The notes under the pieces: generated by a model
Told to the model about the DNA's origin: nothing
Databases searched by the model: none
The model's input: the letters and a program-made list of their open reading frames with translations, nothing else
Position numbers and translations under genes: made by a program
Shown here: positions 1 to 64,000 of the stretch, in pieces
Layout: the number at the start of each line of letters is the position of its first letter
Numbering within the stretch: the first letter of the stretch is position 1
Assembly (NCBI GenBank): GCA_030737835.1
Contig: JAUJYN010000066.1
Coordinates: 124,001 to 188,000 of the forward strand
Direction of reading: 5' to 3'
DNA: 64,000 nt
Source: Acorus gramineus
Taxonomy: Eukaryota > Streptophyta > Magnoliopsida > Acorales > Acoraceae

Positions 1-679
1 ATTTCCCAAAAAAATATGCATGTCACCATGGATTTTCAATAAAGTTTTCATACGGAGGGAAGATGGAAAAAACTGCTTGAGATTTACAAAGGGGGCATTG
101 TTGACGTTGACATTTCAAGAAGGGTGTATACTCCCACCGTCAGTTAATCACCCAGGTACATTTGTAAGGAGCGAGATGAATGTAATTATGAATTATTTGT
201 CAAACCCTCACTTTGGCAAGGTGGTGAAGACGCCCTCCCCTCAGGTGAGATTCGAGGATCTATCATTGCCTCCATCATCTCATTGGGATGTAAAACAAAA
301 AAGCGATCATACATGGAGAGTCTTTTTTTTTTTTACTTATTTTATAATTTTATATATTATAATGATATAATATATATTGTATTATCATAGTGTATGGATC
401 CTTTCATAGTATATGATCTAATTTTTTTTTATTATGAAAAAAAATATACTAATGTATCTCGGTATATATTTCATTTCATATAACACCATACACTTCAAAG
501 GGTGAGTGTATGATTTAAAAACAAAAAAATAAAATTGGCTGTAATTAGGACTGCAACGTGGACTGTGTGTATCTTTTCTAAAAAAATATATATATTATTA
601 CCCTTGAGTCTCTTTTCTGTATCCTATTGTGGGCCTTGTTAAAAGAAATGTTTTCTTTCATAAATTTAACAATTAATTA
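1..679. other. AT-rich stretch without a recognisable gene
   Basis: An open frame of 116 codons lies at 20-370 (+), but its translation shows no domain I recognise and ends in a poly-F/Y/I run read from AT-rich DNA. I do not call it a gene. The rest is T- and A-rich with short TATA-like runs. Confidence 0.4.
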
Positions 680-690
680 TATCTATTTAT

Positions 691-885
691 GGGTTTGGAT
701 CTTCTGCGTGTTTTTTTGTACTTGTTTTGTGCTTTGATCAATCAGACGATCATAAATTCATCAAATAAAATGAATCAATTTATCCATTCATGATTTGATA
801 TATTTATAACTGTTTGATTTTAATTGTGATGATGTGGTAATCCTACAATAAAAATCAAATAAGATACAAATAGAGGATCCAAACC
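691..885. mobile_element. Short MITE, Mutator-like TSD
   Basis: The ends are inverted: GGGTTTGGATC at the left and GATCCAAACC at the right. Both sides carry the same 11 bases, TATCTATTTAT (680-690 and 886-896). A TSD of 9-11 bp fits MULE-type MITEs. There is no coding content in the 195 bp. The perfect TSD suggests a fairly recent insertion. Confidence 0.75.
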
Positions 886-934
886 TATCTATTTATTCAA
901 AATTTCAGATTTCAAATCAAACTTGCATATTCAT

Positions 935-1541
935 ATAGCTATCTGCGGGGAGGAACTTGATACGGTAGCTCACCTCTTCTGTCAATGTCGGGTGTCCAGA
1001 CAGCTATGGGATGCAGTGGGTGCAGCCATGACATTGAGACCTTCTTTCCATGACATTGAGGGCATGTGGGCGGCTGGGAAGGATATCCGCTAGCCGGATA
1101 CATCAAGACTCGCGAACTTTGTGTTGCGATCGATCATTCCGGCGGTTGCATGGGCCATTTGGAGGACTAGAAACGAGGTGATATTCAAGAACTCGATGGT
1201 CTATGTGGAAAATATGTGAGAAATGGTGGTGCTTTCTGTGTCTGGCTGGGGGCGTGGCATTACCGGGGTAAAGGGGATTGCATTCTCTCGAAATGGAATA
1301 GTCATCACAGATTAAGCAGAGGGTCGGAGGGTAAGTGGCCACTAGAATGACATTAGATAACCCATCTAATGCATCGCTACCTCTTTACCCCACCTTTTTA
1401 TTTATCGACATCTCTTATCTTCATATTTGTATTTTTTTTTTCCTTTAATTACTTCTCTCTCTTCTTCTCACCACCTTTTGGACTTGTAACTCACTTTTAA
1501 TATAAGTGTTGGTAATAAGATCTATCTTTCTCTCAAGAAAA
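935..1541 (+). mobile_element. 5'-truncated LINE, zf-RVT tail
   Basis: Translation reads ICGEELDTVAHLFCQC, then a W about seven residues on, then AVAWAIWRTRNEVIF. This is the zinc-binding zf-RVT module followed by the conserved WxIWxxRN block at the 3' end of plant LINE ORF2. At least three in-frame stops show it is dead. A T-rich 3' UTR ends in CTCAAGAAAA. The copy is flanked by ACTTGCATATTCAT (921-934) and ACTTACATATTCAT (1542-1555), a 14-bp TSD with one mismatch. This marks a complete, heavily 5'-truncated insertion. Confidence 0.75.
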
Positions 1542-1995
1542 ACTTACATATTCATGCATGTATTTTAATATGTCAAAATTAAATAAATCATATCAGTATA
1601 TTCACATTTGAATAATTTCAAATTAAAGATACTTACAAAATATATACCTCGATTAAAATCTATAAAGATTTATTACATTTTTTTATTATAATACAAAAAA
1701 TATAATATATGATATACAAATTTATTACATCTTATATTCACATAAATTAATCACATGTATTTATTTCATATATTAGATCCACGTGCATACGAGGATTCAG
1801 TTGCGATACAATTTTACGGGTTTTGCGGGTGTTGAGGGAGGATATTTCGGCGAAACGACGCAAATAAATAGCTTCCTTCCGTACCCCCCCAAAACCCCTT
1901 AACATCGTCGTCTGGCGAAACCCCAAACAAAACCTTCCTTTCCCCCTAACGAATTTATTCTCAATACATCTCGTTAGGGTTTTTGCCAATCGACG

Positions 1996-2562
1996 ATGAG
2001 CTCCGACGCAGGGGATAGTGGCGTCCTCCGCTCCGGTCGCGTCTGGCGGCGGGCACCGGTCCCCGCCGCCTCCACCGACGACAAGGCGAACATATCGTCG
2101 GTCCGGATCTCGCCATCCCTCAAAGAAGCCGATGAAGCCTCTGCGAAGGCGGCGGCCGAGGCCGCCTCGGCCTTCTTCAACTGCAATGTCTGCTTCGACA
2201 CCGCCCGGAACCCCGTTGTGTCGCTCTGCGGCCACCTCTACTGCTGGTCCTGTCTCTACAGGTGGCTCCAGATCTCCTCCGATGCTAAGCTGTGCCCCGT
2301 CTGCAAGGGCGTGGTCTCCGAGCTTGATATCATTCCCATATACGGCTGTGGTGGCGTCACGGATGTCGATTCGGCAATGACAGTGGCCGATGATGATGAG
2401 CAAGAAATCCCACCGAGACCCTCCGGGAGGCGCGTGATGCCGGAGCCGGTTGTGAATGTGAATGTCTCTCGGGATAGGAGGAGGAGGAGGAGGATTGGTG
2501 ACGGAGTTGCTGGGATGCAGGGGAATTTGGAGCGACCCAGGACAAGGAGCAGAAGGTCTTAA
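1996..2562 (+). CDS. RMA-like RING-type E3 ubiquitin ligase without a membrane anchor
   Basis: This intronless gene encodes 188 residues. RING proteins recruit an E2 enzyme and transfer ubiquitin to substrates. A C3HC4 RING lies at about residues 63-103: Cys63, Cys66, Cys78, His80, Cys83, Cys86, Cys100 and Cys103. Its spacing and the signature LCGHLYCWSCLYRWL match plant RMA/RNF5-type proteins, as does the following DIIPIYG, where the family has LVPLYGRG. The N-terminal 60 residues are Ala/Ser-rich and probably disordered. The C-terminus is basic, with runs of Arg at 159-166 and 182-187. Classical RMA proteins end in a membrane-anchoring helix; none is visible here, so a soluble or nuclear location is possible. 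The start is the first ATG of the frame, just after the AT-rich leader. Codon use is GC-rich, unlike the surroundings. The substrate is unknown. Confidence 0.9.
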   Translation: MSSDAGDSGVLRSGRVWRRAPVPAASTDDKANISSVRISPSLKEADEASAKAAAEAASAFFNCNVCFDTARNPVVSLCGHLYCWSCLYRWLQISSDAKLCPVCKGVVSELDIIPIYGCGGVTDVDSAMTVADDDEQEIPPRPSGRRVMPEPVVNVNVSRDRRRRRRIGDGVAGMQGNLERPRTRSRRS

Positions 2563-3329
2563 TTTAATTATGAAGACAGAGATATTTATATATATCTTTA
2601 TGCATCTTCTGTTTTTGTCAATGTTTTTATGAATTTTTATTGGGCTGATATTTTGGAGGGAAACTATTCTGATAGTGTTATGTGGTATATGAATATTTCA
2701 TAGGTTTCTTTCTATTTAGGTTCTCAAATTTTGTCAACAATGTATCACATTTATTTAGTAAGATAACACCCTCACTCTATTGTCCACCAGAAGAAGAGGG
2801 ATTTGATATGAGTTTGTAAGTATTATACATACTTTTACTGTGGAGAGTAAGATGTGTAAGCTAGGAGAATGATGTATGGGTAAATTCCCAGTTATCAATA
2901 GTAGATGGTAGTAGTTCTGGAGTACTATGATGTTCTCTCTAATGCTTGTTGATAGCTACATTTGGCATATGCCATATTATATATAGCAAACCACTTTGCA
3001 GGGGCAGAATTTATATAATGCTTGTTATGTCATTAGGATATTCAACAAGGATTTAATGGATCATGTACTCCAGTACTTGTTTTGTACTCTTATCATAAAA
3101 TCACAAGTCCACAGGAAGGTTTTGAATTGAGAGAAGCAACAATATGATAGGTTTCTGATGTAGCCAACTTATGAATTTATGGCAAAGAGTGGACAGAATG
3201 ACTTTTGATTATCTTGACTATTTTTGCCTTCTGAATGGGACTTTTGAGTATAATAATCAAATATGTGGTGATTTTTCTTTTTTCTTTTTGAGGAAGATGG
3301 GAGCTCACTATCTGATATTTGTGCGGATC
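2563..3329. other. 3' UTR of the RING gene and non-coding DNA
   Basis: AT-rich sequence follows the RING stop codon and presumably includes its 3' UTR. I see no further exon, repeat or RNA gene. Confidence 0.5.
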
Positions 3330-3660
3330 AGTTTTTTTCTATTATTATTTATAATTAGGTAGGGAATAGGAATCCTACCACCAAATTTCATTAAAATAAA
3401 CTTGGGTACAATTCCAAGGAAAACCAAAAATCTGAAAAGAAGAGGCACCACAATTAGAAGAGAGTTCTACTAGTCGTAATCACAGAGCCTTACAATAGCC
3501 TCAAAAAATTTCTTTTACTCCTACAAAACTCACTCTCTTAGCCCACTGACAATGTGTAGCCCAGTCTTTGATGAATTAAACAGTGCTCTCCCAAATGTTT
3601 TCAAAATTTCCTTACCTCATTCCTCATCAACCCAATTTCCCAACTAGTGTTTTATGTATT
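3330..3660 (-). mobile_element. Possible LINE 3'-end remnant
   Basis: Read on the minus strand, a stretch resembling a LINE 3' UTR (ATTTGGTGG, then AT-rich sequence) ends in AATAATAATAGAAAAAAA at about 3330. No coding block or TSD was found, so this is tentative. Confidence 0.3.
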
Positions 3661-3715
3661 TTATAAGGAATGTACAATTAAAAAAAGGAAAAATTATTAT
3701 TTTTAGGTTTTTGCT

Positions 3716-4360
3716 ATGTGGTTTAGATGCCCAAGAGGTATCAAAGACAAGAAAAAAATGATTTACATAGCCCTTGAGGTTCCCCAAGATAACCATAGGT
3801 TCAGGAGCTCCAGAGTTTGGCTTGCTACCTATTTTGGATTATTGGATGTGCTAGTAAAGATTCTTTTGTTACTTCAATATCAAGACAAATTTCAAGTCCT
3901 TGTGTTCTTTTTAGGTATGAATATGTTTTCATTACCGTATGTCCTTCTTGTTAGACAAGTGGAATCGCAGTTCAACCCACATGCTAGAAACAATGGACCT
4001 TGGGTTGCTAAAACATTGGTCATTTGTGATTTCTGCATCGCAGACAGTGGGGATACTCCTTCGCTTCAGGTATTCTTGCATGAGAATTCATTGTGGGAGT
4101 TTATTTCGTGGGTAGTCAAGGAGCATTCTTCAGATGGCGTTAAAAGTTTCTAGTGGAGGTGAGGTTTAAGGTGGGAAATGCAGTGAAAATTCGATTCTAG
4201 GCAGATAATCGGCTCCAGGATAGTAGTAGCTTGACGGCTCTCTTTTCGACTCATTTCACATTGCTGTTGGACAAGGATGATTTGTGATACCTTTGAGGTG
4301 GTGATGATGGTGTGGTTAGGTGCTCAGGTTTGGGATGGAACAGGGAGGGAGACAAAAATT
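3716..4360 (+). mobile_element. Degenerate LINE fragment
   Basis: A 145-codon open frame at 3716-4153 shows no domain I recognise. The following 4155-4300 reads VRFKVGNAVKIRF, then DNRLQDSSSLTALF in the next codons. This resembles the FKVGNGxKIRFWxDxW block found just upstream of zf-RVT in plant LINE ORF2. Stops interrupt it. I take the whole stretch as an old LINE piece; the upstream 440 bp are assigned only by proximity. Confidence 0.5.
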
Positions 4361-4739
4361 AAGAAGAGCAGAAGCACTTACTGAGTTACTTCATTTCACC
4401 TCCTTTCTTACACATGACTACTATATTCCTTAAAGTTAATCATGACCCTTAGACTTCCCCTACAATAAAAACAACTATGATGTTTAGACTCCCCATACAT
4501 TACACAACATAATTCATGATTCCCTGAAATTAAAATAAATTTTTTAAATTTGGACTACACCCAATTTAAATAAAAAATCACAATAATAACAAAATAACAA
4601 ACAAAAAAATTGATGTTGCACGTCATTTTCTATATTTCATCAAAAAAAAAAAAAATTGTACGTGATTTATGATTTGCATATAAGCTCTTTGTTGGTGATG
4701 GTTTAGAAAATCCTGCTTGACCTGGAGGAGGATATGAAT

Positions 4740-5330
4740 GTGCTGGGAGGCAAGGGATAAACTGGGCTTCTTGTTAAGTCATACTCTGTGCCAAACAAAG
4801 ACCCTGAGAAAAACCTCCCTTTATAGGCAGATTTGGGCATGTGCGCACGCGTCTGTGGGTGATGGAAGAGAAAACTGGGGATCTTCCGATTTCTGTTTTT
4901 GCTGGACGATATGGGATTGCCTCAAGGATAAGGCTAAATTTGGATGAGCATATTGATATAGCCATAGATTGAACTGACTAGTGTGGGTGAGGAATGAAAC
5001 TCCCTGTGGTGTGTGATGGGAGATTTCAAATTCATCATTATATGAAGAATTTTTTTTATAGTGGTTTCACTTCAGCTATAAGGAATTTTTCTTTGGTTGA
5101 AATCCCACCAAGTAATAATCCATTCACATGGAGTAGTATGAGGGAATCTCCCAAACCTCTCTCATGCATATGGCTCCCCAATTCAGAACGAGATCTGAGT
5201 ATTTACAACTCCTCATCTGAATATTGCAATGATGTGAAAATTAAAACTTACAGTCATGATTCACAGCGTCATGTGAACATCCTCATCAAATTAGATCTGG
5301 AACCTCTAGTGTCTTGAGTGTTATTATTGT
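4740..5330 (+). mobile_element. LINE endonuclease-domain fragment
   Basis: The frame at 4994-5317 reads NFSLVEIPPSNNPFTWSSMRE. This matches the LxDxPLxGxxFTWSxxRE block of the APE-type endonuclease at the N-terminus of plant LINE ORF2. Just upstream, another frame gives WCVMGDFKF, a decayed VMGDFN motif, so at least one frameshift lies between. No TSD was identified. Confidence 0.55.
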
Positions 5331-6568
5331 GAACTGTTGAAACTTTAATACTTTATAGCACAACTTTCTAAATTATGCTCATCTGAACCAGCATTGTCCT
5401 AAGTGTCTGAGGATATGAATTTAGGAGACTTTGACAATCATTTTTTAAATCAAAATTTTAATTTCTTTATGAAAATGGTAGTGAATTCATTTTTAGTCAA
5501 CAAATCAGATTTACATTAGAAACTGAAAACACATCGTGTTATTGCATTAAATATGCTAATTCCTTTGTTGCTTTATTATTCAAGCTACACTTGTGAAGGA
5601 TTTTTACACCTGAGAGAGAACATTGAGGTAGAGCTACTACTGTGTGACGTGGTTGTGGATGTTCATTGGCAGGTTGAGTAGATGGTGATAGAGAAGAGGA
5701 CAGATATGGAGAAGGTAACAACTTTTTTGTGTATTGGTGTATATCAATGCTTAATGGCATGGTAGGGTGAGTGTATTCGGGATCTGCTCAAATTGCTGGG
5801 AATGCTGCCTCATCTTTTTTGATAAATCATTTTGGCTATACATATGGCTTAGTTGAACTATTTTAAATTTAGTTGTTGGTATGACTGTTTTTAATTAGTG
5901 GAGGCATATATTATAGGTTGGTTTAACTGGTTGTGAATAGTGTTGGATTGCCTTATAAATCATATTTTGGTCATGTTGCAGCTTAAATTTATATATTAGA
6001 GATTTTAACTTATAGATCATATTTTAGTAATGTTTATTGTAACTGTTTAAAAGAGAAAATAACTAGCCGTGGATGTTTTTGTTTGTTAGAATAAGGTGTA
6101 ATATAACTTTTTGTTATATAATTGTTAAAAATAACCCTTTAAGGTGTAAAAATGAAAAACAGATTTATGTTTGATAAAATAAGTTAGTTTTACTTATGAA
6201 ATCAATTTTAAAATATTTTTAAAAAATTAACATAAATAAATAAAAGTTCAAATTCACTATAATATTTTTCAAATATTACAAATGGAATTATAAAATAAAA
6301 TATAAGTTATGTCATATAAAAGATTGAGGAGATGAAAGGAGGTTTGCCGATTTTTGTTGTAAAGTAAAAACTGGATATGTTATTAATAAAAAATATTAAG
6401 GGCTTTAGTGTTCAAAATAAAATAAAATATTTTAGGGCTATAATCTTAAAATCATTTTTTGCCCAGCTAATAGATTTTGATTTTTTAAAACTGTTTTTAG
6501 TTTAAATAAGTTTTAATAGATTTAAACAAACATTTCTCATGTACTTTATGAGATACATAAAATTTTGA
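5331..6568. other. AT-rich non-coding stretch
   Basis: No gene, RNA or clear repeat was recognised. A 73-codon minus-strand open frame at 5539-5760 is low-complexity Ser/Pro-rich and unsupported. The last 9 bases (6560-6568) are the left TSD of the next element. Confidence 0.4.
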
Positions 6569-7306
6569 AAAAAAATTGATATAACTATCTAGAAAGTTAA
6601 TTAAATTGGTTTTAGTCCCTGTAAAATTGAAAAATCGTCACACGTGTTTATGTTATTAGATAAATATCATTTTAGTCCCTACCGTTATCTCCAACTGACC
6701 AGGTACATGATTAACTTTAACTATATATTAAAAGTTATCAAAGTACCCTCACCTTTTATTTTAAAAAATCAATACAACTCCCCAGAATATTATGAAAGAC
6801 GAAAAATATCCCTATAAAATAGATAATTCCCTTAAGTCCCTATCTTATTAGACAATGTTTATTTATCTAATCAGAATTATGGTTCACTCTAATCATACAT
6901 GATAAATTACTCTAATACCCTTTTAAATTTTGTTTGATAAATTACTGTAATACATTAACCACATTTGTGGTTAACTTTAAAAGGATTTACTGATTTTACA
7001 AGGACCTTTTCCATTTTCATGACTTTTCAGGGAGTTGTATCGATTTTCCCTTTTTTCCATTAGTGATTATAGGATAGTAAAAAAATATTTAGAAAAAGAC
7101 AAGGGCATTTTTGTCATAAAAAAGAGTAAATCAGATTTTTCAGATTTCGTAGAGATTTATTTGAATGTATTTATTGAAGTAATTTAATTCAGGGACTAAA
7201 TCCATTAACCATACATAATTTTTGGAGATCTGTGATGATTTTTTAATTTTACAAGACTAAAATCGATTTAGCTAACTTTCCATAGAGTTATATTGATTTT
7301 TTGCTT
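6569..7306. mobile_element. Fold-back MITE with 9-bp TSD
   Basis: The outer ~85 bp at each end are inverted copies: left TTGATATAACTATCTAGAAA, right TTTCCATAGAGTTATATTGA, followed inward by TTTTAGTCC and its complement. A second, inner inverted pair has arms near 6768 and 7018 (CAATACAACTCC and GGAGTTGTATCG). The flanks carry identical AAATTTTGA at 6560-6568 and 7307-7315. A 9-bp TSD and long TIRs suggest a non-autonomous MULE. No ORF was found. Confidence 0.8.
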
Positions 7307-7315
7307 AAATTTTGA

Positions 7316-7830
7316 GAGGAGCTTATTCGTATTCCTAAGTATATGTCCACCAATTATATTATCTCTTAATTGGCATTCATTCGATAGTAGAAATTGCAGT
7401 CAGATCCCTAACATTGTTTTTTCGCCCCTTGGAGCGGAAACTGAGGCTATTCGTTTAGTCCTAAGATTTGCTCGATCATTGGGTTTACAGCGGATACATG
7501 TGGGCTCGGACGCGGAGGTGATTATTCATCTATTACAAGGGACATGTTTTTTACCACCCCAGCTTCAAGAGATTATTGTAGAGGATATTCGGAAACAGGA
7601 CCTTATTATCTTTTCTAAAGTTAAAGTAGGTCTGCGGTGGTTGCTCCAGAACAACTAGCTAAACTGGCGATGAGAACTCAACTGTTTGCGGTAACTCAAG
7701 GATTATCAAATCCGTAGACATATAGTTTCTTCAAAGTCCTCTGTCTAATGTACACTGATTGTATATATATTTTGTAATCTTTTGATATACATAATATAAT
7801 CAATTAAGGATATCTCTTTTTTTGTTGTTT
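7316..7830 (+). mobile_element. LINE-type RNase H (RVT_3) fragment and 3' tail
   Basis: The frame at about 7430-7660 reads GAETEAIRLVLRFARSLG, HVGSDAEVIIHLLQG and LQEIIVEDIRK. This is the RNase H-like RVT_3 domain at the C-terminus of many plant LINE ORF2 proteins: the acidic AETEA helix and the DS/SDA strand. A continuing frame, EQLAKLAMRT, and an AT-rich tail follow. It could be the 3' end of the LINE whose endonuclease remnant lies upstream. Confidence 0.6.
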
Positions 7831-8404
7831 TTGATAGAAAATTTGCTCATATTTACCTCTTGGTTCTTCATTGTTTAGATTATTTCAGTTGGCTTTTGTG
7901 ATACTGCTTTGCATAATAGCTTTCATTATTGTTATTCATTATGCAAGGGTTTTATTGATAATAAAAATGAACAAGTGCAATTTTATTTTATTTTTTGGTA
8001 GATTGAGGTTGGGATTCATCCTGAACATAAATCATCCCAGAACCCAATTTAGTTTGGATTTTGGTTGAGAGATTTTAATTATTAGGGTACAACCTGAGCT
8101 TGAAGGGTAAATGATAATGTTCAATCCATATTTGAGCAGTTCAATCTGTAAAATAAAATCCAAATCGTTCAATTTATCTTAAAATCTGTTACATTTTTAT
8201 AGTTTTATTTTTTTCATCTTCTCTCCAACTTTTCTTTTCTTTTCCCTTTTCTTGGCCAAAGAAGAACCAAACATTAGTATGAATACCCAATGTTGGCAAT
8301 GAGGAGCTCTGGGTGGCCTCTCAGTCTTTTGTTTTCATCTCTATTATCTTATCGGATGAACTTGATTGGTTTGACCTCATCTTGAAGGGATAGGTTGGGT
8401 TTGG
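7831..8404. other. Non-coding stretch
   Basis: AT-rich, with a pyrimidine-rich run near 8213-8258. No feature was recognised. Confidence 0.4.
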
Positions 8405-9552
8405 ACTAACATTCAAGAAGTTGTGCGCGAAGATCTACCTACATTTCTGGCCTATGCTCAAAGATGATTTAACTCGAGCACTCAATAATTTTTATAGTAG
8501 TGCTCGGTCGCCATTGTCATGGGGATCTACAAACATTGTTTTGATTCCCAAAGTCAAATGTCCGATGACGATAAAGGATTACCGTCCTATAAGTCTATGT
8601 GATACCAAGTATAAAATTTTGTCGAAGTTACTTGTTGGCTAGTTGAAGAAGGTATTACCGAATTTAATTGGAGAAGAACAAGGGGCTTTTGTTTCTCATA
8701 GACCAATCCATGGGCATTTGTTACTCATACAGGATTATGCACTCGATGCAAATCAGGAAAGGCTGGAATGCGCTGATGACCTTGAAGATCGATTTGGCAA
8801 GCGCATATAATTATGTGGAGTGAGATGCTCTTATCCAAATTCTTCATCTTTTTGGTTTCCTTGGGAGGTGGTGTCAATAGATATATGCTTGCATCTCACA
8901 GGTTCGAATGGCAATCCTTATAAATGGGGCTCCTATTTCTTGGATCAAACTGGGACGATGTCTTCGTCAGGGAGACCCATTGTCCCTGTACTTATTTACT
9001 TACTTTAGAGGCAGAGGTGTTGTCCTCATTGTTGAGAAGGGCTTGTAAAACGGGCAACATTATAGGTTTTCAAGCAGATTATAGATTAAATGGTCAGCTT
9101 ATTCCACCGGCTCTTACACATTTGATGTATCCGGATGATTTTATGATAGTGTTGTGTGGTTTCAGCTAGTCAAATTCCTAAGCCAAAAGAGATTTACCTG
9201 CTGTTTTGATTTAGAAAAGAATAAGGAAACTACATGTATCCCCAAATGTTCAAGTGTTTTTTTTTTTTGCTTGGTATGTTCAAATGTTTGTATGGCAGTT
9301 GCTGAGGGACAGACTTCCCAGTAGGGTCTTACTGGATTCTTTTGGCCTGCATCTGGATATATTATGCCCGTTATGTTGTAGGCAGTGGAAACACCAGTCC
9401 ACCTGTTTACTCGATGTCATTTCGCTGTAGAATTTTGGAGGAAAATTTCAGTTCGAATGCTTCCTCCTCAATCTATTTGGACAGCTGAAAGTTGGGTGGA
9501 TGTTTTCACATGTTCAAACTAGTTTTTTGCACTTAGTTTTTGGAATATTTGG

Positions 9553-10011
9553 TTAGTGCATATAACGCAGCGAAAAACTAAAACAAAAATCCAACAAGCG
9601 TTGAGATCCTTCAACAAACCACAATTCTCAAAGAGAATAATAAAACTCAGAAACATATTATAAAAACTGTCTAACCCTAAATTACAAATATCCTTTTTAT
9701 ACTAAAAAGTTACTAAAAATAGCAAAAACGAAAATTTGTTATAACTAACTCTAGAGAATCTTAGAAGATCTTCGGATTTGATTTCAGTCAAATCCGGATT
9801 ATTATGAAGGAGATATGCAGAATCTAAAATGTTACTAAAAATAGCAAAAAGGCCCTTTTGAGGGCCGAAAAATGAGAAAAATGGAAAAATAAGCGCGTGT
9901 TGTTGCATAGCCACAAATTTTGTAGATCTCCTCGATATCTACCTCCAGTAAAAATTTCAAGCCATTCCGAGTTCGGGGCGTCATATTTCTACTAGCCGGT
10001 TTTTCTGTAAA
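9553..10011. mobile_element. Insertion inside the LINE, LTR-like or MITE
   Basis: The LINE reads SFWNIW up to 9552, and a matching NIWKSQMD block resumes at about 10009. The bases AATATTTGG occur at both junctions, which looks like a 9-bp target duplication. The inserted ~460 bp has no ORF. Its minus strand includes TATAAAAAGG and a CTCTTTGAGAATTG run reminiscent of plant LTR leaders, but I found no clean TG...CA ends. The class is unresolved. Confidence 0.5.
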
Positions 10012-10288
10012 TATTTGGAAATCTCAAATGGACCCTTTCGGGTTCATCGCTCTTGAAACGCGTCCGCCACCCGTTCTGCATCAGCATAACAAGATTGTTT
10101 CTAATGATCATCAACCAGGTCCTAATCACATGATAGCCCGCATTCAAGTACAATTTGCAGAATGTACAGGGGCACAGCAAGATCAGGGGAGATTGAAGGA
10201 GGGCTCCAGCACCCAGAATTAAGTGACTTCTTCTGAATTACACTCATTTGATAGTTTTAAGTGATGATTGGTGTTTTATCATCACAGA

Positions 10289-10869
10289 TAAGCCTGTCAA
10301 TCAAACGGATACGGATCGGATAGACATATATCCGTATCCGAACTAGATATCCAACAAAAATATCTCTACCCGATATCCGACGGATATTGAAAGTAAATAT
10401 CCGTATCCGATCCAAAAATTCGAATTCGGATACAGATAATTATCCGAAATATCCAAAAATTCAAAATAAATTTGGAATGACTAAAATATCCAAAGATCCA
10501 ATATCCAAAAATAAAAATCATATATCTAATATTTGAAATATGTAAAAAATATAATAATTACCTAGTATAAAACATAAAATTATAAGTATATACATACAAC
10601 ATTACATACTTTAAGTAAAAATAAAAATAAAAAACTCATACTAATTCTAAAAGTATAAATATATAATTAAATAAATAATAATATAATATTATTTTCGGAT
10701 ACGGATATTTTTCAGATCGGATATGGGCATATCCGTATCTAATCCAAAAAAATTTCGGATACAGATAATTTTTTTGGATACGGATATGGATTTTTCGGAT
10801 ATCGGATATTTTCTTGATTTTTGGATACGGATCGGATACGGATATTTTTTTGGATTATTGACAGACTTA
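10289..10869. mobile_element. hAT-type MITE with (A)TCCGTATCCGA arms
   Basis: The terminal inverted repeats are TAAGCCTGTCAAT at the left and ATTGACAGACTTA at the right. Flanking 8-mers ATCACAGA (10281-10288) and ATCGTAGA (10870-10877) form an 8-bp TSD with two differences, as expected of hAT elements. Both arms are built of reiterated GGATACGGAT/ATCCGTATCC words around an AT-rich core without ORFs. It interrupts the LINE RNase H domain; without it, the LINE reads CFIITDASVQ. Confidence 0.85.
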
Positions 10870-11452
10870 ATCGTAGATGCAAGTGTTCAGATGGGTCCCG
10901 TGAGGCTGGAGCAGGTTCTGTGATGCTACAATTTAATTAGATGCAAATTCTTGGTGCAAGTTTTCATTACCATCCTTGTTGGGATTCACCAGCTTCTATG
11001 GAACTGGAGGCGGCCATTTATCAAGGCATTAAACATGCTATGCTGTGGGGATTTACAAGGCTATATATTTGCTCGAATGTTATCGATCTATTGAATAGTA
11101 GGGTGCCTAGACATACTCATTTGCAGGATTGCGTGGAACAAATTCGAAAAATGGAATCCACAGTCGACCACTCAGATTTGTAAAATAATCGCGCGAGGCG
11201 GGTACAAGATCCTGAAGTTTTGGCTCGTTTTGCCCGATCGAGTAAATCGAATGGGATTAGTGGATTACTAGGTATCTTTTGGACTCTACTGTTAAATGTA
11301 TTATGATTTATGAGTCCTTATGTACATATTTTGGATCTGATATTATGTTTTGTACAGGAGAATAATACCTCCAGTTCTGTATTTTGAAATGTTTTTTCTT
11401 TTAAGTAATACAGATGCCTTCTATAGGCATTTCATCAAAATAATAAAAAAAA

Positions 11453-11737
11453 GGGATTTTTAGTTTTAAGTCCCCACAAACCATCATATTTAGTGATCGA
11501 TCCCTCCTTTCTTCATATTTAGGTTTTAGTCCCTCGATTTAAATGATAGTTCCTTTTCTAGTCCTAGGAGGGACCTATCCATAAATTATTTAATTTACTT
11601 TTTAGTCCCTGTGAGGGACCTATCCATGAATTATCCTTTAAATCGGGGGACTAAAACCTAAATACGAAGAAGGGAGGGATCGATCACTATCGATCACTAA
11701 ATATGATGGTCTGTGGGGACTTAAAACTAAAAATCCC
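11453..11737. mobile_element. Long-TIR MITE, family with the 59975 copy
   Basis: The two arms of ~90 bp are near-perfect inverted copies, starting GGGATTTTTAGTTTTAAGTC and ending with its complement. The right arm has a small duplication of ATCGATCACT. Flanks TAAAAAAAA and TATAAAAAA fit a 9-bp TSD (8 of 9), formed in the LINE A-tail. A second family member at 59975-60165 has an exact 9-bp TSD, so the family is probably MULE-derived. No ORF. Confidence 0.8.
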
Positions 11738-11748
11738 TATAAAAAAAA

Positions 11749-11831
11749 GGGTAATTAACACTTTTAACCCCAAGAAAATAAATATTTACAAAAATAGCAC
11801 TGTCTCTCGAATATTTGCAAAAACTACCCCA
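11749..11831 (+). repeat. MULE left terminal inverted repeat
   Basis: Matches the complement of 30927-31009 over about 83 bp with roughly a dozen differences; both contain CTCGAATATTT near the inner end. The arms diverge beyond this point. Confidence 0.85.
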
Positions 11832-11842
11832 TTGAAGTTTAC

Positions 11843-11865
11843 ACTGGAGATAATCTGTCTCCAGT
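11843..11865. repeat. Subterminal hairpin, left MULE end
   Basis: ACTGGAGA and TCTCCAGT form a perfect 8-bp stem around a 7-base loop, 11 bases inside the TIR. The right end has larger relatives with the same ACTGGAGA/TCTCC words. Confidence 0.7.
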
Positions 11866-11935
11866 ATTACCCTGACAACATCAAAAAACAACAAATAACC
11901 TGTTATGCACAATAGAGAGTCTCCAAGTCGCAGCA

Positions 11936-11942
11936 TATATAA
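11936..11942 (+). promoter_or_regulatory. Probable TATA box of the MULE transposase gene
   Basis: TATATAA, followed by C-rich leader sequence, lies ~100 bp inside the left TIR and ~560 bp upstream of the first mudrA ATG. The assignment rests on position and motif only. Confidence 0.45.
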
Positions 11943-12498
11943 GCCCCGTCCCCGCTGTCAAGCTCTAAATTCACCTCCCTATTGTCCCTCTTTCACCCAC
12001 CCACTCGCTGCCAACCCTGAAAAATCATCAAAAACAACTCTGAATCCAAAGGTAAATATCAAAACCCTAAATGTTCTTGAATTTTATTATTTATTTATCA
12101 ATTGTTTTGATTTTATTGATTAAATTTGGGTTTTTTTTATCAAAACCCTAAATGTTGAATGTTGAATTTATTTATTTTTGAAATATTGATTGTATGATAT
12201 TTTGTTAAGTTAAATGTTAATTTTTTTAGGGTTTTTGGTTATTTTAAAATTTCCTATTTGTCAAAATAAACTTTTAAATCTTAAAAAAAATTTGAAAAAT
12301 TTGATTGTTATACATAAAAACTTTTTTAAAAATTCAATGGCCTCTTAATAAACATTAAAAAAAAATCAAAGGCTATTTAGGAAATATACTTTGTATGTGT
12401 TGCATGAATGTTATAGTGTTTAATATGTACATGTTGGATGGATTTTATTATTATGAATTTAAAAATATATTTACTAAGTTGAATAATTTATGGTTTAG

Positions 12499-15400
12499 AT
12501 GGTAAAGAAATCCAATGTCCCGTTAATGTATTCTTTTAACGGGAGGATTGTTCAACGTGAAGATACTTCATTTTATAAAGGTGGTACCAGGAAAACCACA
12601 ATCATAAATAAGAGGATCTCTTATGGCGATTTACTTCAAATGATGTACCATTTGACGAGAACCGATCCAAGTCATTACAAATTGTCCATAAGTGCTGTGC
12701 ATCCCACTCACGACGGAAAGAGTTTGGGTGCCCCTCTCGAAAATAATATGGGTGTGAAAGTGATGATAATGTTGTACCCAAAGCACGTGCATGTCATTCA
12801 ATTATGGTTAGATAAGGGAGAGATCATATAAAGAGGTCGTGGTGCGATGAATTACAATGCAGAAGATTCATATCCCTCCATTGTTCGTGATCCATACCAA
12901 CCTTCATCGTCGTCGTTCGTTCCGTGTACTTAAGAAGATTTGATTGATGCAACACCAACCAATGCCCATGGGAGTGTCAATATACCACACTTGTAAGTAT
13001 TGTGTATTTATAGGATGTTTTTTGTGGGTGTATTCATATGTGTAAGTATAGTGTGTTTCATTTATAGGTCCCTATTTCATGACATGGGTTAGAATGATAT
13101 TCGTGAGGGAATTGAAGTTAACAATGAAGAAGAAGATCAAGAAGGAGGAGAAGAAGAGGAAGTGAGAGAAGATACTGAAGAAGAGGATCGTGAAGATCAC
13201 TGGGTTGAAGGATCTGATACTGAGGAGGACCATGATGTGAGGAGAACTGCCATCCATGAATATAGTGTTCCTCAAATGTTTCCTACACGTGAGCTTATGG
13301 AGCAGGCGGTGGTAGAAAATGTCCGTCCATGCATTTATGAAATCGGATCTTCTTCGTGTAATGAACTTGAGGTTGGTCAGCTTTTCGCGAATAAGAAGTC
13401 ACTCATTAATGCTGTCCGAACCTGGAGCATAAAGAAATGTGTACAATGTCATGTGGTAAAATCAAATGCAGAAAAATACGCTGTTAAGTGCATAAATGAT
13501 AAATGTAATTGGAGATTATATGCGAGGAGGGTCGGTGGTTCAGAAATGTTCAAGATTTCCACTCTGAGAGTTCCTCATACATGCTTGGATCCTCTACTCA
13601 GTTCAAATCACAGACAATTTAGTTCTGATTATATCTCACAGCTGATTATGCCAACGATTCGTCATAATTTGAGAATCAGTCCTACTGAGATAATGGACAG
13701 GATACGTGCTGATCATCACTACACAATTTCATATTCAAAGGCACACCGTGCCAAATGGAAGGCTATGGAGAGGATATTTGGAAATTGGGAGGAGTCATAT
13801 GCTGAGTTGCCTCTATATGTTGATGCCCTGAAGAGGTCTAATCTAGGAACAAATGTGATCTTCGAAGGCCTTGTCATACAAGAGAATAACATGGGCATAC
13901 CGATTCGACAGTTTGAACGTGTTTATTGGGCACTCGGACCAGCCTTAGAGGCTTTCAACCATTGTCGTCCATTGGTTTGCATCGATGGAACACACCTGTA
14001 TGGAAAATATAAAGGAAATCTCCTGATAGCCACTGCTTGCGATGCAGAAAATGGTTTGCTTCCGATAGCCTTTGCTATAGTTGAATCTAAGAATAGAAGC
14101 AGTTGGACCTTCTTCCTTTGGAACTTGTTCTTTTCTATTGGTTGTATAAACAATGTGTGTCATATCTGATCGGCATTTGGACATCATAGCAGACATAAAA
14201 TCTATTGAGGAAGCAAACAATGTGACATGGCACCATCGTTTCTGTATGAGACACATGATAGACAACTTTAAAAAAATGTTAAATCAAAGGAGTTGAGTGA
14301 CCAGATTTGGAGGACTGCCACCTTGAAATGTCCAAATCAATTTGCTGACGAAATGCGAAAGATTCTTAGTGCCTCTCCGCAAGCTCGCACATGGCTTGAT
14401 CAAGTCCCTCCACATTGTTATATATGTGTCACTTTTTGCCTTCTGGTAACCATTGGAACATTCTGGCAGTTTTTCAGTTTTTTTCGTTTTTCGATCGAAA
14501 CCGCTAAAATTTTGGACTGTTAGCTATCATCCTGAGTTTGAGGACTCCGATTGAAAATCTAACTGCATATTATGTGTCCTGGTGCCATTCCAAGCCACTC
14601 ACGAAAATTTCATCGAATTCCGGTAACGTTTCAGAATTTCACAGTTTTGAAGCGTATCCGGGTTTTGACCGAGCGAAAAGTCATTGGGAGACTTGACTGT
14701 GATTTGGTCAACCCCCTTTGTTTTCTAGTGTGGATGGGTTGACCCAAGTCAAAGTGCCCTTAAACCTCACTTAAACCTCCCTAATCCTAGCTTAACCTAA
14801 TCTTTTTTTCACTAATTGAGGGTGTGAGTGTGTGTGGTGTGGGTGTGAGTATAAACAAATCCCACGACAACATATCCCCCACTATTCATCATCTTCTCCA
14901 AATTTTTCTCTCTCTCTCCCTCTCTTTAAAACCTCCATATGACCTAGCTAGGGTGCTTGAAACCAAAAACCCTAAGAAGAGAAAGGTTAGGTAAGGACCC
15001 GATCTACCTTCCGGTGGTCTCGGATTCGAGTTCCCACATGTGTGACCCCTTCTCATGCCCTCTTTTCTCCTCTGATTTCAGCCACTTTGAGGGCTGAAGG
15101 AGATCTTGGTGGTGGTGGTCCTTGAGGTGGTGTTTCGGTGCGTGAAGAGCACCCGTTCTTCCTCCCCTTCTCTTCCTCTCCTAGGGTAAGCTTCCTTTCC
15201 TTCCATTTCTTGTTTAGATGTATGTTAGGGTGTGTTTTTGGGAGTGAAATATGTGCTTGGTGGTTTGGGAGTGGTTGTGGTGGCTGTTGGTGGCGGGGTG
15301 GTTGAGCTCGGCTCCAGTGCATGCGGGCAGCGGCGCGCGCAGGCGGGCAGGCGCGCTGGGCGCGTGCTGTCGGGCTCGCTGGGCGCGTGCGGTCGGGCGG

Positions 15401-18147
15401 GCTGGGCGCAGTGCGCGGCGTGCGCGTGGAGCGCTGCGCGGGGGCGCGTGGCGAGCGGGTGGTGTGCGGGTGTTGCGCAGGGGGGGCGCAGTGCGCGCAG
15501 GGCGAGCGGGGAGTGCGTGCGGGGCACTGCGCTGGGGCGCAGTGCGGGCGGGTGCGCGTGCGGGGCGCTGCGCTGGGGCGCAGTGCGCGCGGGTGCACCC
15601 GGAGCTAGACGAGCGGGTGGTGCGCGCGGGGTGCTGCGTTGGGGCGCAGGGCGTGCGGGTGTGCGCGCAGGTTGCTGCGCTGGGGCGCAGTGAGCGCGCG
15701 GTGCACCCTGGGGGCTCGACAGCTTGTCCGGGCATGTGGGCAGGGGCTCGGCAGTGCGTCTGGGCGCGCGGGATGGGGCGCGGCTGTGCGCCTGGGTCGG
15801 GTGGCCATGCAAACGGCTGCCCGGGGGTTCGGGAGTGAGTCGGGGTGCTCGGACTCGCGTGCGTACAGGCTGTATGTACGTTTGTCCGAGTGTCGTGTAT
15901 TTTTAATGTATTTTTGTATGTATTTGTGCATTTTACTCACCAAGTTGATTACCCTGTCTTGCAGATCTTAAGGACGGTCGCGCGACGACCCGGTTATTGG
16001 TGAGTGGTACAATCCAACCCAGTAGGGAGGCGCTATATGCACTTGGATGTATACCGTTCTCCCCTGGGGCACCATGGTTAATATTAACTTGTGTATGTAA
16101 TCTATGCAAGCATGATTAATATGTAGTATGCATGCTACCCTAGACTGTGTATGTTAGGGACTTGCACCCTTAGGATATGTGTAAGAGCCATGCATCCTGT
16201 CACCATGTTCTCATGCTAGGAAGCCTCGACCTATGCATGTGTCCTACTAGTTTAATTTATTAAATTAAATGTGAACTTATAGTATTTTAAGCATGCCTTA
16301 GGGAATATTATAAGGGGCCTTGCGAGGTCAACATTGAGACCCGGGCTAGGGTACTCCGTGTTCCTTGTTTGGTTGTCGGGATGTCCTATATCGGGACCTC
16401 ATGGTGCCCTCCCAAGGTTTCTTTTCCTGATAATATTATAATATATGTTTCCCCGCATCTGGGTTATGCGCCCTGGAGGAATTCTGAAGAATTCAATGAC
16501 ATTTATAAGTTGAGATCGGTGTCGACGGATCCGAGTGGATCGTATGCGTATGGATAGGCTGTTTTTGTTCCCTTCGTTGGATCCGTGTAGAGACTGCCCC
16601 AGCGTTAGAAAGGCCGTCCCGTGAGAGGGCTCCCATCAGTAGGTACCTCCTGATTTTGGATTCGGACTGTGCTGAAGTGTGGGAGTAGGCCAAGCGGCCT
16701 ACGAAGTGGAGGAGAGACTATCGGTGGACCAAGGGAGATTAACAGCCTAGTCAGTCCCAATATCCTATGTCACCTATTGAGGGGTGAGGGTGAGGGTGTG
16801 GTGGGTCGGCGATGTAGCGACCCACTGGATTGTGTAGTTCCTGCCACTTTGAGGCTTGATTAATTATTTGTGGTTAATATAAATTGTGATGCATGGGTTG
16901 TGCTATTCACTGAGCGTGTGGCTCACCCCTCGCATATATATTTTTCTCCAGTTATCACTGAGTCGGACTTGAAGGAGGAGCTCCCCGAGAGACTTCATCA
17001 GTAGCGGAGCAGCGCCACGTCCCGCGAGTATTAGAGGCCATCAGCATCCTTTCTTTTGATTGTATGTATATATTTCCGTGCTTGGGCACCGTTTGTATAT
17101 TATTTGGATGTATGTGTGTATATTGGCTCTCACGGGACATTTGATTATGTATCGAGTTTGTAGTATGTTTTTGAATTACAGACTCAGTCTTTTAGCTTCC
17201 GCTATCTGTGTATATATCATGTCAGCCTTGCTTTCGTCTGTGTTGTCATTTTAGTTGTTGTTTAGAGTATGTTATTGATCTCCTGTATAGACTGCTGATA
17301 TCATGTATACACTTGCCGCGTCCCCGGGACGGCCGCCCTGGGGCGTGACACACATACATGGGCTCTTTGTTATGACGATGGTCGTCGTCATGGCATGATG
17401 ACCATCAATAGAGCAGAAAGCATGAACTCGGTCTTGAAAGGTGTAAGAGGATTGCCAGTCACTGTCATATTACAACAGACATTCATACGGGTGTCAGAGT
17501 TTTGTACGAGGCGTGAGTCGGGCGAGAGCATGTCAGGTGAACATGTGCCATATATGTAGCAGCGTTTGGAGAGAACTGCACATGATGCAAGGGCGATGCT
17601 AGTAAGAAGGCTTGATAGGTCAGAATTCAATGTCCAAGACAAGAATGCGGTTATGTACACTGTCTTCTTGTATTCTGACCATGCAGATTGTCAATGTCAT
17701 GTTCTGAAGTTGTTTCACTATCCATGTGCACATGTCATAGCGGCTTGCGAGTATGCTCATATTAGTCCTGGAAGATACGTGTCACATTGGCTTTCCTCAG
17801 AGTCATATAGACACACTTATGAACCACCCCGATTCCACTCCGTTGATGATATAAGTCGTTGACCGATTCCTACGGAAAACGATCCTATCTTCATCCCACC
17901 GAATATTAGGAGACAAGCGGGTTGCCCTGTATCAACTCGCCGACGTATGCATATGGACTCCAGGGATCCAAGTCTGAGATATACATGTTCAATATGTCAT
18001 GAGAAAGGCCACAGAAAAAATAAATGTCCACGTAGAAATACAAATGCTGGTATAAATGTTAAATATGATTATGATATTACGATGAATGTTAAATTGTTTG
18101 AGTATATATTAATTTGTGTTCAAATTACAGGTGATGGACATACGTGA
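12499..18147 (+). pseudogene. mudrA-like MULE transposase, interrupted by a solo LTR
   Basis: The first exon starts at ATG 12499 (MVKKSNVPLMYSFNGRIVQR) with a stop at ~12829. A likely intron runs 12993-13067. The main frame at 13162-14169 begins with an acidic region, then the MULE N-terminal zinc-binding domain (CVQCHVV, CINDKCNWRLYARR) and the DDE core: CIDGTHLYGKYKG near 13975-14015, and SDRHLDII at ~14164 after a frameshift. A solo LTR (14416-17350) splits the gene at ...DQVPPH; the frame resumes TWALCYDDGRRHGMM. Downstream are a SWIM zinc finger of form CxCx9CxH (17689-17748) and a CCHC knuckle (17986-18027). An intron at 18050-18130 would give a final NAGDGHT and stop at 18147. About five disabling changes are visible besides the LTR. 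Confidence 0.85.
14416..17350. mobile_element. Solo LTR A, Ty3/gypsy (Tekay/Del-like)
   Basis: Starts TGTTATATATGTGTCAC and ends GGGGCGTGACA, with a 5-bp TSD CACAT at 14411-14415 and 17351-17355. It is 2935 bp with no internal domain, so a solo LTR left by recombination. A CpG-dense core (about 15300-15840) gives rise to long but meaningless open frames on both strands. The lineage is inferred from LTR length and from the pol remnant in related element C. Confidence 0.9.
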
Positions 18148-20694
18148 GTGGCATGGACCCGTCGTGGATGATTTGCTGTATTTTCAGGGATCTCATAGAT
18201 CTCATCATGGATTTCAGGGAAAGGTATATCCATTAGAATAATTTTATCTCTTCTGTTATTATTGTGGTCAAAATTATTTTATTTAACAAACTGATTAAAT
18301 TTGACACAGACCGATACCATGAAGTTCACGATCCACATGGTGGCATTGCGTCACTGGGTCATGGATCCACGCATCGAGCCATACGTGAGGGCATCCAAAT
18401 TCTACTATTTGACACATATGGGATATACAAGATCAGATCATCGACTATTACAAGCACTCGTGAAGAGATGGAGACCAGAAACCAACACATTTCATCTGTG
18501 ACATGGCGAGATGACTGTCACACTTAAGGATGTTGTTGTTCTTATTGGGCTTCCCATTGATGGAAAGCCGTGACCGGTATCACAGACTGTGATGATTGGG
18601 GACACGTTTGTGAGGATCTGTTAGGTGTTGGCCCCCCTGCAGAGAAGATCAAGGGTGGTAGAATTTATCTCTCGTGGCTTAAAGAAACTTTCAGCATTGT
18701 ACCAGATATTGATTTGGACGACGACATCCTCCAGCAGTATGCACGTGCATATATCTTATTTGTTCTTGGATCCACCATCTTCACTGATGGCACAGAAAAA
18801 GATACATGCATGCTATCTTTATCTACTTAGAGATTTAGATGATGCTGGCCGATATTCCTGGGGTACAGCTGTGTTGGCCCACATGTATAGAGCGTTGTAC
18901 AAGGGTAGTGTGCTTGGAGAGAGATCGTCCGCAGGATCTCATGGATTTTATTCGCTGCTACAGGTAATATGAAAACTCCAAGTTTCCTTTGTAAAACTTG
19001 TTCTTTTTTATCAGTGTTACTCGTATTTTATTTTAGATATGGTCGTGGGAGAGATTACACGTGGGACGACCAGACTTACATGACTCAGATTTTGTGCTTG
19101 GAGATAGACCTTTGGGGGCAAGGTAATACATATTTTTCATCTTCTATTATCAATTCATGGATGATCAGATTTCACTAAATTCCTCACTATCAGGTGGAAG
19201 GTGACTCAGAGGTTTGATGAAAATTCACGAGTTCTGATATACTATAGGGCACAACTAGACTACCAGCTTGAGTCACAGGTGATTCAAACTTTATTATTAT
19301 ATCGCACACACAATATATACTCATTAAGATTGTGATATTGTGATACTAATTATAATTTTGATTTTTTGTAGGTTATCTGGCAGTCTTATGTTGGGACATA
19401 TGCTGTATTACCATATGCTTGTAGGGATCATATGGAGTTGTGGTTGGCTAGGGTCCCACTCATTTGCTTTGATATCGTGGAGATGCACGTGCCCAATTGA
19501 GTCACATGTCAATTTGGGGTGCATCAAGACATACCACCTACTGTAGACGTCATCGACCAGGTGAACAGACGAGGTAGATAGGATACCAATTGGATGGTAT
19601 ATCACTAAACTTTTATCGAACGTTGGGACCAACGCTTGGATCACATCCACCAGTTGCATCATACCCGAAGTTCGAGGAGATATATGGAGTGGTATTGGGA
19701 GAAAACAGTCAGACATATCACACCTCCACCACCCCCACACCACCCTCCAGACTCTGTCGCACAACATTCGGTAATTTCTTAAACATATGTTACATTTTTA
19801 TAAAGTGATAAATGATTTTAAAATCACTTATTATAATGAAACTTCTGATAAACAGGAGGGAGTTACACAGAATATTAGTGAGGTGCTTGAAGGGGGGTTA
19901 GTGTTGTACCCCAATTATGATGAGTGGGGACGTATAATTGTTGTGGCACGTGATTATGCAGAGGTGATGATGGGGAAAAGGGAACAGCCATCGAGTACCT
20001 TTAGTGCAACTACAGATGATGATGATTACTCCAGAAATGTCATAGATGACAGTGCATTTGGGCCAAGAGCTGATACTGAATTCACAATTGATGAGTTCTT
20101 TGGTGATGTTCGACTGGAGCCAGAATTGGATGAGCAGCCACCACAACCAGCTCCAGTTTCAAATAAAGCTCCAGAGATGACACTCCAGACGTATGTTTGT
20201 GGACCACGCATGTTGTGCCTGTGTCATTTGGAGCGCTCTGTTTGAAGATTTTGGGTACATAATTTTTTTTTGTAAGTTATGTATTTCCAATTTTCCATTT
20301 GGATTTGATTTTGTAAAAATCCAAGATGAAGAGATTTAATTCTGATTTTGTTATGAGATGTCCAGTTTTGAGTTGGCTTTCGCACAGAGGTGGAATTAGA
20401 TCAACTGGATTCTTGTAGTACAAGTTATGGGTATTCTTCCAAGTGTACCCCGGGATAGAAATTCTGGCAGCAGCCCTGTTCCATGTTTGTCTCTAAATTC
20501 GGAATAGCTGGAGAGGTTATTTGTTCATGTCATAAACATGAAAGTTGTAGATAATCTTCTTAGCTTTCCATCGGTTTTGGAATTGAGCCATTCGGAGCTA
20601 TATCGAGGAAGTTATGGCTGTTCCAGTGAAGCTTGCGCTGAATTTCTAGTCGGAGGGCGACTTAGTAAATTTTCCTTAAGATATTTGATAAATA

Positions 20695-20726
<32 letters not shown>

Positions 20727-23700
20727 CCAATGTTGTCGACAACATTTCTGGTCCCTCTCTTTCTCTCTTTTCCTTGCCCACCAAGTGTTTGATGGAGGGC
20801 CTCAAAGAGGAGGAGAAGGTGGAGGAGGAAGTGGAGGTGGGTTGTGTTGTTGTTGCTTGTTTCTTCCCTTCTCTCAAGCTCTCTTTGCATGATCCCCCCC
20901 CCCCTGTTTTGCTGCCATAGAGGGCTGAAGAGGAGGCTGAGTGGTGGTGGTGGTGGTTCCGGGTGGCGGCGTTTCGGTGCGCGAAGGGCCCCGAACCTCC
21001 CCCTTTCTTTTCCCTCCCAAGGTGAGCTCCTCCCCTCCTTTTCTTGGTTTTCTTGGCTTGAGGGGTTGGTTGGGAGGTCATGCATATTGGGTAGGTGTGT
21101 TAGGGAGTGTGTGAGGGGTTGGGATGGGTGAAAATGAGCTTAGAGTGGGCTGGGCGCGCGCTGGGCGCGGTCTGCGCGCGTGCGCGCGCAGGCAGGCGCA
21201 GTCAGGCGCGCAGGCGTGAGCGCGCGGGTGCTGGCGCGAGCGGGGGTGCGTGCGGGTGCGCGCGGGCGCGCACGGCCGTGCGCGCGAGCGTGCGCGCGCG
21301 CGGGCAGGGCGCCTGGGCATGTGCCTGGGTGCTGGGCAGGGCACCTGGGAACTGCGCCTGGGTGCTGGGCAGGGCGCCTGGGCATGGTGCTGGGGACCAG
21401 TGCGCGCGGTGCTGGGGGCCAGTGCGTGCGCGTGCTGGGGCGTGCGTGCAGTGCGCGCGGGGCGCGCTGGGCTGGACGCGCGCGAGCGTGCGCGTGCGTG
21501 CGGTAGTGCGTCGGGGCGCGCGGGTAGGCGCGCGGCAGTGCGCCGATGGTGCCGGGGTGTGTGCGTGCGTGCGCATCCGTGCGTGCACATGTGGGGGGCG
21601 CTGTGCGCGTAGGGCGAGCAGGCGGTGCGAGCGGGGAATGTGTGCGGGGCGCTGCGCTGGGGCGCAGTGCGTGCGGGTGCAGGCGCGGTGCGCGCGGGTG
21701 CACCCTGGGGCTGGACGCGCGGGCGTGCGCGTGCATGCACCCGAGCGTGCGGCGTGTCCGGGCGTGCGGGCAGGGGCTCGGCCGTGCGTCTGGGCGTGCG
21801 GGCTGGGGCGCATCTATGCGCCTGGGTCGGGTGGCCGTGCGTACGGTTGCCCGGGGGTTCGGGAGTGAGTCGGGTGCTCGGGCTCGCGTGCGTACAAGCC
21901 GTATGTACGCTTGTCCGAGTGTTGAGTATTTTAGAGTATTTGTGGATTTATTTGTGTGTTTTACTCACCGTATTGATTACCTTGTCTTGCAGATCTTGAC
22001 GGACGGTCGCGCGACGACCCGACTTCCGGTGAGTGGGACAATCGAACCCAGTAGAGAGGCGTTATACGCATTTGGGCGTATACCGACCTCTCCTGGGGCA
22101 CCATGGATTTATATTAACCTGTTATAATGTGTTTTCATGCGAGCATGATTTAAATGTAGAAGGCATGCTACCCTAGACTTTGCGTGTTAGGGACTTGCAC
22201 CCTTAGGATATGTGTATGAGCCATGCATCATGTCCCCCTGTTCTCATGCTAGGAAGCCTTGGCCTATGCATGTGTCCTACTAGTTTTATTTATTAAATTA
22301 AATGCTAGTGTATGATAAACTGCATGCCTTAGATGATATTATAGGGAGGAGCCTTGCGAGGTCAACACTGAGACCCGGGTTAGGGTACTCCGTGTTCCTT
22401 GTTTGGTTGTCTGGGTGTCCTGTATCGGGAACTCACGCTGCCCTCCCAAGGTTTCTTGTCCCAATAGTATTATAAGAAATGTTATACCAAATTATATGAT
22501 TATTAGCATATTTAGTGAATATTATAGGGGAGGGGCCTCGCGAGGCCAGCGGTGAGACCCGGGCTAGGGTACTCCGTGTTCCTTGTTTGGTTGTCGGGGT
22601 GTCCTATATCGGGAACTCACGCTGCCCTCCCAAGTTTCTTTCCCCCAATGATATTCCACCCTTGCTAATTATTGTGTATGTTCCCCGCATATTGGTTATG
22701 CGCCTTGGAGGAATTCAGAACATTAGAGTTGTAGAGATGTGTTGTCGGCGGATCCGAGTGGATCATATGCGTATGGATAGGCTGTTCTGTTTCCCTTCGT
22801 TGGATCCGGTAGAGGCTGCCCTAGCGTTAGAAAGGCCGTCCCTTCCAAGGGTTCCCATCAGTAGGCGCCTCCTGATTTTGGTTTCGGACTGTGCTGAAGT
22901 TGTGGGTGAAAGCCAAGCGGCCTACGGAGTGGAGGAGAGACTATCGGTGGACCAAGGGTGACCAACAGCCTAGTCAGTCCCAAAATCCTATGTCACCCGT
23001 GGTAGGGTGAGGGTGAGGGTGTAGTGGGTTGGCGATGAGCGACTGTTATATTTATGTCACTTTTAACCTGCTGGTAACCGTTGGAGCGTTCTGGCAGTTT
23101 TTCAATTTTTTTCGATTTTCGATCGGAACCGCTAATTTTTGGACTGTTAGCTATCGTCCTGAGTTAGAGGACTCTGATTGGAAATCTAACTGCATATTTG
23201 GTGTCCTGGTGCCATTTTAGGCCTCTCACGAAAATTTCATCGAATTTCGGTAACGTTTCCAAAATTTCACAGTTTCAGGGCATATCCGGGTATTTTAAGT
23301 GACTCGCTATATAAATGGAATCTAAAATTAGATTGGCACTATTCATATTCTTCCTCCTTGAGCTCTCTCTCTCCCCTTCTCCATTTTTCTTGGTTTTGAG
23401 CCCCTTCGAGGGCTTGAAACAAAAAACCTAAAGCATAGGAAGTGTCGGTGCTTTCAAATTTGAATTCCGGCAAGTTTTGCCCCTCCGCCCACCCTCTCTT
23501 CTTCCCTGATTTGAGCCATTTCGGTGGTGGAGGTAGATCCGGGCGTTGGAAGCCTTTTGGGAGAGGTTTCGGTGCGCGGAGAGCAACCGGACTTCCCTTC
23601 CTCCCCTTGGTAAGCCTCTTTTCTCTCTTTTTCTTGCATAGATGTATGTTAGGAGGCTGGGAATGAGGTTGGGTGGTGGTCGGTGGCGGTGGGTGGCCGT

Positions 23701-26359
23701 CGGGGGGCTATGGTGCTGGTCGGAGGCCTTGGAGTGGCCGGTGGAGGGAGCTAGGCTCACCGGGCAGGTTGGGTGGCTGTCCCGGGAGGGTTGGCAGCAC
23801 AGCAGGCGCAGCAGGCGTGCAGCGGCAGGGCACGCGCGCGCGGGCGTGCGCTCGGGTTGGCGCTGGGCGTGTAGGGCGTACATGGTAGACTGGCAGGGCT
23901 AGCTCGGGCAGGATGGCTGGGCTGGGCGCGCGGGCAGGTCGGGCTGGCAGGCTGGGCGCGCAGGCGAGCAAGGCAGGAGGTGCTCGGGCATCAGGCGAGC
24001 AGTGCCGGGCGTGCAGGCGAACGGTGCTCGGGCCACTCGGCGATGCGCGCAGGCAGGCAGCGCGGGCAGCAGCACGGGTAGGCTGGCAGACGCGTTGGGC
24101 GCGTCCTGCCAGGCACGCTGGGCACGTGTTGCGCGGGCGTGCGCGTGGGCGCTGGGTGAGGGTCCCGGGTGCTGGGCGCTAAGCGCTGGGAGCTGGTCGC
24201 GGATACCGGGTGTGCTGGGCGAGGGTGCTGAGCGATGGGTGCAGGGGCGCTGGGCACCGCAAAGGTGCATGCGCGTGGGGCGCTGGGCAGAGGCAGCCGT
24301 GCGCGCGGTGAGGAGGGCAGAGGCGGAGGCGTGCTGGGCGCAGGCGTGCGCGCGGCGTAGTGGGTGCGAGCGGGTGGTGCGCGCGGGTAGAGGCTGGTAG
24401 GTGCGCGCGGAGTGCGCGCGGATAGGGGCTGGAGGTGCGCACGGGGTGAGGCGCTGCGCGCGGGGCGTGCGGGGTGCTCGCGGGCCAGCGCGGGGCGTGC
24501 GGGGTGTGCGCGGGCGGCTGCACTGGGGCGTAGGGGGCGCGCGGTGCACCAGGGAGGTTCGGCGGCGTGTCCAGGCGGCGGGCAGGGGCCCAGCGGGGCG
24601 CGGGGTGCGTGGGCTGAGGCGCGGCGGTGCACCCGGGTGGTCGGGTGGCCGTGCGGGTCGTGCGCACGTTTGCCCGAGTGTTGGGTGTTTGATTTTGGGT
24701 TTTGTGTATTTTTGAGTGTTTAGCAGTATTTGAGGATTTTACTCATCAGTTGATGCACTGTCTTGCAGATCTCGACGAACGGTCGCGCGTCGACCCGATC
24801 TTCGGTGAGTGGGACGATCCAACCCAGTAGGGAGGCGTTACATGCACTTAAGCGTGTACCGCCCTCCCCTAGGGCACCATAGTAGATATTAACCTGTTTA
24901 ATATTGAAAGCTATGTAAGCATGATAATCTGTAGTATGCATGCCACCCTAGATTTGTATGCTAGGGACTTATACCCTTAGGACCGTGTAAGAGCCATGCA
25001 CCCTGTTATCATGTTTCCATGCTAGGAAAGCCCCGACCGATGCATGTTCCCATTTAGTTTATTTATTTAAATAAAATGCGAGCATGTGATTATTAGCCTG
25101 TTTTAGTGAATATTATAGGGGAGGGGCCTCGCGAGGACAGCGGTGAGACCCGGGCTAGGGTACTCCGTGTTCCTTGTTTGGTTGTCGGGATGTCCTATAT
25201 CGGGACCTCACGCTGCCCTCCCAAGGATTCTTTCCCCGTTAATATTCCAACCTTGTTATAACTATTATGCATGTTCCCCGCATCTTGGTTATGCGCCCTG
25301 GAGGAATTCTGAGGAATTCAGGACATTAGAGTTGTTAGGATGCGATGGATGGTCTAAGACTCTCCCAAAGTCCCAATATGTCTCCTGATGGGAGTGAGGG
25401 TGTGGATGAGACAAAGACGCGTCGCCTCATGACCCAATTGTTGTTCGACCGTTCCCACGGATGTTGGGTCCGGCCTTGTGATGGAGGTTGAAGGCTATCG
25501 GTGGGAGATTATCTAGATATAGATGATCAGGTGAGATTGGTAACGTTCTATAATAGTGATGTCTTCTTCTAGTGTTCCTTTTCTGGTTTAAGGGGCAGTG
25601 TGAGGTCAGCGTTGAGACCCGAGCTAGGGTACTTCGTGTTCCTTGTTTGGTTGTCGGGGTATCCTATATTGGGACCTCATGCTGCTCTCCCAAGGTTTCT
25701 TTTCCCAGTCAAGGGATACCATGGAAGCATCAGCTGGGGATGGATCGAGTGCGAGTTTGGATGGAGCTTATGGCCTTTCTGGGCTATGTGATTGTGGTGA
25801 AGGTATATCTGTGGACCCGGGTAAGACGCTTGCTATGTCGAATTGGCGTAGGCCGTCGAACCCCGCAAGGATTCGGAGCTTCCCGAGTTTGGCGGGTTAT
25901 TGCAGGAGGTTTGACGAGGGACTCTCGAAGATAGCCGTTCCTCTTAACTGCCTTACTCGGAAGGATGTCCGGTTCGAGTGGTCCCCGTCTTGCGAGGAGA
26001 GCTTCCTGGAGTTTTATCGGAGGCTCACCTCAGCGCCAATTCTTACCTCTCCATCTTGGAGTGGTGGGTTCGCAGTTGGGTAAAGGTGTGTCCACGATCC
26101 TGCTCACGTCGTCCCGTTCAAGCCGCTCGTCTCTGAGCCGGACAGTCATTCGTGGAGCAGTCGATTGAGATCATGGACCGCCGCGTGAGGAGGCTCTGCA
26201 CCAAGACCGTCCAGTTGGTCGAGGTGCGATGGCAGCACCGTTCCGGTGTCGAGGACACTTGGGAGCTCAAGGATGCCAGGTGTGACGCGTATCCGCATCT
26301 TTTCCCCTCCTAGATGTTTTTACATATTTTGAGGATAAAATTTCCTAAGGGGGGAAGAA

Positions 26360-29300
26360 TGTTATATATGTGTCACTTTTAACCTGCTGGTAACCGTTGG
26401 AGCGTTCTGGCAGTTTTTCAATTTTTTTCGATTTTTGATCGGAACCGCTAATTTTTGGACTGTTAGCTATCGTCCTGAGTTAGAGGACTCCGATTGGAAA
26501 TCTAACTGCATATTTGGTGTCCTGGTGCCATTTTAGGCCTCTCACGAAAATTTCATCAAATTCCGGTAACGTTTCTGAAATTTCACAGTTTCACGGCGTA
26601 TCCGGGTATTTTAAGTGACTTGCTATATAAGTGAAATCTAATTTTAGCTTGGCACTATTCATCATCTCCCTCCTTGAGCTCTCTCTCTCCCCTTCTCCAT
26701 TTTTCTTGATTTTGAGCCCCTTGGAGGGCTTGAAACAAAAAACCTAAAGCATGTTCCGATCTACACCCCGGTGCTTTCAAATTCGAATTCCGACGAGTTT
26801 GGCCCCTCCATCCCCCCTCTTTTCTTCCCTGATTTGAGCCATTTCAGAGGTGGGATTAGATCCGGGCGTTGGAAGCCTTTTGGGAGAGGTTTCGGTGCGC
26901 GGAGAGCAACCGGACTTCCCTTCTCCCCTTGGTAAGCCTCTTTTTCTCTCTTTTTCTTGGATAGATGTATGTTAGGAGGGTGGGAATGAGGTTGGGTGGT
27001 GGTCGGCGGCGGTGGGTGGCCGTCAGGGGGCTGTGGTGGTGGTCAGAGGCCTTGGAGTGGCCGGTGGAGGGAGCTAGGCTGACCGGGCAGGTTGGGTGGC
27101 TGTCCCGGGAGGGTTGGCAGCACAGCAGGCGCAGCAGGCGTGCAGCGGCAGGGCGCGCGCGCGCGGGCGCTTGCTCGGGTTGGACTTTGGGCGTGCTGGG
27201 TGCTGGGCGTGCAGGGCGTACAGGGTAGACTAGCAGGGCTAGCTCGGGCAGGATGGCTGGGCTGGGCGCGCGGGCAGGCCGGGCTGGCAGGCTGGGCGCG
27301 CAGGCGAGCAAGGCAGGAGGTGCTCGGGCATCAGGCGAGCAGGCGAACGGTGCTCGGGCCACTCGGTGATGCGCGCAGGCAGGCAGCGCGGGCAGCAGCG
27401 CGGGTAGGCTGGCAGACGCGTTGGGCGCGTGCTGCTAGGCGCGCTGGGCACGTGTTGCGCGGGCGTGCGCGTGGGCGTTGGGTGAGGGTCCCGGGTGCTG
27501 GGCGCTGAGCGCTGGGAGCTGGTCGCGGATACCAGGTGTGCTGGGCGAGGGTGCTGAGCGCTGGGCGCAGGGGCGCTGGGCACCGCAGAGGTGCATGCGC
27601 GCGGGGCGCTGGGCAGAGGCAGGCGTGCGCGCGGTGAGGAGGGCAGAGGCGGAGGCGTGCTGGGCGCAGGTGTGCGCGCGGTGCAGTGGGTGCGAGCGGG
27701 TGGTGCGCGCGTGGTGCGCGCGGGTAGAGGCTGGTAGGTGCGCGCGGTGCAGTGGGTGCGAGCGGGTGGTGCGCGCGTGGTGCGCGCGGGTAGAGGCTGG
27801 TAGGTGCGCGCGAAGTGCGCGCGGATAGGGGCTGGAGGTGCGAGCGGGGCGTGCGGGGTGCTCGCGGGCCAGCGCGGGGCATGCGGGGTGTGCGCGGGCG
27901 GCTGCGCTGGGGCGCAGGGGGCGCGCGGTGCACCAGGGAGGTTCGGCGGCGTGTCCAGGCGGCGGGCAGGGGCCCGGCGGGGCGCAGGGTGCGTGGGCTG
28001 AGGCGCGGCGGTGCACCCGGGCGGTCGGGTGGCCGTGCGGGTGGTTGCCGGAGTGCTCGGGCTAGCGTGCGTGCGGGTCGTATGCACGTTTGCCCGAGTG
28101 TTGGGTGTTTGATTTTGGGTTTTGTGTATTTTTGAGTGTTTAGCAGTATTTGAGGATTTTACTCATCAGTTGATGCACTGTCTTGCAGATCTCGGCGGAC
28201 GGTCGCGCGTCGACCCGATCTTCGGTGAGTGGGACGATCCAACCCAGTAGGGAGGCGTTACATGCACTTAAGCGTGTACCGTCCTCCCCTGGGGCACCAT
28301 AGTAAATATTAACCTGTTTAATATGAAAAGCTATGTAAGCATGATAATCTGTAGTATGCATGCCACCCTAGATTTGTATGCTAGGGACTGGTACCCTTAG
28401 GACCCGTATAAGAACCATGCACCCTGTTATCATGTTTCCATGCTAGGAAAGCCCCGACCGATGCATGTTCCCATTTAGTTTAATTCATTTAAATAAAATG
28501 CGAGCATGTGATTATTAGCCTGTTTTAGTGAATATCATAGGGGAGGGGCCTCGCGAGGACAGCGGTGAGACCTGGGCTAGGGTACTCTGTGTTCCTTGTT
28601 TGGTTGTCGGGATATCCTATATCAGGACCTCACGCTGCCCTCCCAAGGATTCTTTCCCCGTTAATATTCCAACCTTGTTATAACTATTATGCATATTCCC
28701 CACATCTTGGTTATGCGCCCTAGAGGAATTCTGAGGAATTCAAGACATTAGAGTTGTTAGGATGCGATGGATGGGCTGTTCTGTTCCCTTCGTTGGATCC
28801 TTTAGAGACTACCCCGGCGTTGGAAAGGTCGTCCTGTGCAGGGGCTCCCATCAGTAGGCGCCTCCTGATCTGGTAGAAGGAATGTGCTGAATGTGGGAGT
28901 GGCCAAACGACCTACGGAGTGGGGAGAGACTATCGGTGGACCAAGGGTGACCAACAGCCTAGTCAGTCCCAAGAGCCTAGGTCACCTATTTGAGGGTGAG
29001 GGTGAGGGTATGGTGGGCCGGCGATGTGGCGACCCACTGGATTGTAACTCCCAATATCCTTGGTCACCCAGTGAGGGTGAGGGTGAGGGTGTAGCGGGTG
29101 GCGGTAGCGACCCACTGGTTTTGTATAATTAGTCCCAATATCCTTGGTCACCCTTTGAGGGTGAGGGTGAGGGTGTAGTAGGTTGGCGGTAGCGACCCAC
29201 TGGTTTGTGGAGTTGTTGCCATTTTTGTGGCTTGAGTAATGTGTTTGTGGATTAATGATAACTGGTTTTGGTTAATATAAATTGTGATGCATGGGTCGTG

Positions 29301-29737
29301 CTGTTCACTGAGCGTGTGGCTCACCCCTCGCATAATATTTTTCTCCAGTGTCATCTGAGTCGGATCTGGAGGAGGAGCTCCCCGAGGGACTTCATCAGTA
29401 GCGGAGTAGCGCCACGTCCCGCGAGTATCAGAGGCTATCAGCATCCCTTGTGCGTGTATGTATTATATTCCGTGCTTGGGCACGCGTTTGTGTTGTATTT
29501 GGATGTCTTTGTATATATTGCCTCTCACAGGACATATGATTACGTATCGAGTCTGTAGTATGTTTTGATTACAGATTCAGTCTTTTTAGCTTCCGCATTT
29601 GCTGTGTATATCATGTCAGCCCTGCTTTGTCTGTGTTGTCATTTTAGCTATTGTGTGTGTATGTTATTGAACTCTTGTTACTGATATCATATATACACTT
29701 GCCGCGTCCCGGGGTCGGTCGGCCCTGGGGCGTGACA
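26360..29737 (+). repeat. 3' LTR of element C
   Basis: TGTTATATATGTGTCAC to GGGGCGTGACA, 3378 bp, directly after the purine tract AAGGGGGGAAGAA. It is longer than LTR A mainly through extra tandem units at 28966-29215 and repeats in the GC-rich core (two copies of a ~75-bp block near 27680-27810). Confidence 0.85.
28966..29215. repeat. ~80-bp minisatellite inside the LTR, three units
   Basis: Each unit reads approximately CCCAATATCCTTGGTCACC, then GTGAGGGTGAGGGTG, then GCGACCCACTGG. LTR A has one unit (about 16755-16835), and LTR B has two, one on each side of the insertion point of element C. Confidence 0.8.
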
Positions 29738-30778
29738 GCGACCCACTGGATTGTGGTAGGATGATTATCAGTCCCAATAGCCTATGTCACCCATTGATGG
29801 GTGAGGGTGAGGGTGTGGTGGTTCGGCGATGTACGAACCACTGGATTATGTTGATATGCCACTTAGAGGATGGATAAATAACTGAATTGTGGTCAATATT
29901 GTCTGTGATGCATGGGTTGTGCTATTCACTGAGCGTGTGGCTCACCACTCGCATAATTATTATTCTCCAGTATTATCTGAGCCGGACTTGAAGGAGGAGC
30001 TCCCCGAGGGATTTCATCAGTAGCGGAGTAGCGCTACGTCCCGCGAGTGCCAGAGGCTATCAGCACTCCTTTTTTTTTATTGTATGCATTATATTCCGTG
30101 CTTGGGCATGCAGTTGTATTTCATTTGGATGTCTTTGTATATATTGGCTCTCACAGGACAGATGATTGTGTATCGAGTCTGTAGTATGTTTTAATTACAG
30201 ATTCAGTCTTTCGCTTCCGCATTTGGTGTATATATCATGTCAGCCTCTTTGTTGTCTGTGTGTCATTCTAGTTGCTTGTTTATGGTATATTATTGACCTT
30301 CTGTGTAGATTCTGATATTATATATACACTTGCCGCGTCCCGGGGACGCCCGGGGCATGACAACGCAGGATTTGGTGCACTTCTGCTACTGCCAGTCAGA
30401 GATCAGGTGAATCGTTTACCACTTCGGCTCAATCAGCTGCGCCATCTTTGACAGCCACAGACGTACCCTATTCATTAGCACCTCCTGCTCCAAGGAAAGA
30501 AAAAAAGAAAGGGTTTATGAAGTTTTTTGGATGACTGTATATATGGGACTTAAGATATGTTTAGATATATGAATTTTCATGCACAAACAGTAATGAAGTG
30601 ATTGTAATTTATAGAACTTGTGTTTTATTTCATTTAAGTTGTTTTATTTTATTCAAGCAGAATTTTCATACATTTTTATATATGTTCAAGCAGAATTATA
30701 CACTATATTTAAGGCAGGACTATGTTTGAACAAAAATAAAAAGGGAAAAAAATTTCTAAGGCAATTGAACTGGAGACT

Positions 30779-30806
30779 GGAGACGGCATATATATATGCC
30801 GTCTCC
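30779..30806. repeat. Perfect 28-bp palindrome near the MULE right end
   Basis: The half-site is GGAGACGGCATATA followed by its exact complement, so the whole is self-complementary. It lies ~120 bp inside the right TIR and downstream of the PMD stop codon. Confidence 0.85.
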
Positions 30807-30838
30807 CCTTGAAAATTCCTCAGAGAGGAAAATGCAAA

Positions 30839-30868
30839 GGAGACGGTATATATATATGTGCCGTCTCC
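30839..30868. repeat. Second, imperfect GGAGACGG palindrome
   Basis: GGAGACGG and CCGTCTCC flank an AT repeat spacer, and AGT follows. With its flank it mirrors the smaller left-end hairpin ACTGGAGA...TCTCCAGT at 11843-11865. Confidence 0.75.
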
Positions 30869-30926
30869 AGTATAAACATTAAAAAAAAACGGCCAGCGCT
30901 GACGTGGTAGCGCTGACCAGGTCAAC

Positions 30927-31009
30927 GGGGCTAGTTTTTATAAATATTCGAGGGACAGGGTTATTTTTGCAAATATTCATTTTCTTAGGGTTAAAAGTGC
31001 TAATTACCC
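30927..31009 (-). repeat. MULE right terminal inverted repeat
   Basis: Its complement begins GGGTAATTAGCACTTTTAAC and pairs with 11749-11831. The flank is a run of eight A (31010-31017), as at the left end. Confidence 0.85.
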
Positions 31010-31071
31010 AAAAAAAATATAAGAAGAAGAAGAAGTTGTGCTTGAGTTGCAACATTACCTAAAAGTTACTA

Positions 31072-31316
31072 GCTTTTCTCCTGCTCGGCTTTGTCAAAGC
31101 AGATGAGGACATTCCTTTCCGTGTGAAGGGCCTGTGTTCAAGCTTTCACGGCCGTGAAAAAAAGGGAGAAAAAAAGCCCTTTGGTCTTGTATTATGGGCC
31201 TTAGCCCATGGTTTGTGTGTGGGTCCCTACTAACCCAGTGGTTTGTACTAGTATGCTAGGGTGGGATCTTGTAACCCCTCATAGGCCTTTTTACCCAAAA
31301 AGAGGCAAAAAAAAAA
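31072..31316 (+). mobile_element. tRNA-derived SINE
   Basis: Flanked by AAAAGTTACTA at 31061-31071 and 31317-31327. The head contains a box B-like GTGTTCAAGC (near 31134), the pol III internal promoter element of tRNA-derived SINEs. The 3' end is GAGGCAAAAAAAAAA. It is 245 bp long, shows no ORF, and sits 63 bp beyond the MULE right border. The exact 11-bp TSD suggests a young insertion. Confidence 0.75.
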
Positions 31317-31327
31317 AAAAGTTACTA

Positions 31328-32497
31328 CATTTTGTGATAGAGGTTACTCCTATGTTGCAAATGAACCACTACTTGTTTACAACCACCTAAGAAGGAAGGT
31401 TTGAAAAGTCTGTGGCTCCGGATATCTGGAAGCTTTTACATTAGTTAGCATGATCATTGCTTGCATTGATGATATTTTGTTTTTTTTTTCCCTTTTTTGG
31501 TAAGGACCCTTTACTAGGCTAATTATATTTCATCAACGGAAGATACAAAATGAGGGTCATATAGATTTTGTACATAATATAAACAGTCATGAATGGAAAG
31601 GTAAAACCGGGTTAATAACCTACGGTATGATCGCCTAAGCCCCCATGTGAAGGGGTAAGGCCAATATCCGGTCATTACCTACTCAGATTGATCATGCTTC
31701 AGCACAAATTGGAGATTTTCATGTTTGGATGGTGGACCAGTGTGTTTGGTAGGCTAGACATTTGGGAGGGCTTTGGGCCTAGGTAGTGACAGGTAGTCTA
31801 GGCAAGGGTTGTGGGTTGGGTAACTTCAGAATTGGGGTGGGTCAATTGGGTCCATAGGACAAGGTCAGGGTGGACCTGGTAGTAACTACCGTTAGATGGG
31901 GTGTTTAATCTCTCCGTTATACACTTACACTATTATATGTCAAACAATTTTTTGTACACTAACTATTTTTTAATACTCTTATTACAGAGACTGCCAAGCC
32001 CTTCCTCCCCAAATCTATGCTGGTGCAGCATAGATGCTTCCACATCTACTACACCAGTGCTATGGATGGGATGACAGTTAGAGACTACCACAAAAGGTGT
32101 TGTTCTACGGATGTTAACCAGCTGTGCATCTTCCATAATGTTAATTACACATGTATTACAATGGACCATCCATCAACATGCATTCAAACCAACACAGAGA
32201 CCATATTAATACTACAACATTCATCATAATATATGTTTGACAATATACATAGAAAATGTAACAATGTATAATCAAATATATGTTTAACAATGTACATAGA
32301 AAACATAACAACATACACATAAAAAAGTTAGCTTACCATAAAGTTCTCTCTCACAACACATTCAAAATCATCTATTATCTCATGTTTTATCTCCCATAAA
32401 ACAAGCATCTATGCACAAAATCATAGAAAAAAAAACTAAATATTGAGGATGCTTATAATGAGAAAAGATGCATGAAGAAGGGCACGACTATTTACAC
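31328..32497. other. Non-coding stretch, possible LINE tail
   Basis: A T-rich run near 31475-31500 followed by GGTAAGG and TATATTTCATCAACGG could be the reversed 3' end of a LINE. No coding block or TSD supports this. A 70-codon frame at 32017-32229 has no recognisable domain. Confidence 0.35.
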
Positions 32498-35400
32498 CAA
32501 CCAATTAACTAATATCACCAATAAAAACAACAAAAAAATCATAATTTAAATAACACTAATCCCACCATCACTATTTGAGACATTCAACAGTCTCTCTGTC
32601 AACCACCACTATTTAAACTATTCGACAGTCTCTCTATCAATCACTATTTGAGACATTCGACAGTCTCCTTGTCAACCACCACTATTTAAATCATTCGACA
32701 GTCTCCCTGTCAACCATTATTTAAATCATTCGACAAACTCTTTGTCAACCTTCTTTTAAAACTTTCGACAGTTGGTTTGTCGACCTGAGAAAACAATTTA
32801 AATTTGTTCATCTTTGTTGTTATTCGCATTTGATGTTAGTTAATTGGTTGGGCTTTGTATAGAGAATATTTGGGTTGAACAAATCACATGTGTATTGTTT
32901 GGATTTAGAGATGTGATGGATTTTGGGTGCGATTATGTGTATGGTTTGAGGAATTGATTGTTGCATTAAGTATTTCAATTTCCTTTGTTGTTTGAATAAT
33001 GCGTGTTGTTGAATTTAGGGTTATTAGTGTTTAAGAATGGTAACCTCTTGGTCTTGAATTGAATATGATTTTGTTAGATTTCTTAGGTGCATGACTAACT
33101 TCATTATTTTTTTCTCTAGTAATGATAGTTTTGATTTGTCTAGTATTTAATTTAACTGAAATGCCTGGTTGTGATACCTTTGGAGTTCACCTTATTGCAA
33201 TTATGTTCGTGCTTTTTTTAATGTGTTAAGAGTTGAGTGAATATATTGTAAATGTTGAATGAAATGTCAATGTGAATGTGATTGTGAATGCGTTTATATT
33301 TTAATGTATATTGAATGTTGAATGTGGTCGAATGTGTCTCAGGTCGACAGAACAACTGTCGAATATTTTAAAGGAAGGTTGATAGAGCGTTTGTCAAATA
33401 TTTTAAATGGTGGTTGACAGACCTACTGTCCATTGTTCTTGTTAGAATGAGAGAATGAAATAATGGGAATCCTTGTATTCCATTTAGGGTTTAATCCCTT
33501 TATATACAAATATACAAAAGTTACACGTGTAATACACTATGCCTATAATGACATAACATATATAATCTAACAGCCTCCCTCAAACTCACGGTGGATCATA
33601 CAAAGTAAGTTTGCGAAGGAGAAACTGAAATCAAGGAATTGGATGTGACTTCGTGAAGAAATCAGCAAGTTGTTCGGCAGAGAAAATATGCGGAAGCGAT
33701 AGTGTCTCTGGAAGAAAGTGCTGATGAACGAAGTGACAATCGATCACAATGTGTTTGGTCCTCTCATGAAAAACTGGATTGCTGGCAATCTGAATAGTAG
33801 AGTGGTTATCACAATGAAGAGAAGTAGGACCAGTCATAGTAACTCCTAGATCCACCAAGAGACGTCTAAGATGAACAATCTCCTTGGTAGTGATGGCCAT
33901 GGCTCGATACTCAGCCTCATTGTTGGATAGTGAAACAACCTCCTGCTTCTTGCTGCGCCAAGAAATAATAGAATCTCCCAGAAATATGCAGAACCCAGTG
34001 GTGGAGAGTCTAATGGCCAGATCTCCATCCCAATCAGTATCAGTGTAGGCACTGAGAACCAAAGTCGAAGAGGACGACAGATAGATCGATCTGGTGATAG
34101 TACCGCGTAAATATCTGAGAATACGCATAAGAGCACCATAATGCACTGATCGAGGAGCCGAGACAAACTGACTAACAATACTGATGGCATGAGCAATGTC
34201 AGGTTTGGTGATGCAAAGATACACAAGCTGACCAACGATCTGTCTATATCGAGTTGGGTCTGGGAGGAGCTCACCATCTGTAGGACAAAGTTTTGCATGA
34301 AGCTCAAGAGGGGTATCTGAGAGGGCAGCGTGCTCAAGAATGTTAGCCGTATACTTCTGTTGAGAAAGTAGAATCCCATGATCACTCTGTGTAATCTCGA
34401 GACCAAGGAAGTAGCGAAGAGTACCGAGATCTTTCATCTGAAATTGTCGACTGAGGTGATTCTTGACCATAGTAATATCGGCGAAGTCATTGCCAGTGAT
34501 AATCATGTCATCAACATATAGAAGAAGGATAACTCGGTCCTGCGATGAGGATCGCACAAACATAGAGTGGTCCTAGAGGCTCTCGAGAAAATCGACTGCT
34601 AGAATAACGCTGTGAAAACGCTCAAACCAGGCATGAGGTGCTTGTTTGAGACCGTATATAGCCTGTCAAAGATGACAAACATGCTGAGGAGGAGTGTTGA
34701 GACCTGGAGGTGGCTGCATATAAACAATCTTAGATAAATCACCGTGAAGAAAAGCATTCTTCACGTCCATCTGAAAGAGAGGCCAGCGACAAACAGCTGC
34801 AACAGCAAGAAGGGTGTGAATAGTAGTCATCTGAGCAACGGGAGCAAAGGTCTCCTCATAGTCAATATCATACTCCTATGAGAAACCTCTGGCAACAAGA
34901 CGAGTCTTATGTCTTTCAATGGATCCATCAGGGCGATGCTTGATCTTGAAGATCCATTTGCAGCTGATAGGTGTAACGCCAACTGGAAGGGGAACAACAT
35001 CCCAAGTCTGTGTCTGCTCAAATGCCTAAAACTCCTCAACCATGGCCTGCTACCACTCAGGGTACTCGACTGCCTCTCGATAGGATTGTGGTGAGATAAG
35101 CCTGGAACTGTGGAGAATAGGTACTCACGGATGCAAAGTCAAATCGGTCAAGTGGTCCATATTCAAAACTGAAGCGGACAGGTGGATGACGCTCACGCTG
35201 AGGGTAGCGAGTCGAGGGACGAGGATCCATATCAGAGGGAGGTGTGTCAGCCGTGGAAGACAGAGTATCAGTGGAGTCATCAATAAGAGGAGCTAGAGGA
35301 GACACAATAGGAGGAGAACTGGGAGGACCATGAGAGTTGGATGTAAGAGAGCCAAGAGGAGACTCAGGGAGAGCAGAAGTAGGAGCGGGCTCAAGCACAA

Positions 35401-38400
35401 CAGACGGCCCGGGAAGAGATAGAGACTCAATAGGAGAGATCTGAACAGGAGAAGGCAAAGGAGGAGGGATCTGAACAGGAGAAGGGGAGGCAGTGGGTGT
35501 AGAAGAAAAATAGGGAACGTCCTTGACAAATGACACATGATGAGCGAGCCAAAAACGATCTCCAACAGGATCGTAGCAGCGATATCCCTTGTGTTCGAAA
35601 CTAATCCCCAAGAATACACACTTGACTGACCGAGCAGCCAACTTGGTGCGTTGATGAGGAGGGAGAAGTACAAAACAAGTACGCCCAAAGCAGTGAAGTC
35701 TGCTATAATCAGGTTTGAAGGAGTAAAGGCGTTCATGAGGAGTCATACCAGAGAGGACAGAGGAAGGAGTGATATTGATAAGATGAACAGATAGAAGAGC
35801 AGCCTCAGCCCAAAATTTGCTGGGGACTGAAGAAGAAAGCAAGAGGGAACGAGTCGCCTTAAGAATATGGCGATGTTTTCTTTCAGTAACACCATTCTGC
35901 TCATGAGTATAGGGGCATGATTGCTGAAAGAGAGTGCCATGAGAATGAAGAAGAAAACGCATCATGGAGGAGATATATTCTCGAGCACAATCAGACTTGA
36001 AGGTCTTGATACGAGTCTGAAACTGGGTGTGAATCATAGTGGTAAATACCTCATATATCTTTGGAATCTTAGATCGATGACGCAATAAATAGATCCAAAT
36101 AAAACAAGAATAGTCATCAATAAAACTGATATAATATGAAAAATCACTCTTCGATGTGATATGAGAAGGATCCCAGATATCAGAATGAATAAACTCAAAC
36201 GGACTAGAGGACTGATGACTACTAGAATGGAATGGAGTAGCAACAGGTTTGGCCAATTTACAGCCCTCACAAGCAGAAAGAGGAGAAAAGGAAACACGAC
36301 CTAAATCATCAGATTGAATAAGATCTTTAAGTCGAGACTCAGAAATATGACCTAACCTTTTATGCCACAAGTCAGCATCAAAGGTGACAGTGCCAGAAAA
36401 AGTTGAGGGATCGGGTACAGGAAGATGAAGATACTCTACATAATATAGTCCGCCAATCCTACAACCAACACCGATCCTCTGCCCTGAACGTGGATCCTGC
36501 ACAAAACACCCAGAAGAGGTAAAGGTAACGGTGAATCCAGAATCACACAATCGACTAATAGACACAAGATTCATGCAAAGATCAGGAGCATGCAAAACAA
36601 ATGATAATGAAAGGCGACCAGTGGGATGAGATGTGGTGGTGATTGATCCACACTACGTGATGACTAAAGGAGAGCCATTAGCAGTATGAATCGAAGGTAG
36701 GTGTGAGGGTGCAGGTGATCATGCAGTGAGGACAGAACTATTAGGTGTCATGGGATGTGAGGCACCCGAATCAAAGATCCAATAAATAGGAGTACCCGTA
36801 GTAGAAGACAAGGCAAAGGGAGTAGAAGAACCAGAAAGAGACTGGTGTAGAATTAGATGGTCTAAGAACTGACTGGTCTGGACAAGCTTATCCGTGCCTA
36901 AATGGAGCCAATCGATGTAGAAATCGTAGCGGCAACATGAGTAAGATGATGTCCTCGGCTTTTCGGTCTAGGACGCTTCTTAGTAGGTCTTCGTCTTTTC
37001 GGTTTATGGCGCTTCGTAGCAGGAGCGGCCCCCAAGATGCCATCATAGATAAACGACGAAGTAGTCTGACGAGACACCATAGAATAACTGCGTGTCGGAA
37101 GAGAATTGATATTTGACATTTTTTTTAAAAACGATGATGTCGGGGATGAAAAATCGATCGAAACGGACCCCTAGAACACCTTAATCGGACTTTCGGATAG
37201 GGAAGTAGGGCCGATTTAGTGTTTTTAAGAACCCGAGGTGGCCAAGGGCGGCCGGAGCGCTACCGGAGGCGGCGAAGGGCTGCCCGAGGTGGCTGAGGGC
37301 TGCCAGAGCTCGATCAGAGGTGGCGTAGGGCTGCACGAGGTGGCCGAGGGCGGTTGGAGCGTGACCTGAGGTGGCAGAGGGTTTCCCAAGGTGGTTAAGG
37401 GCTGCCGGAGCATGGCCGAAGGCCGTCCGGAGGTTGTCGGAGGGCGGTCGGCTGTAATGGCCGGCATCCTGCGGTCACCGGCGGCGGAGGGAGGCGGTTC
37501 AGGTTGTCAGAGGGCGACGGGTGGTGGCGCGCACAGGCGGCTAGGGGTGGCTCCAGGATGGCAGGGGTGAACTGGAAGGGCGAGCCAGGATGAACTGGGG
37601 CTCGTTGGGGAGGAGTCCCGAACAAGATCCCGGGAGATCTGGGATTTAGCATGCTGGTGCCCGGGAAATCCGGGAGCGTGTCCGGGAAAAACGTGTGGGC
37701 GGCTGGCACGCGGACTAGCAAATTGTGTTTGGGAATCGCAGAGGGCAGGGCACTCTGCAGGGTATGGCAGGGCGTGGCTGGGCACCTGGCAGGGAAGGGC
37801 AAGGGCGCTCGGCAGGGCATGAGAGGGCGCTCGGCAGGGTGCGGCAGGGCGCGACTGGGCACCTGGCAGGGCAGGGCGCTCGGCTCGGCATGGCAGGGCA
37901 CCTGGCAGGGCAGGGCAGAGCGCTCTGCACGGCGTGGTAGGGCGCAGCTGGGCACCTAGCAGGGTAGGGCAGGGCATGGCGTTCAGCAGGGGCTGTGCGA
38001 GCAGTGGCAGGGGCGGCGCGTGCAGCCGCAGTTGCTGCACGAGCAGCGGTAGGGGCGGCGCGCAGCGGCGGAGGGCACGACGATGACGGCGACGGTGGCA
38101 GCGGCGGTGATGGCGACGACAACGGCGGCGATGAAGGCTTCCAAAAAAAATTTAGGGTTTTTGAGGTAGTGGCTCTGATACCATGTTAGAATGAGAGAAT
38201 GAAATATTGGGAATCCTTGTATTCCATTTAGGGTTTAATCCCTTTATATACAAATATACAGGAGTTACACATGTAGTACACTACATATATAATGACATAA
38301 CACATATAATCTAACAATTCTAAAGGAATGTTGAGAGAATTTATCGAATGGTTGCAGAAATTAATGTTGTTCAAATTATGATTTTTTGGTTGGTGTGATT

Positions 38401-38413
38401 AGTTAATTGGTTG
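32498..38413. mobile_element. Fold-back DNA element with GTCGACAG-type repeats, split by a copia element
   Basis: The left end CAACCAATTAACTAAT is mirrored by ATTAGTTAATTGGTTG at the right end, followed on both sides by AATCATAATTT words. Inside the left arm (about 32565-32790) 5-6 repeats of ~45 bp carry CGACAGTCTCTCTGTCAACC-like units, each itself a small inverted repeat. Complementary units occur at 33335-33435 and just after 38317. The Ty1/copia element 33440-38316 sits in the right arm; without it the element is ~1.0 kb. I did not find its TSD. Confidence 0.7.
33440..38316 (-). mobile_element. Ty1/copia element, minus strand, 133-bp LTRs
   Basis: LTRs at 33440-33572 and 38184-38316 both start TGTTAGAATGAGAGAATG and end TCTAACA. 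The primer binding site GGCTCTGATACCA (38171-38183) is complementary to initiator tRNA-Met, and the purine tract on the minus strand (TTTGAGGGAGG) abuts the left LTR. Flanks GTTCT and ATTCT form a probable 5-bp TSD. Parts on the minus strand: a long GC-rich leader (about 38170-37120), a short gag-like start, GAG-pre-integrase and integrase (about 36595-35500), reverse transcriptase (about 35050-34200, with LLLYVDDMIITG) and RNase H (to about 33640). It is broken, with several breaks. The LTRs are alike by eye, so it is not very old. Confidence 0.9.
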
Positions 38414-38735
38414 ATGGAAGTAGACGTGTCCTATGAAGATTGCTTCATATTTGTCATGCTCAAACCGCTGTGGATTTGGGTATTTTTAAAATGGAAAAGA
38501 AGAATGTTAGGGTAAAACAACATTTTTTGGGAATGATGTCATCAATTTAACGCTATAAAAAAAGATGTTATGGTGGGAGAAATGTTTGGAAGAGAAGGTT
38601 TTTGTTGCCTGTGAAAGAAAAAGAAGATTTGGTAGAAGAGTGGATATTTTCATCATTTTAAATGGAGATACTGATGGAAAACATTCAAAAGGACCCAAAA
38701 ATAATGTACAAGACAATTTAAAAACGTAAGAAAAC
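38414..38735. other. Non-coding spacer between two DNA elements
   Basis: No feature recognised, apart from the left TSD of the next element at 38727-38735. Confidence 0.4.
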
Positions 38736-40218
38736 GGGCTCGGATCAGTTGTTTCCACCGGAAATAGAAAACATAGAAACCCAATCAATTATATTTCACC
38801 ACGTAGGATCTCAAACGGGGCACCAAACAATGTCGAAATAGAGATGTAAAAAGTGCAATGAAGTTCCTGCATAATAAAAAAATTACAAATGAGCCCTCAA
38901 ATGAATCAAGCATGATAAAACAATCATAAATGAGAAGCATTAGGTCCTGCCATAACCATTGATTCTATTTGGAGAAACAACCAGCAAAAAAAGAAAGAAG
39001 TAAGAAAGGCAAAGATTTTTTTGTTTATAATGTTATTTTTTCAAGACATTTTCTAAAGTTATTAGTAACGTCAAGATTTTGTAGTCTTTACTGGATATAT
39101 GCATGAAAGTGAAAAGTATAATGTTATGTACAATCTTTTTTTCAATCTCAATTCTAGTCTACATGTACTTTGAATATTTTAAAAATAGTATATATATCTC
39201 ATCTAATGAGGTACATGCTTTTATAAAAAATGAAGCATATACTTCAACGAATTCCATATAGATGCATTTATAGAAAATGCAAAAAATTTATATCAAAGCA
39301 TATACCTCATTAATGTAAATATATGCTTCGATGATTTTCTATTGACGCATATGAGACTGAAATTTGGGTTGAAAAAAAAATTGTGTGTAACAGCACTCGG
39401 GTAAAAAATGTTAATTTTTTTTGTTGTCATTTTCATATGTTTGTTATGAAATGACTGACTTAGATTTATTAATTAAATTTGATGATCATTTTATAATTTA
39501 ATTTGATTTATAATCACAACTACATGGAAGTTGTTTGAAATTCATATACATTTTTTATTCAATCTTTTCTGAAAAATTTGATTTTTTATTTAATAAATGG
39601 TGTGGTTGGTGGATGTGCATCTCCAAATAATAAAAATTGAAAAATGATATATATGCAATCCTATACGCAATCTACACTAATTTTTTTTTAAATATACATT
39701 TGTTTATTGCCGTACATACTATTGTATGAATTGATATATATATTGAGATACATTAGTGAACTTTTTTTATTGAAAGAATAAAAAAATTACAACCATATAC
39801 ACTGAGATAGAGAGTGCAGTATATTCACTAAGATACACCAGTTATTTTTTTATTTGAAAAATTAAAAAAATTGCAACCCCATTATCACACTGCATGAGGA
39901 GGCTTAAAAATTAGATTGAGTGTATTAATGCTCATAAAATTATTTTTTATTTAATAGGTTTTTTTCAATTCATTCAGTCGGTGATTATATTTTTGTGTTT
40001 GTTTTTTTTTTTTCAAATCAGATTGAGTATTCTATCATGCTTGATTCAATTGAGGGTCTCGTTTGTGATGGTTTTATTATGCAAGGACTTTACGGTACTT
40101 TTTACATCTCTTTTTAGACGCTATTCGGTGTCCCGTTTGAGATTCTTTTGAGATCTTACGTGGTGACATATAATTGGCTGGGTTTCATTTTTTCTGTGGA
40201 AACAGCTGATCCGAGTCC
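38736..40218. mobile_element. Long-TIR non-autonomous MULE-like element
   Basis: Inverted arms of over 200 bp begin GGGCTCGGATCAGTTGTTTC and end with GAAACAGCTGATCCGAGTCC. The similarity continues inward through CACCACGTA, GATCTCAAACGGG, GAGATGTAAAAAGT and GAATCAAGCATGATA. Flanking 9-mers TAAGAAAAC (38727-38735 and 40219-40227) are identical, a MULE-type TSD. The 1-kb core is AT-rich without ORFs. Confidence 0.85.
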
Positions 40219-40227
40219 TAAGAAAAC

Positions 40228-41140
40228 TTCAATAAGTTTCAGGGACTAGAAATTAATAAGGGGGTTGGCGGGAGAACTTGTAATTAATTTTTTCAAAATA
40301 ATTTGACATACGCACCCACTGATTTATAAGAAATGATGATAATTGAATAATTGATTTGATATGTGAAATCGCTTATATCAATGGAATAAAATTTGACTAA
40401 AATATTAATTTATTCTCACTCATGTAGACATAGTTATACATACATTCTTTGCAACCAAGCAGATATTTTGTCTTATTCATCTCTATTTCATCATATCCCA
40501 CATCAACTCCACTACTCAAAAGAGACTGATAAATTGTAAATGCCCACTTACCGAAAAAGACAAGAAATTACATAATTCATTTAATGAAACATACACTTTG
40601 TTAGCAAAATAGCAGGTGGAACTGCATCTAAGGACTGCATGCAACAACACCCTTGAGCCATTAACTTGTAGAAAAGAGAATCATCTTTGAAATTTTGAAA
40701 TTGAATGAAGCCTCATCAACAAAGTCCGGAAGTTTTGATGCCCTGATTTATGCATGTACAACAAAAGAAAACTCTGGCAGGGGAATTCATGTCAAAACTA
40801 CAACCTGGAAACACCATGGAGGATTAACCACCTTTGCATTTCCTCCCAAATTCATATAGGCCTGAAGGTTCACTCCAATTCCAAGGAAATATAGCAAAGA
40901 TGCTGAGAAATTCATTAATCTTCCAACAGTATATGTACAAGGTATAATTCGCAGTAAACCAAGAGCTTCCATCTCTAGACAATTCATATATTCCTAAGCC
41001 AAGATCTAAAAAAACCGCAACTATAAGAAGAATAATCATATAGCCTTCAATCCTATTCTGATAATTAAAATCATTATTTCATGACATTGTCATCCGGTAT
41101 CTTTGCAGAACGTCATCGGAGAAAGTGTGACTCTTCCCAT
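40228..41140. other. Probable 3' flank and UTR of the RINGv gene
   Basis: Downstream of the minus-strand RINGv stop codon. AT-rich; overlapping minus-strand open frames at 40787-41039 show no domain. Confidence 0.4.
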
Positions 41141-44100
41141 CTATAACATATTTACCCGGAAGAACCATGGAAGGATGAAGGCTATAATTAAGCAGGCCAT
41201 CAGAAAATTGCAAAATGGCTGGCCCCGCCAACAACCTCCATGCTCGGAAGAGTTTTCATTTCCATCGCCACCTACCCCATCTCTTCTCTCATTCCACGCC
41301 TCCATGAATCCATTGTCTCCCACACCGGTGATGTTCTTAGCAACCTCACCACAGATTTCGCAATATCTGTGTTGAAATTAAAAGACAGATAAGACATCCA
41401 ATTCATGAATATATTATCCATCTAAATGGAAAGCTATATAAACATTGACTAAATTTGATTTTACCAAGGACAGAAAAGTTATGAATATATTTGAGGAAAA
41501 AATTATGGATAGAGATTGATTGAGCGGTACATGTAGTTTATTCCTTGGTAAAATCATAAAATGTCAACTACTGACTAGAATCACCGAGGCTTTTTAGGTC
41601 GGTAAATATGAGCTATGTCACTTAGAGCTAAACCAAATGGAAGCCATCCAGTCATTTAAGCAGTCTGCCATCCCACGTAGTGTACTTTTTTAAGGATTGT
41701 TTTAAGACAACAATAAAATGGACCAGTGCTTGTTCTTTACTATAATGAATTAGTTGCACCGACCTGAATATTACCCAGCTATTTATAGATTCCTAGTGTT
41801 AGCCTTGATCTGCAAAAAGTCACAGAAATGAATTGCGAAAGGGTTCAGGTTGTTTGCAGACTTATTTTAAAGTATGCTACATTCTATTACTTGCTAATAT
41901 TTCAAACATTTGGCACATGGAACATGGGATCTTAAACAAACAAAAAAAAGTTCTCTTTTCTGACTTCAAAAGTCCACTAAGTTGGTCAGGTGACAGCCTT
42001 GTGTATCAGTCTTTAGAAGTAGATCTAAACCACTAACCAAGTGCAAATGCAGTTGTGCAATACCAAATCATGCTTACATTTTTCATAGAAAAAGAATGTG
42101 TTTCACATGTTGCTCATGATTGAAAAACAAGAACTTCAATCATATTGGTTTTGAAGAAAAAGAAATTTATACATAGTAGTTTAATTTTTTACTGGGGAAT
42201 GAAATAGGTTATTTTTGTTGTTTTCTGTCTCACGCTACGTCCAGTATTTCTTCCACCAAAAGCATTTTATCCACTGACAAGGTTTTCAACTCAACTTAAC
42301 TTAGCATAACCATATGTTCAACTATTTCCAACCACCAAAAATGCATGCTTGAGTGATGTGGGGACATGTATTAGACGTATTGGGTGGATATGCACACAAA
42401 CTAACATGTGTGGCTATGTGTGCATGTTGCCTCATCTTTCACTAATTTCAAGCCATCATGAAATATGGGTGGGGGGGGGGGAGACGTGAAGGAAATTCAT
42501 GCTTTTCTCTCTAAAGTTGGTGTGTCCTGACAAATAGGCCTAGGTTACCGTTGATAGTTTTGAAAATTACGGCACATAGTAGATTAGCACAGTGCCAAAC
42601 ACCTTCTTTGAAACCACAATGGTTTTTTGAAGTTCTCATGCTCTCACAGATCACCAACATCAAAAGGAACTTAATTGGGTGCCACTGGGAAGTGTTTTCT
42701 TTTGTTGGGTAGGTTTCCATTGGGAAGTTCTCAAACAATTCCTATTCCCAAAGTAGTTGATTGCTTCAAAAGCAGACATACAGAACTCCTAAGTAAAATA
42801 ATTAAATTACCAAACACACATTATAAACAAGCAAATATTATTTTTATGTCTCTAGTTGTTCTATTTTCGATTGTGACTCCGTGGCCCAATGGATAAGGAA
42901 AATACCGTGGAAGACATTTTTCTTTCAGGGGCAACAGATCATTAGAAATACAAAAAAAGTCATCTTCCTCCAAAGAAAGGGATAGCATCTCAATCCAATC
43001 TCCTTGTAGCATCTTCATTATTCAATGTAGAATGATAAAACTCCATATTACTTCTCTCCATTTATTCAATTTCATATGCACTACAGCTCCAAAAGAACAT
43101 TTCAATCATTGTCATGTTGTTTTACTTCCGAAGTACCCAACACTAAACTACTAAGCTTTTTGAAGAGTTCTTCGCCAGCATATGGTTGAAGATCCTCAAA
43201 AGAAATGTCATATATTTCTTAGAACAAAAAATTGGTACATAAACAACTAACACTGCTAGAAATACATGATGGGGATTCAAGTCCCTTTTTATACACAGCA
43301 GGACTACAGAAACTAAGATGATTGGAAGTCTACTGAAGACCTATGGATGGAAATATTTGGATAATGGCAGGACACAGATTAAGAATCTGACTTGTGGATG
43401 GATATCATTGGATGATGGCAGGACACACAGATTAATTATTCCTCCATTTTAAGCTTTCCAAGTATTGATTACAACATCCTCAACAATTATGACTCATCTA
43501 TACCAGTCCTGGGATTCTTATATATAATTTCTAGGAGTACACGAGTAGTAGACATCAGATGGACAATCAATAATTGAACTTAAATCTCGTCAACCAAATT
43601 CCAAAACTTAATCCAAGGATAGCATCATAGCAGACCTCAATTGATGGAACGTCGTTTTATATTTTATGTTGATGTTAATAGACTAAAATATGCACTAGAC
43701 GAAATCTGGCCATCCTAAAGTTCCTTTCAGCCGTTCAACTTTAGCCAGCATTGACAAGGTATGGGACCAAATATGAGCATATAGTGATTCAATCAATTCA
43801 ATTTAATTTTGAGACTATTAATTAACAAACATTAACTTTATAGTTAAAATAACCTCATGCACCAAATGTTTTATAGATGTTACAGAATAAATAGAACTTC
43901 TGAAATTTGCCATACAAATATATTTTTAAATTGACATTGCATGAATTAATATGTACAGATATATGTGTTCATAGTTCTTTGATTTGTAAATCATTTTATA
44001 GTGAAACCAAGATCCAAAAGGTATTGTTGTAACATCAACCACCCATAAGGTAGTACAAGACATCAAGAGAAATACATAACATGCAAAGAAATGTGATAAC

Positions 44101-46020
44101 TCAGAAAATATTAAAGGAAAAGTCAGAGCAGGCCAGACTAGGGTGTTCACACCTTCTCAACTAACATATCAGATTTGGCAAGGCATACAAAAAGACAGCA
44201 TGCATGTAATCGAACAAATGGGAGAAATAACATAGGGAAAACATAGATTCATACTATTTTATGTTATCTCAATATCCATTGAATTGTAGTGGGCGCATAT
44301 AATTTTTAAATAGATATAAATGCAGTTCCATTGCAGGGGATAGAGCCCCATTGAGAATTGGAAGATATCTCCAAACTTCCAGATAATTTGTTTTATATAT
44401 TTCATGTTTCTCCCATTGTTTCATAATTTCACAATCTTTAGTTCTCCAGAAATTCCCATGCATAACTGACACACCATAAATACTAATCTCAAGCAAAGGC
44501 AATAAGAACACCAATGAATCAAACTCACAAGACATAAGGTCAAGGAACAGAATAATCTCCACAGTGTGACAAGCTCAAAAATTGTTTTTTGGGGTAACTA
44601 TGCAGGGCCTTTTTTCCTAATTAATTATTATTAAATAAATATTTATCAAACTAATCAAACAAAAAAAAATTTACAAAAGTACTCATCTGACTAGTCCACC
44701 CATGCCACGATGGCATATTGTTTAATGTTTATGTGTAAAATGCCAATGACAATGATGTTTTTGGGGTCAGATAAAAAATACGTCAATGGCATTACCATTT
44801 AACACTAGGTATTTTTTTCTATACGTCATTGTCATTGGTGTAATAACTATGTAAATCTAAAGACACCAATGCCAGTAGCACTAGTTTAAGGTTGCCTGTT
44901 TTTACGATATTCTCAATGACATCTTATCAGAAATATTGGTCAAACGCCTTATGTTATTCTCAACAACATCTTATCAGAACTATTGGTAAAATGCCATTGA
45001 AGATGGCATATTTATTTAATAAAAAAAGTGTCAAAAAAATTATCGCCGTTGACGTTTTTAATGCCAACGTGACATGGGTTGACCGATCATATGACTACTT
45101 TGATAAATATTGTTACAAAAATCATAATTAATTAGGGGAAAAGGCCACTAAGTGGAGAATAGCTAACAAATTTAAAACCCAATTTATGCTAACTTCTCAT
45201 CAATAATTGAGCTTCAGTATGGTGCATTCTCATTCCCTGTTATTTCCAAGTGCCACAGCTCATATCAAAACACAATATCATCCACCACAGTACACACCAA
45301 ATACATTATCAAACAGCCGATTTCAAGAAAAACCATCAAGAACATGCATCACAAATTAAACCCAATCTTTGCTCCCTCAAAAACGTGCCCTCTCTTCAAT
45401 GCCAATTATCAGCCATTGTAATCTCAAAAACCCTCATAAATTCTCTAATCACCTAGACAACAAAACTATGTTATCCAATCTGATCCAAAAACAGTCACCA
45501 CCAAACATAACAAGCATTGAATCAAATATAACACCACACAACAAAGAAAATCCAAATTAAAAAAAAAAAGAAGGAAACATTCATCTCAAACAAACAAAAG
45601 AAGAATCCAATCCAAAAGGAGGGATAATAAACCTCACCTGTTCCCCTTGATCTTGAACCATGCCTCGGCGCAGTGACCGTGCGCGATCCCCAAATCATTC
45701 TTGCAACCACACCCCAACTTCATCAGCAAATCCAAGCCGTCCGTCTTCCTCTCCCAGCTCAGGTGACAGATCCTGCAAACCATCTCCTCTCCCTCCCTTA
45801 AATCCTCACCGCCACCGCCATCGCCGTCGATCACATCGATGACAACGCAATCACCACCGCCGCCGCCGTCCCGATCCTTCGGCGCCGCCTTCTTCACCTC
45901 CGCCGTCCTCGCCAGCTCCGTCTCCAGAGAAGAGACGACGATCACGCACTCCGTAGGCGGAGGGGGGATCCCGTCCGCGGAGTCGCTGCGCGGGACCTCA
46001 TTTGACATTCTCTCGCTCAT
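41141..46020 (-). CDS. RINGv (RING-CH, MARCH-type) zinc-finger membrane protein, two exons
   Basis: Exon 1 is 46020-45638 and exon 2 is 41366-41141, both minus strand, joined by a 4271-bp intron with GTGAGG donor and AACACAG acceptor. The join falls inside Arg128 and keeps the frame, giving 202 residues. Such proteins are E3 ubiquitin ligases, usually of membranes. The C4HC3 RINGv finger uses Cys82, Cys85, Cys104, Cys106, His114, Cys117, Cys130 and Cys133; the last two Cys lie in exon 2, so the intron splits the finger. After it come GFMEAWNERR, a Ser/Gly-rich linker, and one hydrophobic segment near the C-terminus, FCNFLMACLIIAFILPWFF (179-197), a likely membrane anchor. A Gly/Asp-rich region (51-72) precedes the finger. 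The intron holds a MITE and a tRNA fragment. The start is the first ATG; Met5 is an alternative. Confidence 0.88.
42875..42898 (+). other. 5' fragment of a tRNA-Arg-like sequence
   Basis: GACTCCGTGGCCCAATGGAT and the following AAGG match the acceptor strand and D-arm of plant tRNA-Arg. The anticodon and T arms are absent, so this is a tRNA fragment or a truncated SINE head, within the RINGv intron and on the opposite strand. Confidence 0.55.
44605..45146. mobile_element. Intronic MITE with TIR GGGCCTTTTTTCC
   Basis: Left end GGGCCTTTTTTCCTAATTAA and right end TTAATTAGGGGAAAAGGCC are inverted, and similarity continues inward (AATATTTATCAAA on both arms). Inner inverted words CAATGACAATGATG and CATTGTCATTGG add a second fold-back layer. 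The flanks do not give a convincing TSD. It lies in the large intron of the RINGv gene. Confidence 0.7.
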
Positions 46021-46740
46021 TCTTTGTTTGAATGTGAGGGCATGTAATAATTATTATTATTAATTAATATATATAATGCGCCAACGTATTAAATTCTAAA
46101 TCAATGAAAGCTTATTCGAGAATTAGCTGGAATCCTACGGAATCGGGCGCGTATCTTTCGTTATTTCTTTGTTTCCCTACTATTCGAGTGCCAAATTCGC
46201 TGCTTCCATTTTTTCTCTCTGTTTTTTTTTTGAAAGTTTCGAAAATAGAGATGACGGAGAAAGAAAGTATTATTTAATGATTTATATACTTTTAAAATAA
46301 GATAAGTTTGTTCTTTTTAAATTTCGGATCAACGCGGACACCTCCTTGGGAATTTATTGTTGTTGCCAATAAATAGTCTCTTGAAATATTGGAGGATAAA
46401 ATGCGTTTGGACCCTCAAATTTTATAAGTTCATAGAAACACCCTATATGACAAAAAGTATGCAATCACACCCTTTCTCGTTAGATTTTTCATTAATATAA
46501 AATAAAAGTATGATTTTTAACCTTTTAATCCAATGTTTTTTATGTTTTCATATTTTAATTAATTATTATGTTATTTAATTCTCACAAAAATACATTCAGA
46601 TGCATTTGAAGAGTTAATATTGATAAAGTATGTTTAGAATTAATAATTAATTTTTTATTGGATATTTAGAGACTTAAGGGTAAAATAGTAATTTTATTTT
46701 ATTTTTATCCTATCTTAATAGAAAAATATTATAACATACG
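46021..46740. other. Upstream region of the RINGv gene
   Basis: Probable promoter and 5' leader of the minus-strand RINGv gene next to 46020, then AT-rich DNA. No motif stood out enough to annotate. Confidence 0.4.
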
Positions 46741-46744
46741 GTGT

Positions 46745-47135
46745 AAGTGGGTATTGTGGGCGGTGTGGCCGACTCAGAACGCGATTGTTTTTAAAGGTCA
46801 AATCGTTTATGCCAAAAACATTTGGGAGTTGATGATTAGTTTTATCCAGGATTGGGAAAGATTTTGTGAGGGGCTCGGTCAGTGAGGGTTTTGGTGGGAG
46901 AGGTGCTCATCGCGTGACCCCTTTTTGGGAAGGGAGGAGGAACGGGTGCCTCGACTTAGTGTTTCATGCGTAGATTTCTCTTCTACCTTTGTGGTTTTAG
47001 ATGTGGCTCTCATTTCTTCATGTTCGCTTTTATTTTGGGGTCTTTGTTTTCTTTATCATTGCTTGAATTTATTCTTTCGGCTTTAGCCTTTTATTAAAAT
47101 AAATGGATCACTTACCATATTCATAAAAAAAAAAA
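46745..47135 (+). mobile_element. LINE 3'-end fragment
   Basis: Translation gives WVLWAVWPTQNAIVFKGQIV, the WxxWxxRNxxxFK block that follows zf-RVT in plant LINE ORF2 and is also seen in the copy at 935-1541. A 3' UTR follows, ending in ATAAAAAAAAAAA. GGTGTAAGTG before it and GATGTAAGTG after the tail may be the TSD. Confidence 0.6.
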
Positions 47136-47209
47136 GTGATGTAAGTGCATGTTTTTAAATGCTTACCATATTCATAAAAAAAATGTGATGTAAGTGCATG
47201 TTTTTAAAT
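47111..47209. repeat. ~50-bp tandem duplication
   Basis: CTTACCATATTCATAAAA, then GTGATGTAAGTGCATG and TTTTTAAAT occur twice in a row, differing mainly in the length of the A-run. Confidence 0.8.
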
Positions 47210-47424
47210 TTTGAAAACCACATGACCCAAATGTATTTTACACAATGTTATATTTATCAAACTGTTATCATGACATTGAATTTGGGTTTATTCCTTAACC
47301 TACTTTTCCAACACACAAAACTATGTCACGCTATCCATCCCTGCCTTCACATATTGGGTGATGATCCGAAGGCATGAGTACATTTCCTTGCATAGCTTTT
47401 CTATCAACTTCAATAGCTACAATA

Positions 47425-47767
47425 GTCCCCAACGGCTTTGGCTGGGTGGATATGGACACCCTCTTTCAAAAGGAGCTCTCGGGTCAATTCTTGGTGATGC
47501 CAAGAAAAGAAAAAAAAAAAAAAATTATGTTTTCATCTTCGTCCCTAGTTGGTTGTGTTTGTGGTGGGCTTGACTCACATGAACTTTTAACCAAGTTAGG
47601 GTGGGCTTTGGTCTCCTAAACAGTAGGCCCATGCTTTGTGTGTGTGACCAGCTTTTGGGTTGAGTATGTTTTAATGGGCTCTGTCCACGTTGTTGTAATC
47701 GTCCTACTGAACTTATCAGTTTGTAATTGCCCTACATAACCTTATGTACAAAAAAAGGTAAAAAAAA
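47425..47767 (+). mobile_element. tRNA-derived SINE with exact 16-bp TSD
   Basis: Flanked by TTCAATAGCTACAATA at 47409-47424 and 47768-47783. The head carries a box A-like TGGCTGGGTGG and a box B-like GGGTCAATTC, the split pol III promoter of tRNA-derived SINEs. The tail is ACAAAAAAAGGTAAAAAAAA. It is 343 bp, long for a plant SINE, possibly with a duplicated or fused body. The exact TSD indicates recent insertion. Confidence 0.8.
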
Positions 47768-47899
47768 TTCAATAGCTACAATAAATATCTATACATGATA
47801 GAATGCATGTGCAAATGCACATATATAATCATGGTCATGACTCTCATGTCCATCCCATGGATGTCTTCATCCTTAAATCCCACCATTCGTTTCTCCTTA

Positions 47900-48092
47900 G
47901 CGTGCGTTTGGTTGCGCGATTGTGCAGTTTTTACGATTAGAGGAAACTACTTCACGCAGACAGATTTTAAACAGAAAGTGCCCAAAAGCTGCGATTTTGA
48001 AAAGTTGGGGGGGGGTTGAACTTTCTGCATAATCAATTTTAAAACTCAGATTCCTTCATATTTAATTTTGCAATCCTGCAACTAAACGCATC
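47900..48092. mobile_element. MITE with GTGCGTTTGGTTG ends
   Basis: The left end GTGCGTTTGGTTGCGCGATT and right end, complement GATGCGTTTAGTTGCAGGAT, are inverted copies. GCGTTTGGTTG ends are common in plant hAT and PIF/Harbinger MITEs. The boundary and TSD are not resolved. Confidence 0.6.
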
Positions 48093-48722
48093 TTGTATAT
48101 TGCAGTGATCCAAAATTACCTATGTGATTGTTTTATTTTATTTATTTATTTATTTTTTGGTGGAGGTGGAAAGGCCACAAAGGCAGGTTACATTTCATAG
48201 ATTATATCATTCCCTTATACATGACATTGCAGCAGCCCAAAAACATCAGCATGCAACGATTGTATACATTTATCAAAAGAGGAAAAAAGAGGACCTAATA
48301 GATCTTGTACCTCTGTGGACCGGAGAGCATTGTTTGGTGATGAAAGTTGGCGACTCCAAGCAAACCGAGCTAGCTTCTCCGGGCCGCCAACACGATCAAC
48401 CTTGACATATTTTATGGAATGAAGAGAGGAAGCCAATTCTTGAATACGACAAACTATATGATAGATATGCGGTGGACCCTCCGCCGAGCTATCAAAGATA
48501 GAGACCATCGACTGGGAATCGGTGTAGATGACTACATCTTGGCAACCTATCAAATTGCACTATGAATGCCCATTCTAATAGCCTCCACCTCCATCCGAAA
48601 CAGGATGGCCCACAGCCATGACTGAAATACCGCATCTAGAATCCTATGCTGGCCATAGAGAACAAACGCAACCCCCGCCGTTTTAGTGTGCAGGTCAACA
48701 CTTCCATCTGCAAACGCATATG

Positions 48723-50844
48723 TGACGATGTGGATTTTTGATGATGGGTGGTCGTAATCCGGTTCTTTCGAACTCAGTTTCGATCATTATGCGACGTACC
48801 GAATCTCCGTTCAAAGGATTGTCCAAGCTCGCTCGACTGCTTACTAGGACGTAATTGTGATCGCCACTTGCTTTTCCTCAAAAGCAAGAAAAGAAGATGT
48901 TCTTCTATTGCTCGCTTGTATAGGGAAATTGTGGATTCTCTTCACATTGACGCAACCGGCCACGCAACGCGGTGAAGCTCAAGTACCTTGCACAAAATGA
49001 TTAAGATCTGGTTTTAAAAAAAAGTGTAGTAAATTATTAAAAAAAGAAAATAAGATCTGGTTATGTTATGGACTATCCACAAATAAAGTAAGATATGTAA
49101 AATCCAAATAAAACCTGACGGCCTAGTTTTCAACAGTCCCAAAAACAGATCAGAGAGTCAGTAACACAAAGTAGTTTAATGCACTGAAGGGCTTGGAAAT
49201 CCGAAGATCAAACGGGGCAGCCCGACTGCTCTACCACCAGCCGTCCAAAAAAAAAAAATCAACAGCAACTACAATAGAGAATTAATTTTTATTGAAATAG
49301 CAAAAAAGAAAAATTCATGATGACCAATTGACTTTCGCATGGACATGGACCATCAATAAATGTAGGAGACCGCCCCAAATGCATGCAAAAAAAAAAAACA
49401 CAGATCACACCGACGGCTCTACAAGGAGCCGTCGCTAGACAATTTAGCTTTTTAGCAAATAAAACTAGTGAGCAAAACAGGTGAATCGACGGCTCTAGTT
49501 GGAGCCGTCGACAGAAAGCCCCATATTTTTAGAAAACAAATAAGAAAAGAGTGTTTATGGGAAAGCAAAGCAAGGGAACAGTAACACAATAGCTTAGCAG
49601 TAAAAGAAAGGCAATACAAAATGAATAGACAAGTAGAACAATAAGATAGACAGATAAAGAGCAATGATAATAAAAAAAAAATCAAAAGAAAGCAAGTAAA
49701 TAGAGTTAGTAGTCCTTGGGATGAACCCAAACTTGATGAGATAGGGGGTTCTCAAATGGTCTTAAGACCAACTGGCCGACGGCCCTAGAGTAGGCCGTTC
49801 GTCAGCTGCGTCTTCTTTTTAAAAGAGGAGTTTTAAGTCCAAGAGATATGCAACCACCAACACTCAATTTCTTTAAACTATCTTCTTATATGATTAAAAA
49901 GGGGTTTACAAGAGTTGGTTTACAAGGTTTCTTTTGGATTGGGTTATGGGAGTTCTAATGGAACCCTAAAAGAAACAAAAGAAAATGAAGGAGATGGAGG
50001 TGAGTGAGCAAGGTAAAATGGGGCTTTCTTCTCTGTATTCTCTCCTCTCTTTTAGGCTAAAAGTGGACATGGGAGTGGCTGAATTCGTGGGTCTTTCTTC
50101 CTTCTCCTTGCTTGCCTTTCTTCTTCACTCTATCCCTCTATTTATAGAGTTTTGCAACCAACCACCTTTACACAACACATAGGGCCATTTAATGCACCCT
50201 TTCCCATCTCCCAAAAACCTGCAAACATGTCCCCTCTGAGTGGTAGTCGAAAGAGGAGCGCCATTTCCTTTTACCCAGCTGTTTTGCCAGTTTTTTTAAT
50301 GTTAATAGATCGAGGGATCCTCCTATGGACATCACCCAAAATTGACGGCTCCTGCCCCATCTGTCCCTTTTTTAAGTGTCTTTCATGATCCTCATTCTAT
50401 AATCTTTCCAACGCCACTGACGGATCGAGATCGGAGGTGTATTGCTCAAGTTATGATCCGATCTTGTGGGGCTGTCCAACCGCAGAAGGAAAAACGATGG
50501 CTCCTCTAGTGGCCATCGCCCAAAACTGATGGCTCATGGCCTAGCCATCAATTTTTGAAGTCATGATCCTCATTCTGTGAGCTTTCCAATGCCGCTGACA
50601 GATCAAGAATCGGAACTGTATTGATCAAGTTATGATCCAATCTTGTGAGGGTGTGCGATTGTCTGTTTGAGAGCATTCCTTCTACTTCTTCTTGGGCCAA
50701 ATCACCTTGATCTTGAATTTTTTGTTGTTGTCTAATCTTGGGTGATTACTTTTAAGAGAATACGTGGTTCAAGCCTGCATAAATCAAATATTACAAGAGA
50801 TAAGTATTATGCTATTTTGATCGGTCAAAAATGGGGCATCTACA
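48723..50844. mobile_element. Solo LTR, 2.1 kb, probable Ty3/gypsy
   Basis: Starts TGACGATGTGGATTTTTG and ends AATGGGGCATCTACA, with TSD ATATG at 48718-48722 and 50845-50849. There are no protein domains and no second LTR, so I read it as solo. It contains short perfect palindromes of the CGACGGCTC type (49413-49436 and 49485-49508), weaker relatives farther right, and CTATTTATAGAG near 50138. The family is uncertain; the ends resemble plant Tat/Retand-type LTRs. Confidence 0.75.
49183..49241 (-). other. tRNA-like remnant
   Basis: On the minus strand, TGGTGGTAGAGCAGTCGG resembles a tRNA D-arm/box A, followed 18 bases on by CGTTTGATC, box B-like. The spacing is too short for a tRNA. It may be a decayed SINE head inside the LTR. 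Confidence 0.3.
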
Positions 50845-52226
50845 ATATGTCCTATCCAATGAGGGAGTGGATATGGGTAATACCTGTGTGTATAACTGCT
50901 GAGGAAAGACTCTCAGAGGCAACTCCTCCTTGCTTAGATGGTTAATGCATTCATATGCATGGGATAGTTCCCAACTCACAACCCATCGAGGATGATGCCA
51001 TTGGCATTGGAAAATAAAAAGATTCCTAGCCCTCCATATATTCCACTACACCGCAACAAATACAGTGACGCCGAGAGCCCAATCCTTCCGCTTATCAAGA
51101 ATGACCACCTGCATAATATCTGTCCAACAAGTAGTTTGAGAAATTTGAGTCAAAGAACGTAGTTGACTCGAAATATAGCTCCACACATCTGCTGCAAATG
51201 GACATTTGAGGAAGAGATGATACGAGGTTTCAAGTTGAACTTAGCAGAAAGGGCATGCCTGGTCCATGTGGCAACCTATCCCATCAAGGAGTGCTCATGT
51301 TGGCAATCGATCCCATAATAACTGCTAGAGAAACAACTTGAATTAGGGACATATCGGTAGGCGCCATATCCACTTCCATAGCAGAGTAGGATTGGTATTA
51401 GACGGGGGAAGGAGAAGCTGATACAAGTCCCGAACCCAGGGTTTGATCGTTGGAGTCAACTCCCAACGCCACTCGTGTTCTCCAACTTGGACCTCTGGCA
51501 ATCAGGACTCCATAATGCACTCTATGAATGACATCCGAGCAAGGTTCTGTCACAACCAACTTCCATTATGAATGACATCCAATAATTTGAAGTCGAGGAT
51601 GACATTGTCCATATTTAAAAAGAAAGGAAGCCGTGAAAAAGGCACCGGCATGAACCATGGGTCTCTCAATAAATCCACCTCTGTAAGGGTCCCTAGAATT
51701 TTATGAACATGTTGACGAATAAAAGTAAGCCCCTCACAAAGCTGATGCCAAGTCCAAGATGAATGCTATGGTCGAGGGAGTTCCCATGGATTGCCAGACC
51801 CATTTGTGCTTCAAGCCAAACACCTATTGAACCATTGAAGGGCGCAACAATACACGATATGCCATGATAGCAAGTGAGGCCACCCTGAGTAATGAAGTTC
51901 GACGAATGCCACAACAAAATGTCAAAGGGCAAAGGAAGCAGCCCAGAATTTACCATGTGATTGTTTTATTATACAAAGACGATCCTATTGCAGTGTTTAC
52001 AATTTTTTTATTTTTTTATTTACGTCATCTGGTGGGGGCTTTCAATGCAAAAGTTTGAACGATTTTCCGTTTGTGCACACGTGGAGTCTATCAGTTAATT
52101 AAAAAGGCTGTTTCCTGTTTCCATCTGAACCCCTATGGAATACCCAATCTCTTCCGCAGTCGTATGATCGAACACGCCAAAACGCTTCCAAACTTTTGAG
52201 AGTCAAAAAGAACGGACGCAGCGACG

Positions 52227-52985
52227 ATGTGCACGTTAGAGAAGCGTGGGAAGGTCTTCCACCTGATCCTCACCGGCCCCGACGAGCAGCACCGCCTCAA
52301 CCCCACCACCATCGACTCCATCCGCTCCGCCCTCGCCCAGATCCGCTCCGATTCCACCCCCGGCTCCGCCCTCGTCACCTCCTCCGACGGTCGCTTCTTC
52401 TCCAACGGCTTCGACCTCGCCTGGGCCTCCTCTCCCTCCGCCGGAGGCTCCGACCCCGCCGTCGCCCGCCGCCGACTCGGCCACATGGTCTCCCTCTTCT
52501 CCCCCTTGGTCGCCGATCTCCTCTCCCTCCCCATGCCGACCATCGCCGCCGTCACCGGCCACGCCGCCGCCGCGGGGTTCGCCCTCGCCGTCTGCCACGA
52601 TTACGTGCTGATGAGGAAGGACAAGGGGTTCCTCTACATGAGCGAGATCGATTTGGGGCTTCCCTTACCGGGGTATTTCATGGCCCTTTTGAGGTCAAAG
52701 ATCGTGAATCCGATGTGGCGGAGGGAGGTGACGATGAGGGGGGCGAGGGTTTCGGCGGATCGCGCGGTGGAGATGGGGATCGTCGACTCCGCGCACGGCG
52801 ACGCGGGGGAGACGATCGAGGCTGCGCTGCGCCTCGGGGAGGAGCTCTCTACGAGGGGTTGGGACGGACACGTGTACGCCTCGATGAGGGTGCAGTCGCT
52901 TCCCGAGGTGTGCGGGGCCGTTGGATTGGGTTTGGGTGGTGGTGGGAAGGTCGAGCGGGAGGAGACCGCAGTTGCACGGTTGTGA
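52227..52985 (+). CDS. ECI: Peroxisomal enoyl-CoA delta isomerase / hydratase-like protein (ECI family)
   Basis: This intronless gene encodes 252 residues of the crotonase fold. Plant ECI proteins shift cis/trans-3-enoyl-CoA double bonds so that unsaturated fatty acids can enter beta-oxidation in peroxisomes; one Arabidopsis member also acts on indole-butyric acid. The opening MCTLEKRGKVFHLILTG is characteristic. Oxyanion-hole loops are FFSNGFDLAWA (57-67) and GHAAAAGFALAVCHDYV (111-127). Glu140 in LYMSEIDLGLPLP is the likely catalytic acid. PELCG-type C-terminal helices follow (PEVCGAVGLGLG). The protein ends ARL, an accepted plant PTS1 tripeptide, supporting peroxisomal import. The length fits the family (about 240 residues). 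Codon use is very GC-rich. A LINE lies ~260 bp upstream and an LTR remnant ~175 bp downstream. Isomerase versus hydratase activity cannot be told from sequence alone. Confidence 0.92.
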   Translation: MCTLEKRGKVFHLILTGPDEQHRLNPTTIDSIRSALAQIRSDSTPGSALVTSSDGRFFSNGFDLAWASSPSAGGSDPAVARRRLGHMVSLFSPLVADLLSLPMPTIAAVTGHAAAAGFALAVCHDYVLMRKDKGFLYMSEIDLGLPLPGYFMALLRSKIVNPMWRREVTMRGARVSADRAVEMGIVDSAHGDAGETIEAALRLGEELSTRGWDGHVYASMRVQSLPEVCGAVGLGLGGGGKVEREETAVARL

Positions 52986-53459
52986 TCTGTTTGATTTGTG
53001 GGCCTTCTTTTTATTAGACGGCTGTGATTGGGGTGATGTTAAAGGAATAAATGAATTGGACATGATTGTATCGCGTGAGGTGGACTGTTGTATGTTATCA
53101 AATATCAAGTGTTCCAAATTAATCGTAAATAAACTCATTTTCGTGAGATTTTTTTTTTTTAGATACATAGAGGAAACCCTAAAATACCAGATAAAGAATC
53201 TAGAAAAACTACGAAACTAATAATATCACAATAATGATAATAAAGATATATTATTATCCTAATAATGATTCTTTAACACCCCCTCCCAAACTCTAAAAGG
53301 TAGAACCCTTAGAGTTTGGACAAAAATGAGAATGTGGCGAAGGATGGCGACAACACGTGCAGGAGAAGTAGGGGCACGTGCAGGTGCGGCAGGGGTGCAA
53401 CAAAGGCACGGTAAGGGCTCTGCAGAGGCGCGTGTGATGGCCGCAATGCTGCGAAAAAG

Positions 53460-53850
53460 AGAAAGAGCGCACATAGAAGAAGACATGCGTAGTGGGAGCA
53501 AGAGAAGTAGCGAGATTGCACGAAGAGCGCGAGAGCGGTCGATGCCGCAAGGAGATGCGCGGAGGTGTGCAAATCTGCGAAAAGAGAAAAAGCGAACATA
53601 GAAGAAGACATGCGTAGAGGGAGCAAGAGAAGAAGCGAGATTGCACGAAGAGCGCGAGAGCGGTCGATGCCACAAGAAGATGCGCGAAGGTGTGCAAATC
53701 TGCGAGGAGAGAAAGAGCGCACATGAAAGAAGACATGCGTAGAGGGAGCAAGAGAAGAAGCGAGATTGCACGAAGAGCGCCAGAGCGGTCGATGCCGCAA
53801 GAAGATGCGCGGAGGTGTGCTAATCTGCGAGGAGAATCGTAGAGATCTCG
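53460..53850. repeat. ~125-bp tandem repeat, three units
   Basis: Units begin GAAAGAGCGCACAT (near 53460, 53585 and 53712) and contain GACATGCGTAG, GAGATTGCACGAAGAGCGC and GCGGTCGATGCC. Open frames on the minus strand (MSSSM-type repeats) are by-products of the repeat. Confidence 0.85.
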
Positions 53851-54194
53851 GATGACGAAAAGAATCACACAGATGCATAGAGAACGAAAAATCGAGCAAA
53901 ATGGACCCCTGGAACACCTTAATCGGACTTCCGGAGAGGAAGTTATGACCGATTTAGTGATTTTTGAAGTCTCAAGGAGGTGCCGGAGGCGCCGGAGGGC
54001 GGCCGGAGGAGCCGGAGGCGGAGAGCGGCCGGAGGCGGCCGAGTGCAGCGGAGAGCGCCGGAGAATTGCCGAAGGGCCGCCGGAAGATTGCCGGAGGCGG
54101 CGGAGGGCGGCCGGAGGACGGCGGAGATTGGTGCCGGCGGAGGAGAGCGGCAGCCGCTGGTGGTGCACGCTGGCTCCGGGACGCATATGGGGCG

Positions 54195-54480
54195 CGCTGG
54201 GGAGGCGTCCCGGACAGGATCCCGGGAGACCCGGGAGCGCTGGCACGCGTAGATCCCGGGATATCCGGGAGCGCTGGCAGGGCAGATCCCGGGATATCCG
54301 GGCTGGCACGCGCTGGCAGGGCAGATCCCGAGAGATCCGGGAGCACTGGCAGGGCAGATCCCGGGATGTCCGGGAGCGCTGGCATGCGCTGGCAGGGCAG
54401 ATCCCGGGATGTCCGGGAGCGCTGGCATGCGCTGGCAGGGCAGATCCCGGGATATCCGGGAGCGCTGGCACGCCCTGGCA
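54195..54480. repeat. GATCCCGGGATATCCGGGAG repeat array
   Basis: About seven units of 30-45 bp, each with a palindromic core CCCGGGATATCCGGG and a spacer GCGCTGGCA. A single related site, GATCCCGGGAGATCTGGGAT, occurs at 37627 in the coding copia leader. Confidence 0.85.
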
Positions 54481-54589
54481 GGGCTAGCAGGGCACAACGG
54501 CACGGCACGGCAGGGCAAGGGCTGGGCGCGGCAGGGCCGGGCGAGCAGCGGCAGGGAGGCGCCGGCAGCGGCAGGGGCGGCGCCGGCAG

Positions 54590-55012
54590 TGGCACGATGG
54601 CGACAGCAAGGGCACGACGGCGACGACGACGGCAAGGGCACGACGACGAAGGCAAGGGTACGACGGCGACGACGACGGCAAGGGTACGACGGCGACAGCG
54701 ACGGCAAGGGCACGACGGCGACGGCAAGGGCACGACGGCGACGGCGACGGCAAGGGCACGACGGCGACGACGACGGCAAGGGCACGACGGCGACGGCAAG
54801 GGCACGACGGCGACGGCAAGGGCACGACGGCAACAGCGACGGCAAGGGCACGACGGCGACGGCAAGGGCACGACGGCGACGACGACGGCAAAGGCACGAC
54901 GGCAACAACGACGGCAAGGGCACGACGGCGACGGCAAGGGCACGACGACGACGGCAAGGGCACGACGGCGACGACGACGGCAAGGGCACGACGGCAACAA
55001 CGACGGCAAGGA
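54590..55012. repeat. GGCAAGGGCACGACGGCGAC minisatellite
   Basis: About twenty units of 18-27 bp, built of GGCAAGGGCACGACGGCGAC with variable GAC/ACG triplet additions. It is open in most frames because the units are mostly multiples of three; the predicted Arg/Gly/Asp or Pro/Ser proteins are not credible genes. Confidence 0.9.
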
Positions 55013-55329
55013 GGATACCAAGGGGTGTTTTTAGATCTCGCGAGCAAAATTCCTCCCCCGCTCCGATTGAAGACTCTTCAATCGAAGCGGAGAAGAGAAA
55101 GAGAAGCTTTTGTGGATCTAGGATTTTTGAGGTGGAGGCTCTGATACCATGTTAGAATAAAGAAAAGGGAATTATTGTTATTATATTAGAAGAGTCAAAG
55201 GGCTCTATTTATAGATACATAGAGGAAACCCTAAAATACAGATAAGGAATTTAGGAAAACTACGAAACTAATAATATCACAATAATGATAATAAAGATAT
55301 AATATTATCCTAATAATGATTCTTTAACA

Positions 55330-57666
55330 ATATACAATACATATCCTATGAGTATTTTTAACTAATTTCTGTGTGTTCATATATATCATATTGGTGATTG
55401 AATATACTTAGAGATATAATTCATAGGGAAATGGCATGCCTAATTTATCATCATAGGAGTAGGATGATGATGCCATGCATATCATGGAGTAGGGAACCTT
55501 TTGTTAGCTTAGAATCGGGTTGACATTTTACCGATCCGAAGGTTTTGTTTGGTTTGTAATTTTTGTTTATCTTTTTTCAATCTCTTTCACCCTTTGTACA
55601 CAAATTTGGACATGATCAGTTTTGATGTTATGATTGAAATAGATATGTCGAAAAGTTCCTCAAATTTTTTTTTATCATCAGAGGGTCTTCTAGAGAAATC
55701 CAGTATAATATAACAACTTCCAATCTTTCCTTCATCAGAACACATCAACTCAATATATAGACTAATTTAACAAAAAAAAAAAACACAAATTTCATAAATT
55801 GTGATCCAAAGGTGGAAATTTAGAATAAATGATCAAGTATCAATGGCCGTGGTCTAGGTAGAATGTCATATGAGTTCAGTTTAGGTTGAGTTGTCTATGA
55901 TGACAATCTGAACCCAACTTGATTTTATAAGTAGCCCAAACTTTATGACAATCCGGCCCAAGTTGCAGCTCATACATGCAAGTGATGCATCTATAGATTA
56001 TGTTCTAAATTTTGTTCCGAGAGTAATATTTATGTTTATTTTGATGAAAAAATTCAGTGAAGTAATTTTGAATTTTGGTTATGTGAAAAAACAAAAAATA
56101 ATTGTATTTTCATGTATGTGTGCATCATTTTTTTTGTGGGTGTTTGTAAGTTGTAACTAACACTATTAGGTGTCTTCTGTTATAACTGACAGTATTAATC
56201 AAATTTATCTGCTTTTATATGTGATTTTAGTAATTTATTATTTATTTTCATTTTAAGTTATGATTTGTGAATATTATTTAAATTTTAATAAATATTATTT
56301 CAATTTGTGGACTGGTGGTGATTTGTGAAGCTTTCAAAGAGTGCTAGGGACTAAAATAAAATAAAAAGAATGTAAGTAGACCGAATCTTGATATGTGAGA
56401 GCTTTTGATGGAAAAGCAATTAAGAGTGGGGCCCACACATTCGTATGTTGTTATAAATTTTTCGCTTTCTTCCTTTATATGTGGTAGCTGTACAATAAAA
56501 GACAAACAGATCGGAACACTAAAAAACATAGGATCCCGTCCCCAAAATAAGGGCACTACAACATCACATCAATTTAATGATCCATGTAATAACAACTTAA
56601 TAGAAGTGGCAATTATTTTATGTGTGGTATGATTGTAGAACTCTTTGTATACACACACTTGATCACATGAATCTGATTTGTTGTTGATAGATTGTGTTTC
56701 TCGTTCAAATTGAATAAGGGTGGAAATAGAAAATAAATTCACATGAAAAAGAATGATATACATTTGTCTAGATTCACCTTAAAATCATTTTAAAAATGCC
56801 GTATACCCTTTATTGAGGTATATTATATATTTTGATGAATTGTTGTGAATAATGACAAACATAACAAAAAAAAAAAAACCTTCACATGAAGGATATTTCA
56901 TCTTAAAAAGATATGCGAACATTTTATATAGAAGGATAATTGACATAGTCAAGATATAAATTCTTACAAGTAGAGCAAAAAAAAAAATGTTAAATATAGA
57001 CATATAATTCCACATACTCTTATGAATATTTATACTCATATGTTTATGTTTTGTGTGTGTATAATCAGTAATTCTGAATATTTAAATATTAGATTAGTTT
57101 TTAATTTTTTATTTAGATACAAAACTTTTTATCAGTCTTCTTTAGTTCTTTATGATACCAAGAGGGGTTGTTGACAGTAGAGTAGTAGACGTTCTCCATT
57201 CGATGATTGTAATTAATTATATGTTCTTTATCCTCTGTACCAAGAGAAATTGTGAATGAGTTGGTCACTACTTACTAGTTCTCCAAAAATTATCCAAATC
57301 AAGTTTCTGCAGAACCCATCTACAATGTCCATGCCGTTGTGCATGTCATATAACATCTGCTCTGAATAGACAACAAAATTAAATGAGCTTCTCCTATTTT
57401 ACCCAAAAAAAAAAAAAAAGTGCAAATAATGGAGAGTAGATCGGAAAGCAGAGAAAGCAAAAAAAAAAAAAAAAATGAAGGTCAGATCATAGTCACAAAG
57501 TTCAATTCATGTATAGCATATGAGTATATGACAAATAATTATTTCGATTCAATATGTCCAGGTGGCTCCATGAATTTTTATGGATAGGATTATTTAAAAA
57601 AATAAATTTTATAAATTTTTTTAAAAATATTTTTTTTTCATATATATATATATGTCTTGCTACACA
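55330..57666. other. AT-rich non-coding stretch
   Basis: Short unrelated open frames only. Long A-runs near 55770, 56868 and 57401. No gene, RNA or element boundary recognised. Confidence 0.45.
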
Positions 57667-59105
57667 GGCCTCAATATTTAAGCTCCATTGAGAAGCCCCA
57701 TAAGGTGTCATTATCTCATTGGTTGGTTGTTTGACTTTTAAAAAATGTTAAAAATACAACATACAATATTACCCTTATTTAAATCCTGAATTTTCCTCCC
57801 TCATTAAACTCATCCCTACTTTTTTAGAAAAACAAATCAACCTATTCAAAATAAAAAAAATTTCAAAACCAATTCAAAATAAAAAATAAAAAACCCATTC
57901 ACCAGGATTTCTTAAAAAAAAAAACTGAAAAACGTAACATTCAAAAAAACTCATTTCGTTAAAAACATCAAAAAAACCAAATTTAGTTTGTGACTTCTCA
58001 TTCAACTAGAACACGATAGCTAGAAGGAATAATCAACGTTTTTATTTTTTAAAAAAATTATTGTTAATTTGATGATTATTCGATTCCAATCATCGGACAA
58101 AGTATTTGCGATGAATGCAATGTTTTTTTTTTCGATGAATGCATAAATAAAACACAAATCATAGTATAAAACAAGAGCTCAGAATAATGTAACTTAATTT
58201 CAACAATAAAGTGCATTAAAAGTCAGTTACATTTATAAATGTAACTGTAACTGACTTTGTACATTTGTAAATGTAACTAACTTTTGTTATATATAACAAT
58301 TAGAAGTCAGTTATATTCCAAAAATGGAATTGACTTTCAGATATAATGCATGTTTATATTAGATTAACATGTCACTGATTTTTGAAAAATAATGTGTATA
58401 AATTCAAAATAACAGTTTGAAATGTAACTAACTTTCTAATGTAAAATAATTTAAGATTGAATGTCGTATCCAAGAAAAAATTATAATAAAGGGCAGACCA
58501 AATGTTGCCAGACTTAATATCTAGCACCAAATTCAATAATAAAAATTTTAACAAATGCAAAACAAGGAATAAGACCCAAATACAAATTCTATTTTAGGTG
58601 GACAAGATAAAAAAAAGCCACAAACGGATAGAAAACCACACCCCAATAGAATTTTTTCCATCAAAACAAAGATTTGTCTGAAAACCTTGACACAGTCGGA
58701 TTCGCAGAGGCACTTGACGAGCTCCATCGCCAAACCTTTACATGCTTCGCCATGGCTTTCTCACTCTCCTCTCCATTATAACCCTGTCTGATTGAGGGAG
58801 GGGGCTTTTGCCCTTTTGAGTGTCCATTTCATTCATTCTGTGCACATTATTCATATAAACGGAAATTGAGAAAACCAAGTGACAGATTATGTATTTTTTT
58901 TTTTCAAAAGAGAGAAGACTATTAATTTCCAAAAATCATGGGATTTAATCCTTAAAAAAAAATTAAAAAATTATGCCACATCAGCAGCAATTGTAACTGA
59001 CTCTTTGATTGGTGAGTAATTATCGAAAAAGGCAGAAAGGGTAAAATAGGTATTAACACTTTGTGCCACCTCATGTGGCTTATATGGGTCCTATAAGATA
59101 GGGCA
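57667..59105. mobile_element. Candidate DNA transposon carrying a small GC-rich gene-like piece
   Basis: AAGCCCCATAAGGTGTCA near 57693 is mirrored by the complement AAGCCACATGAGGTGGCA near 59070-59090 (15 of 18). Between them are several GTAACTGACTTT-type motifs, including a perfect 24-bp palindrome at 58224-58247 with half-site CAGTTACATTTA. A GC-rich island at 58685-58750 (minus strand) starts MELVKCLCESDCVKVFRQ, unlike the AT-rich surroundings. Boundaries and TSD are not established. Confidence 0.45.
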
Positions 59106-59366
59106 TGTGAATCATTATTATTGTCAAAAACATAAATTTTGTTTTAAAATATAACAACTTACATTAATATAAAAAATAAATCATCCAAAAAAGGAAATGA
59201 AGAATTTTCAACATGTAAACTTTTACAATGTAGGGGTTTTAGGTATATAAGTTTGGGCTAGGAAGGTCAACTGATGGGGTCACTGGTGGGCTAGGTTACC
59301 ATGGTTTTGTATTTTATTTTATTTTAAATATGATGAAGTTAATTGACCCCACCGCATTATATGTGA

Positions 59367-59784
59367 CAAAGCCGGCCTTAGACTTAGGCCACTAAGGCAA
59401 TTGTCTAGGGTCTCCACTAGGGAGAGCCCTATGATCCATGTGATCAATGGAATTAAAAAAAATGGATAGTGAGATTTGTTATTTTTTTATAATCAAAGAG
59501 TGAATTAATTTCTCTTATTTCTCATATCAAGCATAAAATTTAAATTTGTCATCTCCTTGAATCTCTCCTGCCAATGTCTCCCTCTGTAGCCATTTTAGTT
59601 TCAATCCAATAATATAAAAGGTTTTGATTTTAATGATTGTAAAATATTATTTATATTTTATAAGTACAAAATTCTAGCAAACTAGTTTTTTTTTTTTTTT
59701 TTTAATATGTACATAAGGATCCATCCCTCTTTAAAAGATTGCTTAGGGTCCTGCTAAATAAATGAATTTCTAAGGCCAGCTCTG
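59367..59784. mobile_element. hAT-type MITE with GCCGGCCTTAG ends
   Basis: The left end CAAAGCCGGCCTTAG and the right end CTAAGGCCAGCTCTG are inverted copies. Flanks ATATGTGA (59359-59366) and GTACGTGG (59785-59792) agree at five of eight positions, and all three differences are transitions, an aged 8-bp hAT TSD. GTCTAGGGTCTCC near the left and GGGTCCTG near the right are typical of this plant hAT group. Confidence 0.7.
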
Positions 59785-59974
59785 GTACGTGGCGCGGCCC
59801 TTGGATACAATACGTGTGTTTGTAAATCATATGAAATATGTATGATGGAAATATTAATATAATTAAACTATTTTCAATATGTCAATATTTCATTATTATA
59901 AGACATATTGTATTACAATACAAGACTCGTGCAAAAAACCATTAATTTACCCTTGTGGGCTATGTTAAATTAAA

Positions 59975-60165
59975 GGTTTTTTTAATTTTTAGTCCCTAAA
60001 AACATATCTATTTAGGGATTGATCCATCATTTATTCATATTTTGATTTTAATCCCCAGATTTAAATGATATGTTCATTTTAAATCCTTTAAATCTTGGGA
60101 CTAAAAGAATTGATAGATCGATCACTAAATCCTATGATTTATGGGGACTTAAAAATAAAAATCCC
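59975..60165. mobile_element. MITE, second copy of the 11453 family
   Basis: The arms contain TTTTTAGTCCC at the left and GGGGACTTAAAAATAAAAAT at the right, and the inner GATCGATCACTAAAT and GATTTAAATGATA words seen at 11453-11737. Identical 9-mers TAAATTAAA (59966-59974, 60166-60174) form the TSD. It is more diverged and shorter than the other copy. Confidence 0.75.
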
Positions 60166-60174
60166 TAAATTAAA

Positions 60175-60523
60175 TGAAATGCAGGTGGCATTATATGCCG
60201 GACTATGTAACAACGCCCTAAAAAATGGAAATGGTATAGTTCCAATTTAACATTGATATATGCGTTATTAAATCTAAAAGGAACAAGGGAAAAATCCATG
60301 TAACCATCTGTAAATTGCTCGAAATCTATATAATCCCATAACTTTTCATGAAGTCTATATAACCCATGAAAATATCTATGTAAATCCAAATAACTCTCCG
60401 AGTTAAATTTCTGTTGACAAATAAAGAATATTCTAAGAAAATTTTTGTTTAGTCAACCATAGCTAAAAACATAGTATATAAAAAACCCTTACAATATGTT
60501 AAAATTATGAAAAATCTTGTGTA
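60175..60523. other. AT-rich non-coding stretch
   Basis: Between a MITE and the LTR that starts at 60524. No gene or repeat recognised; a 74-codon minus-strand frame at 60165-60389 is unsupported. Confidence 0.4.
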
Positions 60524-60831
60524 TGTTATAAATCTAAGTAAAAGAACAAAATTAAATATACCAACCAAAAGATAAATATTCCAGAGAGGAAGGAAGATTT
60601 CTGTATTTTCTATCTTCTTAATTGATCTCATAAATGAATGCAATCTAGGCCTATATTTATAGGCATTAAAAGATAGCAACAAACAATATTTTGGGGGGGG
60701 GGGGGGATTTGGTTTTATCTATCTTTCATAAAGTCAAAAGGGTTGAGTCTTAATCCTTTAGGATAAGTGATGACAAAGTCAAAGTCAATGGTAGTCATCC
60801 ATATTTATAATACTCCCCCTTGGATGACCAT
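60524..60831 (-). repeat. LTR of a minus-strand LTR retrotransposon (probably Ty1/copia)
   Basis: On the plus strand it begins TGTTATAAATC and ends ATATTTATAATA. On the minus strand a purine tract (AAGGGGGAG) lies just before it, which makes it the 3' LTR. CCTATAAATATAGGC inside (minus strand) is a typical LTR TATA box. A homopolymer run of G (60692-60706) interrupts it. Confidence 0.6.
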
Positions 60832-61131
60832 CACCCATTAGACTAAGATAATTGTCTCATTAAAACCTTGCTTGAAAAAACCCATTGGAAAAAAACCAAA
60901 GCGAAGGAAAAAAGAGTACAATTATTTGATCTTGGTAATGTTGGACGCGTTTAATGCTGCCTCATTAAAACTTTGCTAGGAAAACCCAGTAGAACAAAAC
61001 CTAGACGAAGTCAAAAGAGTATAGATGCAAAATGAATAATAAATGATATAATATGAATATGGGTGAGAGCTAATGCCCTATCAACCCCTTTATCACCGAT
61101 TCATTCAATCAAGGTAATCATGGATTCGGTG

Positions 61132-62182
61132 TAGGGGTGGCCATGGGCCGGGCTCGGGTCGGGCCCGGGCAAGGCTTTTTTTGGGCGGGCCTTGACCGGG
61201 CTTGAGAGGCTTTGGGCCCAGGTCTGAGCCGGGCCTAAAGTCCAAAATCAGGCCTGGGCCGCCCATAGGCCCGACCACGAACGGGCCAAGTCCGGGCCGG
61301 GCCGGGCTTAAGGTTCGGGCCGGGCTTTGTGTCCACACCTATTTTTTTTAGTTAAATTAAAACATACAATAAAGTAAATAAAAAAGTTGAATAACTTGAA
61401 TTGAACTATGAACAATAAAACTATTTGAATTGAATATTAATATAACTTCACAATAATTGCACATTATAAGTTTACAACAAGAAATATTTGAACATTAATT
61501 GAATAGCTACTATAAACTCATAGAAAAATATTTTAATTGAACATTACAATGATTAAATATTATTTTGTGGGTGATGACTGCATCACAATAAAATAAGTAC
61601 ATCCCAACTAGGTTGGCACCTACTCATTTTATCTATCATTTGCACAACTCTACCCAAAGCCATCCTTCAAGAAATGACAAGAAAACAAGTAAATTTAAAC
61701 TAAATTTCAATTTAAATTTACAATATCATCAAATTGGTCTCCAAGAGCCTTCTCAGCCAAGATAGTTTGAGTTCTTTGTTGTGCTTTGTACTAATCTCGT
61801 AGGCACACACAACTTTAGAGAGTTTGAGAGTATGAGAGATAAGTGATGGAAACTTGAAAGGTTATGGAGATATTTATAGTGTTTTTGTTTATTTTAAAAT
61901 TCAAATTACAATGGAATCCACCAAATTTTAAAAAATAGCCGTTGGGGAGGGTTTTAAAAAAACCCTTAGGGTCCATGACCGGGCCGGGCCCGGGCCTACG
62001 GGCGGGCTTTCCCGGGCCGGGCCTTGGGCCGGGCTCCGGGCCGGGCTTTGGGGTTTTTGCCAAGGCCCAAGCCCGGCCCTATGGAAGGTCCGGGCCCAGC
62101 CTGAGCCGGGCTTAGGCCCGGAAATTTCCGGGCCAGGTCCGGGCTCACGGGCCCGGGCTCGCAGGCCGTTTGGCCACCCCTA
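61132..62182. mobile_element. hAT-type non-autonomous element, perfect TIR and 8-bp TSD
   Basis: TIRs TAGGGGTGGCCA and TGGCCACCCCTA are exact complements. The TSD ATTCGGTG is identical at 61124-61131 and 62183-62190. The outer ~200 bp at each end are dense in GGGCCGGGC/GCCCGGCCC words; the ~650-bp core is AT-rich. On the minus strand the core has ACTATAAATATCTCC near 61875 and a short frame MALGRVVQMIDKM near 61670, which may be the promoter and start of a lost transposase gene. The perfect TSD suggests a young insertion. Confidence 0.9.
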
Positions 62183-62835
62183 ATTCGGTGAAGTTAAATG
62201 TCATTACGCATATAAATATAAAATTTAAATTTTAATTGACTTGTGGTTAGAGAAAATCATATTTTATCTACAAATATATTAATGGCCTTAACAATCAAAC
62301 TTCATGGGTTTATAAATATGAGACATTAATTAATAAAAATAATAATAACCCGATTATTTATATGCCCACGGGTTACACGGTATTTTGAAGAGTAATATTC
62401 ATTTCAAAAAAAATTTCAACCCATCAAAATAAAAATTAAAATATACATGCATGATTTCAATCTAAGAAATTACAGAACTGCCATTCAAACTCAAAAATCT
62501 TGCCATTCAATTTTTTTTTTTTTTCCGTTCTGCATGGGCCTTAAAAAAAATCCTCGTGATATGAAAAGCAATTTTAAATACATCTACTTGCATGCATGTG
62601 GATAATATCGTATCTTCATTACCAAAAGCCAATAGGCAAAAGCAAACCAAAATATATAGGTGACATAATAATTCTATCTAAAAAGAAATCTATCATTGAT
62701 TAATTTCTTAAATTTTCATTAATAGCATACATTGTGGCTTTATATAATACGAGACATGTAAACAATCATGGTTAAGAGAAAATAAATAAATAAATTAATT
62801 AATAAATAGATCTACTGATCCTATCATTTGTTTTG

Positions 62836-63520
62836 AGAACTTCTGGTTCTACATATAAAATAAAAACTTCTGGTTCTACGTAAAAAGTTAGAGCTTCTGG
62901 TTCTATAAAATTAGTTAAAACTTTTGGTTTTATATATAAAATAAAAACTTTTTGTTCTATGTATAAAGTTAGAACTTCTGATTCTATGTATAAAATAAGA
63001 ACTTCTGGTCTTATTATAATTTTGTAAGAACTTCTGGTCTTATTATAATTTTGTAAGAACTTCTGGTTCTACATATAAGATTAGAACTACTGGTCCTATT
63101 ATAATTTTGTAAGAACTTCTAGTTCTACATATAAGATTAGAACTATTGGTTCTATTATTATTATGTAAGAACTTCTGGTTTTACATATAAGATTAGAACT
63201 TCTGGTTCTATTATTATTTTATAAGAATTCATGGTTCAACATATAAGATTAGAACTTTATGTTCTATATATGAAATAAGAACTTATGGTTCTGTATATAA
63301 AATTAATTAGAATTTCTGGTTCTCTAAAATTAATTACAACTTCTGGTTCTCTATATAAGATAAATTAGAACTTCTAGTTCCATTAATTATTTGTGAGAAC
63401 TTCCGATTCTATACAGAAAATTAGAACTATTATATATATATTTGTGAGAATTTCTGATTCAACACATAAAACTAGAATTTATGAAAACTTCTGGTTCTAC
63501 ACATAGATGTATAATATTTG
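62836..63520. repeat. AACTTCTGGTTCTA tandem array
   Basis: Roughly twenty degenerate units of about 28-35 bp, each with CTTCTGGTTCTA and an AT-rich spacer such as CATATAAGATTAGA. No coding capacity. Confidence 0.85.
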
Positions 63521-63549
63521 AATAATAATATTTAAGAAAATTCAAATTT

Positions 63550-63905
63550 CAATAACAGATCACATGGAACTATTGCATGAAAAATACAATAATAAAATAA
63601 ATAAATAAAATATTACATAAAAATTACATAAGGGTTGCATGCTTGCAATATTGCATGGATGCTGATAGACTAACGAATCCATGAATATATAAAAAGAATA
63701 TATGGAATTGCATGGCCTAAGTGTATAAGTGCGGGTTTTACCAAAAAAAAAATATGGTATACGTATGGCTTGCATAAAAAAAATTGTATGAAAAAAAAAA
63801 TTCATATATACGGTTGCATTATTGCATATGGATTGCATGAGCCATACGGGTTGCAAAAAAAAAAATGAATATAGCATACTAGCGTTCATTGCATGAATAT
63901 ATAAG
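63550..63905. repeat. TTGCAT/ATGCAA-rich stretch
   Basis: Repeated TTGCATG and ATTGCAT words in a poly-A-rich background. The 121-codon minus-strand frame here is a product of the repeats and A-runs. Confidence 0.5.
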
Positions 63906-64000
63906 GGCGCGTCTATCCCCACCAAGCGTTTTTCTTACCCCACCAATAAAAAAAAAAAAAAAAAAAAAAACGGTGTTTGGCTGTTCCCACCAATCCAGAT
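63906..64000. other. Window end
   Basis: Contains a run of about twenty-two A near 63949-63970; the direct motif CCCACCAA occurs before and after it (near 63918 and 63987). It may be part of a repeat cut by the window edge. Confidence 0.3.

Follow-up and report, generated by a model that had tools for sequence, protein, structure and literature searches.

A MULE family in the genome of Acorus gramineus regularly carries a plant mobile domain (PMD) gene, which lies directly behind the transposase gene mudrA and in the same direction. Judged from codon comparisons, the PMD coding sequence is under purifying selection, and very probably PMD is an integral, selected gene of the element. We regard it as a selected part of the element and not as a chance capture because of its co-occurrence with mudrA, the PMD remnants kept in deletion copies, the open frames, the dN/dS values and the conservation of exons over introns. 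The copy in the window, by which we mean the whole 64,000-nucleotide stretch of contig JAUJYN010000066.1 that was analysed, carries mudrA and PMD, spans 11749-31009 and is 19.3 kb long. The coordinates in the original prediction ran from the mudrA start codon to the end of PMD.

The ends of the element were defined by its terminal inverted repeats (TIRs). With up to three mismatches allowed, the TIR pattern had exactly two matches in the window, at 11749-11768 (+) and 30990-31009 (-), both exact and facing inwards, and 0 of 100 shuffles gave two matches. The two ends align over about 82 bp, with AAAAAAAA outside each end. Among 15 TIR-bounded copies, the target repeat is an exact 9 bp in six, an exact 8 bp in two more and 9 bp with one mismatch in three, and none was found in the other four. 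The target repeat of the window copy, 8 bp, is ambiguous because it is located in a run of A. The family thus has the characters of a MULE, namely TIRs with a target site duplication of 8-11 bp, and MuDR DNA-binding, MULE (DDE) and SWIM domains, SWIM being over the cut-off in the window and just under it in the related copy L034. Rfam at curated thresholds had no match in the window.

Inside these ends, the original prediction had placed a mudrA gene with DDE, SWIM and CCHC parts, followed at once by a multi-exon PMD gene that ends just before the right TIR. This arrangement stands (Table 1). Pfam recognised DBD_Tnp_Mut (3.6e-11), MULE/DDE (6.1e-07, its first half only because of an insert in mudrA) and SWIM (1.8e-05) in the window mudrA. 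The zinc knuckle is weak (0.012, below the Pfam cut-off), with the letters CX2CX4HX4C, which we take to be a CCHC motif, present; the DDE and CCHC letter patterns beyond the Pfam matches are likewise presumed to be such. The PMD match (6.5e-10, 39.2 bits) lies in one exon, and all six PMD exons were recovered by comparison with a related copy, on the same strand as mudrA. The final piece of exon 6 reaches 30534, which leaves 475 bp to the element end.

Table 1. Features of the mudrA-PMD element in the window (window coordinates)
Feature	Position	Strand	Remarks
Left terminal inverted repeat	11749..11830	+	Exact 20-mer match; alignment of about 82 bp with right end
mudrA exon 1	12499..12992	+	90% identical to L034 exon 1; frame closed by stop 12829-12831
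mudrA exon 2, first part	13068..14415	+	MuDR DNA-binding domain and first half of DDE (MULE) domain; open frame ends 14169
LTR-like insertion splitting mudrA	14416..17350	.	TGTT...GACA, 5-bp repeat CACAT; GC-rich repeats
mudrA exon 2, second part	17351..18052	+	Rest of DDE region, SWIM, weak CCHC knuckle
PMD exon 1	18134..18223	+	Start codon 3 nt after 3' splice site; comparison with L034
PMD exon 2	18310..18963	+	Plant mobile domain core; 654 nt (open copies 657); shifted frames
PMD exon 3	19037..19122	+	Comparison with related copy
PMD exon 4	19194..19278	+	Comparison with related copy
PMD exon 5	19372..19770	+	Comparison with related copy
PMD exon 6, first part	19856..20210	+	Comparison with related copy
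LTR-like insertion(s), 10.2 kb, in PMD exon 6	20211..30362	.	TGTT...GACA, 5-bp repeat ACGCA
PMD exon 6, last part, to stop codon	30363..30534	+	Comparison with related copy
Two GGAGACGG...CCGTCTCC palindromes, right subterminal array	30779..30868	.	Window copy keeps palindromes at right end only
Right terminal inverted repeat	30928..31009	-	Exact 20-mer match; alignment of about 82 bp with left end

The window copy is dead: mudrA is interrupted by a 2.9-kb insert and the last PMD exon by one of 10.2 kb, and the frames of both genes are shifted. Both inserts, rich in GC repeats, have the appearance of LTR retroelements or solo LTRs, and comparison within and between them shows stretches of 230-2440 bp with a similarity of 70-90%. 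The original prediction had made no mention of the copy being dead.

The gene plan was read from related copies. A search of the species' own genome (398.6 Mb) with the window mudrA gave at least 114 mudrA matches, itself included, and the exact TIR marks at least 183 ends in the same genome; such searches score the best candidates only, so these copy numbers are lower bounds. The undisturbed length is 6138-6494 bp in eight copies (L029, L032, L034, L035, L036, L040, L041 and L045). The mudrA of L034 has two exons and an open frame of 862 aa, in which Pfam recognised MULE (2.3e-14), DBD_Tnp_Mut (2e-10) and, just short of its cut-off of 19.6 bits, SWIM (0.00093, 19.1 bits). Its stop is separated by 77 nt from the PMD start codon, which lies 3 nt behind a 3' splice site; six PMD exons, with the frame shifted once in exon 2, and then 530 bp lead to the right end. 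The joined PMD exons of L035 matched Pfam PF10536 with 310.5 bits (E 1.9e-92; curated cut-off 34.9) and belong to that family. Pfam scans of ten open reading frames of the window element and of mudrA and PMD of L034 and L035 found no further protein family above cut-off, the comparison with VANC being one of Pfam families only. A sequence search for a solved structure related to PMD found none.

An open six-exon PMD frame of 607-612 aa is present in 5 of 18 copies, three in subfamily I (L015, L035, L036) and two in subfamily II (L042, L043). L015, L036 and L042 also have all internal GT/AG sites intact. L035 and L043 are altered at the 3' splice site of one or two exons and are open only across the exon borders as drawn, so that the strictly intact PMD genes number three, not five. 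GT and AG stand at every internal PMD border in 13 of the 18 copies, the other five deviating at one or two 3' sites, mostly that of exon 6. The mudrA frame is open in only two of 22 extracts, L034 and L045, and PMD is shifted in both; in L035 and L036 PMD is open and mudrA broken. None of the ten copies extracted over all exons of mudrA and PMD has both genes open. Because L020 and L044 belong to a single element, the 22 mudrA extracts represent 21 elements; the PMD counts exclude L012, L013 and L018, which overlap L036, L037 and L039.

The association of the two genes was quantified over all family mudrA matches. A family PMD piece lies downstream on the same strand in at least 96 of the 114 within 6 kb, at least 97 within 10 kb and at least 99 within 15 kb. 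The distance is mostly about 1.2-1.3 kb, and 66 of the at least 99 lie at 1198-1299 bp. The pieces behind the count of 96 were 150 of 158 exon-2 matches and 34 of 150 exon-5 matches; the latter were picked for nearness to mudrA matches, which biases the orientation control for exon 5 and makes exon 2 the unbiased control. Exon 2 alone placed PMD downstream on the same strand in at least 87 of the 114, downstream on the opposite strand in none, upstream on the same strand in one and upstream on the opposite strand in none. Among the best 150 Pfam MULE-domain matches of other MULEs, none of which overlaps the 114, a PMD exon-2 piece was found within 6 kb in 0 of 150 in any of the four arrangements, and none of 17 other PMD pieces lay within 10 kb.

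No listed PMD piece lies within 15 kb of the remaining 15 of the 114 mudrA matches; three of these 15 were read, the window copy and two deletion copies. The window copy belongs here because its PMD is too decayed to be listed. The two read copies, L049 and L050, have long open mudrA frames, and in their 3' halves an internal deletion has left PMD exon 1 and a part of exon 2 joined to a part of exon 6. Relatives that have an intact mudrA and consistently lack PMD, which according to the original prediction would mark a chance capture, were therefore not seen among the copies read, as both of these keep the two PMD ends. In at least some copies bounded by two TIRs, much of PMD or of mudrA is missing, and not every copy therefore needs its own PMD. 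A Pack-MULE would hold a captured host fragment and no transposase; here the transposase is present and the PMD is complete and, by its codon changes, selected in the family.

Selection was measured by pairwise Nei-Gojobori comparison, with codons carrying gaps, stops or shifted frames excluded. In nine comparisons between subfamilies I and II (603-606 codons, dS 0.36-0.46), which include the frame-shifted L029 with its bad codons left out, the PMD dN/dS is 0.20-0.25 and the highest upper bootstrap limit is 0.32. How many PMD genes are strictly intact makes no difference to this result, and pairs of strictly intact genes gave 0.20 (L036-L042) and 0.22 (L015-L042). Between L035 and L042, the PMD differences at codon positions 1, 2 and 3 are 55, 42 and 132. 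The PMD exons are far better conserved than the PMD introns. For mudrA, with pairs of dS of 0.02 or less left out, dN/dS is 0.29-0.51, with 0.60-0.93 for the little-diverged L028 and L040. Within subfamily I, PMD exons 1-4 of L034 and L036 differ by 10 synonymous and 0 non-synonymous changes, and the PMD of L034 and L044 has a dN of 0.003 and a dS of 0.050. Few as these changes are, we read them as suggesting selection on PMD while inside the element. Co-occurrence with mudrA and purifying selection had been proposed as checks on a second element-encoded protein, and within one genome both support it.

The PMD modules behind nearly identical mudrA genes are of different age. Between L029 and L034, mudrA and its intron are 96-97% identical, whereas the PMD introns are 50-79% and the PMD exons 83-94% identical. 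The dS of this pair rises from 0.064 in mudrA to 0.367 in PMD exons 1-4 (Fisher p 1.6e-15), and the differences number 6 of 148 in the mudrA intron and spacer against 122 of 342 in the PMD introns (p 1e-15). The visible step in divergence is at the end of PMD exon 1. As exon 1 already has a dS of 0.23, on few sites, the border lies somewhere between the end of mudrA and PMD intron 1. L034 and L036 form a second, smaller case, with a dS of 0.000 in mudrA and 0.050 in PMD (p 2.5e-6). L034 and L044 have no PMD excess (dS 0.079 in mudrA, 0.050 in PMD, p 0.25), and so PMD does not simply mutate faster; a faster mutation of the 3' half was dropped as the cause of the step. One of 17 mudrA-PMD pairs, L034-L040, is weakly opposite, its mudrA being more diverged (p 0.024, uncorrected). 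Trees of 22 copies, one built from mudrA (702 nt) and one from PMD exon 2 (290 nt), both group subfamily II, and the branch length to subfamily II differs. The jump in divergence near the mudrA/PMD border indicates that PMD modules appear to have been swapped between lineages. Exchange of 3' modules by recombination between element lineages is the simplest reading, and we consider it likely.

The non-coding parts of the family have a motif of their own. The half-site GGAGACGG, mostly within the palindrome GGAGACGG-N(4-14)-CCGTC(T/C)CC, recurs near both ends of the elements. The outer 450 and 600 bp hold 6-16 half-sites in 11 related elements and four in the window copy, shuffled ends hold 0-1, and the element middle has none in all 12 elements examined. 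L035 has half-sites only and no full palindrome. These arrays are candidate sites for the transposase or for a complex that contains PMD.

Several other accounts of the PMD gene were weighed against that of an integral, selected gene. MULEs are known to capture host genes, and the broken PMD frames of the window copy would suit a functionless host fragment picked up by one copy, as in Pack-MULEs. The gene stands downstream on the same strand in at least 96 of the 114 family matches, its dN/dS is low, open six-exon frames occur in both subfamilies and the two read PMD-less copies retain remnants; we find chance capture extremely improbable, and it was dropped on the co-occurrence, the dN/dS and the remnants in deletion copies. 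The two PMD types could also have come from separate captures of two host PMD genes, with the low dN/dS left over from host selection before capture, and the dN/dS between subfamilies could by itself reflect such selection. The subfamily II module has diverged far more than the mudrA that precedes it, with a sharp border, which would fit two captures. Both types, however, have the exon number, the exon borders, the mudrA junction and the right-end palindromes in common, and the PMD changes within subfamily I are few and nearly all synonymous, which speaks against selection in the host only. We hold two captures to be very unlikely.

A further possibility is that mudrA and PMD are spliced into one fusion protein, as published for MULEs of grasses and Amborella (the part of PMC5418596 available to us). 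A 5' splice-like site at the mudrA end (CTG|GTAATT) indeed faces the 3' site before the PMD start. Joining these two sites, the only visible ones that were read, gives NAGDGHP and then a stop, out of frame with PMD, and fusion through them was rejected. PMD has its own ATG in L034, in the window copy and in all five open copies. In the DNA, mudrA and PMD are separate reading frames, and we think a fusion quite unlikely.

What then would the PMD gene do for the element? The PMD start codon follows a 3' splice site by 3 nt and the mudrA stop by 77 nt. Transcription of PMD therefore probably begins upstream, in messages that run through mudrA or start within it, and not at a separate intergenic promoter. 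By analogy with host PMD proteins, the element protein may counter host silencing; in the simplest case it would be a decoy for the MAIN/MAIL1-PP7L complex of the host or a rival partner of it. With silencing countered, the element promoter and ends would remain accessible. We put this counter-silencing role forward tentatively, at somewhat below an even chance. In maize, MURB is a transposition accessory, and PMD may similarly help transposition without any part in silencing, either in a MURB-like role or as a cofactor that meets the transposase, for example, at the subterminal palindromes. The usual position of PMD behind mudrA, the confinement of the palindrome arrays to the ends and the basic C-terminal tail RKAKKKG, found in all five open-frame proteins, would agree with such a helper. 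Against it, PMD is the only domain that Pfam recognised in the protein, and the accessible portions of PMC5418596 and PMC7156037 assign the host PMD proteins MAIN and MAIL1 to silencing and gene expression. A helper function is possible, and we judge it unlikely. The whole of our best explanation, a two-gene element with a selected PMD, module exchange, shared transcripts and counter-silencing, we favour with slightly better than even confidence.

Counter-silencing and module exchange may be combined further. PMD would then be an exchangeable counter-silencing cassette, the lineages swapping 3' modules with different PMD versions, and the end palindromes would be the address for a transposase-PMD complex. 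This is a doubtful proposal, which we rate as rather unlikely. If it is true, host PMD silencing proteins and element PMDs would be parties to one contest, like that of VANC but built on the silencing domain of the host itself. PMD proteins are poorly understood plant silencing factors, and their transposon-borne copies pose the question of purpose. The family described here has numerous similar copies within a single genome, PMD genes with open frames in two subfamilies and a signature of selection on the element-borne gene, as well as natural deletion copies that have lost most of PMD and, at the ends, candidate binding sites. With it, the printed speculation on MULE-borne PMD becomes assayable.

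PMD in MULEs and the anti-silencing idea are already published, as the original prediction had noted for the former; the function in this family we infer. In the sections available of the papers concerned, PMD is described as first found with a rice MULE and as carried by Gypsy elements (PMC5418596, PMC8616336; Gypsy also PMC9289625), and PMD-C as a fusion with MULE transposases in grasses and Amborella, with an anti-silencing use proposed (Ikeda et al. 2017, PMC5418596; also PMC8616336). Excerpts of Dupeyron et al. (2019, PMC6446971) place PMD in several plant MULE groups, often antisense, and hold no selection test that we could find. MAIN and MAIL1 act with PP7L, as the accessible text of PMC7156037 has it. 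In tea, PMD genes yield phased small RNAs (partial text of PMC10673657), another possible link of element-borne PMD to silencing. Among the listed titles and abstract openings, with subscription journals and preprints outside the scope, we found no published test of selection on, or module exchange of, MULE-borne PMD.

Compared with these systems, the PMD-bearing groups VANDAL, MuDR-9_OS, MULE-Monocots, MDR, MUDRAVI2 and MUDR (Table 1 of PMC6446971, as far as its available part goes) likewise combine a MULE transposase that has SWIM and/or CCHC with a PMD motif or open reading frame. Most of them have TIRs and several a 9-bp target site duplication, as here. In the same excerpts PMD is antisense in most MUDR and often in MUDRAVI2, whereas the present family has it immediately after mudrA on the same strand. 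The PMD-C MULEs of grasses and Amborella carry PMD as well, but fused to the transposase in the portion of PMC5418596 at hand, whereas here the DNA has two reading frames. The Arabidopsis MAIN, MAIL1 and PP7L complex has the plant mobile domain in common with the element, but consists of host genes in silencing and gene expression and is not element-borne. VANDAL21 is likewise a MULE with a further protein gene and short-motif arrays in its non-coding parts, and VANC21 binds these arrays (Hosaka et al. 2017, PMC5735166, in part). VANC, in the text available, is a tested anti-silencing protein that binds its motif, whereas the motif of the present family is a palindrome limited to the ends and a candidate site.

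L034, a related copy of undisturbed length in the genome containing the window (G000), carries an array of palindromes near each end; they have the form GGAGACGG, and their centres are AT-rich. In the 12 elements counted, such arrays were confined to the regions near the element ends, and the number of palindromes differed from element to element.

The LTR-like insertions that split mudrA and the last PMD exon of the window copy share 70-90% likeness over parts of their interiors, and our guess is that they belong to a retroelement family with long LTRs. Outside the MULE, the window holds remains of a Copia-type retroelement and a RING-variant (RINGv) domain in an ORF that may represent a host-gene exon.

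Elsewhere in G000, the search listing places one family mudrA match inside an open frame of 3828 aa, with no PMD piece nearby among the PMD matches listed. Two more multi-copy PMD gene groups, with open frames of 675-677 aa and 396-484 aa, had no MULE within 10 kb among the MULE matches listed for this genome; they are possibly Gypsy-borne PMD.

Coordinates of features in the window, L034 and G000
Feature	Location	Strand	Details
Palindrome array	L034:3387-3555
Palindrome array	L034:9302-9518
LTR-like insertion	window 14416-17350		5-bp target repeats; very GC-rich tandem-repeat interior
LTR-like insertion(s)	window 20211-30362		5-bp target repeats; very GC-rich tandem-repeat interior
Copia-type remains	window 33634-36652	minus	gag_pre-integrs, rve, SH3_retrovirus, RVT_2 domains
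RINGv ORF	window 45637-46050	minus
mudrA match	G000:C8:15565858-15566889
Further PMD genes, loci named first	G000:C4:5170414, C43:4836384, C43:3887296, C1:22051998		open frames
Further PMD genes, loci named second	G000:C2:9068280, C2:1380713, C5:25507457, C5:27247541, C113:14523		open frames
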